Source: Isoetes taiwanensis (taxonomy: Eukaryota; Streptophyta; Lycopodiopsida; Isoetales; Isoetaceae). From it: a DNA stretch of 64,000 nucleotides. Shown piece after piece: positions 1 through 64,000 of the stretch (the stretch's first letter is position 1; each line of letters begins with the position of its first letter). Below the pieces are notes generated by a model that worked only from the letters and a program-made list of their open reading frames with translations, did no database searches and was not told the origin of the DNA. The stretch lies in contig JAJEKV010000062.1 of assembly GCA_021234155.1 (NCBI GenBank), positions 598,952 to 662,951 of the forward strand, written 5' to 3'. A program made the translations under genes and the position numbers.

Positions 1-2
1 GG

Positions 3-1328
3 GAACTGAAGGGAAAGGATTATGATGAAACGTACTCTCCTATCGTCATAAGCTCGAGATTATTACTCAGTACAGCAAATGCAATGAATATGGAACTCCA
101 CCATATGGATGTTAAACAGCATTCTTAAATGCTAAACTTGAGGAAAACGTCTTCATGAAGCTGCCACCTGGTTCTGAGACACAAAAGAATAAAGTTTGGA
201 AGCTTAATAGAGCAATCTATGGGCTAAAGCAATCATCACGTGAATGGTACATATGCATGGACAATTTTCTCAGAGAGCAGGGGTTTGAAAATTTGAAAAA
301 TGATGGTAATTTGTATAGGCATCAGTCAGGGGAAGATTATTGCATTCTAGCTCTTTATGTGGACGATTGTATCATGGCTGCTAATAGTCTCCATTATTAC
401 AGAAATGTAAAAATATTTTGATGGCGAGATTTAACATGACTGACATGGGTGAACTGAAACAATTTCTTGGGATAGAAGTATTCAGAGACAGATCAAAGAA
501 GATACTTAAACTAAAGCAAAGTAGACATATCCATAACATGATCAAAAGATCCAATTTGGAAGATGCAAACCCTGTAAGAATTCTGTTGTACCAGGTCATA
601 GACTGACGGATGATGTTCAGATTTCTGAAAAAGAAAGTCTGGAAATGGAAAAGACACCTTACAGGGCATTGGTTGGATGTTTGTTATATCTTGCAAATAA
701 TACTCGCCCTGATATAGCATATATAGTGAATGTTTTGAGCAGAAGGTGTCACAATCCGAGCAAAGAACATTGGCTAGCAGGTAAGAGAGTCTTGAAATAT
801 TTAAAGGGAACTGCAGAGTATGGCATTACCTTCCACAGTGAAAATTTAAAGCTTCTGGCATACAATGATGCAGATTGGGGAGGCGATCTGAGTACAAGGA
901 AATCTACCTCAGGATATGTTGTATTCCTAGGAGGAGGACCAATTATATGGAGAAGCAAGAAACAAAAAGCCATTGCAATGTCCTCAGCAGAGGCTGAATA
1001 TGCAGCATCATCACTGGTGGCAAAGGAAGTAGTATGGCTAAGAAGGTGTTATCAGACTAAGCCTACCAAGATCATGACGGACAGTCAAAGCTGCATAGCA
1101 ATTGTAAAGAATCTTGTAGATCACGAGAGAACTAAGCACATTGAACTTAATATCCATTTCATCAGAGATCTGGCAGGGAAAGGATACATTCAAATGGAAT
1201 ATATAAGCACAACAAGACAAATCTCTGATGTGTTTATGAAAGCGTTGGCAGAAACTAAATTTGTGGAATTCAGGAATGATCTCAATGTCACACAGATATG
1301 TGATGAAAGAGCAATGGTAGAAATATAA
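3..1328 (+). pseudogene. Ty1/copia pol fragment: reverse transcriptase and RNase H
   Basis: 3' part of a copia-type polyprotein cut by the window edge. The reverse transcriptase starts in the frame at position 3 with an ETYSPI-type motif. It moves to the frame of 155-421, which holds the conserved AIYGLKQ and the catalytic YVDD (nt 356-367), then to 418-606 (MGELKQFLGIEV). The frame of 645-1328 carries the connection region and RNase H: DADWGGD, TRKSTSGYV, SAEAEY and MTDSQSC hold the acidic catalytic residues, and KHIELNIHFIRD follows as expected. I see three frame changes, near 118, 412 and 595, so no intact product can be made. This is the usual copia domain order, and copia elements replicate in cytoplasmic virus-like particles. 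gag, protease and integrase would lie left of the window. Confidence 0.93.
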
Positions 1329-2038
1329 AATAAGTCATCACATATATGAAGTACTGTAATTGAAGAATGGTTGCATAAGATCTCCTAAGATGGGCATGAA
1401 ATAATTGACACCATAACATCATAAGCTTGGGAGTTTCGCACCATGGAGTTTATATCTTGGAAAACAAGGCGTGACCATACCGTTAGAAGATATTAAAGTG
1501 AAACATTTATAAGTGGTCAGGGCATAGATTAATGATAAGTATTATTATCTTAATGAATTACTATTTAAGGTTACGAATGCCTAGCCATATTATTTGAAGC
1601 GAAGGAAGTCTAGTGAAGACACGATTGTGTCAACCGCTTGCCGACTCCTAGTCGGCCGGATGATGCACTGAATAAATTCAACAAGAATTATGATGTATGG
1701 AGGTGTTGGTGGAGAGCAGAATACAGCCGAAGGGCATTATCCATTGACGACCTGTTTGAGTTAAATTTGCTACAGTGTTTGTGTAATAACCATTGCTACA
1801 GTGTATGATAATATGTTTATTCTCTATGGATGCTATCTGCAATATATTTGATAAATTTGAAAAGGGCATTGGTTTGTATTGCCTAGGCATGCTTGCTATA
1901 GTCAATCAGTGATTGTATCTTATTCCTATATATCATATGACATACCTTTTATTTGTTATTTCAAACAACCTACTACTCTTGCAGATCATTAGAATAGAGG
2001 AGTATCTGTGTTGAGGAGGCAGGTTTAGGTTCTCAAGG
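1329..2038 (+). mobile_element. Copia 3' trailer, probably with its 3' LTR
   Basis: Non-coding stretch directly after the copia stop codon. A GTCGGCCGG-containing segment at 1630-1665 and an AATAAA-type signal at 1672 fit an LTR with a polyadenylation site. There is no second LTR copy in the window to align, so the boundaries are not defined. Confidence 0.4.
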
Positions 2039-2383
2039 ACACATTTAAATTAAAATCCCCCTTAAACCCCCTTTGGTTTGGGTGCATATTCACACGGGGG
2101 GTGACTTCGGGCAACGAGAGCTGTTGGATAGGTATATTTATCCCTTATTCCTTAATCTACACCGTACACAAAGTTCCTCGTTTGTGGGGTATGGATGTAC
2201 AGAATTTGTTATACTGTATAACAAGTTTTATAAAATACTATAAGATTTCAGGCAATATACTATATGGTGTTGATTTTATACATATAAAACATAATTATAA
2301 GGGCTCTCGTCATTCTTTGGCGTCACCCGTGTGAATATGCACCCAAACCAAAGGGGTTTAAGGGGATTTTAATTTAAATGTGT
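2039..2383. mobile_element. MITE-like foldback element, copy A
   Basis: 345-bp foldback. The left arm from 2039 reads as the reverse complement of the right arm ending at 2383. The arms share ACACATTTAAATTAAAATCC, a CCCTTAAACCCC block and TTTGGTTTGGGTGCATATTC. With mismatches the pairing reaches inward to about 2125 and 2297, giving arms of roughly 85 bp. It has no coding capacity. Related copies lie at 37.2-37.4 kb and 58.16-58.47 kb. I see no convincing target duplication. Confidence 0.85.
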
Positions 2384-4650
2384 TGGACCCAATGGTTTGT
2401 GTTAATTAATGTTAATGGTAGTTATGTGTTGGTTGTTATACTAAAAAAAATTTTGGGCCCTTCGGGCCCTAACAAAAGAAAACATAGGAGAACTTTAAGG
2501 ACCTATATATTAATTACTAAGAAGCTTGGATATTCTAGTTAAACACATGTATAAGAGGGCATGGTTCATGCTAGAACATGGATTAGTTCCAAGAGGAACA
2601 TGCAATTTGTCCAGATATAAAGATAGCAAGAATATATTTAACTTTGAGCTATGAGTGTATGACAATAATAATCTGTGCCTTTCCAACGTGCACATACGTG
2701 ACCTTCACTTTCTAATCTTCATGCATACAACATTGTATATTGTAAAATGTAATAGATGATATATTCGGTATTTTTGGGGGATTTCAACCCACATACAAAT
2801 CCTTGTGATATAAAATATCAATTTCATTGTGTTGATCATTTCTTTTTGCTTCCTGTAAATATCCAAGTTGGAGCGCGTGCAGTTGTTTGGTGGCTAAATG
2901 CTGTAATAATACATCAGATAGAATGTGAAACAACATATATATCAAATGGTAATAAAATAACCATGAATCAAATAACATAATAGATAACAAACTTGCACAA
3001 TAGATATGTTTCAAACAAGAACCTAAATAGTCCTAGCATTAAGGCCTCACAGCAGTGTTAGTTGCCATCAATGGATTGGACGGAGGCACTGGTAACGTTG
3101 ATGAAAGACATAATATTCTATGGGCAAAACAAAGAAAAAGATTTTTAGGCCTTAAGACTTTAGTGCACACATTGCAGAAACAACTAATAACTCAGCGACT
3201 AATGCAGCAATGCATGCAAGTTATTTAGGCTGCATGAAGCCAGGCTAATGGAGCAATGCATGCAAGTTATTTAGGCTGCATGAAGCCAGGCTAATGGAGC
3301 AATGCATGCAAGTTATTTAGGCTGCATGAAGGTTATTTTTGCAGGTTACAGGGATGATGATTGGATTGCATGGACAAAATACGCTACTGGAAAGTTTTTC
3401 TAAGGAGCTTTTTATTAACTTTAACAGATGTGTTGCAGGTATTCAAACATGTTACTCATGATAAGATAAAACACCAGCTCAATCAAGGGAATAGAAGATA
3501 GAGTAATTCGATGAGCTACTCACGAGCACCAAAGACGAGTGGCAAAAACATAAGACTACAAGCTCACAAAAAGTGAAAAAAAAAAAACTAACCGAAAGCT
3601 TGACAAGCTTTTCGTTGCACCACGCGGATTTGCATAAACCGAAAGGTTAGCCAAAGAACTGGGTGAACTCCAATGTAGAATAGCAACATCAAATCCACGA
3701 GTTCTCATGCAACTTTTGTGCCAACCATAGCAGCTCCGGGCTAACTTTTTCTGCTGTTTCACCATCTTCTACTCGCTAATGATCTTGCAAACTCATATTT
3801 CACGGATGCCAAAGGAATATCATTGACAAGCTCTAGAAACGCGACCGACATGCCTTTTCGCCAATCCACTTGTGTCACAAGGCTACTACAACACTCTCTT
3901 TCAAAGACAACATCCAAGCAATTTGATAAGGTTGCGATGCGATGATGGTTACCTCGATTCACAAAATTGTGCGTGCTTTGGTCGCCAAAGGCGGTTGGAT
4001 CGCTTTGATGGCTACCACGCGTCGTCTTCAAGGGGTGCCTTTGTAAAGGGTGCAAAGACCAAGCTTTGTAAGAAATTGGTAGCCTTTGCATATCCGCCAT
4101 TTCGCAGCTTCTCTTCCAAGATGGCGGAAATCCGTTGGAGACCGAGAAGAAATTGGTAGCCTTTTCTGTAACTTCTTCTTCCGCAGATTTTTTCCATTTC
4201 CAATACAATCAAACCCCCAAACCCACCAAAGAAGCAAACACTTCTCTTCCATGATTGGAAAAGATTCGATGATTACAAAACATCCGTTGGAGACTTCTTA
4301 GCTGAAGCACTCAGCCTTTAGAAGTGAAGAAAGGCTTCTAGAATTTACTTTGAAGGAAAACATGGTTTGCAAGCATCGGTCCATCACACCAATTCTATCA
4401 AACCAAATCCCGAACCCTAATTGCTTCAAAATGTTTTTTTCCATTTATCTTAAATTTGAAACATAAGCTAAAAAACATGCAAACAATAAAACCCACGATT
4501 TTCCCCTCTTCTTTAAAAATCAACTAACAAATGGGTGCACTCTAGAAATACCATTTAGTATGTCCACGTGTATTTGAAATCATTGAAAACCATGCCAAAA
4601 GATTACAAAACACTCCTGTTATAATGCTACATATATTCAAGTGGAGCTGC
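2384..4650 (+). repeat. Body of foldback-headed dispersed repeat, copy A
   Basis: About 2.2 kb, colinear with 58474-60740 in the same orientation. Landmarks shared by both copies are the TTCTAGTTAAACACATGTAT start, a 46-bp tandem repeat, and CACTCTAGAAATACCATTTAG near the end. Homology begins at the foldback's left tip and not before it, so foldback and body behave as one repeat unit. Copy A carries about 120 bp between foldback and body (2388-2520) that copy B lacks. Short reading frames at 3.76-4.30 kb are not conserved between copies, so I call no protein. Confidence 0.8.
3199..3336 (+). repeat. 46-bp tandem repeat, three units
   Basis: Units begin at 3199, 3245 and 3291, each with CTAATG[GC]AGCAATGCATGC and ending in GGCTGCATGAAG. 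Units 2 and 3 are almost identical here. The equivalent three units in copy B (59145-59300) have diverged from each other, so this array looks recently homogenised or recently expanded. Confidence 0.9.
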
Positions 4651-7262
4651 ATATTCATGTGAGTCCCTTAGAAATTTATGTCAATGCGAGTTTTTGACAA
4701 AAATTATGTCAATGCTATCTTTTAACAAAAGCAAATGTTTAAGAATTGTTCTTCTCTAACTATGTAACTTGGCATGAATCTATGGTGATTGAGCAAATAT
4801 TATGAGATCAAGCTCTTCTGCTCATCTACAAGTAATGGCAGCATTCATCCCAGGTAATGCTATTGTTTTGGCCTTCCCTAAGTCTGAGTTGGAATATGAG
4901 CTATACATCGCAGATCTCATAAGGAACATCTGTTAGTTCCTTGTTTAATTTGAATATCTTTCTCCAAAAAATATCATCTTAACTTCCTCTTGATTGTGCT
5001 AAAGCTCAACATTTCCCGAGTCCCCTGCCTAGATTTATTGACGTTTTCGTACACATACATGTTTCATATCCATCTTAGGCATTTAAATAAGACAGTTAAT
5101 GTTTGAGGCTAGAGATGCAGAGATGCTTCTCCTTAAAGCTGGCTTCGAACACTCTAAGATTCTCCTGTGCCTCACTGAATTTGAAATTAACCAATGGGTT
5201 TGTGAACTGCTTTTTCCAGAATCAGGAAAATGTTTGGGATATATAATGGGAAACTAGGTAAGACATTAAGAGGGCTGCCATATCTCTATTTTACAATAGC
5301 AATCTTGTGACACCTCTATCCTTAGAGGTGCCCTTTAACATCTAAATAAGTCCCATCCGTTCTTCAAACTATGAGGAGGGATTGCTGAGATCCAACACAT
5401 CAGAAGAAAATGGACGGTGATAACAATTCCAAACCTGCATGAATGCAAAGATATAATTTTGAACTAATTATGGATTTCTTTTGCATGCCCTTTTGAACTT
5501 TGTACGCGAGGTTGAAATCAAGTGGCATTTTTAGACAAATATACAATGTTTGACTCAAGTTGCAGTTCAACTTAGATTTTATACTTAAAGGACACTATTT
5601 ATTAGGTGTGATCCTATGGGTCTTCAATAGACCACAATTAGTCAAAGAATATTCAGATTAGTCTTAATTCTTTTCTGTATCTGTGCTGCAGAACATGCAT
5701 GTGGATCCTATGTTGCTCTGATAGCTTCCTTTAAATGGAAAACTTGGTAGGTTTGCTACTGACTGCGATATATATCTTTACATTGAGCACACTGGCTGAA
5801 ATTATATTAATCTTTATATTATATATAGCCATAAATCTTCTGCAACAGCTCCTGTTGAGCTTTAATGTGGAGCTTCCTTCTACGTCCTTTGTTATTTTGA
5901 TGCTTTTCAATTTCTTAGAGCAAAATACCATTCATATTCATATTAAGGCAGCTTCGACTCAAGCTAAAGATTTGATATGCTTGCAAGGTGAAGAAAAACA
6001 AGGACGTATTATAGATGCTATGTTGAATTCGTTGTGAGGTAAATCCTTTGCATGATTTAAACTGATATCTCACAATTGTAGATAGTCATTTTAATGTTTG
6101 ATTTGTCTGTATAATTCAAGACACATTGTATCATCTCTAGAGCAGGAGAGAGAAGAAACTAAAGGCTATGCAAGCATATTAGCAAGGAGCGCTTACATCA
6201 GTCGAGCGATGTAAAACACAATTCCACAAACATATCACCTTAGACAGTTCTTTGCAACGGAATAGTAAGGGCTATAGATCATGTTTATGCCACTAGATAA
6301 ATCGTAATATTAGTTGTTACTTTCGGTGGCTATACACAAAGTTGATGCAAACTATAAGGGAACCATCGTAGCCACCGTAAAATTTCAGCTCAGTTGTATA
6401 TAATATGACCCGACCAGACCAAACATGAACTTTCATAAATCTTGGCCCTATAAGCCCTGTAACTAGGCGGAGTTTTACTCGATGGTTGGTGCATGGCATA
6501 TGTTATGGTTGTGGAACAATTCAGAGTAAAGGTGGCCAAAACTTTTAGCTCTGTAAAGTAACATGTCTGCTCCACATTTCTAGTTAACTCCTCATCTCTA
6601 TCATATTATCCAATGCATGAAGACCTTCAACAGCTGAAAAATGCAAATTTTCCTTTTTAAAGCTCTTTAGTTATTTGAAGGATATTGCTTTCTAGAGTTT
6701 CATGCCATTTAAAATCATACGTCGTTGTTGGATTTTAGGAGGCCACTTTGGAGATTGTGTAGCCAATGTCCTTAAAGATCATGATAAAAGTTCAATTGGA
6801 CATGACTGATTGCATGATATCAAGCTCCAATGCAATCATAGAATTGTTACTTCAATTTAGTGAGCAATACCATTTCCCCTACCCAAGTGATAGTAGATGT
6901 GTTTTGCATATGCTTACACAATGCTCTCTATTGTTTGTCATGCTAAATTTAAGGTCCATGGGTTTCAGGTATGTTGCAGGAATATGTACACTTCAATTAG
7001 CTTATCTTGCAATATGATCTTAGATGTAGAGTGCATTTTGATAAAAGATGGTCATTTCTGGTATGTACAAGTCCATAAGTAGACTTCACCTTCTAACTAA
7101 GTCTGAAGGCTGTTCACCTGTGGTATATGTACAAGTCCATAAGTACACTTCACATTCTAATCAAGTCTCAAGGCATACAAGGATGTTGGGCTTATTAATT
7201 TAAAGGCTCTGTTTGCTTATGAGCTAGCTACATGTGGTGCATACATGCTACAGTTCTGATAG
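4651..7262. other. AT-rich stretch without a recognisable gene
   Basis: Contains only short open frames. The longest, 5735-6037 (+), encodes about 100 residues with a very hydrophobic N-terminal half and no family I recognise. A roughly 60-bp direct duplication lies at 7060-7150 (TATGTACAAGTCCATAAGTA repeated). No splice-site series supports a multi-exon gene. Confidence 0.5.
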
Positions 7263-7275
7263 AAAATGACCGCGC
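7263..7275. repeat. Left target-site duplication of the LINE
   Basis: AAAATGACCGCGC here recurs at 14096-14108, directly after the poly(A) tract. The left copy is followed by the LINE 5' end. Part of the A-run at the right copy could belong to the tail, so the unambiguous duplication is TGACCGCGC or slightly longer. Confidence 0.85.
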
Positions 7276-7342
7276 TTTTCGATTAGTTATGGTCGATGGC
7301 GGAGGCGCGGGCGGGAGGACAGAAAACTTTCAACCCTAAACC

Positions 7343-9780
7343 ATGAAGCTCTTCACGATCGTGATCCAAGGAGATAGATTCTCTTGTGGATGGCTTGAGG
7401 GAGAGAGTGCTCGGCTATGGGAGAGCTTGGTGTACAATAGATTCTTCCCAGAAGAATTATTTACGTCCATCTCCTCTGTGGTCCCTCAGTCTGAGGTTTT
7501 GCTGTTAGAATCTTGGCTGGGTGAGTTTGTGGGTGATAGGAATGTTAGTCTTGTGAGGTGTCTTTCATACACACCATTAATTGAGCCGGAGGATAATAAA
7601 ATAGTTGTGAAAGTTCTGATTAGGGAGTGTGGATTGTTGCGATTTTGAGAAAACCCCAAAATAAAATATGGAAAAGAAATGGAAAAAAAGGAAAAGATTC
7701 GCGTGGAATGTAGTTGAGCGAGGAGGTAGAGTTATGCGGGGGAACGGTCAAGGTTCACAGTTGGGATGACGAGGAACGACATGGGGAAATGTGCAAAAGG
7801 TGCCAAAGGCCGATTTTGGGGAAAAGGACAACAATGACCGGATATGGAGAAAATGACAAAAGGGAAAATGGAATCACGAGTTATTGAATATTATTTGTAC
7901 CTAAGTGAAAGGGGACTGATTCGGAGATTCTTGGCCAACTAGCCGGTGGAGAAGGGCGAAAAGGTGAAGGATTTCCGGCTTTTGGGAGATTTCCTTACCC
8001 CACTGCAGATATGGTGAACACCGCTCCCTCGTAGAGTGGGGACTTCAGTCGGAAGGGTTGATGGACCAAAATCTCGAGTATTCAAATCAAGTGGGGGAAG
8101 AGGTGCGAAAGGAACTATTGATGAACAAGGAACCATTTTTTGTGGGTAAGCCTCTGTAATCTTTCTTTAGAGAAAGTAAACTAAAGTTTTTGAAATCCAG
8201 GGGCTCATTGGTACGCATCCGACATGAGGGGTAAGACTTCAATTTTAAAAGGAGAGTTGGAGAGAATGGGCGAGGGGGTAGCAATCAGCGATATATCTTG
8301 GATTGACTTTCCTTTTTTATGGTTGAGTGTAGTAATAACCGGACAGCTACCTTTTACTCAAACAAGGAACCATCTCGGGGCTAACACTTTCAGTTTTTCT
8401 TTCAAAATGGTATCCTTCCTTTGACCCTCTCGAATTTCTCGGAACTATACCACCTACTTTGGACATCGCTACAAGGCCTAAACCCGATGTCTTTGGAATG
8501 AGCAATCCTTGATTACTCATTCCGGCATGGGAATATTATTAATTTGGGAAGTTTCCCCAGATAAAGCTCCAAGAGTGTGGGCTCAAATCGATCTTCTAAA
8601 GCCAATCCCGGGTGACATAAAATTTGTGGATTACTTTGGTAATCCCAAAATTCTAAAGCTCGTATGGCAAGATCTGCCACAGCCATGCTCGGCCTGTGGT
8701 TTGAGACTCCATGGGGAGAATCTGAAAAGGAGAAAGGGAGCTAAATGAGATTCAAGGGAAATAAATCGGGGAAACGAGGGACCCGAAGGAGGAAATATGG
8801 GTCACACCCAACAAAGGCAAGGCGTAAAGATTCAAAGTAACAAGAATGGGAGTGAAAAAAGAAAAAGGAGGAGGCAGAAAATCAGAGAAGAAAGAGAAAA
8901 GGAGAGGATTAAAATGGAGGCAGGAAAGAGTTTGGAAAGGAAACAGAGAACTGAATGGAAAAAAAAGGTGAAATTCATGGAGGACTCCTCTAAAGTAAAG
9001 GTCCTAAACAATCCCGATGCTAAAGGAAAAGGGGTTATGGAGGGAAGAAAAGTCTTATCAAAGAATAACTCCATGGTTTCACAATAAGGGAGCCCTGGGG
9101 AGAATGGGAGCTACTCCTCCTCGAGGAGTCAACTGGATGCCGGGGAGAAAGGAGAACCGAGCTCACCTAAAATTTCTTCCTGGACACCCAACACAAACAA
9201 TGAATCTCCCTTCCAGGTCATGGAACTATTTCCCAAAGGATCGAGAGGTCTGTGGTCGGTTTGAGTAATAAAGATACAACAATTGAGACCTCCATTGCCA
9301 TGGAACATGTAAAGGATACACCGACAGGGGGATTTGGAAAATAATTCAAACCCACGACTTCGGCTCGGAAGGCCAGGGAATTGATCTCGTACATTGCAAT
9401 AGTCCCGTAAGTCCATCCGCCAAGGATTGGGGAACCAGCCCCAAAGACTTGTAACTCCACCTGGTGGAAATTGGCGGTGATCAGTCAATAGACCTATAAG
9501 CCCTTTGATCAAGAGTTGGAGAAAGACACTCCAAGACATAGTTACCTTGGAAAGGGAAGAGTTCAAGACTCCGGCAACTAAGCTAAGGGGGTGTGAGACC
9601 CTTCTTCTAGACTTTATGGTAAGTCGGGAGGATGAGGATGAGGGTGTATGTGGAGAGGAGTTGGGGAGTGAAGAAAGCAGAACTATGTTACTCACCCACA
9701 AATCAAAAAAAGACAAAAAAAGGTCTATACCCCCAGGGAGAATGGGCCTGTTACCAGAAACTCCAGAAGCTCTAAAACCC
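7343..9780 (+). pseudogene. LINE ORF1 (nucleic-acid-binding protein), broken
   Basis: Reading pieces in several frames: 7343-7648, 8224-8424, 8509-8748, 8797-9087 and 9505-9816. The 8509-8748 piece matches plant LINE ORF1 and retro-gag-like proteins: a PRVWAQIDLLKPIPGDIKFV-type segment, then CSACGLRLHG. That is a CCHC knuckle retaining C-x2-C-x4-H and lacking the last Cys. The following piece (8797-9087) is strongly basic and charged, as expected for an RNA-binding tail. The 7343-7648 piece (about 100 residues, SSVVPQSEVLLLESWLG) is not a domain I recognise, but it sits where an ORF1 N-terminus should. In plant L1 elements ORF1 coats the element RNA. A start just upstream (ATGGCGGAGG at about 7300) is also possible. 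Confidence 0.7.
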
Positions 9781-9781
9781 A

Positions 9782-10882
9782 ATGAAGATTGTCACTTGGA
9801 ACTTAAGAGGAATTAAGGGCCCTCAAGAGGAAAAAGGGCTCTAATAGCTATCAAAGGAGCTCAAAGGCACATTATTCTTTTTTGAGGGGAACATAGTCGC
9901 CGACCTTTGAAGCCTCAAACTTGGGAAATTGGATCTTCCCCAATGGTGAATCCATTTGGTCCCCTGCAGATGGCACAAAAGGAGGCATTTGCATTGCTTG
10001 GAACGGGTATAGAATGGTGAACTCCTTCCTACACCCATCAGGTAGATGGCAGGTGGCATTCTTGATGATCGGGCAAGAGCAAGTAGGCATTATAAATGTC
10101 TATGCTTCTACCTCTCCTGAAGAAAGAGAAGAACAATGGAAAACTATGGCAAACTGGCTGCAAAGTCAAAATACTAGTAACTGGATCCTTAGTGGAGACT
10201 TTAATAATACCCCATCTTGGGAACAAAAAGCAGGAAAGAAGATCAACATGTCCAGAGGAGAGAGAGCTCAATGGGATAAATTGGCTCATAGCTTCATATA
10301 TCATGCTCCTTCTTCCTCTAATGCATATTCCTGGTGCAATAAGAGAAAAGGAAATGACAGAGTGTATTGTCTTTTAGACAGGTATTATACTAGCATTTCC
10401 ACATTGGATGGCTGGGATAATCTGATCATCAGTAATGATTGTAGTAACTCAATTTCAGATCATTACCCTCAGATCCTGGACACTGGTCTTCTTCCTCAAA
10501 ACAGGTGTGCTGACACTCCCTTCAAATTTAATGCCAGTTTTCTGAATAATAAGGTTTTTTGTGAGGAGTTCACCAGATTCTATAGGTCACTAGAGCATTT
10601 GAATGCAAGTGGCTCTATGAAGGAGTTTATATGCAGGAATAAGCAAATCAAAAATTGGGTGAAGCTGTGGGGCAAGGAATGGAACAGAAAAAAAAGGTTA
10701 GAAAAAATGGAGGTCTACTCGGAAATAAGAGATGTTAGGCAGAGCCTTTTTTTGGACAAAGCTAATGTGCAACTGCAACAGAGAGAGGAGTCCCTGGAAA
10801 GTAAAGTCAAGTTGATTGAAGAATATGAAGCTAAAAGTTTGGCCATAAAAAGCAGAAGTCTATATGTGAACCTGCATGGATG
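9782..10882 (+). pseudogene. LINE ORF2 N-terminus: AP-like endonuclease
   Basis: The start at 9782 reads MKIVTWNLRGIKGP, the classic opening of plant LINE ORF2. A frame change between about 9830 and 9925 removes the glutamate (LQET-type) motif. The long frame 9921-10883 then carries the rest: a GGICIAWN strand, VGIINVYAS, the SGDFNNTPSW motif with catalytic Asp and Asn, DRVYCLLDRYY, and the terminal SDHYP with catalytic Asp-His. The endonuclease nicks the target DNA to prime reverse transcription. Residues about 200-320 of the frame are Lys/Glu-rich, matching the linker to the polymerase. Confidence 0.92.
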
Positions 10883-12230
10883 ATTGCAGCTCAAAATTCT
10901 TCTTGGTACGCTAAAAGCGTAATTATGAACAATGGGATTGTCTCGATTCGAGATGACAATCAAAAAGAGTTCTTTAAACAAGAGGACATCCAAAAATTGT
11001 TCTACACTAAATACAAGGAGTTATTTACAGCCAAGGATATTGACAGTGCTAAAATGGATGAATTCTTTGAATACCTTGGCCCAAAAGATGATCATATTCA
11101 GGATGTACAGCTTCTGGCAGTTCCAATGGAAGCGGAGATTTTAAGCACATTAAGGAGTATGGCTCATGGGAAAAGCCCTGGTCCTGACGGTCTACCTCCT
11201 GAATTTTATGATCATTTCTGGGATGTAATGAACAAGGACATAGTTACATTTGTACAGGGTGCTTGGCAGGCTGAGAAATTACATCCAGCAATCAATGCAG
11301 GTCTAATTGCCCTCATCCCAAAGGTAGATATGCCTATCAATTTCTCGGATTGGAGGCCTATCTCATTAACAAATGTGACATATAAAGTTTTGGCTAAGAT
11401 CTTTGCCAATAGGATAAAAAAGATTCTTGAGAATAAGATCATCCCAGTTCAATGCAGTTTCTTCCAGGAGGTGCATCTTGGACAACTTCATTGGAGCTTA
11501 TGAAGGTTTACCTTTGGAATAAACTAACCAATCAAGGCTGCGGTACTCTTAAAATTGGATTTCAAAAGAGCCTATGACACCATTGACTGGAAATTTCTTT
11601 ACAAAGCCATGGCACCGGGTTTCTCGGATGGGGTGATTGGGAAAATAGTTGGCTTCAATGTAACGGTTGCTCAACAGATTTTGGTTAATGGCTCCCCCCT
11701 CCTCCTTTTTGAGTGCAAAAGGAGTGAGACAGGTGTCCTTTAGCCCCCTATCTCTTCTTAATAGTAGCGAAATGGTTACTAGATATATCATGAAGATGCA
11801 ACAAGATAAGAAGATTAGTTGCTTAAATCTTCCGGACACAAAAGATGCTTTTATCGGTAAAAGTATCGATACCTTTGTGTTCTTAAAAAGACAAGGGGGG
11901 CGTATTGAAATTTCCTCTCTGCAATGGAACTTTTTGGGTATGCTTCTGGGGTGGTCCTGAACAAGGAAAAGTGTGCCTTCATCTCTGACACCTTTGAGAA
12001 TCATATTGAAGGGATAAGTGTTTGTGGTCTCCAAAAAGCTACCAAATTGTTAGGTCTTCCATTAGCTCTCAACATGAGTCTACATGGCCTTTGGGAACCC
12101 ATTGTGACCAAGATAAAGAAAAACTTCAAATGTATCCTAAGTCTTTGTCCTTATTTGGGAGAATAGAGATAATCAATAGTGTTATGCACCGGCTCTCATG
12201 TGTACTTCTCTTCAGCAATAATTGAGACAG
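10880..12230 (+). pseudogene. LINE ORF2: non-LTR reverse transcriptase
   Basis: Continues the endonuclease after a frame change at about 10880. Recognisable blocks in order: HGKSPGPDGLPPEFY, GLIALIPKVD, WRPISLTNVTYKVLAKI, then after another frame change LDFKRAYDTIDWKFL with the first catalytic Asp. The second catalytic box, normally FADD, should lie near 11.86 kb. There the sequence reads GKSIDTFVFLK, so the double Asp is lost or frame-broken. SGVVLNKEKCAF and TKLLGLPLAL follow as expected downstream of that box. The enzyme would copy element RNA at the nicked target; this copy is dead. Confidence 0.92.
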
Positions 12231-13340
12231 GAAGACCTACCAGGAGTTAGAGATCATAATGAAGGAATTCATTTGGCAGGGCACACACATGGTAGGTTGG
12301 AAAAATTTGACTCTACCTAGAAAGAAAGGAGGGTTGGGATGCAAAGATCTTTTCCCAGGCCCAAGCTCACGCCTAAGTTGGTGCTGAGAGCTCTCGGACC
12401 CATTTGCTAAATCTCCCCGCCTTGTCCTTACTAAATATTGGATTGGGGAAGACTACAATAGTGGGAAGCCCATCTACACCTCACCACCTTTCGACTCGAC
12501 CTTTTATCAACTTATACAGGTGGGCACTTCCACCATAATGAGAAGGATCATTCAAGCTTGGAATCGGTTTCTGTGTGTTTTAAAGCAAATCCAATAGAAC
12601 AAGTGGAGAAAAACTTCAATTTCTTCTCGCATCAAGGGCTGGTTAGTGAAAATGATGGATGCCTAGCACTTAAACATCCAAGAAAATACAAGGAATGGAT
12701 GGATAAGGGCTTTGGGTACAATTGGTAACATGGTAAATGGTGAGAACTGGAAAACATGGTTGGAAATCTCTAGTCTCCTACAAGATACCAGTCCAATAGA
12801 AATATTTACAAAGCCCTAACAAGACACAATAGAGGGAGGGGAGCATGCAAGGGGAGCGTAACCCGGGCCATGGATGGCAAAGGGTATAGTGTGGCTAAAG
12901 TTTATTCCTTGCTGCTGGGAGACCACAGAACTAAAGTTGCCAGTCAATGGGGTTGTACAGATCAGGAAGCCACTAAGGTTATAAGAAAAGGTTGGAAACT
13001 TCAATGTGCAAAGAAGGTGGGTCTTTTCAGGTGGCTCCTCCTGAACAAAAGCTTGAAGTCTAATGCTCACAGGGCTAAGTATAATAACCAAAACTCTGAC
13101 AGATGTCCTTTAGGCTGTGGCCAAGCCGAGTCATCTACACACATCTTTATTTGTCCTTGGTGACCCCTTTTGGTCCTGGATAGGCAATCATATTGGTGCA
13201 ATTCCAGCTGCTGAACATGATCTTTTTGACTTTCTTGCAAGTTCTTCCCCTTTTGTGGACACAATTAGATCATTATGCCTGTGGGTAATTTGGAAACATA
13301 GGAACAATGTTGCCATTAATCACCACACTCCGTGACTTGA
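12231..13340 (+). pseudogene. LINE ORF2 C-terminus with zinc-binding (zf-RVT) region
   Basis: Degraded end of ORF2. The readable part is 12870-13163, where a WKLQCAKKVGLFRWLLLNKS block precedes CPLGCGQAESSTHIFICPW. That is the C-x3-C ... H-x3-C pattern of the zinc finger closing many plant LINE ORF2 proteins. 13117-13335 continues with a WIGNHIGAIP and WVIWKHRNNV segment, also typical of this terminus. 12230-12860 carries ORF2-like fragments in mixed frames with many stops. Confidence 0.8.
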
Positions 13341-14099
13341 ACTTTCTTAAGACTACCCTTCCAATGGAGTTAAAGCGAAGCTGTACCATGGCACATAGAA
13401 TGAAAAAAGGGATGCAATTATGACAAAAGATGGGATGATTTGGGCTTTTTTCAAGGGTTCTATGCTTTCTTTTTCGTCTTACTTCAGTAACATTTCTAAT
13501 GTCTCGGCAGATTATCCGTCAACAAACATCATGAAGGCGCCATGCCCAGAGGTTCCGAAGACACTGGGCCCTATGTCTCATCGAGGTGTCGGCAGCCTGC
13601 AGAATGGGTCAAAATGTAAACGATAATGATTCGAACCTTACAACAAGTACTCTAAAGATGATGATATCGGGTTTTCAAACGTGAAATCAAGCCTTTTATT
13701 TTGAGGAGAAGCTCAAATTTGTATGGGGCCCGAGAGTCTTGGATCCTCTACATTCTCGATCCCTCCCCTATGGAGCACTGTGAGCTCATGACCGCTTTTA
13801 GATTTACCATTCATGCCTCTAGTAATCTCCTTAGACGGAGTCACGTAAAACCCAAGACTCAAAGACACCATGTGATTTACCGTAACAAGAGAAACTTAAT
13901 GCTTTTATAAATTTGTTTCGATATTCTCTTAAAAAAACTTCAACGTTGTTTTAATCTTAGTAACTATCCTCCTCCGAGTGTCAAGGCCATTTTCCATTTT
14001 GGCCTATAGTACGTGGTTTCCCCGCCTTTTTGTATTATTTACATGTACTACATGTAATATAATACTAACCAAGCTTCCACAAAAAAAAAAAAAAAAAAA
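13341..14099 (+). other. LINE 3' UTR and poly(A) tail
   Basis: Non-coding trailer between the last ORF2 remnant and an A-run at 14081-14099. The 3' end is followed at once by the right copy of the target-site duplication. Confidence 0.8.
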
Positions 14100-14108
14100 T
14101 GACCGCGC
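14096..14108. repeat. Right target-site duplication of the LINE
   Basis: Matches 7263-7275 over 13 bases, overlapping the last A residues of the tail. Confidence 0.85.
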
Positions 14109-14739
14109 CTAGAAAGCTTTCATGGGCATAACACTTTTTCAAATGCAATTTCCCACCATTGTTTTGGACACTAGCATATGTTGTCAACTCGCTGAACTTC
14201 GGCAATGTACATGTATTGGTATATTAGAGAGCAAACTAGAAAAAGAACTTACACATTGCCTGAAAGTTTTACTATAGGCAAAAGACGCATTTTGAACCAT
14301 ATGAACTATGCCCATCGATTAATCACCTATTCTAATGGACCATTTAAACCACATCCATCTTATACACTGACTCAAATTAGATTTCATCGTACTTAAAGAA
14401 TTCATGCTCACGTGGGCGTTTTTTTATATACATGTGAGATTGCGTAGCAATAGCTTAATGTTCCTTTTGGTAAGCTAAAACCCTGGGTAAGGTAAGATCC
14501 TTGGTAAGACGCATGCTATATTCATTTCACAAAGGACTCAATATATTATTACAAATCTCCGCATTCTTTGTCCACCGTAGTAGAAGACTGCATATCTAAA
14601 TTTATCTATAAAATAAAGCTTCACACTTTCCCTATGGTTGTTAAAGATATGGTTTGTAGGGCAATCTTAAAGCTTTTCAATTTTTGGAATTTGAGATCCT
14701 TTGTATTTGATGTGATCTACATACATGTGTCATGAAAAT
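14109..14739. other. AT-rich stretch, nothing recognised
   Basis: Interrupts an otherwise AT-rich region. No coding, RNA or repeat feature can be supported here. Confidence 0.4.
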
Positions 14740-15905
14740 CAACACCATTGCTCACGAAATTATAAAGCCCTCCAATGAGGAGATATGCAGACCACAAGAA
14801 TGTCATATTCGATGTTCTTTCAGCAACCATTATGCCCAAGATATCGGTGGCATTTATAGTGTAGCATTCATGGTTTTTATTGCGTATGCCATTCGGGGAT
14901 GGAGGGCAAGGTTCTTATCACATTGGCTAGTTTGTCAGTGAGGTTCATGCATTGGGGGCCAATGAACCAAGTTTTTCTGTCTTGGCTCAACACTCTCCAT
15001 ACCGTGACATTTGCAGAAACATGTTACTTGCCTCTTGGGGGCCTGACGCACATCATCTACTTCCGCAAGGTGGTCAAAGATGGGCTTATACTGCCTCCGA
15101 ACCTCAAGCATTAATCGCGGCAATGGGGCCTCAATGTCCTAAAAGCTCACATGGAAAAGAGAGCTCGGTCGGCCGATGGAATGTGCAGGAGCATAGGTGC
15201 ATCCAAGTGCAAACGGAGGTAGATCGCCATAGCCTCAGACAGTACCTTGACGATGCTTCCTCAATAAGCTATGGGATGCCAACACCCTTGAACAGGTCAA
15301 GACGGCACACTATCAATGCCACATCAATCCCATATTGGAGTGGGGCCCGCAATGCTACCTGTGCACTCATCTACCCATGAAAAAGTGCAGATCCATTGCC
15401 TCTATCCGCACAGGGGCACACCATCTCCGAATTGAGACAGTGAGATGAGTTGGGGAGCTGCATCAGGAGAGGCTTTATCAACGCTGTCAGGTTGGAGCCG
15501 TGGAAGACGAATGCCATACCCTTCAGATGTCCGACATATGATGACATTGGACTCGCTATCCGAAATGGGTCCATCATGGCCAGCCTTCGAGATGCTAACA
15601 CGTTTATTTCGATGAGGGTGGGCTCCTACATTCAAGAGGTCATGGATCGCCGAGATCAGCTCGGCCCTTGGGCACTTACGTGATACATGTACATATTTCT
15701 GTCTATATTTGTATTTGTATTTGTATTTGTACAGTTTGACAGCAAACCTATTCCTGTCACGATTTTTTCCCCAAACAACCCTTTATGGGTGGGGAGGGTT
15801 TTTTACCCGGACAGTAATATGCTTGTTGCGCCTTCTGTTTGGGTCCCATAGGCCATTGGTCTCCGTGGACGATACAAAATACTATTCTATTCTATTTTAT
15901 TCCAT
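14740..15905 (+). mobile_element. 5'-truncated non-LTR retrotransposon, copy 1
   Basis: 3' part of a second non-LTR family. From about 15363 it reads as the C-terminus of a reverse transcriptase polyprotein in broken frames: LPMKK, IASIRTGAHHLRIET, then GAVEDECHTLQ. This is the part that carries C-x2-C...H-x4-C in copy 2. The frame 14952-15380 lies upstream and may be polymerase thumb or connector (LRQYLDDASS), but I cannot align it. After the stop, 15765-15905 is a trailer shared with copy 2 (CCCATAGGCCA, GTCTCCGTGGACG) ending in a short TTCTA-type tail. The 5' boundary is approximate. Confidence 0.7.
15705..15732 (+). repeat. Short (TTTGTA)n microsatellite
   Basis: Four to five TATTTG units within the non-LTR 3' region. 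Confidence 0.8.
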
Positions 15906-16122
15906 TTAATAAATGACTTGACTTGTTATGATGTATTGTTCAAATGTTACGAATTTATGAAAAGTGCTACAAAAGAGTATAGACGATTGCATAGGTATTG
16001 TCATTGGCAGCATGTGGTCCAACTACAGTAATATTGCTCCTTTAACACTACACCATAAAAAATACTACACAAACAAAGACAACACAACTACAAAACAACC
16101 ACACATGCAAAGCACTATCAAA

Positions 16123-16151
16123 GCCCGACAACGCCGGGCACCATAGCTAGT
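16123..16151 (+). mobile_element. Helitron-like 3' terminus
   Basis: A GC-rich hairpin (GCCCG, 7-nt loop, CGGGC; 16123-16139) is followed 7 nt later by CTAG and a T at 16147-16151. This is the arrangement at Helitron 3' ends: subterminal hairpin, then CTRR, inserted before T. I could not fix the 5' TC end, so element length is unknown. 15906-16122 is AT-rich and non-coding. Non-autonomous Helitrons carry no protein, so none is expected. Confidence 0.5.
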
Positions 16152-16497
16152 ATATAGTCTTTTGGATCTTGTCCTTATTGTTTCATTAAAGTTAGACCTT
16201 GGCATTTGAAATATATATTCATGATGCTAGTATCACGTGAGATTAGGATGTGCTTGTATGATTATTGTATGATGATGTTATGAGTTGGCATTGTTAAGAT
16301 TGATGATCATAATATGTAACTGCATGGTCATGCACATGGATATGCTAGTTCTGGCTATGTCACAGATGTGGTATATTATCATGGAATTGATGATGACTCT
16401 GACATGTAGGACATGTGCTGATGGTGCATGAATGCATATTCTTTGGGGCTTGGACTCGTGGTTGTTCTTGTTCTTGACATCGGCCGGTGTCACCTCG

Positions 16498-16502
16498 GCA
16501 AG
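16498..16502. repeat. Left 5-bp target duplication (GCAAG) of the LTR element
   Basis: GCAAG precedes the 5' LTR and recurs at 34762-34766 directly after the 3' LTR. Five bases is the usual duplication size for LTR retrotransposons. The match supports pairing of the two LTRs as one insertion. Confidence 0.75.
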
Positions 16503-18073
16503 TGTGATGTTCGGACAAGATACGGTCCGGGGATGTATCGCGTACTACCTTCGTCATCGCGTGCCACGCCACCACCGACCGGCGTTAATGCATACAGAAG
16601 CGCGTAGCGGTGAGTAGCCCCTAGGGGGCAACTTGCAAGGTAGGTGCATTTATTATTAATGTGCACATTTACCAATGTGCACATTTATTTAGGTGCACAC
16701 CTTTCCATGTAGATACATTTATGCCACCTAGCCATTAAAGGCAAGTGGGCCATTCCCAATTATCCCACATGCTTAAGGGGATAATTGGAAACCCTAGCCC
16801 TAACTCCTTGTCTATTTAGGTAGGACAAAACCCTAACTTGCCATTTTGTCCATAGGGTTTTAGAGCTCATTTTTGGCTGCCCCAGAGCCAGCGCCATTTC
16901 CCGCTTCTGTCTAAAGTTTAATTGCACCATTAGTTTTCCTTTTGATTCGAAAGCAGGTGCCAGGATGGTCGAACTTCGAAAGTGAGGAGGGCGAGCCAAG
17001 GGATCAGGTATTTGGTCAATTTAATAGCTTAAACCGTCTTTCGGGCCATTGAGTGGTGGGTTTAGCCTATTAAATTGCCCATAGCAGCTATCTAGATCTC
17101 TAGATTGAGACTCTAACTAAAGAATCTAACCTCTATGGTTTAGATCTTAGTTCTTTAGTTCTTACGTGATGTATATGGATGATGTATCTGCTGAACTCCT
17201 TGTATTGGGAAGGGGGTAGAGACCCCAAGCCTAGTAGTTGATGCTCCTAGTTAGCCTCTCTAGCACAATTGTAGATTCTACACGTGCATAAGAACCACAC
17301 ACAGGTTGTGGGTGAAGGGGGCACTCTGCTAAGAAGGAGGTTCGTGTTGGGACTCTTGAACGATCCCTCGGGTGTGTAAGGCCTACCGGGATCATTGTGA
17401 CTAGGTCTAATGGCTTACCACCGAAAGGGTAAGGCATGGGTTCAACACCGCGGAAGTGGTGTTCACTTTCCAGTGGGTTTCAATAAAGGGCGGCGGCCCT
17501 CTAGTCACCTTTGAGTCAAGATGTAGACCTCTAGAGGGAGTGATCCCACCGCCCCATCGAACTGGGAGATGCAACCCGGGGATAGCCCCTTTGGCTATGC
17601 ATCCCGCGCTGGTCCAGGTCCCAACACTTTTTTCAGCCTACCGCACCAAAGTGTGCAATGTGGAGGGGCGGATGGAGGGACAACCCTATGCCATGTTCTT
17701 ATGCCGCCCAAAATCCATTGCCATGAATTTGCGCCCGTGAATGAACTCGAGACCCAAGTCCGGTCATTCCTTCGAATCGAGCCTTGGTAGGAACCCCTAT
17801 GTATGATGTCGATCATTGTCTATGCAGATGTTGATGCACCACCCTTGAGGTGGACATGTGGATTATGTTGTATAATCGACATGTATGTTTACTTCTCGCA
17901 GCCTAGGTAGGCCCCGGGAGACGGGTAAATGACCCTTCACTCTTCCTAATCGGGACCCAAAGACGGTCACAAATGATATGTGGAGGGGCCCTCAGACAGT
18001 ATGGAGCTGGTATGGGGGATGAACTCCTGTTTGTATATAGTGAATACACCGTATACGAGTAGGGGACGTCACA
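16503..18073 (+). repeat. 5' LTR (about 1.57 kb)
   Basis: Starts TGTGATGTTCGG and ends GACGTCACA, so the TG...CA ends are kept. It aligns along its whole length with 33222-34761. Shared landmarks include GGTGCACACCTTTCCATGTA, CCCTAGCCCTAACTCCTTGT and CCCTTTGGCTATGCATCC. The LTR should hold the promoter and polyadenylation site of the element. Confidence 0.88.
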
Positions 18074-18074
18074 G

Positions 18075-18086
18075 TGGTATCAAAGC
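18075..18086 (+). other. Primer-binding site for initiator tRNA-Met
   Basis: TGGTATCAAAGC starts one base after the LTR end. It matches the plant initiator tRNA-Met complement TGGTATCAGAGC at 11 of 12 positions. This is where minus-strand DNA synthesis is primed. Confidence 0.85.
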
Positions 18087-18277
18087 AATGTTCTTGGAGA
18101 CCAAGAGCAAAGCACTGACCATGCTCCTAGTAGTACTAACTTGATAGGATCCTTAAACCTCGAAAAATGGGAAAAAATTCTCGTTTTTTGTAGTATATGC
18201 TAAGCTAGTAAAAAGTTAAAAGTTAATGAGAACATAAAAGATTAAAATCGCTGAGCCAAACCTTCAAAAAGTAGGAT

Positions 18278-18350
18278 GGTCTCCACACGCCACTCCCAAA
18301 GATGTGATAATGAGAATCTCATTTTCGGGCTGGGCGCAACGTGTGAGACA
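18278..18350. repeat. Long hairpin, copy 1
   Basis: The right arm TTTTCGGGCTGGGCGCAACG plus TGTGAGAC is the same as in copies 3 and 4. The left arm (GGTCTCCACACGCCACTCCC) is degenerate but still pairs in part. It lies between the PBS and the first ORF. Confidence 0.65.
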
Positions 18351-18495
18351 TTGAGCCCAAAACACCCTAAAAAGTCATGAATTTCAGAAAAAATAACTTG
18401 GTAATTCGAATTTTAAGCTAGGAATTAGCTAGAATTAGTATGTTACATTCTTAAAGATATGCTTAGAAAGTATAAATTTTAGCATTAGAATCCAC

Positions 18496-18561
18496 CATGT
18501 CTCATTATCGGCCAGACCAAAATGAAACTTTCATTTTCACCAAGCAATGTGTGAGACCATG
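18496..18561. repeat. Long hairpin, copy 2
   Basis: CATGTCTCATTATCGG ... GAAACTTTC ... AATGTGTGAGACCATG: both arms are recognisable around an AAAATGAAACTTTCATTTTC centre. It lies about 218 bp after copy 1. Confidence 0.7.
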
Positions 18562-18651
18562 AGGTTAGAAATGCTTAAATTTAGGGTGTTTTAGGTGTTT
18601 CGTGATCACCCAAAAGGCTAGTTTGAAATTTGACCTAAAATGGCCTGGGTT

Positions 18652-18659
18652 TATAAATA
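18652..18659 (+). promoter_or_regulatory. TATA box upstream of the H3-fold ORF
   Basis: TATAAATA within TTTATAAATAG, about 105 bp before the ATG at 18764, so a start site near 18685 would leave a leader of about 80 bp. It lies inside the element, outside the LTR, suggesting ORF1 may have its own promoter. Confidence 0.5.
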
Positions 18660-18763
18660 GATGTAGACCCCCTCATTTGTACATGCCTTCCTTAGAAAAT
18701 CGCCCCTTTAAGCCAAGGCAATTTTTATGGCCATTATCGGATTGATTTGAACCGCTGGAACAC

Positions 18764-20058
18764 ATGGCTGACGAAGCAGATCGCCAGAAGCTCGCCCAGC
18801 GACCGACCAGCCTGTGATCCCTACCGATACGTAGAATGCTCCAGAGCCTTTTCGTGCAGGGCCGCCTTCATCAAGCCAGGGAGAATTGTCCCAGGAACAC
18901 CCCAAAGAACAACAACAACCAAGAAGGGGTGACATGAGGTGGAAGAGGATGCCCACCCAACGCCGAACAGAGGCCCAAGGCTAAGCAAGCACCGACGCTA
19001 TGAAGAAAATCCTTGAAGAAGTGGCAAGGAAGGAGGCAGAAGAACGGAGGGAGCCGACTCCCCAGCCAACCATCGAGGAGCAACTCGAAGCTTGGGTTCG
19101 TTTGAAGGAGGCTGAGGAGCGAGAAGAACAGAGGGAGCCGAGGCTCGACCCAGCTGAGGAAGAAGACCTCGCGGCATGGATCAAAAAGCATGAAGCCAAA
19201 GAGCGCCGCCGAGAAAAGAAGAGGAAGAGAAAACAGGAGGAGCCCAACACAGCTGAGGAGCCGAAGAAGAAGAAGAAGGCGAACGTGAAGGGCAAGAAGG
19301 TGGGCAAAAGAAGAGTCGTGCAGGTTAAGCGGGTAAAGGGTTTAGTCATTAACGAACCCTCACCGACCAGACCAGCCCTCCCCCGAATCGACGACTGGCA
19401 TGAAGATTACGCCCCCAACACGTAAGGGGCAAGCTCTTCCAAACCCCCCGCTTGTCGAAAGCGTAGTACCCGACAAGGAGCAGCCCAACCCGGCAGCCCG
19501 AAAGCAGCCGGCAGATAAGCCCCCACCTTACCCCACGCGGGATAGGGTCAAAGCACGCTGCCAAAGAGTATGCACGGATAGACCCCGCCAAGGTTCATCA
19601 AGAAGCTAATGGAGCACAACGCCTTCATGGTGAAATGGGAGGCGTACAACACGTATTACCAGGAGCACAGAGTGAGGGCTATCGAAGGTGGAGTGCCCCC
19701 CAAACAGACTCTGAAGCCGCCACCACCGAAGCCCAAGCCTCCTAGAGCACCAGGGAAGAAGAGGACCGGCAGGAAGGAGACGGAGAGGAGAGCCCTGAAG
19801 GAGATCAGGCACTTCCGGTGAAGCTAATGGTTTTGATCCCCGGCACCGTTTCACCGCTTGGTCCGAGAGGTCATCCAGGAGTATAACACGGATATGAGGG
19901 TGACCGACGAGATGTTGCTGGGTCTGCAAGAGGCAACGGAGCAAAAACTGGTGCAGCATTTTGAAGATTCGACAGCCTGCACAGTTCACGCGAAGAGGGT
20001 CACACTCATGAGGCAAGACATGCATCTTGCTAGCCACATCAAGGGAGAGCGCCCTTAA
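18764..20058 (+). pseudogene. ORF1: charged protein ending in a histone H3 fold (frame-broken)
   Basis: Starts ATGGCTGACGAAGCA at 18764 and spans about 430 codons, with frame breaks near 18.82-19.0, 19.42-19.6 and 19.82-19.85 kb. 19000-19425 is a Glu/Lys/Arg-rich, coiled-coil-like segment with KKKKKANVKGKK. 19609-19821 is Pro/Lys-rich, then enters the H3 alpha-N region (RRALKEIRHFR). 19849-20058 carries the core: PFHRLVREV, TDMR, GLQEATE, LVQHFEDSTAC, HAKRVTLM and a GERP terminus. These match canonical H3 (PFQRLVREI, TDLR, ALQEASE, LVGLFEDTNLC, HAKRVTIM, GERA). Loop 1 has ordinary-H3 length, without the CENP-A insertion. The Cys and His matching H3 C110 and H113 are kept. The K4/K9/K27 tail is not recognisable. 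H3 pairs with H4 in nucleosomes; the role here is unknown. ORF1 sits where gag is expected. Confidence 0.82.
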
Positions 20059-20202
20059 GACTTTGTAAATAATAGCAAAATTTTATTAATATAAACAGTT
20101 TTTTTGGCTAGGTAATATGTGTAATCTTGCTTAGCTAGGTCAAGATATTGAATTCTGGCTTTTGTTTTAGTTAAAATTGACACTTTGAGCAAATTTGAGA
20201 CG

Positions 20203-20274
20203 ATGTCTCACACGTCGCGCCAGGACAGAAAATGAACTTTTCATTTTCGGGCTGGGCGCAACGTGTGAGACCAT
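20203..20274. repeat. Long hairpin, copy 3 (near perfect)
   Basis: Arms GTCTCACACGTCGCGCC and GGGCGCAACGTGTGAGAC enclose GAAAATGAA / TTCATTTTC around a 3-nt loop. This gives about a 30-bp stem with a few mismatches and a bulge. It lies about 145 bp after the ORF1 stop. Confidence 0.85.
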
Positions 20275-20402
20275 GCCCCAAAAATGCCCAAAACTGCTCC
20301 AAATTGACCAAATAAGGGGTCAATTCTGCCTAACTCGACAAGTCCAGTAGAATTAGACCCTTACATCAGCCAAATTAGATAAGTTTAACCCATTTAGAGC
20401 CA

Positions 20403-20472
20403 ATGTCTCACACGTCGCGCCAGGGCAGAAAATGAACTTTTCATTATCGGTCTGGGCGCAACGTGTGAGACC
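20403..20472. repeat. Long hairpin, copy 4
   Basis: Almost identical to copy 3, 200 bp downstream. It differs mainly at GGGCAGAAAATG and TTCATTATCGGTC. Copies 3 and 4 lie before ORF2 as copies 1 and 2 lie before ORF1. Confidence 0.85.
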
Positions 20473-20756
20473 TCTCAGCATTTTCTCCATCATGCCATAT
20501 CCAAATGACCTCCAATTTGATGCAATAGGTTCCCTAGCTAATTTTAGCATGCTCAAACCCTAAAAGTAGTCTTCAAATCCTCATTTTAGCCTCCTAATAG
20601 GTCGTAATTACCCAACCCCAGTAAAATTCTAGGTCATCCAAAAATTCCCCATTTCTCACTTAGCACCCCACAAGTCTGCTCTTGACTGTTTAGGCGATTT
20701 TTAAGCTCCCTGAGGCGCTTCTGCATCTGTTTGTTAGTCTCACCTTCATTAGATCA

Positions 20757-22226
20757 ATGGCCACTGCTGACTTCAGGCGATGGTACAATGCCAGTGCCCA
20801 TGATGCCGAGGCTGATGTCAACGACATCTTCCGAGTCTTTAGGAAAGAGATAGATGTCCAAGCAACTCTGCATGCAACCCCAGCATATAGGCAAGTCTTA
20901 GCCGAGTTCCAAGCTAGGGTAGGAGCCTCTCTAGTGCAGCTACCCCCTTGCACAGGCTATTTTGTTCCCCATCCATCCCTTCAAGCAGCCCTGGGCGATG
21001 TTCCGAACATTGCCAAATACTTGACCAACAAGGCACAGAGGCTGCCAGATTACATGGTTCTGACAGTTGACAGGACCAAGTATTTCTCCTACACCGCCTT
21101 TTTAGCCATTTTCCTTTCCCCACCGCGGCTTGAAAACCCAATGGGGAACTCTATTCCTCCCATGGAGGTGGACCCCATAGCAGCCTCAATAGCGGAGCAG
21201 ATGCTTTTGCAAGCAGCAAAGAAGAGCAGAAGGAAGAGCTGAGGAAGAGGAATCCCGGACGAGGAAGAGTACACTTGAGCTCGACTTAGAGGAGGAATGG
21301 CTAGCGTGAGGGAGGAGCTAGCCAACCACGAGCCGGAGCCGGTATGGACCCCCCGTGAGTCCCCCCCACTTGGCTAGGCATCAAGTCTAGCCCCATCATC
21401 ATCGTAGGGGGAGTACCACGACATCGAATCTCCCAATGCGAGGGAGAGGGAGCTCGACTTGATGAGTTGCTGCACCAACTAAGCAAGAAGAACAGACTTG
21501 GACGACTTCATCGTCAGGGGAGTCTCAAACTTCCCGTTTCAAGTCAGAAGCCACACCTCCATGGGAATGGGAGTCTTCCATATCCGCCCTACTGAACATA
21601 AGACGGGTTATGGAGGCCCCAGAATTGCCATCTGAAGAAGGCCATTCAGGAATGGATGGGGATCAGGCAAGACCACAACATCTTGATGCCGGAGTCGTCG
21701 ACACCACCTCGCACAAGAGGGTGAGCAGGAATCGACATCGAGCAGTCGACAATTGCGGGGAAAGGTAGAGGTCAATGGACACGCCGGCATAGAGAGCCGG
21801 AGGCCGGAAGCAAGTGGGGAATCATCTGCGACACACAACGTGTCATCAGGTACCACCCTCCCCCTCGGATGGGAGAGAATAGCTGGTGGTACCGCAAATT
21901 CAGCCCCCGGTGAAGAAGGAGTGTTCATGCTCATTGCACTCTCAGGCTTTGGCAGGCATGCTCGAATAGCTGCAAACGTCGACTATGTTGTCTTAGTCAA
22001 GAGAGCGATGGCACTTGACCTCTTTGACTTCGCCGTGGCCTACCGACGGCAGGGAAGATTGGCAGTGACCGTGGCTTACACCTCCGACTGCAGGGTAGAA
22101 GAATTGGTGACAGCCTTGCAGGGCGGGTCATCAACCAATGTCCTTAGGAACTTGGGACGCTCGGTGGGAATGGCCCAAGTTAAGAAGTTCCTCGAGGACA
22201 ACCCATCTTACCGGCGATTTCAATAA
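20757..22226 (+). pseudogene. ORF2: unrecognised protein, frame-broken
   Basis: Starts ATGGCCACTGCTGAC at 20757. The first open part (20757-21242, 161 residues) begins MATADFRRWYNASAHDAEAD, is rich in Ala, Leu and Pro, and ends in a basic KKSRRKS. After it come an acidic stretch (DEEEYT, LDLEEEW) in shifted frames and about 500 bp of broken frames. The last open part (21753-22226, 157 residues) has a globular-looking C-terminus (LFDFAVAYRRQGRLAVTVAY, VKKFLEDNPSYRRF). I recognise no domain. The leader resembles that of ORF1: hairpin pair, then GGC(G/A)ATTTTTA shortly before the ATG. Position after the H3-like ORF suggests a second element-specific protein. It could instead be two genes. Confidence 0.5.
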
Positions 22227-22324
22227 TAGTTAGACTCTTGATCCCGGGAGAATGACAGCTAAACGTCAGAAAAATCGTCAGAGGGTCTAAAATAGTTTGT
22301 CAAATGCGTATTTCACTATTAATA

Positions 22325-22634
22325 TGACGCTTAATCTGACTAACAAGCTGACGTTTAGAGTTGACGAAAATCCTGACTAATAAACTGACTAATAAGCATC
22401 TGACGAATTACCTGACATTTAGACTAACGTTTAGCTTGACTAATTAGTTGTCTAATAATCTGACTAATGAGGTGACGAGTAGTTAGACGAACCATTTCTG
22501 ACGATTTTGCTGACTAAAAGTCTGACTTGTAGCCTGACTATCCGTCTGTCCAAATGTTTGACTAAATATCTGACTAATTAGATGACTTACAAGTTGACGA
22601 TTACACTGATTAATTTTGTGACTATTATGCTGAC
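22325..22634 (+). repeat. 12-bp-period array of TGAC units
   Basis: About 26 units: TGAC starts at 22325, 22337, 22349, 22362, 22374, 22386, 22401, 22413 and onward to 22631. Of the 25 steps, 22 are exactly 12 bp; the slips are 13, 15 and 14. Twenty-one units have exact TGAC and five have one change (TAAC, TGTC twice, AGAC, TGAT). The commonest unit core is CTGACTAAT or CTGACG. Inverted GTCA occurs at 22265, 22277 and 22299 on the left and 22650 on the right. Read as codons it gives [Leu/Val/Met]-[Thr/Ser]-x-x repeats, but TAG codons and slips argue against current coding. Confidence 0.92.
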
Positions 22635-23493
22635 TATCTTCCTATATTCGTCAGAATAATGGTCATGCATAATATCTATTGTAGTTGCTGCTATTCCTTA
22701 ATATAATGATGTAAATGATATATTAAGCATCTAGACTTTCTCATTTATTGAATAACATCTCTATTTAATTGACTCCAAATGTTTTGTAATTTGAGGAGAT
22801 CATGTTTCACCAACTCCATTGTAATGGGAAAATAGGAGTTGGTAGTAAATTCTGTGTTTGTTTAGGTGTTGTTTACTACAATTTCTTTCTCCTCACACAT
22901 ACCTTCCAACTTAAAAGCAATCAAGAATACATATCACACGAGATCCACTTTTAGACATTTAACAGCAACCAAATACTTTAGCCCGTCAACTTGCCCGCTT
23001 GAGGAACTTTTTTTAGAAAATTTCACACCTATAATTTATAATGATGCACTTCTTGCTTAACAACATATCAACTTCAAATGCTTAGCAAAGTAAGTACCAA
23101 TGTCTATGATGGTTCAAAGATCATCAAGCACTTGCAATGTGTTTTTATTATAAGCTATTTTGATAAGATCCCAATGAAAGTGTAGTAATGCTAAATACTT
23201 TTTCTAGCAATATATAATACTCATATAACTATAGTACCATGTAAGACCCTTTTTAAACCCATTGATGTTGCTAAGGATATGGTTGGAGCATTTGTTGCTG
23301 CCTAGTGGCGTGACGTTAAAATACTATCTATCTATCTATCTATTATGGCTTATTTGATGTAAAATGGCATGTTTGATGTTAACCCGACATATAAGATGAC
23401 TGCCATTAAAACGAATGGAGAATTCAAAAAGCATAGCCTAATGTTGGTAGTCCCATCTTTGAGGATTCAATTTACAAGCATTTATATATACAA

Positions 23494-23537
23494 AAGAAAT
23501 TATCGCGCGCCAAGGTAAGGCCGCGAAAGTTTCTCTT
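23494..23537. repeat. Dispersed GC-rich palindrome, copy 1
   Basis: AAGAAATTATCGCG on the left mirrors CGCGAAAGTTTCTCTT on the right, around GCCAAGG. The same outer sequences and following CCCAACTC occur at 30127-30180, where the centre is longer and perfectly palindromic. Confidence 0.6.
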
Positions 23538-24364
23538 CCCCAACTCGTTTATACATGCTAGAACATGATTAGGGTTTCATTTCCATTAGGTTTTCGTTCA
23601 GGAGGGACGACAGAGTCTGGTGGAGCGGAAAACCGATATGGCGCATGATCAGAGAAGATAACATGTTTTACATAGTAATCTAATGAAATGCACTATCAAA
23701 TTTTTGAATGCAGCAAAAGACAGGATTAGGATATGGCATTTTTAATCATATGTAGAGGCAAAGCCGCAGAGGCCGCTCAATACTGCAGACAAGGCTACCA
23801 TTGTAAAAGTTGTTTTAATTTTAGAAAAAATATTATTGTGCTTGTTTCTAACATAAATGCTAGAAAGTGGTACATGTATAATGTTGCCGAATATTCTAGC
23901 CAAGTGTGTTGTTTTGTCATTCCAAAATGTATTCGATGCGTTTGAACTATAAAAATTGCTTTTGAATTCATCCAGGCAAGTGCGTTGGCTTGTTATCTCA
24001 AAATGCATAAAGTTATTTGTAGGGATTTGAACCCCAGTCTAGATGCCCAGAAACTGTTTCCTTACCATATAGACTACTCTTTATTTGACATATGAAATCT
24101 TAGCCATTACTTAAAATCAGAATCAAGAAAGTTGGTCGATAACAACAGCCCCAGTAATAACCCAATATCTTGTGCTTATGATCGCAATTGGGGAAGGGAT
24201 CCTTTGCGGCTGACCTAAAGAACTTAAGATTACGGGCATTTCTCTCAAATAAGTGGTCCTGGCTTAGAACTTGTAAAGGCATAGATGATTCAAAGATCAA
24301 GAGATCCATTCCTGGCCCTAGCCTCATGTAGCAAAGGTGCCTCCAAAAGCTTGGATTCTCCCGC

Positions 24365-24442
24365 CAATAACATTGATAGAGGAAGATACCCGATGATGCT
24401 ATTCAATAACATTGATAGAAGAAGATATCGACGATGATATTC
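24365..24442 (+). repeat. 39-bp direct repeat, two units
   Basis: CAATAACATTGATAGAGGAA and CAATAACATTGATAGAAGAA start 39 bp apart, each followed by GATA and a CGATGATG-like sequence. Confidence 0.75.
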
Positions 24443-25509
24443 AAAGACAAAGACAATCGGGGTTTTATTTAGCCTAATGCTTACTTTGCATATATATTTT
24501 CTAAATTTCATTTGCAAACTGTGGAAGTAGTATCATTCTTGTACCGAGGATTATCACTTATAAATATTCTTGTTCTTGGTCTAGCATACGAAATTGTTAG
24601 TGTGATCCCTTTGTTTTTATCGCTTAGTCTTTTGTAGCGTAATGAAATGGACATTATTCTCTTGTTGGGTCACCAAATTCATTATTGTAGCATGTTAAGA
24701 CCCCGCAGATTCTTGATATCATATCACTGGGTTGCCATTCGGTTGCGTGGCGGGGTTATATGCCGCATACTATGTTATCAAGATAATTACTCAATTCTAT
24801 TATGCCATGCACCGACAATTTTTAGACAGAGCCTCATAATTCTACTATGTTTTGATCTCTTGGGCATTATGGTCTTTAAAATGCAGCTTCATTTTATCTT
24901 GCATCTTTATTCTATCCTACTGCGTGATTTTCGATAGCTTTTTGGCCAGCATATTCATGAGTTCTATCGCTTGGTTTACATGAGTTCCAATTGGCTTATG
25001 CTGATTGCATGGGTTAATCCCTTTATGATGTTTTCCTTATTATTCAAGCATAGCCATATTATTTAATTATTTGTCATTTTTCTTTTTTTGCTTTGGCTTA
25101 GATCTTGGAGCCTAGTAATCATTACTTTTATTCTAAAATTTGTTCCTTATCTTTTTCGATCAATGGGGTTATAGCAAAGAATGGAAGGTAATGATCGAAT
25201 GGAGAATTTTTGCTTGTTCTAAGAAAGTTGGAAGGTCTATTCTTCATTCCCTTGCAATTTTAGACCTCAAAGGAGTGGGGCATCATCAGCAGAAAATACA
25301 TGCATAAGCTTTTTAAAATGTATTTTTGTTTAGTTTATGCATAACAATTGGGGTCAAAAAAAAAGCAGTTGTAGGGATGAAGAAAACATGGTATGAATTC
25401 TAAAAAAGAAGTTGCACTAGTGTTTCTTCGCTTTTTTTCTTATTTTCCTTTCACATTTCGTCAGAGCATTGTTGCCTTTCTGCAAAGATCTCTAAATTAT
25501 GACCGGTAG

Positions 25510-26700
25510 TTGATTGGAATGCGTAAAAGAGTGAGCCACAAGGACAACAGGTTTGTTGGGTGCTTTAATTATTTTATGTTATTCTTACGATTTGTGCAAC
25601 TTGATTTGGTGAAAATGTGGATGGACCTTGAGCAGATAAAGGCTCTCCCGGCCGCCTGGCCAGAGTGGGTTTGGAGGGCAACGCCTTGCCACAAGCATCA
25701 GCTCGAGGAAAACAGAAAGGACAAGAGGAGGAGCAAGAGAAGGAGGTCCTCCAGAATCGGGACCGACTCAAGCTCGGTCGGACCGACGGGAGGAAGAGGG
25801 AAGAGCTGTGCCCGTGACCGTAGAGATGGAAGGCGAGGGACACCACGATGGACGGGCGACAAAGGGACACAAGAGCCTCGACTACCGTAAGAAGGTAGAC
25901 TCGCATTGGGAAATGTTTGAAGGCCGTGAAGCTCGAGCAATTCTCGTGCAAGAAACGGCGTCGCATGGAGGCAGAGGCTTATTCGATGAGATGAGTGAAT
26001 ATGGCAACGCTTTTATGGTATGAAGGACAAGGATAAAGGCAGGGTGGCAACAGCCAACCGGAAGGAGCAAAGACGATTTGGTGAAAGGGTTATGCCAAGG
26101 CCTATGGCTTAAGGAGGATGCGTGGTTGAAGTTTGCTAACGCTTTCAAGCCGCCATTATGTCCCAAGAGAGCACAAGTCCAGCATGATGCAGCAGTTCTA
26201 CAGGTTGCAACAGGAAAACAAATCACCCAGAAATATCTGAGGAATTCATGAGGCTAAGGCTTTATGTGCCAAAGTTGGGTGAAAAGCATGCGTGGAGAGC
26301 TACATTGAGGGGTGAATGAGGAGATCCGCGAAGCTTTGTAAGGGCAATAAACCCTAAGATGATCGGAAGCATGAGTCCAAGGCAATAAGCTTGCAAGGGA
26401 CGGGACCTCAGAATAGCGGGCAGAGGCAACAGTATTACCAGGGTAAAGGCAAGGCAACAGGGAGTTATAGCCCTAAAGCAACCAGCCCAGGTCCAGCTAG
26501 AGCCCCATATGGTGGCAATCAGGGAAAGCAGCAGGAGAAGAAGCAGGTGTCCTTCAAAGACAAGCAGGAGGGGTCAAACTACTCCAAAGCAGTGCGATCC
26601 TTTTTACAGGCGATGCCCAAGGAAAAGAGGCAGGAGGTATAGAAAAAGTTTTGTTTTCAAAACCAGCCAGCACACAGGACAGCGAACTGCCCCTATGTCA
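25510..26700 (+). pseudogene. Ty3/gypsy gag remnant
   Basis: Frame-broken capsid/nucleocapsid region. A piece near 25615 reads MDLEQIKALPAAWPEW and continues into a Lys/Arg-rich stretch. Near 26240-26370, EFMRLRLYVPKLGEKH and FVRAINPKM resemble the conserved end of chromovirus gag. 26391-26642 is a Gln/Gly/Pro/Lys-rich linker. It ends in CFQNQPAHRTANCP at about 26650, a CCHC zinc knuckle whose second Cys is replaced by Asn and whose spacing is off by one. Gag would form the particle that packages element RNA. The start is uncertain. Confidence 0.65.
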
Positions 26701-29160
26701 TGAGTGCAGCGCTAGCGGAGTTGGGAGATTGGGACACTCTGTCTGACGACGACAGCGAGGCAGCCCACGACTACATTCAGGGCGAGTGTCATATCTTTGC
26801 TGCAATAGATACAGAACAAGCAGAGAACCAGTATAAGGCAATTTCCACAGTAGGGAAGGCCAAGGCCAAGTCCTTCATAGTCCTGATAGACTCGGGAGGT
26901 AGCCATAACTTTGCATCCCCCAGAATGGTTAAGATGTTGAAGTTGAAACCATCGGGTCGGGCCGGAGGTCCGCTGGTCGAAAGCAAGGGAGCAAGAAGCG
27001 CGCATGCCAGTGCAAGAGAATTAACTTCGACATCGACTCTGCCGTGGATTAATATCCGCATGGGGCGTAAGTAATGGGTATTGGCAAGCATGACTTGATC
27101 ATAGGAATGGAGTATCTTGGACCGTATGGGCACTCACGAAGTTCACGATAATGCCTTCGGCTTATCGAATGCCCCAAAGAACGCTCATGAGACTCATGAA
27201 CGACATCTCTGGGAGTTCTTAGACACCTTTGTGATAGTATTCTTTGATGACATTTTGGTGTATAGCGGCCTTTGAAGAGCAACGCATAACACACTTAAGG
27301 AGAGGCCGAGAAGTTGAAGAAGCACCGATTTACGCCAAGTTGTCGAAATGCCGCAAGAATCCGGAGAAGGTGGAATACCTAGGTCATATGATCTCAGCGA
27401 AGGAATCTCGACGGATCCCGCAAAGATCGAAGGCTCATTCAAGGGCCGCAACCGAAGAATGCATGAGGGTCGGTTTTTTTGGCCTAGTAGGGTACTACAG
27501 AAGTTCGTGGAAGAACTTTGCTAAGATAGCGGCAGAGCATTGGCACAAGAAAGTCCAAGCCGGGTTTGAATTGTTGAAGGAAGCTCTGACGACCGCCTGT
27601 CTTGACCTTTGCCGTAATTCTGCAGAGAAAGATAAGCTTGTAGCCACAGATGCGAGTAAGATAGCTACAGGTGCAGTGCTCATGCAAGAAGAGCGTATGG
27701 TAGCGTATGATTCCAGGAAGATAAACGACGCCGAACGCGCCACCGGTTTATGATCAAGAATTGCTTGGCGGTTGTTGGGCATTAAGAATTTGGAGGCACT
27801 ATCTCTTGGGAAGAAAGTTCCAATTGATACTGCACCATCGTAGCCCCCAAGATGTATTCACGCAACCATACCTTAACCTGAGGCGTAGAAGGTGGATGGA
27901 GTTCCTTTGAAGAGTATGACTTTGATATAGTCTACAAGCCGTGGAAATGTGGTAGCGGATGCTTTCAAGGCATCCCCGACAACTAGAGTGCATTGCAATG
28001 CAATTTCAACGCCTCCGGCGACTTTGGTAAGAAAATTGAAGAGTCCTTGCCAATGGACGTGAACTTCAAGGAAGTATGGGCAAGCTTATGCAGGGAAGCA
28101 AGAACAGATAAGGAGAGAGAAACCTTCAAAAATTTTAAGAAGGAAGGTAATCTCTTATACCATAAGAACAAGTTGTGCGTGCGAATCATCGGGTGTGAGG
28201 AAGTTGATTCTCCACGACACCCACAACAGCCAAATAGGCCATGCAGATTTATGAAGACATATTTCAAAGTCTTGCAGCCTATTATTGGCCAGAATGAAGA
28301 AGTGTAGCTCGCTACATCAAGGAATGTCAGCTATGTCGCCAGACGAAGGCGCAGCAGCTTCAATTCGTGGGCATTAGAGCCATTAGCGGTGCCAAACGCT
28401 AAGTGGGAGGTCATCGGCATGGACTTCATCACGTGGTTTCCAAGGGCGACGAAGAGGGAAGGATGTCTTGATGGTAGTGGCGACAAGTTGTCGGAAGATG
28501 GCACATTTTGTGCCTTGTAGGACCACAGACACCGCTATGGATACTGGCCAAGCTCTTCACCAAAGAGATCTTAGGGGCTTCATGGCATGCCAAGGGAGAT
28601 TATCTCCGCCAGGGATCCGAAATTCATGAGTGCCTTTTGGCAAGACCTCTTTGCGACAATTCAAGGGGGCTATCTATGAGCACAACATACCATCCTCGAC
28701 GCCCGGATGGCCAAACGGAGCGGACCAACAGATTTTGGAGGGACATGCTGCGGAACTACGTCTGGAACAAGCAAAGGTATGTGGGAAGAATTTATTCACT
28801 TGGTGGAGTTTGCCTACAATAGCACCCAAGCAAGAGTCATCCCAAATGTCGCCATTTTATGATCAATTACGACTATCAATGCCTCTCGGACATTTGGCAC
28901 AACCGTGTGTCAAAAGTAGAGGTTTTGCGCCCAGATGTTGTCCGGCATTTGCGGCTGCGTGGAAGAAGTTCGAGGGTATCTGGCAGCAAGAGTCGACAAA
29001 AAGAGCATCGCCGACAAGCATCGCCGCGACCCGGGAGAGTTCCAAGTTGGAGATGATGTATGGCTCAAGATCAAGGTAAAAGCGGTGAAGCTCGCGATCG
29101 ATAATTGTAAGAAGCTTGCTCAAGGTGGGCTGGACGATCAGTCAAGAGAATAGGTAATCA
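26700..29160 (+). pseudogene. Ty3/gypsy pol: protease, RT, RNase H, integrase (decayed)
   Basis: Protease: VLIDSGGSHNFAS with catalytic DSG at about 26889. A GKHDLIIGMEYLG block at 27080-27120 is joined within about 35 bp to the second half of RT (GLSNAP, VIVFFDDILVYS at about 27.23-27.27 kb, where FFDD replaces YVDD), so much of RT is missing. AKLSKCRKNPEKVEYLGHMI and GLVGYYRS follow. RNase H shows LVATDASKIATGAVLMQE at about 27640. Integrase keeps the second half of its zinc finger (ECQLCRQTKAQQ, about 28.32 kb), the EVIGMDFIT Asp at about 28.42 kb and the catalytic Glu in PDGQTERTNRFWRDML at about 28.70 kb. Many frameshifts; not functional. Domain order fixes it as Ty3/gypsy. Confidence 0.88.
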
Positions 29161-29314
29161 ATCCCATGATTGGACCTACCAAAGACACCTAAAAGATTCA
29201 TAAGGTCTTCCACGCGTGAGTTTTGTTGAAGAAGCATACTCCAAATCCGCACGAAATCTTGGACACTCCAACGTTGTTGGAAATGATGGAGGAGCATTTG
29301 GAAATAGTTCGTAA

Positions 29315-29515
29315 TTGATTCTTGATAAAGCCTTCAAGAAAACAAGGAGATTAGAGTTTCTCCAATATTTGGTCAAGTGGAAGCACTTGGTGGAAGACGC
29401 GACGTGGGTACTTAAGAAAGATCTAGTAAAGCGGTCCACAATTTATGGAGCAATGGGACGGCAAGGTCATCTCAAGAAATCGGCTCAGTATGTCGATTTG
29501 TGTAGATTAATTCTA
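29315..29515 (+). pseudogene. Chromodomain at the end of gypsy pol
   Basis: KTRRLEFLQYLVKWKHLVED followed by ATWVLKKDL matches the YLVKWKG...ATWEP core of chromodomains fused to chromovirus integrases. In this clade the chromodomain reads histone marks and guides insertion into heterochromatin. The pairing with an H3-fold ORF in the same LTR-bounded unit is notable. Confidence 0.8.
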
Positions 29516-30999
29516 TGTGTAGTTAAGATTAATCACGATGCGACCTATGGTAGGTATGGGTTACATCGCGTTGTTAAGATGATGAGACCACCGCGGTGAT
29601 CTCTAGGGCGTGGTGTAATGTCAATGTAGGCATGACCGCATTTCCGCTGGATGAGTGGAAGGTAGATTAGAAAAGTCTACTGCTCCAAGTAGAAGACTTC
29701 ACCGAGAGAAAGGAGGTCATTGAGGAATGCATTGATAAAAAAGCACCTCTAGCCCCATATATGCTTTGATAGAGGAATCGCCTTCACGCCCATATAATGG
29801 GAAGGACCTATCCTCCACGCTGGGCAACTAAAGGTGTAGGCATGAGCGGCATATAGGCATATAGGCGCTGTCTCCACGGCCACGATGGAAGGTTCACCCT
29901 CTTCCTACGCCGGGAGATTAGCCATGCATTCATGTAGATAGGTGGGGTGGTCACCATATAACCAAAATTTTATTAATAATTTAAATGGTAATAACGTAGT
30001 GTCGATCTGCAGGCCAATAGAGCTCTCCGGAGGGCAAGGAGGTCGAGCTACGAAGACTTGCAACACAAATTTTGTTGGAATGTGTTGCAAGGTATGAAGA
30101 GTACCTCGAACGTTAATTACATATACAAGAAATTTATCGCGGCGGCCTTGGCGGCCAAGGCCGCCGCGAACATTTCTCTTACCCAACTCACAACAAAGTA
30201 GATTTTTCTATTAGTCAAAAAGGACCTCAGCTATGGGCTTGTAAAATGGGCCTTAAACCCCATCATGGATTGATAGCATTCATTAACAGAACTTTTTTAC
30301 TTGCAAAAAGGAAGTGGTAGCCATCTCTACAAATAACTGCTTGTTATCTCATTTCTAGCTTGCAAGGGTCTAGCTTATCTTTGTATCATCTCTGTATTGA
30401 CAACTTAAACATTGTTGGAAGAACATTTTAAGGTAACATAGTTACACCCTTTATCTAAGCAGTGACAACAATCTTTGGAGACATGATGGCCCATGTTTCA
30501 ATATCAGACTTTGAATATGTAGAAACAATATGAGTTCAAAGCATGGTAAGCCCTTACTTATTTTCTAATTTGGCTAAAGCTCAAACATTAAATGCTCTCA
30601 AAGTCCTTGTGATTTTTAACTTCATTTTCGAAGTGGGCTTCATTGGCCTTGGCCCCCTATAGAATGACGAAGGGTATAATTTAGTCCTAGCAATATATTT
30701 CCAAGTATGTTTATTGCAATGTAACAGCATAAAGAAAGATGGCATTTTTGAACATAAACAGAAGTATCTCTCAGCAAAAAACCTGCGACACAAAACATAT
30801 AACAGGCCTGACCACAATCCAAAATTGTCAATTATACCCCTGCACAAAAGAAAAAAAAATCCTTTTAAAATTTTATCAGGCATGCCAATGGGCAAAACCT
30901 TATTGTAATGAAGCGTTGACAATGCTATCCTACCAAAATTTCGATGATAACCTCACTTTTATTTACATTTCAATGCAGATTTCTGCAAGGTGGCCTCTT
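29516..30999. other. Non-coding region after gypsy pol
   Basis: Begins with possible gypsy trailer; TGTAATGTCAATG at about 29616 looks like a gypsy LTR start, but no partner copy exists in the window. Holds a perfect GC-rich palindrome at 30138-30168. From about 30.2 kb it is AT-rich and runs into the 3' flank of the antisense DUF829-like gene. Confidence 0.35.
30127..30180. repeat. Dispersed GC-rich palindrome, copy 2
   Basis: A 31-nt core at 30138-30168 is a perfect inverted repeat: 14-bp arms (CGCGGCGGCCTTGG and its complement) around a CGG loop. AAGAAATTTAT on the left and ATTTCTCTT on the right extend the symmetry to about 54 bp. Copy 1 is at 23494-23537. Confidence 0.75.
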
Positions 31000-32573
31000 T
31001 CATGCTTGTTGCATGCAGTCTTTGATAAAATTGTTCAGATGCGAGCCATAAATGTCAGGAAAGGTTCTGAAATGATCCACATGTGGGGATATCTCGAGAT
31101 TGCAGGATTTAACAAGACGCCCTGCTTTTTTCTGCTCATCGATGAAGGATTCTACTGATTTTGCTGGAATTACCCTATCAGCATTATTATATATATATAA
31201 TTGTGGGCAATCTTAATACATACTTAAGCCTTCAATTAAAAAATATATATATATAATTGTGGGCAAGAGGGCTGTTGATTTGAAAGAACTCCAAAGACCT
31301 CTGTTAGTCTCCTGTACAAAGAAGTTGTTAGTGGCTTCATGATAAAGAGAGAAAAATAATTTATGACTACATACTTTTTGATGGCTGGAATCTGCAAGAA
31401 GAATGAGAAAAGCTTCTCAAGCATTGTAAGCAAAGCTGCTTCTGCGATATGAGGCTGTACTTCCATTTTCTCTCCCTTTGTTTTATTTATGGCTTCAAAT
31501 TGTTTAGTAGCAATGCTCCTTTTTCCCAAAAAGGCTGCTGAAAACCCGATGCCCACACCTGGAGCATTTTAAGAGCCTTATTATTCTAGAAAGAATCAAA
31601 ATAGGTCATTTGATAATTGTAACATACTTTTCTTCTGCTAAATCCTAAGAATAAAAACCAGACGTGTTGATATGGACATATAGGACACTTGAAACACACG
31701 AAATCCTGAATATATGGGCACTCTGGTTGCAGTAGTAAGAATCAAGCCTCAGAACTCAATGGACTTTGTTCAGGATGAAAAAAACAAACACAATGAGTAA
31801 AACCTTTACTTCAAATATCAACACGAAAAAGCCGACTAATACTTGACAAAGCATGCAAAGAGGAATACATATCAGTTAAGCAAATAATACAACACAATAG
31901 CAAGGTAAAAACATACCTGGGGATCTGGATCTGCTACAGGTGCAGAATCAAACACACACCTGTTATTCTATTTAATAATTTCTCGTCTTTCCGCAACAAC
32001 CTTTCCAGAACAACGCCATATCTGTAAAGTGAAAACTTAGTGATCAACTAGTGGCAGCTTATGGAGTTTACTAAGTACAGCATACTTACGTGAGCCAACC
32101 TGTATTGCCGAAGGTATGAAAGAAAAGATGCTTCTCTTTGCCATCACCTTCTTCCTTTAACCACGTTGCAAGATGATGAGCCAGTTGATCAATTTGTTCC
32201 TCTGTCTTGCCAACCTTGACACACAAGAGGTCGCTCATAGGAAGCACAAAAGTAACAGCATTGATTCCTCTGGCATTGTACCAATCTGCATATTTCTTGA
32301 GATGCTTCTGTTTGGATCCAAGCCACTCTAACAAGACCACTGTTGCTACCTCTTTGCCATGACCTTTTTCATCAATTTGTGCTTGTTTTACATCAAAAAC
32401 ACCACTTTGAAACGGAAATCCTTGCGCATAAAATTTGCAATCTTTGTAATCTTTGCGCAGCTTAAACGGCACAAATCAGCGGCCCCTTTTCTGCCTCTGT
32501 TAAATCTTTCCAGCTTAGCATCAAACAAATTAACTCTGTGCACTCTTGATACAGCATAAACGGAGGAAATCAT
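31000..32573 (-). pseudogene. TMEM53/DUF829-like gene, four exons, with frame breaks
   Basis: Minus-strand gene. Exon 1 runs from about 32573 to 32090, exon 2 32021-31917, exon 3 31558-31375, exon 4 31311-31000 (TGA). Junctions have GT donors (GTAAGT, GTATGT, GTATGT) and AG acceptors. Exon 1 gives ATVVLLEWLGSKQKHLKKYA, GINAVTFVLP and FHTFGNTGWLT; exon 2 YGVVLERL and DSAPVADPDPQ; exon 3 GFSAAFLGKRSIATK and EAALLTMLEKLFSFFLQIPA; exon 4 RLTEVFGVLSNQQPSCPQLY, DRVIPAKSVESFIDEQKKAG and SPHVDHFR. This is the plant DUF829/TMEM53 family, alpha/beta-hydrolase-like; function poorly known. Breaks: N-terminal frame shift near 32470, one missing base each in exons 2 and 3, and a 55-bp duplication insert in exon 4. 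The HTFSNTG serine reads Gly. A pseudogene, or a gene with consensus errors. Confidence 0.87.
31189..31265. repeat. 22-bp direct repeat flanking a 55-bp insertion in exon 4
   Basis: ATATATATATAATTGTGGGC followed by AA occurs ending at 31210 and again at 31265. The copy between them plus about 33 unique bases breaks the frame between QLYIY and ADRVIP of the DUF829-like protein. Confidence 0.8.
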
Positions 32574-33207
32574 AAGTTTTGAAACCTACAATATTTACTG
32601 CAAAAGGAGCGCCAAATTCCCGATTTGTTTGCTCATGAGAAGCGGCACAGCTGCAGAAATAAGACAGAACAAAATCTGAAGAAAAGGCGAACCGTAAATG
32701 CAAATTGAAGCATCCTACTTCAGCCACAGAGCCCAAAAATATAATCCGCGCCAATCCAACTCCAGCGCCAGTGCAAGCCCTGCCACTAAATTCGAACCCT
32801 GGGTTAGCCTTCGAAGCATTATCCGGAGGACCCTTTTTTTTCTCCTTTTTTTTTATCGCTCACGAGCCATTCATGAAGCCGGAACCCAACCGTTACGGCG
32901 TTGCTGGATTCGACACGTGCTCAAATGTCACGTTGATGTATACTTATATATGTCTTGATGAAATATTAAAATTTTGATAAACTAAATTGTCGTGATAAGT
33001 AAGTTATTGAGTAACTTGTTGTAATGATGTTACGAATTGATAAGTTATTTCGTAAGATAATAGCGTAATAATGATTTAAAAATATTACCTTGAGGTAATC
33101 TTAATAAATGTGTAAGTATTATAGTAGTATATTGTATGCATCAGGTTGATTGCAGGTTAGGAAGATTCCAAGGTGGAGATCCACGATGTCGGGACAAAGA
33201 TCATTTC

Positions 33208-33221
33208 AAGGTGGGGAGAAA
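33208..33221 (+). other. Polypurine tract
   Basis: AAGGTGGGGAGAAA, 14 purines except one T, directly before the 3' LTR. It primes plus-strand synthesis. The preceding GACAAAGATCATTTCAA resembles the end of gypsy elements. Confidence 0.8.
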
Positions 33222-34761
33222 TCATTGACGTTCCAAAGACAAAAGATACGGCCATGGGATCGATAGACGATCGTCATCTGCGCGCGCATTACGCCACCCG
33301 ACCGACGGTAATGACGCCGCGATAGCCAGTGAGTAGCCCTAAGGGCAACTTGCAAGGTAGGTGCATTTATTATTAATGTGCACATTTACCAATGTGTACA
33401 TTTATTTAGGTGCACACCTTTCCATGTAGATACATTTATGCCACCTAGCCATTAAAGGCAAGTGGGCCATTCCCAATTGCTTAAGGGGATAATTGGAAAC
33501 CCTAGCCCTAACTCCTTGTCTATTTAGGTAGGAGGAAACCCTAACTTGCCATTTTCGTCCATAGGGTTTTAGAGCTCTGTTTTGGCTGCCCCAGGAGCCA
33601 AAACCGCCTCCGAGCTTCTGTCTAAACGAATTGCACCATTAGTTTTCCTTGATTGAGAGTTCTCAGCAGGATGGTCGAACTTCGAAAGGTGAGGAGCGAG
33701 CCAAGGATCAGTATTTGGTCAATTTAATAGCTTAAACCATCTTTCACCATTGAGTCAAGAGGGTTTAGCCTATTAAATTGCCCATAGCAGCCTATCTAGA
33801 TTCTAGATACGGACTCTAACTAAAAACCTAACTCTATGATTAGATCTAGTTCTTTAGTTCTTCTGTGATGTATATGGATGATGTATCTCTGTGAACTCCT
33901 TGTATTGGGAAGGGGGGTAGAGACCCCAAGCCTAGTAGTTGATGCTCCTAGTTAGCCTCTCTAGCACACTGTAGATTCGGCCTGTGCATAAGAACCACAC
34001 CTAGTTGTGGGGTGAAGGGGCCGACCGGCTAAGAAGAAGGTTCGGTGTTCGACTCTTGAACGATCCCTCCGGTGTGTAAGGCCTACGGGGGATCATTGTG
34101 ACTAGGTCTAATGGCTTACCACCGAGTGCGGGTAAGGCATGGGTTCGACACCGGGAAGTGGTGTTCACTTTCCAAATTGAGTTTCAATAAGGGCAAAGGC
34201 CCTCTAGTCACCTTGAGTCAAGATGTAGACCGGAGGGAATGATCCCACCGCCCCATCGAACCGGGGAGATGCAACCCAGGGATAGCCCCTTTGGCTATGC
34301 ATCCGGTGGGCTACCAGGTCCCAACACTTTTCACCTACCGCAGAAGTGTGCATGTGAGGGGCGGATGGAGTGGACAACCCTATGCCATGTTCTTATGCCG
34401 CCAAATCCATTGCCATGAATTAAATGCCCAATGAACTGGAGACCTGCCGCCGCCATTCCTTCGAAGTGAGCCTGGGTAGGAACCCTATGTATGATGTCAT
34501 CATTGTCTATGCAGATGTTGATGCACCACCCTTCGAGGTGGACATGTGATTATGTTGTATACTGACATGTATGTTTACGCTTCCGCAGCTAGGTAGGCCT
34601 TGAGGGAGACGGGGTAAAATGACCCCTTCACTCTTCCCACTGGGGACCCAGTACGGTCACAGTGATATGTGGAGGGCCCTGTATCAGTATGGAGCTGGTA
34701 TGGGGGATGAACTCCTGTTTGTATATGGTGAGTATACCGTATACGAGTAGGGGACTTCACA
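33222..34761 (+). repeat. 3' LTR (about 1.54 kb)
   Basis: Aligns with 16503-18073 and ends GACTTCACA. The start reads TCATTGACGTTCC instead of TGTGATGTTCGG, so the 5' TG is altered. Differences from the 5' LTR are mainly clustered short indels and replacements in GC-rich spots. Confidence 0.88.
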
Positions 34762-34766
34762 GCAAG
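34762..34766. repeat. Right 5-bp target duplication (GCAAG)
   Basis: Identical to 16498-16502 and directly next to the 3' LTR end. Confidence 0.75.
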
Positions 34767-36599
34767 GGTGCTTCGCCGCGCTACATGGCTTGCAAGTGGT
34801 CCCCTAGCACTAGATGCTGGCTAGGAGGATGTGTACACACACGCGGCTTACTTCACCGTGATATTTGTCGCAGGACCCGATCACCGAAAGTGGCATAGAG
34901 ATAGAACCGAGCCTAACCGCATGCTTATGGTTATCTCGTGATTTTCACAGTTATTGCATGATTGACTCATTACTATCTCGTCTTCTTATGATCTGGTTAT
35001 GACATGTAGAGGTATCATATTTGGATGCATTCGTAACGCTTTGGTATTATATTCTCATGATGCAATATTTGTCTCTCTGCTGAGCATATATTTGATGTGG
35101 AATACTGACAACATGTGGATTTTGCACAGTGGGACTCTCTTGCAGTAAGTTGTTCCATATGAGGGTGGTTCTCATAGTTGTATTGTTCGATGTATAATGC
35201 TTGTATATGATGTCCCCACTTAGTCTTTATGACTAACCCCACGTGTTCATGGTGTAAGCAGATAGACATGAGGCTTGAAGGAATGTCGAATAGTTCAATG
35301 CCTCAACTGAGTTAGAAGTCTGAGAGATATTTGTGAGCCTTTAACAGGCCTTGTAATAATCTTATAGAACTTAACCTGTGGATTCTTAGAGCGTAAAGTA
35401 TTGTCAATGTATAAAGCATGATATTACATCATTGAAAGTAGAGCTCACAGGCGTTATTGGATATGGTTTGGAATAAAGATTCAATTTAGGTTGAACTTAG
35501 CTTAAGAATGCTTTTGCAAAGCATTATCCAACTCATGTATATGAACTTGCTATTAGTGTTCATGCAAGCTTTGATGGGATCGAATGATTTGGAGCCAAAA
35601 CCATGTTCGAAAGTAGAAACCTCCTTTGAATCTGGATTCCGGAAACAGCTAAGGTTGAAGGAGAATCCGGAGAACTTGGGCAGTTCCAGCACCGTCGGAA
35701 CTCCCATTATAAATTTAATGAGTAAGAATGATCGCGTGTGTGCTTAGTTTTTTGATTATTCTCAGCTACAACTATTCTGCATAAAAGGTCCTCATTGGCA
35801 AAGGTAATCGAAGATGAATTTGTATTGCTGTGTATTACCATTGATTTTATCTTCAATGGGTAATTAGTATTGCTGTGTGCTACCATTGATTTTATCTTCA
35901 ATGGGTAAATATATTAAAGCTTGACAATGGTCATTTTACAAGCATTATTTGGGACTAGCATAATGCCTAATAAACTGTGATCTCTTGCTATGGTAGAATG
36001 CAATCATTTGCATAATGAACAAGTATTAAGATGTGCTCAAGTTTTATGCAGTATTAGATGAGCTAGACATTTTATTGTCAAATAGAGTTATAAAATAACA
36101 CTGCTTATTAATTTGCTCACAATGTGCACATGATAGCTTGCAGTTGTTTTTATAATTGAAACTTCAAGACTTGCAACATTTGACTTGCTCTCATATAAGA
36201 GGAGCAAGGTGGTAATCTGTACTAAAGATGCTTGAAAAATTGTCCATCTCACAGATCTTTGAGGAGCTAAATGCTCAAGTTAGCTAGCTTGAAAATTGAT
36301 TTAGTTTATGCTTCTTGATAATTTCTATGCACAATTTGATCTGCTTTTAGGTAGTTTAGATTCAAAAATATTGCATAAGCCTATTAATATGCTAAAGTAG
36401 ACTACCATGGATGTTTCCGAATAGTACCTTCAGTTATCTATTTGCATTTTTAGGAACAACATTAGCATTATTAAAGACTCAAGAATACTTCAGAATGGCA
36501 AGGGTGACCACGCTCAGGTTTACTTTATAATTTCAAATCAGAATCGTGTTATAATAATCTCTCGTGTGAAAGGTAATACTTTATACGGATTATAAAATA
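34767..36599. other. AT-rich stretch without a supported gene
   Basis: A 79-codon frame at 35508-35747 is unrecognised. A 45-bp direct repeat with GATTTTATCTTCAATGGGTA occurs twice at 35823-35912. Nothing else is supported. Confidence 0.45.
35823..35912 (+). repeat. 45-bp tandem duplication
   Basis: Two adjacent units, starting at 35823 and 35868, each TATTGCTGTGT...TACCATTGATTTTATC, differing at a few bases. Confidence 0.88.
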
Positions 36600-37198
36600 T
36601 ATGCAAGTCCACGACATTACAAACCACACTATCATCAGCAAGTCAATCCTAGGCTCACGAGAGGCCCACACCAGTACTTGTACACCCAGTTGCCCATGAA
36701 GAAGCGCAGACTTATAGCTTCCATTCGCACGGGTGCACATCGCCTCTGCATTGAGACAGAACGTTGGGCTCGGGAAGCATGAGAGCAAAGGCTTTGCCAC
36801 TGTTGCCTCCAGGGCGCCATTGAGGATGAATGTCATGCCCTCCAGATCTGCCCAGCGTTTACCCATATCCGAGAGCGGTATGTTCGATTACTAATGCCTG
36901 GCCAACCGTTGCATGAGTTATTGAATACGGCGTCAGTGGGTTTGTTGGGGTCATATTTCCAGGAGGCTATGGATGCACGGACTCAGTCGTGTCCTCCGGG
37001 ATGGTATTGAACTGTCCTATACAATTGTACAGCGTGCCAGCATACTTATTACTGCTAAGGTTTTTCCCTTGAAAATCCTTCGGGGCGGGGGTTTTTTAAT
37101 CCTGTCAGTAATATGCTTGCTGCTCTCTTTTTGTTTGAGTCCCATAGGCCAATCGGTCTCCGTGGACGCTAAAAAATCTATTCTATTCTATTCTATTC
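36600..37198 (+). mobile_element. 5'-truncated non-LTR retrotransposon, copy 2
   Basis: Better preserved copy of the family at 14.7-15.9 kb. One frame reads QLPMKKRRLIASIRTGAHRL then CIETERWARE. After a stop and frame change, RLCHCCLQGAIEDECHALQI then CPAFTHIRERYVRLL follows, a C-x2-C ... H-x4-C zinc finger typical of non-LTR polyprotein C-termini. The trailer (TTCGGGGCGGGGG, CCCATAGGCCAATCGGTCTC, CGTGGACGC) matches copy 1 and ends in (TTCTA)n. It abuts the truncated foldback copy C. Confidence 0.8.
37165..37198 (+). repeat. (TTCTA)n tail of the non-LTR element
   Basis: Several TCTAT units at the 3' end. Copy 1 ends in a shorter version, so the pentanucleotide is probably the family's 3' tail in place of poly(A). 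Confidence 0.75.
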
Positions 37199-37424
37199 TT
37201 ATAATTACATTACCTCAAACCTTATAGTATTTCGCAAACTCGTTATACAGTATATCAAAATTTGTACAAGAATACCCCACAAACGAGGACCGCTATCTAC
37301 AGGCTACATTAAGGAATATTGAGTAAATATGCCCATCCGACAGCTCTCGATGTCCTGAGTCACCTTCCGTATGAATATGCACCCAAACCAAAGGGGGTTT
37401 CAGGGGGAATTTAATTTTAAAGCA
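37199..37424. mobile_element. MITE-like foldback element, copy C (left part missing)
   Basis: The right arm (GAATATGCACCCAAACCAAA then GGGGGTTT) and right flank (ATGGTTTGTATTAATTA) match copy A in the same direction. The interior, however, matches copy A only as its reverse complement (ACGAGGACC, ACAGCTCTCGATG). The left arm is replaced by the non-LTR element tail. Confidence 0.75.
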
Positions 37425-38890
37425 TTGGATGTAATGGTTTGTATTAATTAAAAAAAAAAATTGCCCCTTTAGGGATATACAAAAATAGCCATGAAAATAC
37501 TAGAATAAGCAAAGAAACGATACAACTTATAAAAAAATAATGAAATACAGTAAAGAAACATTAAGAAAGATGTCCCGAGCAATAAGATATAGTTTTGCAA
37601 GCCTGACATTGAAGTTTTACATGGCCCATATTTAAGGATTAAATCCTAATAGGTCCACACTTGGTTTCCAAATTCTGAAATATAATATTTGAATATCAAT
37701 GTTAAAATATAACATTTAAGAGAACTATTGGCATTAAAAACCATCATAGTTTATAAGCTTGATACAAGAGACATCATTGACTAATTAAGCTTCCCATTGC
37801 AAAAATCTCCTTTGTATACTAAGCCCTTGCAAACTGCAAGGATGGGAAAGAGTACCATGTGTCATTCAGAAGCCAGCCATTGATTTCCATCAAATAAATT
37901 TTAAAATTTTAACAAAACAAACAGTTTTAAACCAACAAGCTTTATTCACACTGCACATGCAAAACCTGATCACTCTGAGACATTTGAATGCGATAAGCAT
38001 CTTAGATGGACTTCAGAATCTGTAGAGATTATAATAAAGAGGTGAGAATTGAAAGCTGCCTTCGAATATCATGCCGTGGACCTGCATATATTTTATAATC
38101 CTTCATTCTTTGTTAGAAACTACAAAGCACTGAGATGTACACAAAGCATTTATTAAAATATATATTTGAATAATACAGTTCACTACAAACCCATGGAAGC
38201 AAGGGCATGAGCAAGAAAATTGAGATGACAATTAGGAGGCAGTGCTGAAGAGGCCATAGAAAAAGAAAACTGAGAGCAAGATTGCATATCGACAGTGGTA
38301 GCCATTGAGGCCGAAATACATGATCCCAATTATGGACTAAATTAGCTTATTGTAAGGGCTTTCCAACGCACCAAAAAATCGCTCAAAATGGATACCCGGG
38401 TGGGAGATATCTGAGATTGAAGCAACGCCAAAATTGACGGTAACCATGGAGGCCAAAATAGATGATCCCAATTCCAGGATTGATGTAGAAAGAAAATTAC
38501 CTGATGCCATACATCTTAGAAAGTTTACTGTAAGGCTTTCTAACGCACCAAAAAATGCTCGAAACGGACACCCGAGGAGGGAGATATCTGAGATTGAAGC
38601 AGTGCCAAACCCTAGCCCCAGTGACCTGCGCCATCACCAAATCAACCAAGCCTTTATCTAATATTCACATACAACCACACAATCTCTTTTTTTTCAGCCT
38701 TTATCTAATATTCTCACACAATTTTTTTTTTTTTTGAAAATCAACAGCCCAGAAAATGTGCGCTCTAGAAATACTATTTAGTACAGTCAAACGAATACAT
38801 CAAGCAAATCATAGAAAAACCATAGTGAAAAGCGTACAAAAAACACAAAGGAAACCCCATATTATTGTGCTATATATTCAATGTAAGTTC
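37425..38890 (+). repeat. Body of foldback-headed repeat, diverged copy C
   Basis: The start (A-run, then GCCCCTTTAGGG) and end (CTCTAGAAATACTATTTAGTA at 38763, then AAGCGTACAAAA) match copies A and B. The middle is too diverged to align by eye and contains the tandem duplication at 38.3-38.6 kb. A T-run lies at 38711-38736. Confidence 0.5.
38297..38610 (+). repeat. Imperfect tandem duplication, about 140-170 bp
   Basis: Unit 1 (38297-38432) and unit 2 (38439-38610) both run from GGTARCCAT.GAGGCC through CCAACGCACCAAAAAAT / CTAACGCACCAAAAAAT to GAGATATCTGAGATTGAAGC. Unit 2 has a 75-codon open frame (38434-38661) of no known family. Confidence 0.82.
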
Positions 38891-41800
38891 TAGGCGTATG
38901 CCTGATATATTGTTTGAAGACGGTGATTGAATTGTTTGCCTTTATTTTCGACTAAAAATTAGATGCTAAGGTTATGGTACGGCTGCTAGTTTGGCAATAG
39001 GCGCTGCAACATAAGCAGCTTGAGTTAGATAGAGATTGCTTTTCATGCATATTCTTCGCTAGTTGCTAGCCTATATAGCTAAGAAATAAGTGAATATAGC
39101 TACTTGTAGTATCCTATTGTTTAAATTTGGTTTTTCTGGCACCCCAAAAACTTTTTAGATTTTTTCTTTAACTTGATTTCCTAAGATTTCCAGGGTTTTG
39201 ACGGCCGGAAAACAATTCCGATTTGCCAAAAATCTGGAAATTTCCTCAGCTTTCATTTGGGGTTTCAATTTTTCCCCTTTCTGATTTGGGCCCTTCTAAT
39301 CCGGCATGCATGTGCGATGATGAAGGGCATGGAGGACGCCTGGAGTAGCTAGGAGCTTTTTAATGTCTCTGTTTCAGTCTGTAGATAGGTTTTGCATATG
39401 GCTAGGGTTAAGACGAAATCTGTCGATCCGGCTGGTTCATTTTTATTCTATAATTTGAATTGCATATGTTTCTCAGGTCGTTGGATGTTTTTGCAGTTTA
39501 TTTCGTTTGCATGGCCGTGAACCGAACAGTTATGAAGGATAATTCTTTTCCTGCTAAGGGTGGAACAAGCTTTTGCATTTTCGATTCCGATGCTTGAGTA
39601 AAAGGATTTTTGGATGATTATTTGCACCGCCCGTCTGCTTCAATTCAAATGGATGTTTTAAGATCAATTGCCCTGCGCGTTTCTCGCCATTGTTTAATCG
39701 GTGTATTTTTGCCGACTCGATAAGGCCAAACTACTCACATTTCTATTGCAACCAGATCACATAAGTTACTATTTTGCGCTTCATGCTCTTTAAGCTCCAT
39801 CCAGATTTGGAGAGTTGCGTGTTTTCGATGTGAGGCCGTATCCATTTCATTTCATTTTCTAAGCAGGAGTCAGGATGGAAGCTCAAATTTCCTTTAGGGC
39901 TGCTACCTAATTATATATTTAAACTAGGCTTCATAAAAAATCGCTAGACTGGCTTCTTCTCAGCTCGCAGGTTCGCCCCATTTATTTTTTCATGAAATGT
40001 CTTTCTACCCTGCTTAGCACTATATTTTCCAAATGTTGGATATGTTTCTTCGGACCTTTCTAATAAAGTGGTACATTTGATTCTTCTCTGTCTTTTAAAA
40101 TTGTGATCACTTTGATTGGATCATGTATTTATGGAAATTGGTACTCTCCTTCACACACTATCATTGTCCTTTGTGTATCCCTTTTATTGCAAATAGCTTT
40201 TGATTTTTTCAGAGTAGTATGAGTTTGTTTTACAATACACTTTAACATTTAATGATTTTCTCATTTTCTTCCAAATCATTCTTCAAGGTGATGTAGAGTC
40301 ATATCAATGCAGTGGCAATAATTTTACTTCTCTCGCCAAATTTATAGATTAAGCTCAAATCATTTATCTAACATACTTTTAACCATTCCAAAGGCTTTAT
40401 CTGGCCAAGGCTATTTCAATATTCATATCCATGCTCATGCATGTAGTGGTGCTAAAATGGCTATTCAAAGAATCGAAGGAAAGTGACTTGTTGCTTCCAA
40501 GACATTAATAATAAAATGTGTATTCTCATATATACGCTGCAAGGGCCGTTTTTATGTTGGAGCTTGGTGCTCTTGAGCTCTTAAATATCTATTTCGCTTT
40601 TACAAGAATTGTTTGTTCGATATTGAACTGACATGCCCCGCGCAAGTTCTAATCGGCTTTCTTAACAATGATGACATGGCTTAGGCCGAACCGAGATATG
40701 GCACTTTATACACTAATATATGATCCTCCAAAAGTGCCTATGTTAGTGAGCATCAATACTAAGGATTGGTGCCCATCATGGGCACGTATCACGCGGAGAA
40801 TTCAATCAGCTTGAAAGCACTATCCACCTCTTTATGGCTTAGGTATCTTCAGACAAAGGATAGTTTTAGTATGACTTTAGGTATCTTTGCACTGTGCAAG
40901 GATATGAAACTTTGCTCACGTTCAATGGTTTTGTTTTAAAAGATGTCGATTTTATGTTCCAGCAAAGATGTAATTGTTGACCTTACCGCACTGTTGACCT
41001 TAAACACACAAGTTACCATGCCAATTTGCAGTTCTTTCTTGATTTTGGACATCTATAAAAAGATACCTACAACTCAGGTGAAGAAAGGCATGCAACTTTT
41101 GATTTCTTTTTTCCAAGATCGCATGTTCATATTTCATTGTGCCTAGAAGCGCTTTGTTCAACCTATTCTACTCTTTAACATACTTTTCTAGACGCTACTA
41201 CAATGCATCTCAATCGGGCTTGATATTGATAAGGAGCTTTTGCAATACTCATGAATTCTCTCAGGAAAATCTCCGTTGAGCAATTCTTTGTCAGATAGAT
41301 GGAGTATTAGATCCTTAAATTTGTTTTTGCTTCGGGATGCATTATAGATCTCTGTTGGTGCTTCTAACAACTTGGATGATACTTCTTTAATGATTTCTCA
41401 TGAGGAGGAGCAATAGATATGATATTCTTGCATGGAAATCAATGACACATTTAGGGCTACATGATAAACGTTGAACTGAATAACAACTAATTTGCATTAT
41501 TTTGTATAAATGACGCTTTTAAAATTCTTAAATTTTGCTATTTTTGATCACTGTACATGGTCACGTTGTTGTCCCTTCCATGTTCAAAGCCCAAGAAGAG
41601 GAAGAGTCTACCCAGGTATCCATGACGAATCACCTTGGACCAACTATCGAGATCTAGAATGGCAATGAGGCTTGTGAGCTAAAAGACTAAGAAATGACAC
41701 CGGAGAGATGACATGTATATGTGTAGTAATTTAATACCTCACGATAGAAAGTCATGATGCACCGTGACGCTTTTATGGTCCCAATTTTGAGTTGATGAAA

Positions 41801-43249
41801 TTAGGGAATTTATAAGCATAAGGTAAAAAGTTATACATTACGGATTTTCTCCAGAGGACAATGCAAAGAGGCCAATGATCCAAAGTGGAGTCAGTGTTTT
41901 GTTTCCATAGAAGCTTTCATTGTTCGATTCACGAGTTCCTTATACACTTCCCTTTTGGCCAAGTGTTATTGTATTCACATGTTGATATTTATTGGTCTCA
42001 GTCTTATCTTTTGTCAGCACGCTTTATGGTGCTTCTATCATTTTAAATGCAATAATGGTTGCATTTGGACCAATAATCGAAGACTATAGTCCTCTCAGAT
42101 GCATTGCTTTGATTTATTATACATGATTTTCATTATTGTTAAAAATTTTAAAAGCAAATAAAGAAAGCTATGAATACGCAGGAATATAAACCGTTGCATC
42201 TTTAAACCAGACACGTTTCATCTTCACTTGAAAATCGACGGAAGAAAGCAAACGCCAAAGCAAAGGCCACAATATGAACCTCGCCTTGCTCTTTTGTTGT
42301 TTCGCCTAGGTTTAAATGGTTTATATATCATGCCACTCTTCCTTCAAACATTGTAGTGAATGTTATGTTACCGCCTCTTTCATGGTATGCTGGTATACAT
42401 TTGGAGGTTTAGCTATCAACAAAGATTTTAGAGATTGTTAACAATATGCTGCCTTTATGCAACCTCCTATATTGAAACATGTATTAACAATGGCATTTCT
42501 AACACAAATATCAAACTCACAAATCAAAATCACATTTTAATTTGACCGTGAATCAAAGGCTCATCCTGCGTTGCACACACAAAGTACCATCCATTATGCT
42601 GTACACGAAAATTACACAATCATTCCCTGACACTGCCAGATGACAATTCATAGCCATGCACAATGTATCCCAATTAGCAATTCCCCATTTTACCACAGGA
42701 CACTAATTTCAAACAAACTTATATGTAAGATGGTTCCTACGAAGAGTAGCACTTACACACCTACATGTTGTTCATATAAGCCGTCGAATTATATGGTTAT
42801 GCCATTCCCATAATTAGTAGTACATCTTATAGCATTCTCATTTTCAAATTGAAATTAATAACCTATGTAATGATTTATAATTCATTTTACTTTAATATTG
42901 ACAAAGATTCAGTCAATATATGTTTAAACGCCGTGCAATCAAGCATTAGCATAGAGTTATAGGTATGGATAGTCGCTTGTTGCAAACGCTTGACCCAGAT
43001 ACTCTATATATATAATCGCGATAATGGTTCTGGCATCGCCAGTAGTTTTGATTAGATTGGCTTGCATTGCTGGATGCCATAGGTTTATGATAGGATAGTT
43101 TGTTAAGTGTAAAATAAAGGCTGATTTCATAAAAGTTCCATGATTTTGGCTTTGCACCAGCGCACAGCTAAGATTATGTATCTTTTTGGACAGGCTTGTC
43201 ACTATGGGCTAGCTTAGGAAATTGGTACCATTGTATTATTAAAACCTGC
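38891..43249. other. AT-rich stretch without a supported gene
   Basis: Long unique-looking region with only short frames. A repeat shared with 46.54 kb lies at 39119-39200. I looked for splice-compatible exons and found no convincing series. Confidence 0.4.
39119..39200 (+). repeat. Dispersed repeat, copy 1
   Basis: TTTAAATT..GTTTTTC, CACCCCAAAAA, CTTTTTAGATTTTTTCTTT and AACTTGATTTCCTA recur in the same order at 46542-46625. Confidence 0.75.
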
Positions 43250-43510
43250 ACTATGGTTGATTAGGCATAATCAGATCAACATATTGTGCTCGAATAGTCG
43301 CAAACGTCTGAAGAGTGTGGCATTCATCTTCAATGGCTCCCATCTAACAACATTCACATATCTTATTTTCACCCTCATAACTCTCCATCTGTATGTTCCA
43401 ATTTTGAAATGGTGTGTACCATTATGTATGGATGCAACTGTTCTATGCCTCTTCATGGGCAAATTTAACAACATGGAATCAAGCAGGGCCACCTAAGTTA
43501 AGTATTTAAT
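43250..43510 (-). mobile_element. Decayed non-LTR retrotransposon fragment, copy 3
   Basis: Minus-strand frame 43492-43271 reads MLLNLPMKRHRTVASIHNGT and then EPLKMNATLFRRLR. This matches the LPMKKRRLIASIRTGAHRL...IEDECHALQI segment of copy 2 but has lost the Cys residues. It is the oldest of the three copies. Confidence 0.6.
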
Positions 43511-46500
43511 CGCTTTGTAGTGTAATCGACATCCCAAAGCTTATCAAGGAAGCATGTTTCAAGATACTATTTCAAGTAAGTGTGATCTTCATTTTTCTAC
43601 ACCCGTACACATCCCTAACCCTGGACATTCAATCCAGAGAACCAACTTGCCCATTTCTCCTTCTTTGATATGCCATGGATCCATCATGCTGCAGAGGCAA
43701 GAATATTGTTTCTTATAGGAGAATGGGCAGGAAACTGTGAACTTGACTCCGAGAGCCCAAGTCAAAAGCTTAAACCTGCTCCAAACCCTTCTTCTAAAGT
43801 AGTGACAAGGGATATCACCAAATTCCTTTGGTCTCCATTCCATATAAAAGAATTGGTTCCTCCAAAACCCTGAACAAGTGTGCCTAATGTAAACAACCGT
43901 GAGCCTTAGAAAATTGTTCTCGTGTGATGGCATAGAGTGCATTCCAACCCATCACACTGTTACGTGTGTTCCAACAAGATGTGGTGGTTCCAATGTCCCA
44001 ACGTACCACCAATGTGTCCAATGCTTGTATACCTTTATTGAAGCGTGACAAGAGGTCCCTCATCGCCTACATATATAAATCCACTTAATATTCCCTCTCT
44101 ACCTATGTCGGACAAGCCATTCTCCGCTGATCACACTTACAATCCAAGTAGCGTGAGGGAGATAGTGGACAAAAAACTCTTATTGGCAAAACTCTAGCTA
44201 CCAGAGCCATCCGCAATTTCGTGATGCACATTCTATCTTTAAGATCGCCTTATCATGCAGTTAGGTACCGTAGTGGTGAACTGTAATCTTATTTAGTGTA
44301 TGAACTTCCTTGATATATGCTAGGCCAGGATTTAGATGCCCTTCTTAGCATATGCATGTAGCATCAAGAGCATCTATTAGAGATTATTTTGATCATAGAT
44401 TAGAGTGGTTCTTTGTTTTATACGGCACTCTTCTGTGGTAGAATTTCATGTACAATATCTCTAGGTTTTAGAATCCTTGACATGCAGAGTGAAATTGAAA
44501 ATCCAACATTGAGAGCACAAAGGGCAACCCTTGGTACATTGTTGTAACTTATATATAAACTGTAACCTAAGTTCTTAATTTGGCACTAGTAACGTAAGCC
44601 GGGCTGCTTCCGCTAATGTTCATGCAGGTTTACTCGGCCTTTAACGCCCATATGCATGTTGATATAGGCAAGATTAGACAATATTTCCTTCGGCAAATAT
44701 TTTGTTATTGAAATCTGTTCAATGACAATATCATCACGTATTAACTTTGCATTTATCAATTTCAACGTATAAAATAATGCTTTATAACAAACGCAGCAAT
44801 CTACCTCAAAACAAAAATTTGAAAGATAAATCCCAAAAACTTATGCTCAAAATGTCAAATTTAGAAGTAGTTGCCATCAACAAAAAGTAGGTAACAGAAA
44901 TGTACAAACACAAAATTTTAACCCAGCTCATTGACGTATTTTAGTTCAAGATGGAACTCTATATATGCATTCCACATGGCGACACATCACCAAAGGCCTA
45001 ATAAAATTCTCTTTGTTGATGCTCGCGGCTTTCACTTCCATAACATCTTTGGCCGGGTAAGTGAAATGCACATGAAGCCATTGATTCGAATCACCTATCG
45101 CCTCAATGCACTATCAAGCATGTGAGACAACTCATCCCTAAGGTATTTTGTATAATGGACCGACACTTCAGAAGAATGATTGTAGACCCCAAATGGGTTC
45201 CATTACATATTCCAACATTGAGTTCTTTTGCTACCAAGACGCTACAATTCGCCAAGGCATAGTATCGTTTCTCATCCGATAAAAAAAAACACAAACAATT
45301 GTGTGCTCAGGTCGCCACCCATTACCCAATGGAGGAGTTACGCATCTTATCCCACACTTCAATACCCTCTCAAAACACATCCCATGAAACAACAAGTAGT
45401 CCTTGACAGAATGAGTACCTTATCCCTTTGGATCTTGAGCTCCTAAAGAGTCACAGTTGTCCGTGACTAAATAATCGGTTTGCAAATACAGTCCAACCAT
45501 ATTTTCTACCGTTGGGTCTGAACAGGACGGTTATCGTCGCCGTACCAAAAGCCGGGTATGAAGTGGAAATTGTGCACAATGATGTATGGAAGCTGCAACC
45601 CACACGCGCACAGGTCCTTCGACTCAATATCATTGTTGCCAATTGCCTTATTGGTTGCATCTCAACTCAATAGTCACTGTGGCACTTCCGCAATCGGGTC
45701 GCATGTTTCAGGCATGACTGATGTAGAGGCAAAAGATGTTTGAACTGATCGGCCCTCCATTGAAACAACATCAGATGAAGGACCAGCATGATCTCTCTCT
45801 CTCTGACTTCCATGCTAAATTCTAGTTTCAAAAGTCATGGCTAATGAATGTAAATGGGCTATTTCCCGGCAACCCCATCCAAACGTTCTTTTATGAAACC
45901 GTGTGACATATCGTCAAGATGAAAAATGCTCGAATATGTCTGGCCGTTGCATCCACACTATATCCCTCAACGGCCGCTTCAAAAAAAGTATAGACAAACG
46001 GGTTGAAGCATCACCGAAAACTCATTTTAAGTTACAAAAGTCAATGCTCTAAAGATACCACCGGCTTAGCTTTAGTTATCCCTAAAACATTTTAAGTACA
46101 TAGATTTAAGCTATTTTTGTGTTCTGTGATGGATAAATAGAGCTTCACATATGCCACAAAGTTGAAATAATCATGGCAAAATAAAGCAAGAATTGCTTGC
46201 TCTTATAAAACAATGGACCCTCCATATTTCAAGTGACGGCCAAAACATTCCATCCACCTCTTCTCTATTACAGAGAATTTTTCCAAATTTGGCTTCTACA
46301 AAAGTTGAAAATTCTGCTCCTTGCAGTTGGCTCAAATGCAACTGACTCCCTTCCTAACCTTTTCAGTCCTAGATTAATGTCCTTTTGCATCCATTTCTTA
46401 TTCATCCCTTTCTTCTTTCAAGCAAGCCGAACGCCCAAATTTATCCTCGACTTAACGCCTTGAAAATGCCTTCGTTAGTATACATCAAATCCCACTCTAC

Positions 46501-46541
46501 CACCTCCTCATCCTAGTATGTTTTCACTTATATGTATATAT
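43511..46541. other. No supported gene
   Basis: A 117-codon minus-strand frame at 43942-43589 is the longest and has no recognisable domain. Short frames at 44.9-45.75 kb are also unrecognised. A short (CT)n run lies at 45790-45800. Confidence 0.35.
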
Positions 46542-46625
46542 AGTTTAAATTCTAGTTTTTCCGCACCCCAAAAAACTTTCTAGATTTTTCTCTTAACTTG
46601 ATTTCCTATGGTTTGGGGTTTTTCA
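46542..46625 (+). repeat. Dispersed repeat, copy 2
   Basis: Same sequence series as 39119-39200. Both copies are followed by a GGGTTTT-type sequence and lie in otherwise unrelated surroundings. Confidence 0.75.
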
Positions 46626-47867
46626 TGGCTCTGCTTTCCGTGAACCAAAAATGAAATGAAGCTGGTGTAGCAGACTCAACTAAATTAGGGTTCATGCTAA
46701 GAGACGCTCTCGATCTCCCTTCATGTGTTCTGAGATTTCGATAGGATGCCGGCAGTGGTGGCTACATGCAATTCAGCAATACGTGACTCGGTTAAGTATG
46801 CCTTCGACATTCGGTGGTCTCATCCTTTTTCTGACTGATGGCATGCAATCAACTCAATAGGTTTTCATGAATCACCGGGGCTTGGATGTGCCTAGTTGCA
46901 TCCAGAGGATCGAAGTTGAGAACACATGACAAAAATGTCATGCGTGAACAAAATTATAAGAGGTCCATAAAATCTTTGAGCCTATGAACGTAGAAGTTGG
47001 ATAAAAAGATTTACTAGTATATAACGAAATGGACTCAATGCTGCTCGCGTAATTTAACGCCGAGGGAGAGAGATATGGCGTAGGTGGTGAGTCGACAGCC
47101 ATCGACATTTGATATTTCCTCGCATACCATGCATGCTCCGCGTCGGGAGCAACATCGCTACCATCTGGTATGATCAAGCACATGCGTATGCAGGATTTAG
47201 AGAATAAGGGCTTGTTAAACGTCAATTTCTAAGTCTCAAGTATGGCTTCTTGAAATGCTCCAAAACCCTCTTGGTTAATAGATGCAAATATTCACTAGAT
47301 GTATCTAGAGTCGCAGCCATAACCCAGCGACTCAAAGGTCTTCGCATTCAATCTTGGCAACAATATCTTTGTGTGTTCTTGGAAATGAGGCTCCTTCGCT
47401 TTTGTCGTGGCTTCGATTTTGATCCGGTAAGCGCTTTTAACTTTATGATTATCTCAAAGAGATAGCCGGACATCTATTATGGACTCGGGACGAAAAGCCT
47501 TTTTTCTTTGTTTCTTCTTTTAATAACTTTGTCATTTAGATCGGTTATGCGAAAATCTACTTTGAAAAGAATTTGGCCCAAGCCTTTAATAGATTTGAGA
47601 AGAGGTCTATAGCTCATAATATATGTGCTTTTCCCGTAGTTCAACCATATTTCGTGGAAAAATGGGCATCGCTTTTTATCGATACTCCAGGCTCTTTGCG
47701 GCGATTGATTGCAGCAGCCACCGTCCTGGCAACGACCGGATATTTTTGAGAAGGAAACATAGATCAATGTGGCCAAACCTTCGCTGTCTATTCTTCCTCT
47801 CGTGTAATCGTGGACTTCGCTTCCCATCTTTGTTATCTCATTAAGAACTCTTTATTCTCAGTTATGG
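46626..47867. other. No supported gene
   Basis: Short overlapping frames on both strands, the longest 116 codons at 47827-47477 (-). None is recognised. Confidence 0.35.
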
Positions 47868-48175
47868 TTGTTATGGGGATCATTGTTAAACGGGTCATAG
47901 GCATAAGGGGATACCACACCAAGGCGGTAAGGGGTCCGTGAGAAACCCCAGATAATGACCTCTTTGAGGTGGAAAACCCCTACATACGTAGAAAAAGCCG
48001 CTTCAAGCCCCTTTCCAGAATGTACTTTCTGGACGATCCTAGCTTTGCCACCCTACCCCGATCTTGTACTTGAGCTCTGTGCCTTAGCACCCCACCCCTA
48101 TGTACTTGTAATAAATAAATGTTCAAAATGTTCTTTTAATTGACACGATTCATTTCTCGTGATTGGGTTCTTACA
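47868..48175 (+). mobile_element. Possible solo LTR
   Basis: About 300 bp starting TGTTATGGGGATC and ending GATTGGGTTCTTACA, with AATAAATAAA about 70 bp before the end and a GC-richer centre. This resembles a short plant gypsy LTR. There is no second copy and no clear target duplication. Confidence 0.3.
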
Positions 48176-48442
48176 TGCATGCCACATTACAAGTGGGTAA
48201 TTCTAAGGAGCATTTGGTGGGTTTCTTTGAACACGTATTATATTTCATTCAAATACCTGACAATACTCTGTGGACAATACATGGTGTAATAAATAACACA
48301 TGAAATTCATGCTAAGGACAATAACATCATGGTTTATACATCTACACGCACCCATATAGATGAATGTTCTAAGAAATGAATAACAACAAATAATCTAAAA
48401 CTATTATGGTGTAAGAAATGAATAATCTAAAACTCTTTGCGG

Positions 48443-48956
48443 TTATTCGGATTTCGAGGCATGCAAGATAATTCCAACCATAATGGTTGATTCGGACCTT
48501 ATAGCAACCTGGTCTCTATATATAGTCCTCCTTCTTATATTCTTTGGCCATTCGCTTTCCAAATTCGGGGCCCCGCTTCCAACTGGCTTCCAAATTTCAT
48601 TCTTCTTCAAAATTCGGCCCCATTCCTCGTCTTCTATTTCTATTTCTCGATATGGCGAAGCCGGTACACAAATTAAGAAGCCTCGGCCAAGAATCATCCT
48701 CTTTCTAGCTATCCGCATGCATATGACCGTTGCTGCTCTTCGGCTATGGAAGTACACTGAGCAAGGAGCTACAGCCGTGAGAAAGTCCGTATGGATTGAT
48801 CGAAGGTATGCGTCGATGAGCCGCTTTCTTGGCGCCGACAATGGAGGCTCTATTGCATTTACCCTCCTGCGGACCGGAAAATGCCCTCACGGACATACAC
48901 TACTCTTAATGCAAAGGAACTGCTCTTTAACTCTTAGATTTACTTCTTACTCTTAG
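48443..48956. other. Locally GC-richer stretch with opposing open frames
   Basis: 157 codons on plus (48483-48956) and 132 codons on minus (48841-48443) overlap. Neither shows a family I know. The minus frame (KRLIDAYLRSIHTDFLTAVA, REIEIEDEEWGRIL) has a more protein-like composition. At most one is real; both may be chance. Confidence 0.2.
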
Positions 48957-51900
48957 ATTTAGCTCTTACCTTGTCTCGACCAGATATCTACCGCAGTAGC
49001 GGTCGTGTTCAAGTTTTGTCTTAAAACTCAAAGCTTTTTTGTAAACAGTGCAAGCTTTGATGTAAACAAGTTTTTGTAAACCTACCTTTTATGAATATGT
49101 AATAGTGCTTTTTCATAATATATGAAGCCCATTGATCGATTCGGACTATGATAAAATTTTCAAGAAGAACAAGTCCTCATCTAACTATATACTATGCAGA
49201 CAAGTTTTCAATCGAAGTCCCTCGATCAAATCAAATATGCCACAATTCTTTTAAAACCAAAATGCACTTTAAAAAAAACAACATGCGTGATACACAGCAT
49301 GCGATAATAATAACACTTTAAAATCGAATATGCATATTGAACCGATGCTTCCAGCACTAAAAGATAATTTTAGGATAACAATTCGTAAATTAAAACCCCG
49401 ATTCAGAAAGCGATACAATGCCAATGCCTTCTATATGAAGAGTATATATGCCAAAAGCACCATTTTTAAACCTTGCAACTTTAAATCTAAGGTAGTGGAG
49501 TATACCGCATCTAATGGAGACTGCCAAATATCGCCTAAAACCAAATATGCCACAAGTTTTGTTTGATATAAACTTCCATAAACCTGTATTTCACACTTGT
49601 ATAACATACTTGACTCATCAAAACCCTCGCGGAATAAGCCCCCCTCAACCACCACCTCAAACTAGCTTGCCTTTGTTTCCCAAGTAGCAAAACATGATTT
49701 TGTGAGGCAAAAGTTAGCAATGAAAATGAAACCAATCACAAAATAATAGAGATAAACAAAATAGTAGCAATCAAGACAATAGAGACCTTTTTTCATCACC
49801 CAAAAACTTATCAAATTGCAACCTATCATGATCATCAAGCCGGGTATCTACCATTATCCGGGTTGTAAGTTAAAGATGCTAGTGCTATTACAGAAGCCCA
49901 ATGAGATTGATTGACTATCCGATAGGATCAAACTCAGATCACGGGCCTCCCCGCTGGCTTATGCCTCATTATACCGCCAAATTAAGGTCTATGGAGTATG
50001 ATGGTCTACTAACCAAATCAACCGGGTTCCTAGTTTCTTTTTTCCATCCTTCCCAAGTTTCTCAAAAAACGATACTAAGAACTCCCTTTCCCCATGAAAC
50101 TTGCTTCACGCTATTCTTATTTCGCTTTCTTAGCTCCTTCTTGGCCGCTGAATCCATCTCAAAGAAGATTGCAATAATCCACCCAATACCAAGGGAGGTT
50201 GTCGTATTTATGAACTTGCTCTCGTAGGCTTATAAGAGATCGCCGGCTGACCTTTGTCAACTGCCCTTAGACGCCCATGGATTACCATTCGGGCTTGGCT
50301 GACCAAAAGTACCTTGCACATAATTTTGCCATATCAAGCATGACATTTCTAATTTGTTGGTCAATGGCGCTTCTATCTCGCCTAACATGGAGTCAAAGGC
50401 ATGTCTTTAGCTCTAATTCTCGGGTCAGAACCTCATTGGGCAGCATTACCGAATCATTGAATACCATCATTCTCTTGTTCTTAAATTCTCAATTCATCCG
50501 ACTCATCTCCAACCGTATTGTGTCTTAGTTCCTTAAAAGTAGTCTCTTTTGTTGAAGAAATCTTCGCGTTTCCAAGGTTTGCTCCACCAAGTACCCTCTC
50601 CACTTTCCCTCACAAGTGATTCCTACCGCATTACCATAATTCAGATATGCGTTTCTTGAGTCCCTCGCCCACGCTTCCACAATCGTACTTCTCATCCTCG
50701 CCTACAAGGGTGTAATCAGCCAAATCACACTTCACCCATTGCCTCTCCCCATCCAACCCTCTCTTCCTCTCCAAGACTTGCCAAATGTTCTTCTTACTTG
50801 GCATGTGGGCTCTAGTGGAATATCGGGCTTTTCCTTGTGATCGGAATTTCGCCACTCTTATTAAGAGCGCTTGCACTCTCAAGCACATCAACACCTCGCG
50901 GAAGGGATCTTTCATTCCTACCATTCCACCTATCTTGGAGTAGCTGTACCGTGATGCATTTGACCCTCATGGAATCCAACGACAAAGAAGATCTCTACAA
51001 TAATTCTAAAAACCCATGAGTAACACAACAAAGTGGCAAGAAAGCCGAATGTCCGTAAAGTTAAGTCTCAATGGAAGGAAATTTGATTTCAAACAATGTC
51101 TCATGTCTTGAACCAAAGTCTCCATAACCCGCAAGTACAATAAGATAGTGAGAAATCGCTAAGCCACAATTATAAACGTAAATAGATAGGAACAAGCTCT
51201 GAAATGCTTTCTTACCTTTAAGAAGAAAGATACTATTGAGGTCGCTTTTATCCAATTCCATAAATCCATGTGAGGAGAGAGGAATATGTCAATGTAGAGG
51301 GAAACCACGTAGAGATAAGTTTCGTCCCCCAACGCATTTATTGGATTGCGTAGCGGATCGCATAGCCTACTCAGCACATTTGAACTTTTTCGGCTTAATC
51401 CTCTGGGCGGCAGCCAGTACGCCTATCTTTTCTTTCCACATCACCTATTTGAAGACCATGCTACTTGAAAGGTGTGGAAAACATGCACCACACATCACAT
51501 TTAAGTGTGAGATCTTCACCCAAGAATAGCCTCAAGATGGTATCAAGTGGATTGATGTTCTTCCATTGGATAAATCTTGATCGTGTAATCCATGTATCTG
51601 CTTTGTCTTTATTTGAACGTGATAAAAACCCATCCTTCCATGGAATGCCAAATTTCCTTCTGTTCTTTCAGGAAGTATGTTCTTCGACATACAAGCCTCA
51701 GGTGTGCATCTCCATCGGAAGAGTGTCCAGTGTGGAGACCTAACACGCTTTTAGTGTAAATTCGGAGAAATGCTTTCGATTTGATCCATTGACATCTCCG
51801 ACCTTATACGGTAAAACCTATTGCATGTCAATTGTATTGTGTCTGACTTAGGCAAGCGTGCATGTAATAGTTCCTGATCACTTGACACGGGCATAATTTG

Positions 51901-54739
51901 CAACCACGTTCATCTCAAATGCATCAACAACATTGTAGCCCTCTTCCCCCCTCACGCGTGAACTACAAATACGTAATACAAGCATGATCTCTTTCTTCCC
52001 ACAAAAACCCTGCAAACTATCGTCTCGAGCACACCATTGGGTGCCCTCTTGATTGCGGTCATCTTGTCCACGATGGTATACTTCATGGATCAAGCATTTT
52101 CAGATATGATTGGAATATATCTTTGCCAAGTATGCCAAAGGTTTCCTCATTTATTCAGCCTTGTAGAAAGTGTCTTACGATGAACCGCCTTGTTGTTGCC
52201 AAACTTGGACCTCAAAGAAGTTCATAGACAAGAAGTTGTGCATCCTCATCCTCCCAAATTTGATTGTTTCAAACAACTCTTTTGTTGTTGTATACCCGCT
52301 TCTTATGGCGAGCCTTAAAATGTGCGCAATGTCGGGTTAAAATCCTGATGCAGGCTTGCCTTCAAATTTACCTCGAGAATATGCCTCTTTAATGTCATAT
52401 AAAACTTATGCACATCCTGCACGTTTCAGATTCACTGATATGTCGAAGAGAGATCTCGCAACTATTGACAATACAAGTGTCGCCAATACATAATCTCAAT
52501 TCCTTCTCAAGATTCTATTCTCATTCCTTGTTTCCTTCGCGAGTTACTTGTGACTCGAAGTTTGTCAAATAGTCAACTCTTAAATGAGAACTAGTGTTCC
52601 TCAAGCCTCGCTCTACTCTCCTCCTTTGTCTATACAGACTCTCATACGGAAGTCTCTTTCGCCCAGGGGCGGTCACGGTAAGAACATTGAAAGTTTGCAA
52701 ACATGGCGACTCACTGCACTCACTCTAGCACATTTGGCATGCCTAAATGTTCTTGGATCTTAACTTCTTTTGGCCATCTCACAGTGAACTCTCCATGCCT
52801 CCACAGTACCAGACCAGGCCAGCCTTAGACTCATCAGGAATGGCCTCAAATCCCTTGGCTTAGATGCATATCTATATGTTAGTTGCCAAAAACCCCAACA
52901 TAGATATGCTAGATGCAAGTTTCACATGTATTTTTTTTTCCAAGCAAATTGAGAATGGGAACAAAGAACCAAACCAATCATCTACTACATAACAATATAA
53001 CAACGAACAAGCAAACAAGTAATGGTACATGTTCTTTTACATACTTGATCTTCGCTTGAATGGCTTATCTAGAAGCCTCCTTAGAGTAGTGCGGCAAAGC
53101 AAAAGGGCCCATAAATGTCGAAATTTAAGGAAAGCAGTTTCAGCCCGTGGGAAAACAGATTTCAGCATATTGAAATGGAATAATACCGATGTAAGAATGA
53201 TAGCATGCTCTTTTGTGAAGGATCCACAATATCCTTTCGAGCCTTCAACCTTGCTTTATTCACTCTTGGTTTCCTCTCTCCTTTGGCGGTTGATTTTTGC
53301 ACATGTCTACTACTCTTTATATGCTCCCTCATGTTTTTCAACCACGTCTCCTCTTGATGGAAAAAGGAGTAGAGACCTCTTCTAAAAGCACGCATAAAAT
53401 GCAAATGTTCTCTTTCTTTACTTAGCTTTCAATGGTCTCATATATAGCTCAAACCGCGACCGGTTTGCTTTCGACAAAAGGACCAACTTTCAAGACATAC
53501 ATTCTTCAATTAAAACCTTTGCCCTATTTTTCGGCCATAATATCCTTGCCAATGTATCCTTGAGACACTTTCCTCGTAATGATAGTTTGTGTGTTTCTTT
53601 TGAGATTCGGCTTGTATTCCTTACTGATTCCATGTGGCGTGCGATTGAAATTGTACATCATGTCATCTCCTCCTCTTCATATCATTTGGCATTCAAGGCA
53701 CCAAATGCACTAAAGCTCCAACTCGGGTGGCATCGCCGACATGAGATCGAAGCCGTCTTTCTTACCACAATTTGCATTTCATCTTGTACTTCCTAAAGGT
53801 GTGAATCCACCTACGTATCAGCCCTTGATGCAAAAATTGGTTACAACCTACCTTCAAACTCGACACTCCCCACACACACTCAAACTTGCCTTCTCTTGGT
53901 ACATTTTGAGGTCTGATCTGCAACCTCCAATGGCACATTTTTTTCTTCTTCTTCGACTCATTAAAGCACGAGGCGTCTTCTCTTCAAGGGCTGCACATCT
54001 TCTTCGAGTTTAGATCCTGCGAACAAACACCTCCTCATACATGGGTTGTACCTTTCCTCTTGCCTTATTGACAAGGAAGCTTCCTTTCACCCAAAAACAC
54101 AAACTCGTGTCCCTCAAGCCATCAATCTCATCAAGTTAATAGCTTTTCTTACGCCCGGCATCGTTGCATTTTGCTTGACTTTGACAAAGCCAACCTCGAG
54201 CACTTCTCGGTCGAAATCAATTGCACATACAATGATATTTTGTTTGAATGCCATTTTGCTACAGTAACCCAAAGAGTTAGGAACTGGTTGGAATTAATAA
54301 CCTTGAAGACTTGAAATACCCGAAAATATAGGACATTTGACATAAACTAGAAAGATCTATGAAAAATTTGGGGTCTCTAGAGCTCCCACAGCTTGCCATG
54401 TACCTCAAGACCGGGGTTTTCATGAATGTGAAAATAGAGATAACCCTTAGCAATTAATTCTCCATCAAATGAACACTAGATTATAAGTGAGACCGGTCAG
54501 TGATCAAAGCTTTTAGTCCGAGTTTAATTGGAAGAATAAGTTGTTCATTGCAAAGATACAGATACAAATGCAATGAAAATAACACCATCCACTTTGCCAT
54601 CGAGATATCTAACAATGGCAAGCAAATAAGCAAAAGTTTGGATTCTAACCTCGTAAATTTGTTCTTTAAGGTTATCTTGATCCGAGGGTTTTGACAATAT
54701 TTCTTTCTTGGCGAAATCGGCGACTTCGGTGTCCATTAC
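48957..54739. other. Long stretch without a recognised gene
   Basis: Short frames only. The most protein-like is 50924-50631 (-), 97 codons with KARYSTRAHMPSKKNIWQVL and KCDLADYTLVGEDEKYDCGS. A second, at 52093-51878 (-), includes GFCGKKEIMLVLRICSSRV. Together they suggest an old minus-strand coding element or gene fragments, unidentified. Confidence 0.3.
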
Positions 54740-55010
54740 GGTGGCGCCTCCGGTTCTTCAAAGTGCGGTGGCCCTAACATAGATGCTGGTCGGACCTTCC
54801 CGCCCAACTCCCCTTCTGGAATACCACCTCGGGGGAATGGTGGTCGTAGTATGAAGCACGGTCCGGGTATCTGGGGCGTGATTCAAAACCCCTACCAGTC
54901 CACGCTCTTGGGTCATACGGGGTTTCAATGGTGAAACCCACAGGGTTTCTAAACTTTGGTGTATTCGGACAAAGAAGCAAAACATATTTATTTGCCCCAA
55001 TGAGTTTCAT
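54740..55010. other. GC-richer island with a short open frame
   Basis: About 270 bp with a minus-strand 78-codon frame (YDPRAWTGRGFESRPRYPDR). GGGTTTTGAATCACGCCCC on the minus strand loosely resembles a tRNA B-box context, so a SINE is possible, but no A box or tail was confirmed. Confidence 0.2.
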
Positions 55011-56898
55011 TTAGGGCCTATTCTTTTCTTGCTTCTTAAGTTGCGAGTTGCCAAGGTCGTTTGTGCATTATCTACATATTTAGATTCGAATTCGGTGGAG
55101 TGGGGTTGAAATTCGTTTTCTTCTTAGAAGTAAGTAGATATAACTATTTTAATTCAAATATTAGCTAGGAAGCCCTGGAGTCTGAATTTGTAATTTAGTT
55201 TCTTAGTTTCAAGTTCATTATCTCCTATTATACTATCACCTCCTTCTCTCCAAAAAGAAATTCTAAGCGCATACATTAATTTACTGATTACAAATTATTG
55301 AGAATCTCAATATCCTTGGCTTGACTTTGGGCAAATCGCATATGTGGAGTTTTTGAATAGTGTTTTGGAACCAATCCTATTTATCCCGATCTACAGCACT
55401 TAATGCATAGGCGATGATATATTGTCCAAGATGCATTTGCATACAATATATACCATAGGGATCAAATCTGAGAGAAAGTATTTTCACAATCCAAGTTATG
55501 GATCTTGAATGCCATCTCATGCCGATGAACAAAATTTTGGAGAAGGTAATAAACTCTAAAGTAGGCTGACATTTGAATTTGTTTCGAGCATTTCTCTTTT
55601 ACATTACCCGAGGGGTCCTATTTGATCCTGCTAGAAACCACCATGTTATTATTAGGTGCGTTTCGTGGATTCATTTATTTTTCTTTGTAGTACAACCCAT
55701 GGCTTATTTTTATGTTTCTTCGTGGGAGCTTAACTTTGCGAGGAGTTCGATGGAGTGATGAACAATAGATCTTACCATTATCATGTCAATTTATGCATGT
55801 ATTTAATTTTATATTTACCATTACATTTCAAGTTCAAGAATGTGACAATTTTAAAGCTTTTAAAATGGTTGAATTCCATATTCCATCTGCCTATGTGCTT
55901 TTCTTTCTACATCTAGACATTTTATGTTATACTATATTTGTCTCCTTAAATTGAGGATCACGATGCATGCCTCGACTAATTTGAAATGATAGGCAATTTG
56001 CTCAAAACCCAAATACCGGAACACATAAAGGTACCATTTAAATGAAACTTATTTCACGAAAGCATTGAGGATTATTAGAACTATTCAGATTCATGCCTAA
56101 ACATATACCTAAAATGGTTCAATTCCAATATTTCATCTTTGACATCTATACATTTTGTATTGTAATCTGGGTGTTCTTAAAGTGAGGATGGAAGTTGTGG
56201 CCGCGCTTAGCAATCAATTTTGATAGAGGAAATCTGCTCAACGACATGATAAAGCAGTAATATTGTTAACAAGTGAAAATCACTTGAATAAAAATATACC
56301 AATAGTTGAATTAAAATATAGATAAGTTATAAAGGTTTTCATTGTTGTATGCAGACTTCCATTAAGTTTGTTGTTACTCCTCATGATCAGTCTAATAGAT
56401 ATTTCTATGTAACTATCATTAGCGATCCAACTTTCTTTTCATCAACTTCTTTGTTGTATATAAACAACGGTTTGAGTTAATTTTTACCGCTTATGTTATC
56501 TTATTGTGATGATGAAAGACTATTTAAAAGCAGATTTTGTAAGCAGTTAAAGTAGCAGGCAGTTTTATTTGAACACCTGCGGCTTGCCTAGATTGCAAAG
56601 ACTAAACATAGTTCAATGGCATAATGTTATTTGATGCAGATTCCTACCGCTTTTATGGTGTCTACTATTTCTTCTGTATAACCAAGGCATTAGATGTCAA
56701 GCCTCCGAACTTCTTCAAGGATATCTAAGGTTAAGGTTATCTGTTGAAGTGCTTAGTCCATGATTTGGCGTCCCCGCTTTATTAAACAATAAGTGTTCTA
56801 AGTTTCGGTACATTTATGTTATAGCTTGGAATGAATGATTTCACTTACTTACGGAATCTGAATCGATAAAGACTTCACCAATGAGTTTAAAACCCGAC
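55011..56898. other. AT-rich, nothing recognised
   Basis: Only short frames; no repeat with other parts of the window was seen. Confidence 0.4.
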
Positions 56899-57410
56899 AA
56901 ACACCCATACCCATTGTTCCTTTGCAACATTAGGCGCGTAAGCAATTTTGAGTTGAGGAAAGCTCCATGCTAATGAGTTAAATTGACAAACATCCACAAT
57001 TCATTAGTCTCAGATACAAACATCCACACCCATTGTTCCTGTTCCTTTTAACATTAGTGGATGTAAGCGCTTGGAATTGGTGCTTCATGTACCACCGCCA
57101 ATATGCTAAGAAATGCCAAATTTTCCCAACCATTATTTCTTCTAATAGGGTGATTATGTGAACGTAATTCTGATGGATGAATCCAATGAGCATGGTTCCC
57201 AAGATCTCTTTTCTATTTGCACTACTTAGGTGTAAATTACAACGAATTAATGGACTTATCCAATGAGCATGATTTCCAAAATCTCTATATTTCCATCGCT
57301 CTTATTGATCACTTTAAAGAAAATGTAATACAATCTTCATTTCTTTTAGTTCAACATATTGATAGATCTTTATCCAATGAGCATGATTTCCAAAATTCTC
57401 CGTTGGTTCC
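56899..57410 (+). repeat. Imperfect tandem repeats
   Basis: ACCCATTGTTCCT ... ACATTAG ... GTAAGC occurs twice (about 56908 and 57027; spacing about 119 bp). TCCAATGAGCATG[GA]TT..C then AA[GA]AT.CTC occurs three times (about 57181, 57260 and 57372). Confidence 0.75.
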
Positions 57411-58160
57411 ACTCCACCCTGTTTTGTTCAACATCCTTTCATAGATAAATTGATCATACATGTGAACAGACCATCCTCGGTATTAACTAATAACCCTATC
57501 GCAACAAACCCCGAACCATACCCCTGAAATAATACTCTTTAACTCAACTTATTTTAACATAGCATGTGCTCTTCGGCTGATGTTTGTGCCTTTAGGGTGT
57601 TGTATGATCCATGGCAACCCCACAATACGATGCACAATCCCAACCATTGCTACAAAATTCATGAAAGACAAGCAATACTCTCTCAATCCATTTAATATTA
57701 GAGTATGTCCTTTCTACAACTGCCAATACAAAAGCAACAACAATGAGATAAAATTGCCTCGAAAATCCTGGCGTGATACATGTTACAAGGCACCAGTGCT
57801 CATCTAAGCATTTCATCTCGACACGCAGAAAAGCATACTCTGAAGTTCCGATATTGGGATGCAACTAAGATGCCATGAGACGAAACCACATAGACATGCC
57901 ATTCAAATTTAATACTCCAACTACATAGTCATACCTCAATACAAAAACAAAGTGAAAGTCATAGGACCTAGACATCTAAAAGAAGTAATAACTAATTATT
58001 CAATGTAATAAAGAAGTAAATATCATCTACAAATCGGGTGAAATTGTTCAAATTCTCACAATAGTTCCAGTATTTATGCTCCGTTAAATGCATTCAAGTT
58101 ACTAGTATCCATTAAAACCCACCTACCACCCCATCTTTTATGTTTCACTCATCGTATCTT
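57411..58160. other. No supported gene
   Basis: Overlapping 75- and 90-codon frames at 57.58-57.86 kb on opposite strands, neither recognised. Confidence 0.35.
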
Positions 58161-58473
58161 ATTTATCTCTAAACCCCCTTTGGTTTGGGTGCATATTCAC
58201 ACGGGGCATCAGCAAATCCAGAGCCGCTGGATAGCATATTTCATTCCTCATTCTCAATTCACCCCACAATGTGCCCTTGTGGGGTATGGACGTACGTAAT
58301 TTGTTATAATCGATAACAAGTTTTAAAAATGACTACAAGATTCTCGTGCAATATACTATATGGTGTTGATTTTATACATATAAAACATAATTATAAGGGC
58401 TCTCAACAGCTCATCGCCACCCCTCGCGGTGAATATGCACCCAAACTAAAGGGGTTTATGATTTTATTTAATG
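58161..58473. mobile_element. MITE-like foldback element, copy B
   Basis: Same arms as copy A (TAAACCCCCTTTGGTTTGGG then TGCATATTCACACGGGG at left; GTGAATATGCACCCAAACTA then AAGGGG at right), about 313 bp. The interior is in the same orientation as copy A, and the part before the right arm (TATGGTGTTGATTTTATACA) is nearly identical. Confidence 0.82.
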
Positions 58474-60740
58474 TTGGATATTCTAGTTAAACACATGTAT
58501 AAGAGGGCATGGCTCATGCTAGAATGATGGAGCCAGTCCCATAGACATGCAATTTGTCCGTGACATAAAGATAGCAAGAATATATTTAACTTTGAGCTAT
58601 GAGTAAGGGACAATAATAATGCATTGCCTTTCCAGCGTGCACACCATTTGACCACTTTCTAATAATCTTCATGCATCTGACATTGTATATTGTAACGTCA
58701 TAATAGATGATATATTCGGTATTTTGGGGATTTCCAACCCACATACAAATCCTTGGATATAAAATATCAATTTCATTGTGTTGATCATTTCTTTTTTGCT
58801 TCTACATGAAATATCCAAGTTGGAGGCGGAAATGCGATTGTTTGGTGGCTAAATCGCGTAATAATACATGAGATAGAATGTGAAACAACATATATATCAA
58901 TGGTAATAAAATAACCATGAATCAAATAACATAATAGATAACGAAACTTGCACAATAGATATGTTTCAAACAAGAACCTAATAGTCTAGCATTAAAGGCC
59001 TCCTGGCCGTTAGTTGCCATCAATGGATTGGGCGGAGGCACTGTGCGTTGATGAAAAGACATAATATTCTATGGGCAAAACAAAGAAAAAGATTTTTAGG
59101 CCTTAAGACTTTAGTGCACACATTGCGAAACAACTAATAACTTCGTGACTAATGCGGCAATACATGCAAATTATTTAGAGCTTTGCATGAAGCGAGACTA
59201 ATGGAGCAATACGTTACAGGATTATTTAAAATTTTGCATGAAGCTTCGAGCTAATGGAGCAATGCATTACCTACCTGCAAGTTATTTAAATTTGCATGAA
59301 TTACGAGGGATGATGATTGGATTGCATGGACAAAAATCACAACTCTTGGAAAGTTTTTCCTAAGACTTTTATTAACTTTAACGAGATGTGTTGCCAGAAT
59401 TATTCAAATACGTTACTCATGATAAGATAAAACACCGGCTCAATCAGGAATAGAAGATAGAATGGTCGATGAGCTACTCACGAACACCAAAGGCAGTGGC
59501 AAAAACATAAGACTACAAGCTCACAAAAGTGAAAAAGAAACTAACGAGAGAAAGCAGGCAAACTTTTCGTTTTTCCTGTGGTTTACATAAGCTGAAAGGA
59601 CAGCCAAAAGGCCCGGTGAACTCAATGTAGAATAGCAGCATCAATCCACGAGTTCTCATGCAACTTTTTATTGCCAGCTCCTGCTTGGCTCACGGGCTAA
59701 CTTTTACTGTTGTTCACCATCTTCTACTCTCACGCTAATGATCTTGCAAACTCATATTTCACAGATGCCAAAGGAATATCATTGACAAGCTCTAGAACAC
59801 GGCCGATTCGCCTTTAGCCAATCCACTTAACGTCTAAGGCTACCACAACACTCTCTTCGGCTGCTTGACCAAACAGTTGATAAGGTGCGATGATTCACTG
59901 TGATAAAATGGTTACCTCGTTCACAAAATTATGCGTGCTTTGGTGGCCGAGTTGGATAAGCGATGGCTACCACCGGTCAAGATCTTCAAGAGTGCCTTTG
60001 ACCAGCGGTGCGAATCCGCCCGACGCAAGCTTCAAATCAGCCGAGAAAAGAAATTGGTAGCCTTTGCATATCCGCGCCAGGCGCAGCTCTGATTTTGCAG
60101 CTTCTCTTCCATGATCTTGAAGTGATGATCCGTTGGGGAACTTAAATTTGTTCTTCTTTGAAGACTCTCTGTTTGGAAAAAGCGAGGGTCCTCGTAACTT
60201 CTTCTTCTTCCAGCTCGTATTTTTCCATTTCAATACACAGCGAAACCCCAAACCCACCAACAGCACAAACACTATCATTACGCCCGAACACTGTATTTAT
60301 CATTGGAAAGATTCGAGGATTACAAAACCTCCAACTAACTAACAAGAAGCTTGGAGTTAGCTAAAGTTGGCAGCCTACAATGGCCTTCTTAAGTGAAGAA
60401 AGAATGCTTCGTTGCTTTGAAGGAAAAGCATGGTTTGCAAGCATCGGACCCATCACACCAATTAAACCTTTGTATCAAACCAAATGGAACCCTAATCGCT
60501 TCAAAAATGTTTGTTTTGAATAATATTATCTTAATATTTGAAACATAGCTTAAAAAACATGCAAACAATAAAAGCCCCCCCACCACACGAATTTCCCTCT
60601 TCTTTAAAATCAATGGCTAACAAATGGGTGCACTCTAGAAATACCATTTAGTATGTCCACGTGAATAAGCAGCGCGTGAAATCATATGAAAACCATGTCA
60701 AAAAGCGTATAAAATCCTGAAAAAAACCCGTATTATATCT
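58474..60740 (+). repeat. Body of foldback-headed dispersed repeat, copy B
   Basis: Colinear with 2505-4640. It keeps the degenerate three-unit 46-bp-type array at 59145-59300 and the CTCTAGAAATACCATTTAGT block near 60637. Minus-strand frames at 60.0-60.35 kb have counterparts at 3.76-4.30 kb only as broken fragments, so no protein is called. Differences from copy A are clustered. Confidence 0.82.
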
Positions 60741-61890
60741 TCGTAATGATAACCCTGTCGCACAACATTATAATCCAAAAATAAAACAATTGAGATTTAT
60801 TTTAGAAATGTTCTCTAACCTATTTGTGATCATAACCAAATACTCCATGTAAGGACTAATTTCTTCATATAATGCAATGATATAGACTTCATAAACATTA
60901 TCTCGATGGTATATAATATCATTATTGTGGATTGGTAACCCATTAAGTTTACCCAATCCGTTTTGTATTGCTTGAGGAGGTATTCACCGCAATGGTGGAA
61001 CTATGATTACGGTATTGTATTGTATTAAAATGGTATGTTTGTGCATGTTTATTTTGCTTCTTTGTTAACGAGGGCAAGTTCTATTTCAGTGTTGTCTTTT
61101 GTGTCATGGTTTTAGTAGACTCAATGGTGTAGAAAAAGAAATTTGGAACTTTGTTTGGAAAGGTCCTGGCGTGTCCATATGCACAACGGCAAAGAAAGCT
61201 TGAAGATCAAGGGAGCGAGAAGGGCCGAGGAAGAATGGAGGCGAGGGGGTGATTTGTGCACAAATGGAATTCATACCTGAAGAAACTCTCTGAGAATTGA
61301 ATGGGAAGGGCTAAAAGAGCAAAGGATTGGGATGAAGCAGTGAGTTCGTAAACAAGAAGCGGAAGAAATCCGCCAAGACCATCGAGCATTGCGGAATAAA
61401 TGGACACCTTAACCAGCGCTGGAAATCGAACATAAGAACAAGCGGGTCAGTTCAAGCGATGGATCACGGTACCTAAAATGGAGTGTCGTGGTTATTAGGA
61501 GAGAAGATCCGGCGCCCAAACTCCGCAGAACCCTGTTCCGGTACGCTTTTTCCTGTTTTTCTTTGTTAAGCTTAACTTTGACCTTAGGCGTCGGGATGGC
61601 CAAAAGCAGACTTCGACAAATCGAGGCAAAATCTCCTATTAAAAATTCTTCAGAGGTGATTAAACCCAGGCGGATTCTGTGTTACCATCGGCAATGGAGG
61701 CCAGCCGAGAGGCATGCATCAGGTTTTTCTTCTTGAGTTTTCATTGATGTAGTTTTACCCGATAGACTTCTTTGTTGAAATGGACACGGAGCATGGTGAA
61801 GGGCTAGAGGTTCAGCTCCCAGATTTCCATGTACGGCCGGATGTTGCCATACGCAATCGGCCAATGGTCATATGTGCTTTAGATACATAG
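60741..61890. other. Non-coding flank of the GC-rich region
   Basis: Frame 61488-61736 (82 codons) is unrecognised. Sequence becomes GC-richer from about 61.2 kb. No repeat partner in the window. Confidence 0.35.
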
Positions 61891-61900
61891 GGGTTGCACT

Positions 61901-61909
61901 TATATATAA
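61901..61909 (+). promoter_or_regulatory. TATA box before the GC-rich coding region
   Basis: TATATATAA followed by GGGG. It lies about 220 bp before an ATG at 62124 in a GC-rich region that stays coding-like to the window end. Confidence 0.45.
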
Positions 61910-62123
61910 GGGGTATGGCATCTGGTTTGAGTAGCAAAAATCCTTGTATCATAATTTTAAAAGGCAATTTGACCCCTACATTGTATAGATATTCTTTGGA
62001 ACCCCCAAAACCCCCAAACCCCAAAGGTGCTCGACCGGCGATTTTTGAGTCCCCAAATTGGATTCAGCACCCTTTTGCGGCTCGAGAACCCTTCAAACTT
62101 TAGGAAGTCATATTACATAGAAG

Positions 62124-63600
62124 ATGGGCCAGCACGGAAAAACCAAGAAGCGAGGGCAACCCGCATAAGCGGTCGATCGGCCGGCTATGAACAAGGAGAG
62201 TCATCCTCCATGAAGAAGGCTCAGGCTAAGGCTAAGGCCCCTGGTAGCGGCAGCAGGCCCGAAAGACCAGTGCTTTCACCGAACCACACAGGAACTCCGC
62301 GCCGGCCGGTGATTGCCGCCAGCGTGGAGGCTAAGTGCGTGTGAGGCTACTTGATTGCCCGCTGGTGGCATGGCGGTGGGGGCTGATCTGGCACCCATGT
62401 CCTCCCGGAAGGCAAGCGGTGAAGTCGAGAAAGAACCGCATCCACCGAGGTCGGAGACACTTTACGGCTGCGTGAAGATGGCCTTGGCACGGCACACTTT
62501 CCGAGCGACAACGGGCCCGGCGGGCTTCGTGACATGCGAAGACGCGCCTAGACTGTATTCATCACTCACGGACACCATGACTTACAGGAAAGGCGGGCAA
62601 TGCATGAGGATGGTCACGGTGTCTGATCTTGATCAAAGTGAGGAAGCCACCACCATGGCACGGGGCGGGCGCTCTTCACCCGAGCCAGTCGGTGCAGCAG
62701 TTCTTAAGTACAATCAGGCGGCAAGCGGCTCACGGGCGCGCGTGTCTTCGGGGCTCGAACGCGCCCTCGCTACTCGAGCTTGGGATTCATAGTTAGATGC
62801 TGTGATGCGAGGAGATAGCCAGCGGCCGAGCCTGCAGAAATTTGTGCTCCGGAGCTTCGCAAAGGGTCGAGGGCGACAGGCTATACCGCCAATAGCACTG
62901 CGGCGGCGGAGACCCGCCTTTACTGCCCGTGCTCAAGCCACCGCCATCCGGCCACCTACCGCGGCCGGGCTGGCCCTGCGCCCACACCGCGGCGTGACGC
63001 CGAGAACCTCAGGCGCCAAGCGGAGAGCCCTGTCGGTGATTCGAGGCATGCCGGAGAGGAGGAGCATGGGGAGGATGGCATCGACTTTGCACCAAGTCAT
63101 CGCCCGACTCATCTATGCGGGGCGATGTTGACCTTCGGCCCACACCCCGAGAAGCTATGCGGTCCTCATCACGGATACCCTAGACACATTACGATAGGGC
63201 TTCTGAGACATCTTGTATAGATCTGGCCAAGACCGAGGGTAGTTCTCATATCCTCTTCACGCCACCCCGCGGCTTTGTGGAGTCACACCCACCCTACCAG
63301 TACTAGGGGTGATTTCCCCTCTCTTGTTGGGAGAAGTCAATAAGCTCTTGGAGTGGCAATGACTAAAAAGCGCTTTATGCCATCACCGGAGACAACGATC
63401 CTGCTTGAGCTCTATGATTGGGGCCATCGATCCACATCTGACATTTTGGAGCCTTTGGTGAGCTGTCATACATACGAGAATTGAGGTTTTGGGCCGATCA
63501 TGTCTTTGGCGACACGGAATGACTTGGAGCGAGTCGCGAGAAGGAAGCATTTTTAGCCGCGAACGCGGGGTGAAGCCTTGATCCCCCTATGGTCTGCTAT
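62124..63600 (+). pseudogene. GC-rich, frame-broken coding region, unrecognised
   Basis: ATG at 62124 begins MGQHGKTKKRG, a basic start. Frame changes then lead to a Lys/Ala/Pro-rich part (SSSMKKAQAKAKAPGSGSRP) ending at 62344, a 145-codon frame at 62355-62792 and a 109-codon frame at 62802-63131. Around 63.36-63.46 kb another frame reads MTKKRFMPSPETTILLELYD and then WGHRSTSDILEPLVSCHTYE, which looks like real protein. Several short stops separate these pieces. Composition resembles ORF1/ORF2 of the LTR element and unlike the AT-rich flank, suggesting an element-borne gene. I recognise no domain. Confidence 0.4.
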
Positions 63601-63602
63601 AG

Positions 63603-64000
63603 GAAGCTGGATTCTTGCAGCTTCAATGGGCAGCCCTTGATAGACGCCGTCTATTTTCAAAAGTGGTTAATATGGTGATGCTCGGCTCCACTTTGGCTCT
63701 ATTTTGTGGCAATGGGCCGCGGCTCAAGGAACGCTGTTGGAGGAGTAAAGAGATCGATGGATTCGCCCGGATGGAGCGTCTTGAGCATGTGCATCTGGTG
63801 GACCGCAGGAAGGCGGTCGTGGCAGCTGGCGGGAGTACACGGGCAGCTTGCTTCATGGCGAAACTCACGGGATCCGGCTCTAAGAAACATATCAAAGCGA
63901 CCCATTACAAGGTACATCAACCCCGTGTCGCCGGGGCCTATATTTCCTGCATTGGCGGTGCCCCTAAGCGGAGACTCATGCCTCCATTTGCCGCAGGTAG
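63603..64000 (+). CDS. Open frame to window edge, unrecognised
   Basis: 132 codons without a stop, open at the right edge. From the ATG at 63672 it reads MVMLGSTLALFCGNGPRLKE and continues with RMERLEHVHLVDRRKAVVAA, KHIKATHYKVHQPRVAGAYI and SCIGGAPKRR. It follows the frame-broken region upstream and may be its continuation, in which case the internal ATG is not a true start. Codon use is GC-rich like its neighbours. No family is recognised. Confidence 0.4.

Follow-up and report, generated by a model that had tools for sequence, protein, structure and literature searches.

The window analysed here, a stretch of 64,000 nucleotides from the Isoetes taiwanensis genome, contains an LTR retrotransposon at positions 16503-34761 whose parts are listed in Table 1. 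Its LTRs (1571 bases on the 5′ side and about 1538 bases on the 3′ side) are 86.0% identical, with a K2P distance of 0.165, and a perfect 5-bp target duplication flanks the two. The primer binding site at 18075 is one which we take to be of the initiator-Met-tRNA type. Gag, protease, reverse transcriptase, RNase H and integrase are all recognizable, and the order reverse transcriptase, RNase H, integrase, with a chromodomain C-terminal to the integrase, is that of the chromoviruses (Ty3 lineage). An assignment to the hAT transposons was rejected, given LTRs, a 5-bp duplication and pol genes instead of terminal inverted repeats, an 8-bp duplication and a transposase. The stretch between ORF2 and gag that is much shorter in a related copy is, for that reason, probably a later insertion.

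Table 1. Parts of the retrotransposon, in positions of the window.
Feature	Position	Strand	Remarks
5′ target-site duplication GCAAG	16498..16502	.	
5′ LTR	16503..18073	+	
Primer binding site TGGTATCAAAGC	18075..18086	+	
ORF1, decayed; H3 variant with a large insert separating tail from core	18764..20058	+	stops and a frameshift
H3 tail-tip remnant	18764..18795	+	MARTKQTAR.. in open relatives
H3 core, αN to α3	19729..20058	+	
ORF2 remnant	20757..22226	+	two pieces (20757-21242, 21753-22226); no Pfam match
Stretch shortened in a related copy, where the same flanks enclose about 290 bases	22249..25614	.	
Gag and protease region, decayed	25863..27065	+	
Reverse transcriptase fragment	27121..27434	+	
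RNase H, integrase and chromodomain region, decayed	27472..29431	+	
Polypurine-like tract	33210..33221	+	just 5′ of the 3′ LTR
3′ LTR	33224..34761	+	start approximate
3′ target-site duplication GCAAG	34762..34766	.	

Elsewhere in the window, another repeat occurs as two direct copies about 55.96 kb apart (2878-3838 and 58833-59797), 91-100% identical in three pieces, and the frames at 645-1328 and 9921-11503 resemble, on visual inspection, the RNase H end of a copia element and the endonuclease/RT of a LINE. G+C content stands at 57.5% in 62001-64000 and at 35-50% in every other 2-kb segment. An Rfam scan of the entire window returned no family at the gathering score.

The preliminary description had placed a histone H3 fold at the C-terminus of ORF1 within an LTR-bounded element and proposed a search against the Pfam Histone profile (PF00125). 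Run on the translated region 19606-20058 with stops read as X, this search gave a match with an E value of 4.4e-20 over profile positions 13-121 of 122, and together with the LTRs, the primer site and the target duplication it bears the proposal out. The H3 motifs lie where they had been reported, on the + strand, with αN, α1, α2 and α3 at canonical spacing. In related copies the core of L009 matches the same profile at E 3e-42, and the core of another relative aligns without gaps to solved H3 chains at E 2e-25. A chance match was rejected on the Pfam E value and on the 150 scored relatives described below. Other parts of the description needed amending. The window's ORF1 is no intact frame, since in-frame stops and one frameshift interrupt this copy. 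Nor does it take the place of gag, as a separate gag starts at 25863 with ORF2 intervening. The long extension that had been read in place of a normal tail proves to be an insert, the ATG at 18764 aligning with the MARTKQTAR.. start of open relatives.

All counts given here come from a single Isoetes taiwanensis genome (1,658,258,908 bases in 1,110 contigs). A search with the H3 stretch of the window scored 150 of 9,178 candidates, and each of the 150, one of them the window itself, reaches 81% identity or more across no fewer than 109 of 113 residues, so that the window family, hereafter family W, does have other copies as far as these are found by H3. Open frames of this family reach 507 aa, and some matches contain stops. 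Twelve loci were picked for long frames to form the W ORF1 set, of which 11 passed a motif filter and L030 did not. A copy on contig C1099, covered from its 5′ side to the gag start and short of the 3′ LTR, has an LTR and leader 84% identical to those of the window, followed by ORF1, ORF2 and the start of gag, and one further stretch of 5.3 kb repeats the order ORF2-gag.

A search of the genome with the Pfam Histone profile scored 150 of 8,704 candidates. The top 15 rows cover profile positions 2-122 of 122, and of eight loci fetched from the top rows seven are canonical H3 of 136 residues, L008 giving no match in the frames read. From the lower rows, across the score range and with long frames preferred, 18 loci were taken that form a second group of elements. 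Chosen by H3, all 18 have the H3 core, 17 show downstream similarity to ORF2 and 17 to gag-protease-RT, and a primer-site motif lies upstream in 12. Two of these elements could be followed over their full length of about 13.2 kb, their LTRs being 91.6% and 89.6% identical, and together with the window this makes LTR pairs in three of the three elements with both ends covered. A chromodomain-type integrase finds support in both pol ends scanned, where a Chromo match lies at the integrase end (L027, E 2.2e-9; L012, E 6.3e-8); two of the three cage aromatics of HP1 are missing from the second-group chromodomain. With 150 family W matches, the C1099 copy repeating the element order and these 18 loci, the possibility that a lone host H3 pseudogene had inserted only here fails.

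Second-group ORF1 begins with a domain of about 200 residues unlike anything in W, continues with a charged linker and ends in an H3 core that shares 82-89% identity with host H3 (15 ORFs); its sequence thus shows a different N-terminal domain preceding a nearly normal H3 core. Searches with the N-terminal part, first as one sequence and then as a 10-row alignment, covered the scored candidates of a set of 5.8 billion proteins and returned none of them at E 1e-3; in Pfam no match was convincing (one of 10 members reached E 0.063), and solved structures gave none. With full-length ORF1 as the query, the best 120 of 3,719 protein matches carry H3 names or a histone domain, and the two of them examined contain repeated H3 stretches. 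Between the second group and the window, pol is 32-39% identical in the aligned stretches, and ORF2 of a W relative resembles that of the second group at 24% over 123 aa (hhalign E 0.002, probability only 13%). Since pol is so diverged and ORF2 similarity so weak, the association with H3 either is old or arose more than once. ORF2 itself is a conserved orphan between ORF1 and gag, seen in the window and at L013:4975-6420 and L042:8737-9435; the second-group ORF2 has no match in Pfam or in solved structures.

A near-perfect hairpin of 65 nt stands twice just 3′ of the window's ORF1 (20206-20270 and 20406-20470; fold z-scores −7.7 and −8.5), with a weaker copy on the 5′ side (18270-18350; −2.8). 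Of 62 loci, 14 have it on one or the other side of ORF1 (L010, L015, L028, L029, L030, L032, L033, L035, L036, L039, L040, L041, L042 and L049), and in L010/L028 it stands just outside the measured LTRs. In its inner stem seven of nine pairs have changes on both sides, with 95% of cells pairing (20 of 21 copies). The hairpin could serve the element as an RNA signal, or could itself be a tiny inverted-repeat element.

Eight of the 11 W frames begin with MART, six of them as MARTKQTAR, one with Q5E and one with K4E. Position 9 of these eight is K in five and V in three, and position 10 is P in seven and T in one. An insert rich in lysine stretches then separates residue 9 from the αN helix by 299-368 residues; ordinary H3 has about 37 there. 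By its sequence W ORF1 thus consists of an H3 tail tip, a charged insert of large size and, at the C-terminus, a complete H3 core.

The tail tip extends beyond family W. The DNA pattern for MARTKQTAR occurs at 1,888 sites in the genome (904 + 984, host H3 genes included), against 0 + 0 for the reversed-pattern control. About every fifth of the first 100 listed sites, on low-numbered contigs, was sampled; one of these 20 sites is a host H3 gene by position and was left out, and the 19 fetched are conditioned on an intact tail tip and were not chosen by their core. An H3 core follows within 1.6 kb of the tail tip in 15 of the 19, the exceptions being L045, L048, L053 and L054. Position 9 is K at 10 sites, V at three, I at three, T at two and M at one, S10 is found at none, and K9 is retained in nine of the 15 sites with a core. 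The peptides that follow the tail tip fall into several unlike groups at these 19 sites, so the tip is common to several families; among the tail-bearing types W is the only one traced to LTRs and pol, the others having been read for 1.6 kb. All 12 second-group ORFs with a readable start lack the tip, so it is not required everywhere. One second-group ORF1 (L026:3465 on) starts with MARTKGTKS, a partial H3 tail.

The dN/dS comparison across copies that the preliminary description had proposed gives for the W core a median of 0.096 at a pS of about 0.41 (11 ORFs) and for the second-group core a median pN/pS of 0.115 (15 ORFs), in sets whose selection by H3 score or by length of frame is biased towards conserved cores. 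For the N-terminal domain of 11 of those second-group ORFs the median pN/pS is 0.54. When second-group cores are compared with two host H3 genes, synonymous sites are saturated in all 30 comparisons and dN is 0.10-0.16. Residues 1-8 of the W tail have a pN of 0.040 and a pS of 0.662 in the eight frames starting with MART, whose first residues are fixed by the selection of frames. Loci chosen by their tail gave weaker ratios against one W core (pN/pS 0.12-0.56 at pS 0.47-0.92, 14 loci), and stops in the aligned part of eight of these 14 mark decayed copies among them. All copies read were chosen by H3 or by tail.

Since core and tail have changed far more at synonymous sites than in protein sequence, the ORF1 protein is, on this pattern of substitutions, kept by selection and not carried by passenger drift. 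We hold it very improbable that an H3 gene was simply picked up and copied along without function, as with the fungal hAT transposons: fungal transposable elements can amplify H3 without proven use, as described in the accessible parts of two reports (PMC3538342, PMC6710886), and many H3-bearing copies, the window's included, are broken, yet open frames longer than 400 aa persist among them, and core and tail are conserved despite saturated synonymous change between families and against host H3.

What the protein could do depends in part on the anatomy of its core, compared here through lists of contact residues from nucleosome work. The H3-H3′ bundle equals that of host H3 in 150 of 150 second-group cells and in 87 of 110 W cells (79%). 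DNA-contact residues are kept at 89% in family A and at 93% in families B and C of the second group, and at 36% in W. With so few of these contacts, W may bind H4 without forming ordinary nucleosomes. At the chaperone patch (residues 87-90) the host H3 forms read SAVL or TAVL, family A FAIL, FAVL or FALL, families B and C FAIL or HAIL, and W EMLL.

This anatomy bears on the rival reading with the most weight, namely that the H3 core serves the particle or the pre-integration complex (import with H4, compaction of cDNA, tethering to chromatin) and not a stable nucleosome. Consistent with such a role are the position of the ORF between the end of the 5′ LTR and gag-pol in the copies read, the lysine stretches of the insert, a conserved block directly before the W core (pN/pS 0.21) and the loss in W of most DNA contacts with retention of most of the H3-H3′ bundle. 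However, ORF1 is in the copies listed a frame separate from that of gag, and the second group keeps 89-93% of the DNA contacts, beyond the needs of H4 binding. We regard this role as unlikely, if worth serious consideration.

In a further reading the W core would descend from the centromeric histone CENH3, or imitate it, and would target the element to the chromatin of centromeres. At 41 positions that distinguish host H3 from Arabidopsis CENH3, 11 W copies match CENH3 at 11-13, and one family-A and one family-B ORF at only 2 and 1. Yet the same W copies match H3 at 12-15 of these positions and neither at 14-17, their tail tip is of the H3 type, and the CENH3-type insertion in loop 1 is absent from W, which aligns gap-free to H3 and has a loop 1 two residues shorter than that of Arabidopsis CENH3. 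Solved structures contain no match to this CENH3 at 1e-30. Along nine long contigs, 77 matches show no departure from even placement (KS p 0.15), a weak test as the places of the centromeres are not mapped. In a protein tree (28 rows, Isoetes taiwanensis genome only) W stands apart with full support and family A is grouped (100/97), and families B and C are not resolved from host H3; a tree with host H3 variants had been proposed in the preliminary description. A centromere-type histone seems to us improbable, and the resemblance of W to CENH3 may be taken as a lead.

We rather favour the reading in which ORF1, as an accessory gene of the elements, encodes an H3 variant that works in chromatin as a partner of host H4 and perhaps confers resistance to silencing through H3K9, and think it probable though well short of certain. 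The protein would enter the nucleus, its core would pair with host H4, the H3-H4 chaperones would handle it, and it would be deposited in nucleosomes or in an H3-H4-like complex. More speculatively, chromatin with the tail-bearing form might resist H3K9 methylation, given that the K9-S10 site is altered and K4 kept, and the likely benefit might be that the element escapes silencing; the insert might act as a tether for other element proteins. Retention of K9 in 10 of 19 tail sites, about half, weakens the idea of escape; its support would have to come from the missing S10 and from the types in which position 9 is V, I, T or M. A bolder version, in which many families of a retrotransposon radiation encode a K4-keeping, K9-S10-altered H3 of their own and have their chromatin packaged in nucleosomes that escape H3K9 marking, the core of one branch having moved toward the centromeric type, is offered as a tentative suggestion that we would not expect to hold in full.

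An H3 kept by selection rather than a dead capture suggests that the elements act directly on host chromatin. They may be viewed as a natural experiment on the parts of H3, with tail tip and core kept and the K9-S10 site changed, and they make the contest between transposons and chromatin silencing directly testable. They also carry a warning for annotation, as mobile elements can inflate H3 gene counts in Isoetes.

A literature search for histone-bearing retroelements, with most subscription journals and bioRxiv preprints outside its scope, found none. The word 'histone' is absent from the main texts of the genome papers of I. taiwanensis (PMC8566536) and I. sinensis, and from the accessible portions of a review that treats additional ORFs of plant LTR elements (PMC7264820) and of a giant-transposon review (PMC6431247). 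Chromoviruses share with the present elements an integrase with a C-terminal chromodomain, and the accessible part of the paper on them (PMC3350952) describes no H3 ORF upstream of gag. The preliminary description knew of no LTR family with an H3 domain; this stands for retroelements, where none was found, but fungal hAT DNA transposons provide a precedent. The present elements are to our knowledge the first retroelements with a core histone, the capture of H3 by transposable elements being already known in fungi.

Among known systems, the Gypsy elements of Phalaenopsis with an AlkB-type demethylase (PMC9289625) are likewise large elements with a fixed, host-like extra ORF thought relevant to host surveillance, although that extra domain is an RNA demethylase; the 15 extra Gypsy domains found across 121 angiosperm genomes include no histone among those named in the accessible text of the same report. 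Histones of mobile agents are further known from bracoviruses, whose H4 (CvBV-H4 / CpBV-H4) joins host nucleosomes and alters expression via its N-terminal tail (PMC9145170, PMC5423620). As far as the accessible parts of these sources go, that histone is H4 and not H3, acts in the parasitised moth and has a function proven experimentally.

The single viral H3s of xenomavirus, Dishui Lake phycodnavirus, sylvanvirus and others (PMC9145170) are, in the part of the report available, likewise H3 without other histones, with cores 73-87% identical to host H3, extended tails in three of six, and SAIL or TAIL at residues 87-90 in three, where the second group has FAIL, FAVL, FALL or HAIL. Unlike the present elements they belong to DNA viruses, and their tails are lengthened by 35-68 residues instead of being split from the core by an insert of about 300. 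The main text of that report contains none of 'retrotranspos', 'retrovir' or 'reverse transcri'.

A close parallel is found in Dothideomycete fungi, where hAT DNA transposons transduplicated H3 (H3L of Pyrenophora tritici-repentis, and Pseudocercospora fijiensis and its kin; PMC3538342, PMC6710886). According to the accessible parts of these reports, H3 coding sequence lies there too within a transposable element and was amplified to tens or hundreds of copies, with insertions in the N-terminal tail of all 26 Pyrenophora H3L. These are, however, Class II elements, whose Pyrenophora copies are recent and near identical and whose Mycosphaerellaceae copies are inactivated, whereas the Isoetes elements are LTR retrotransposons of diverged families in which core and tail are under selection.
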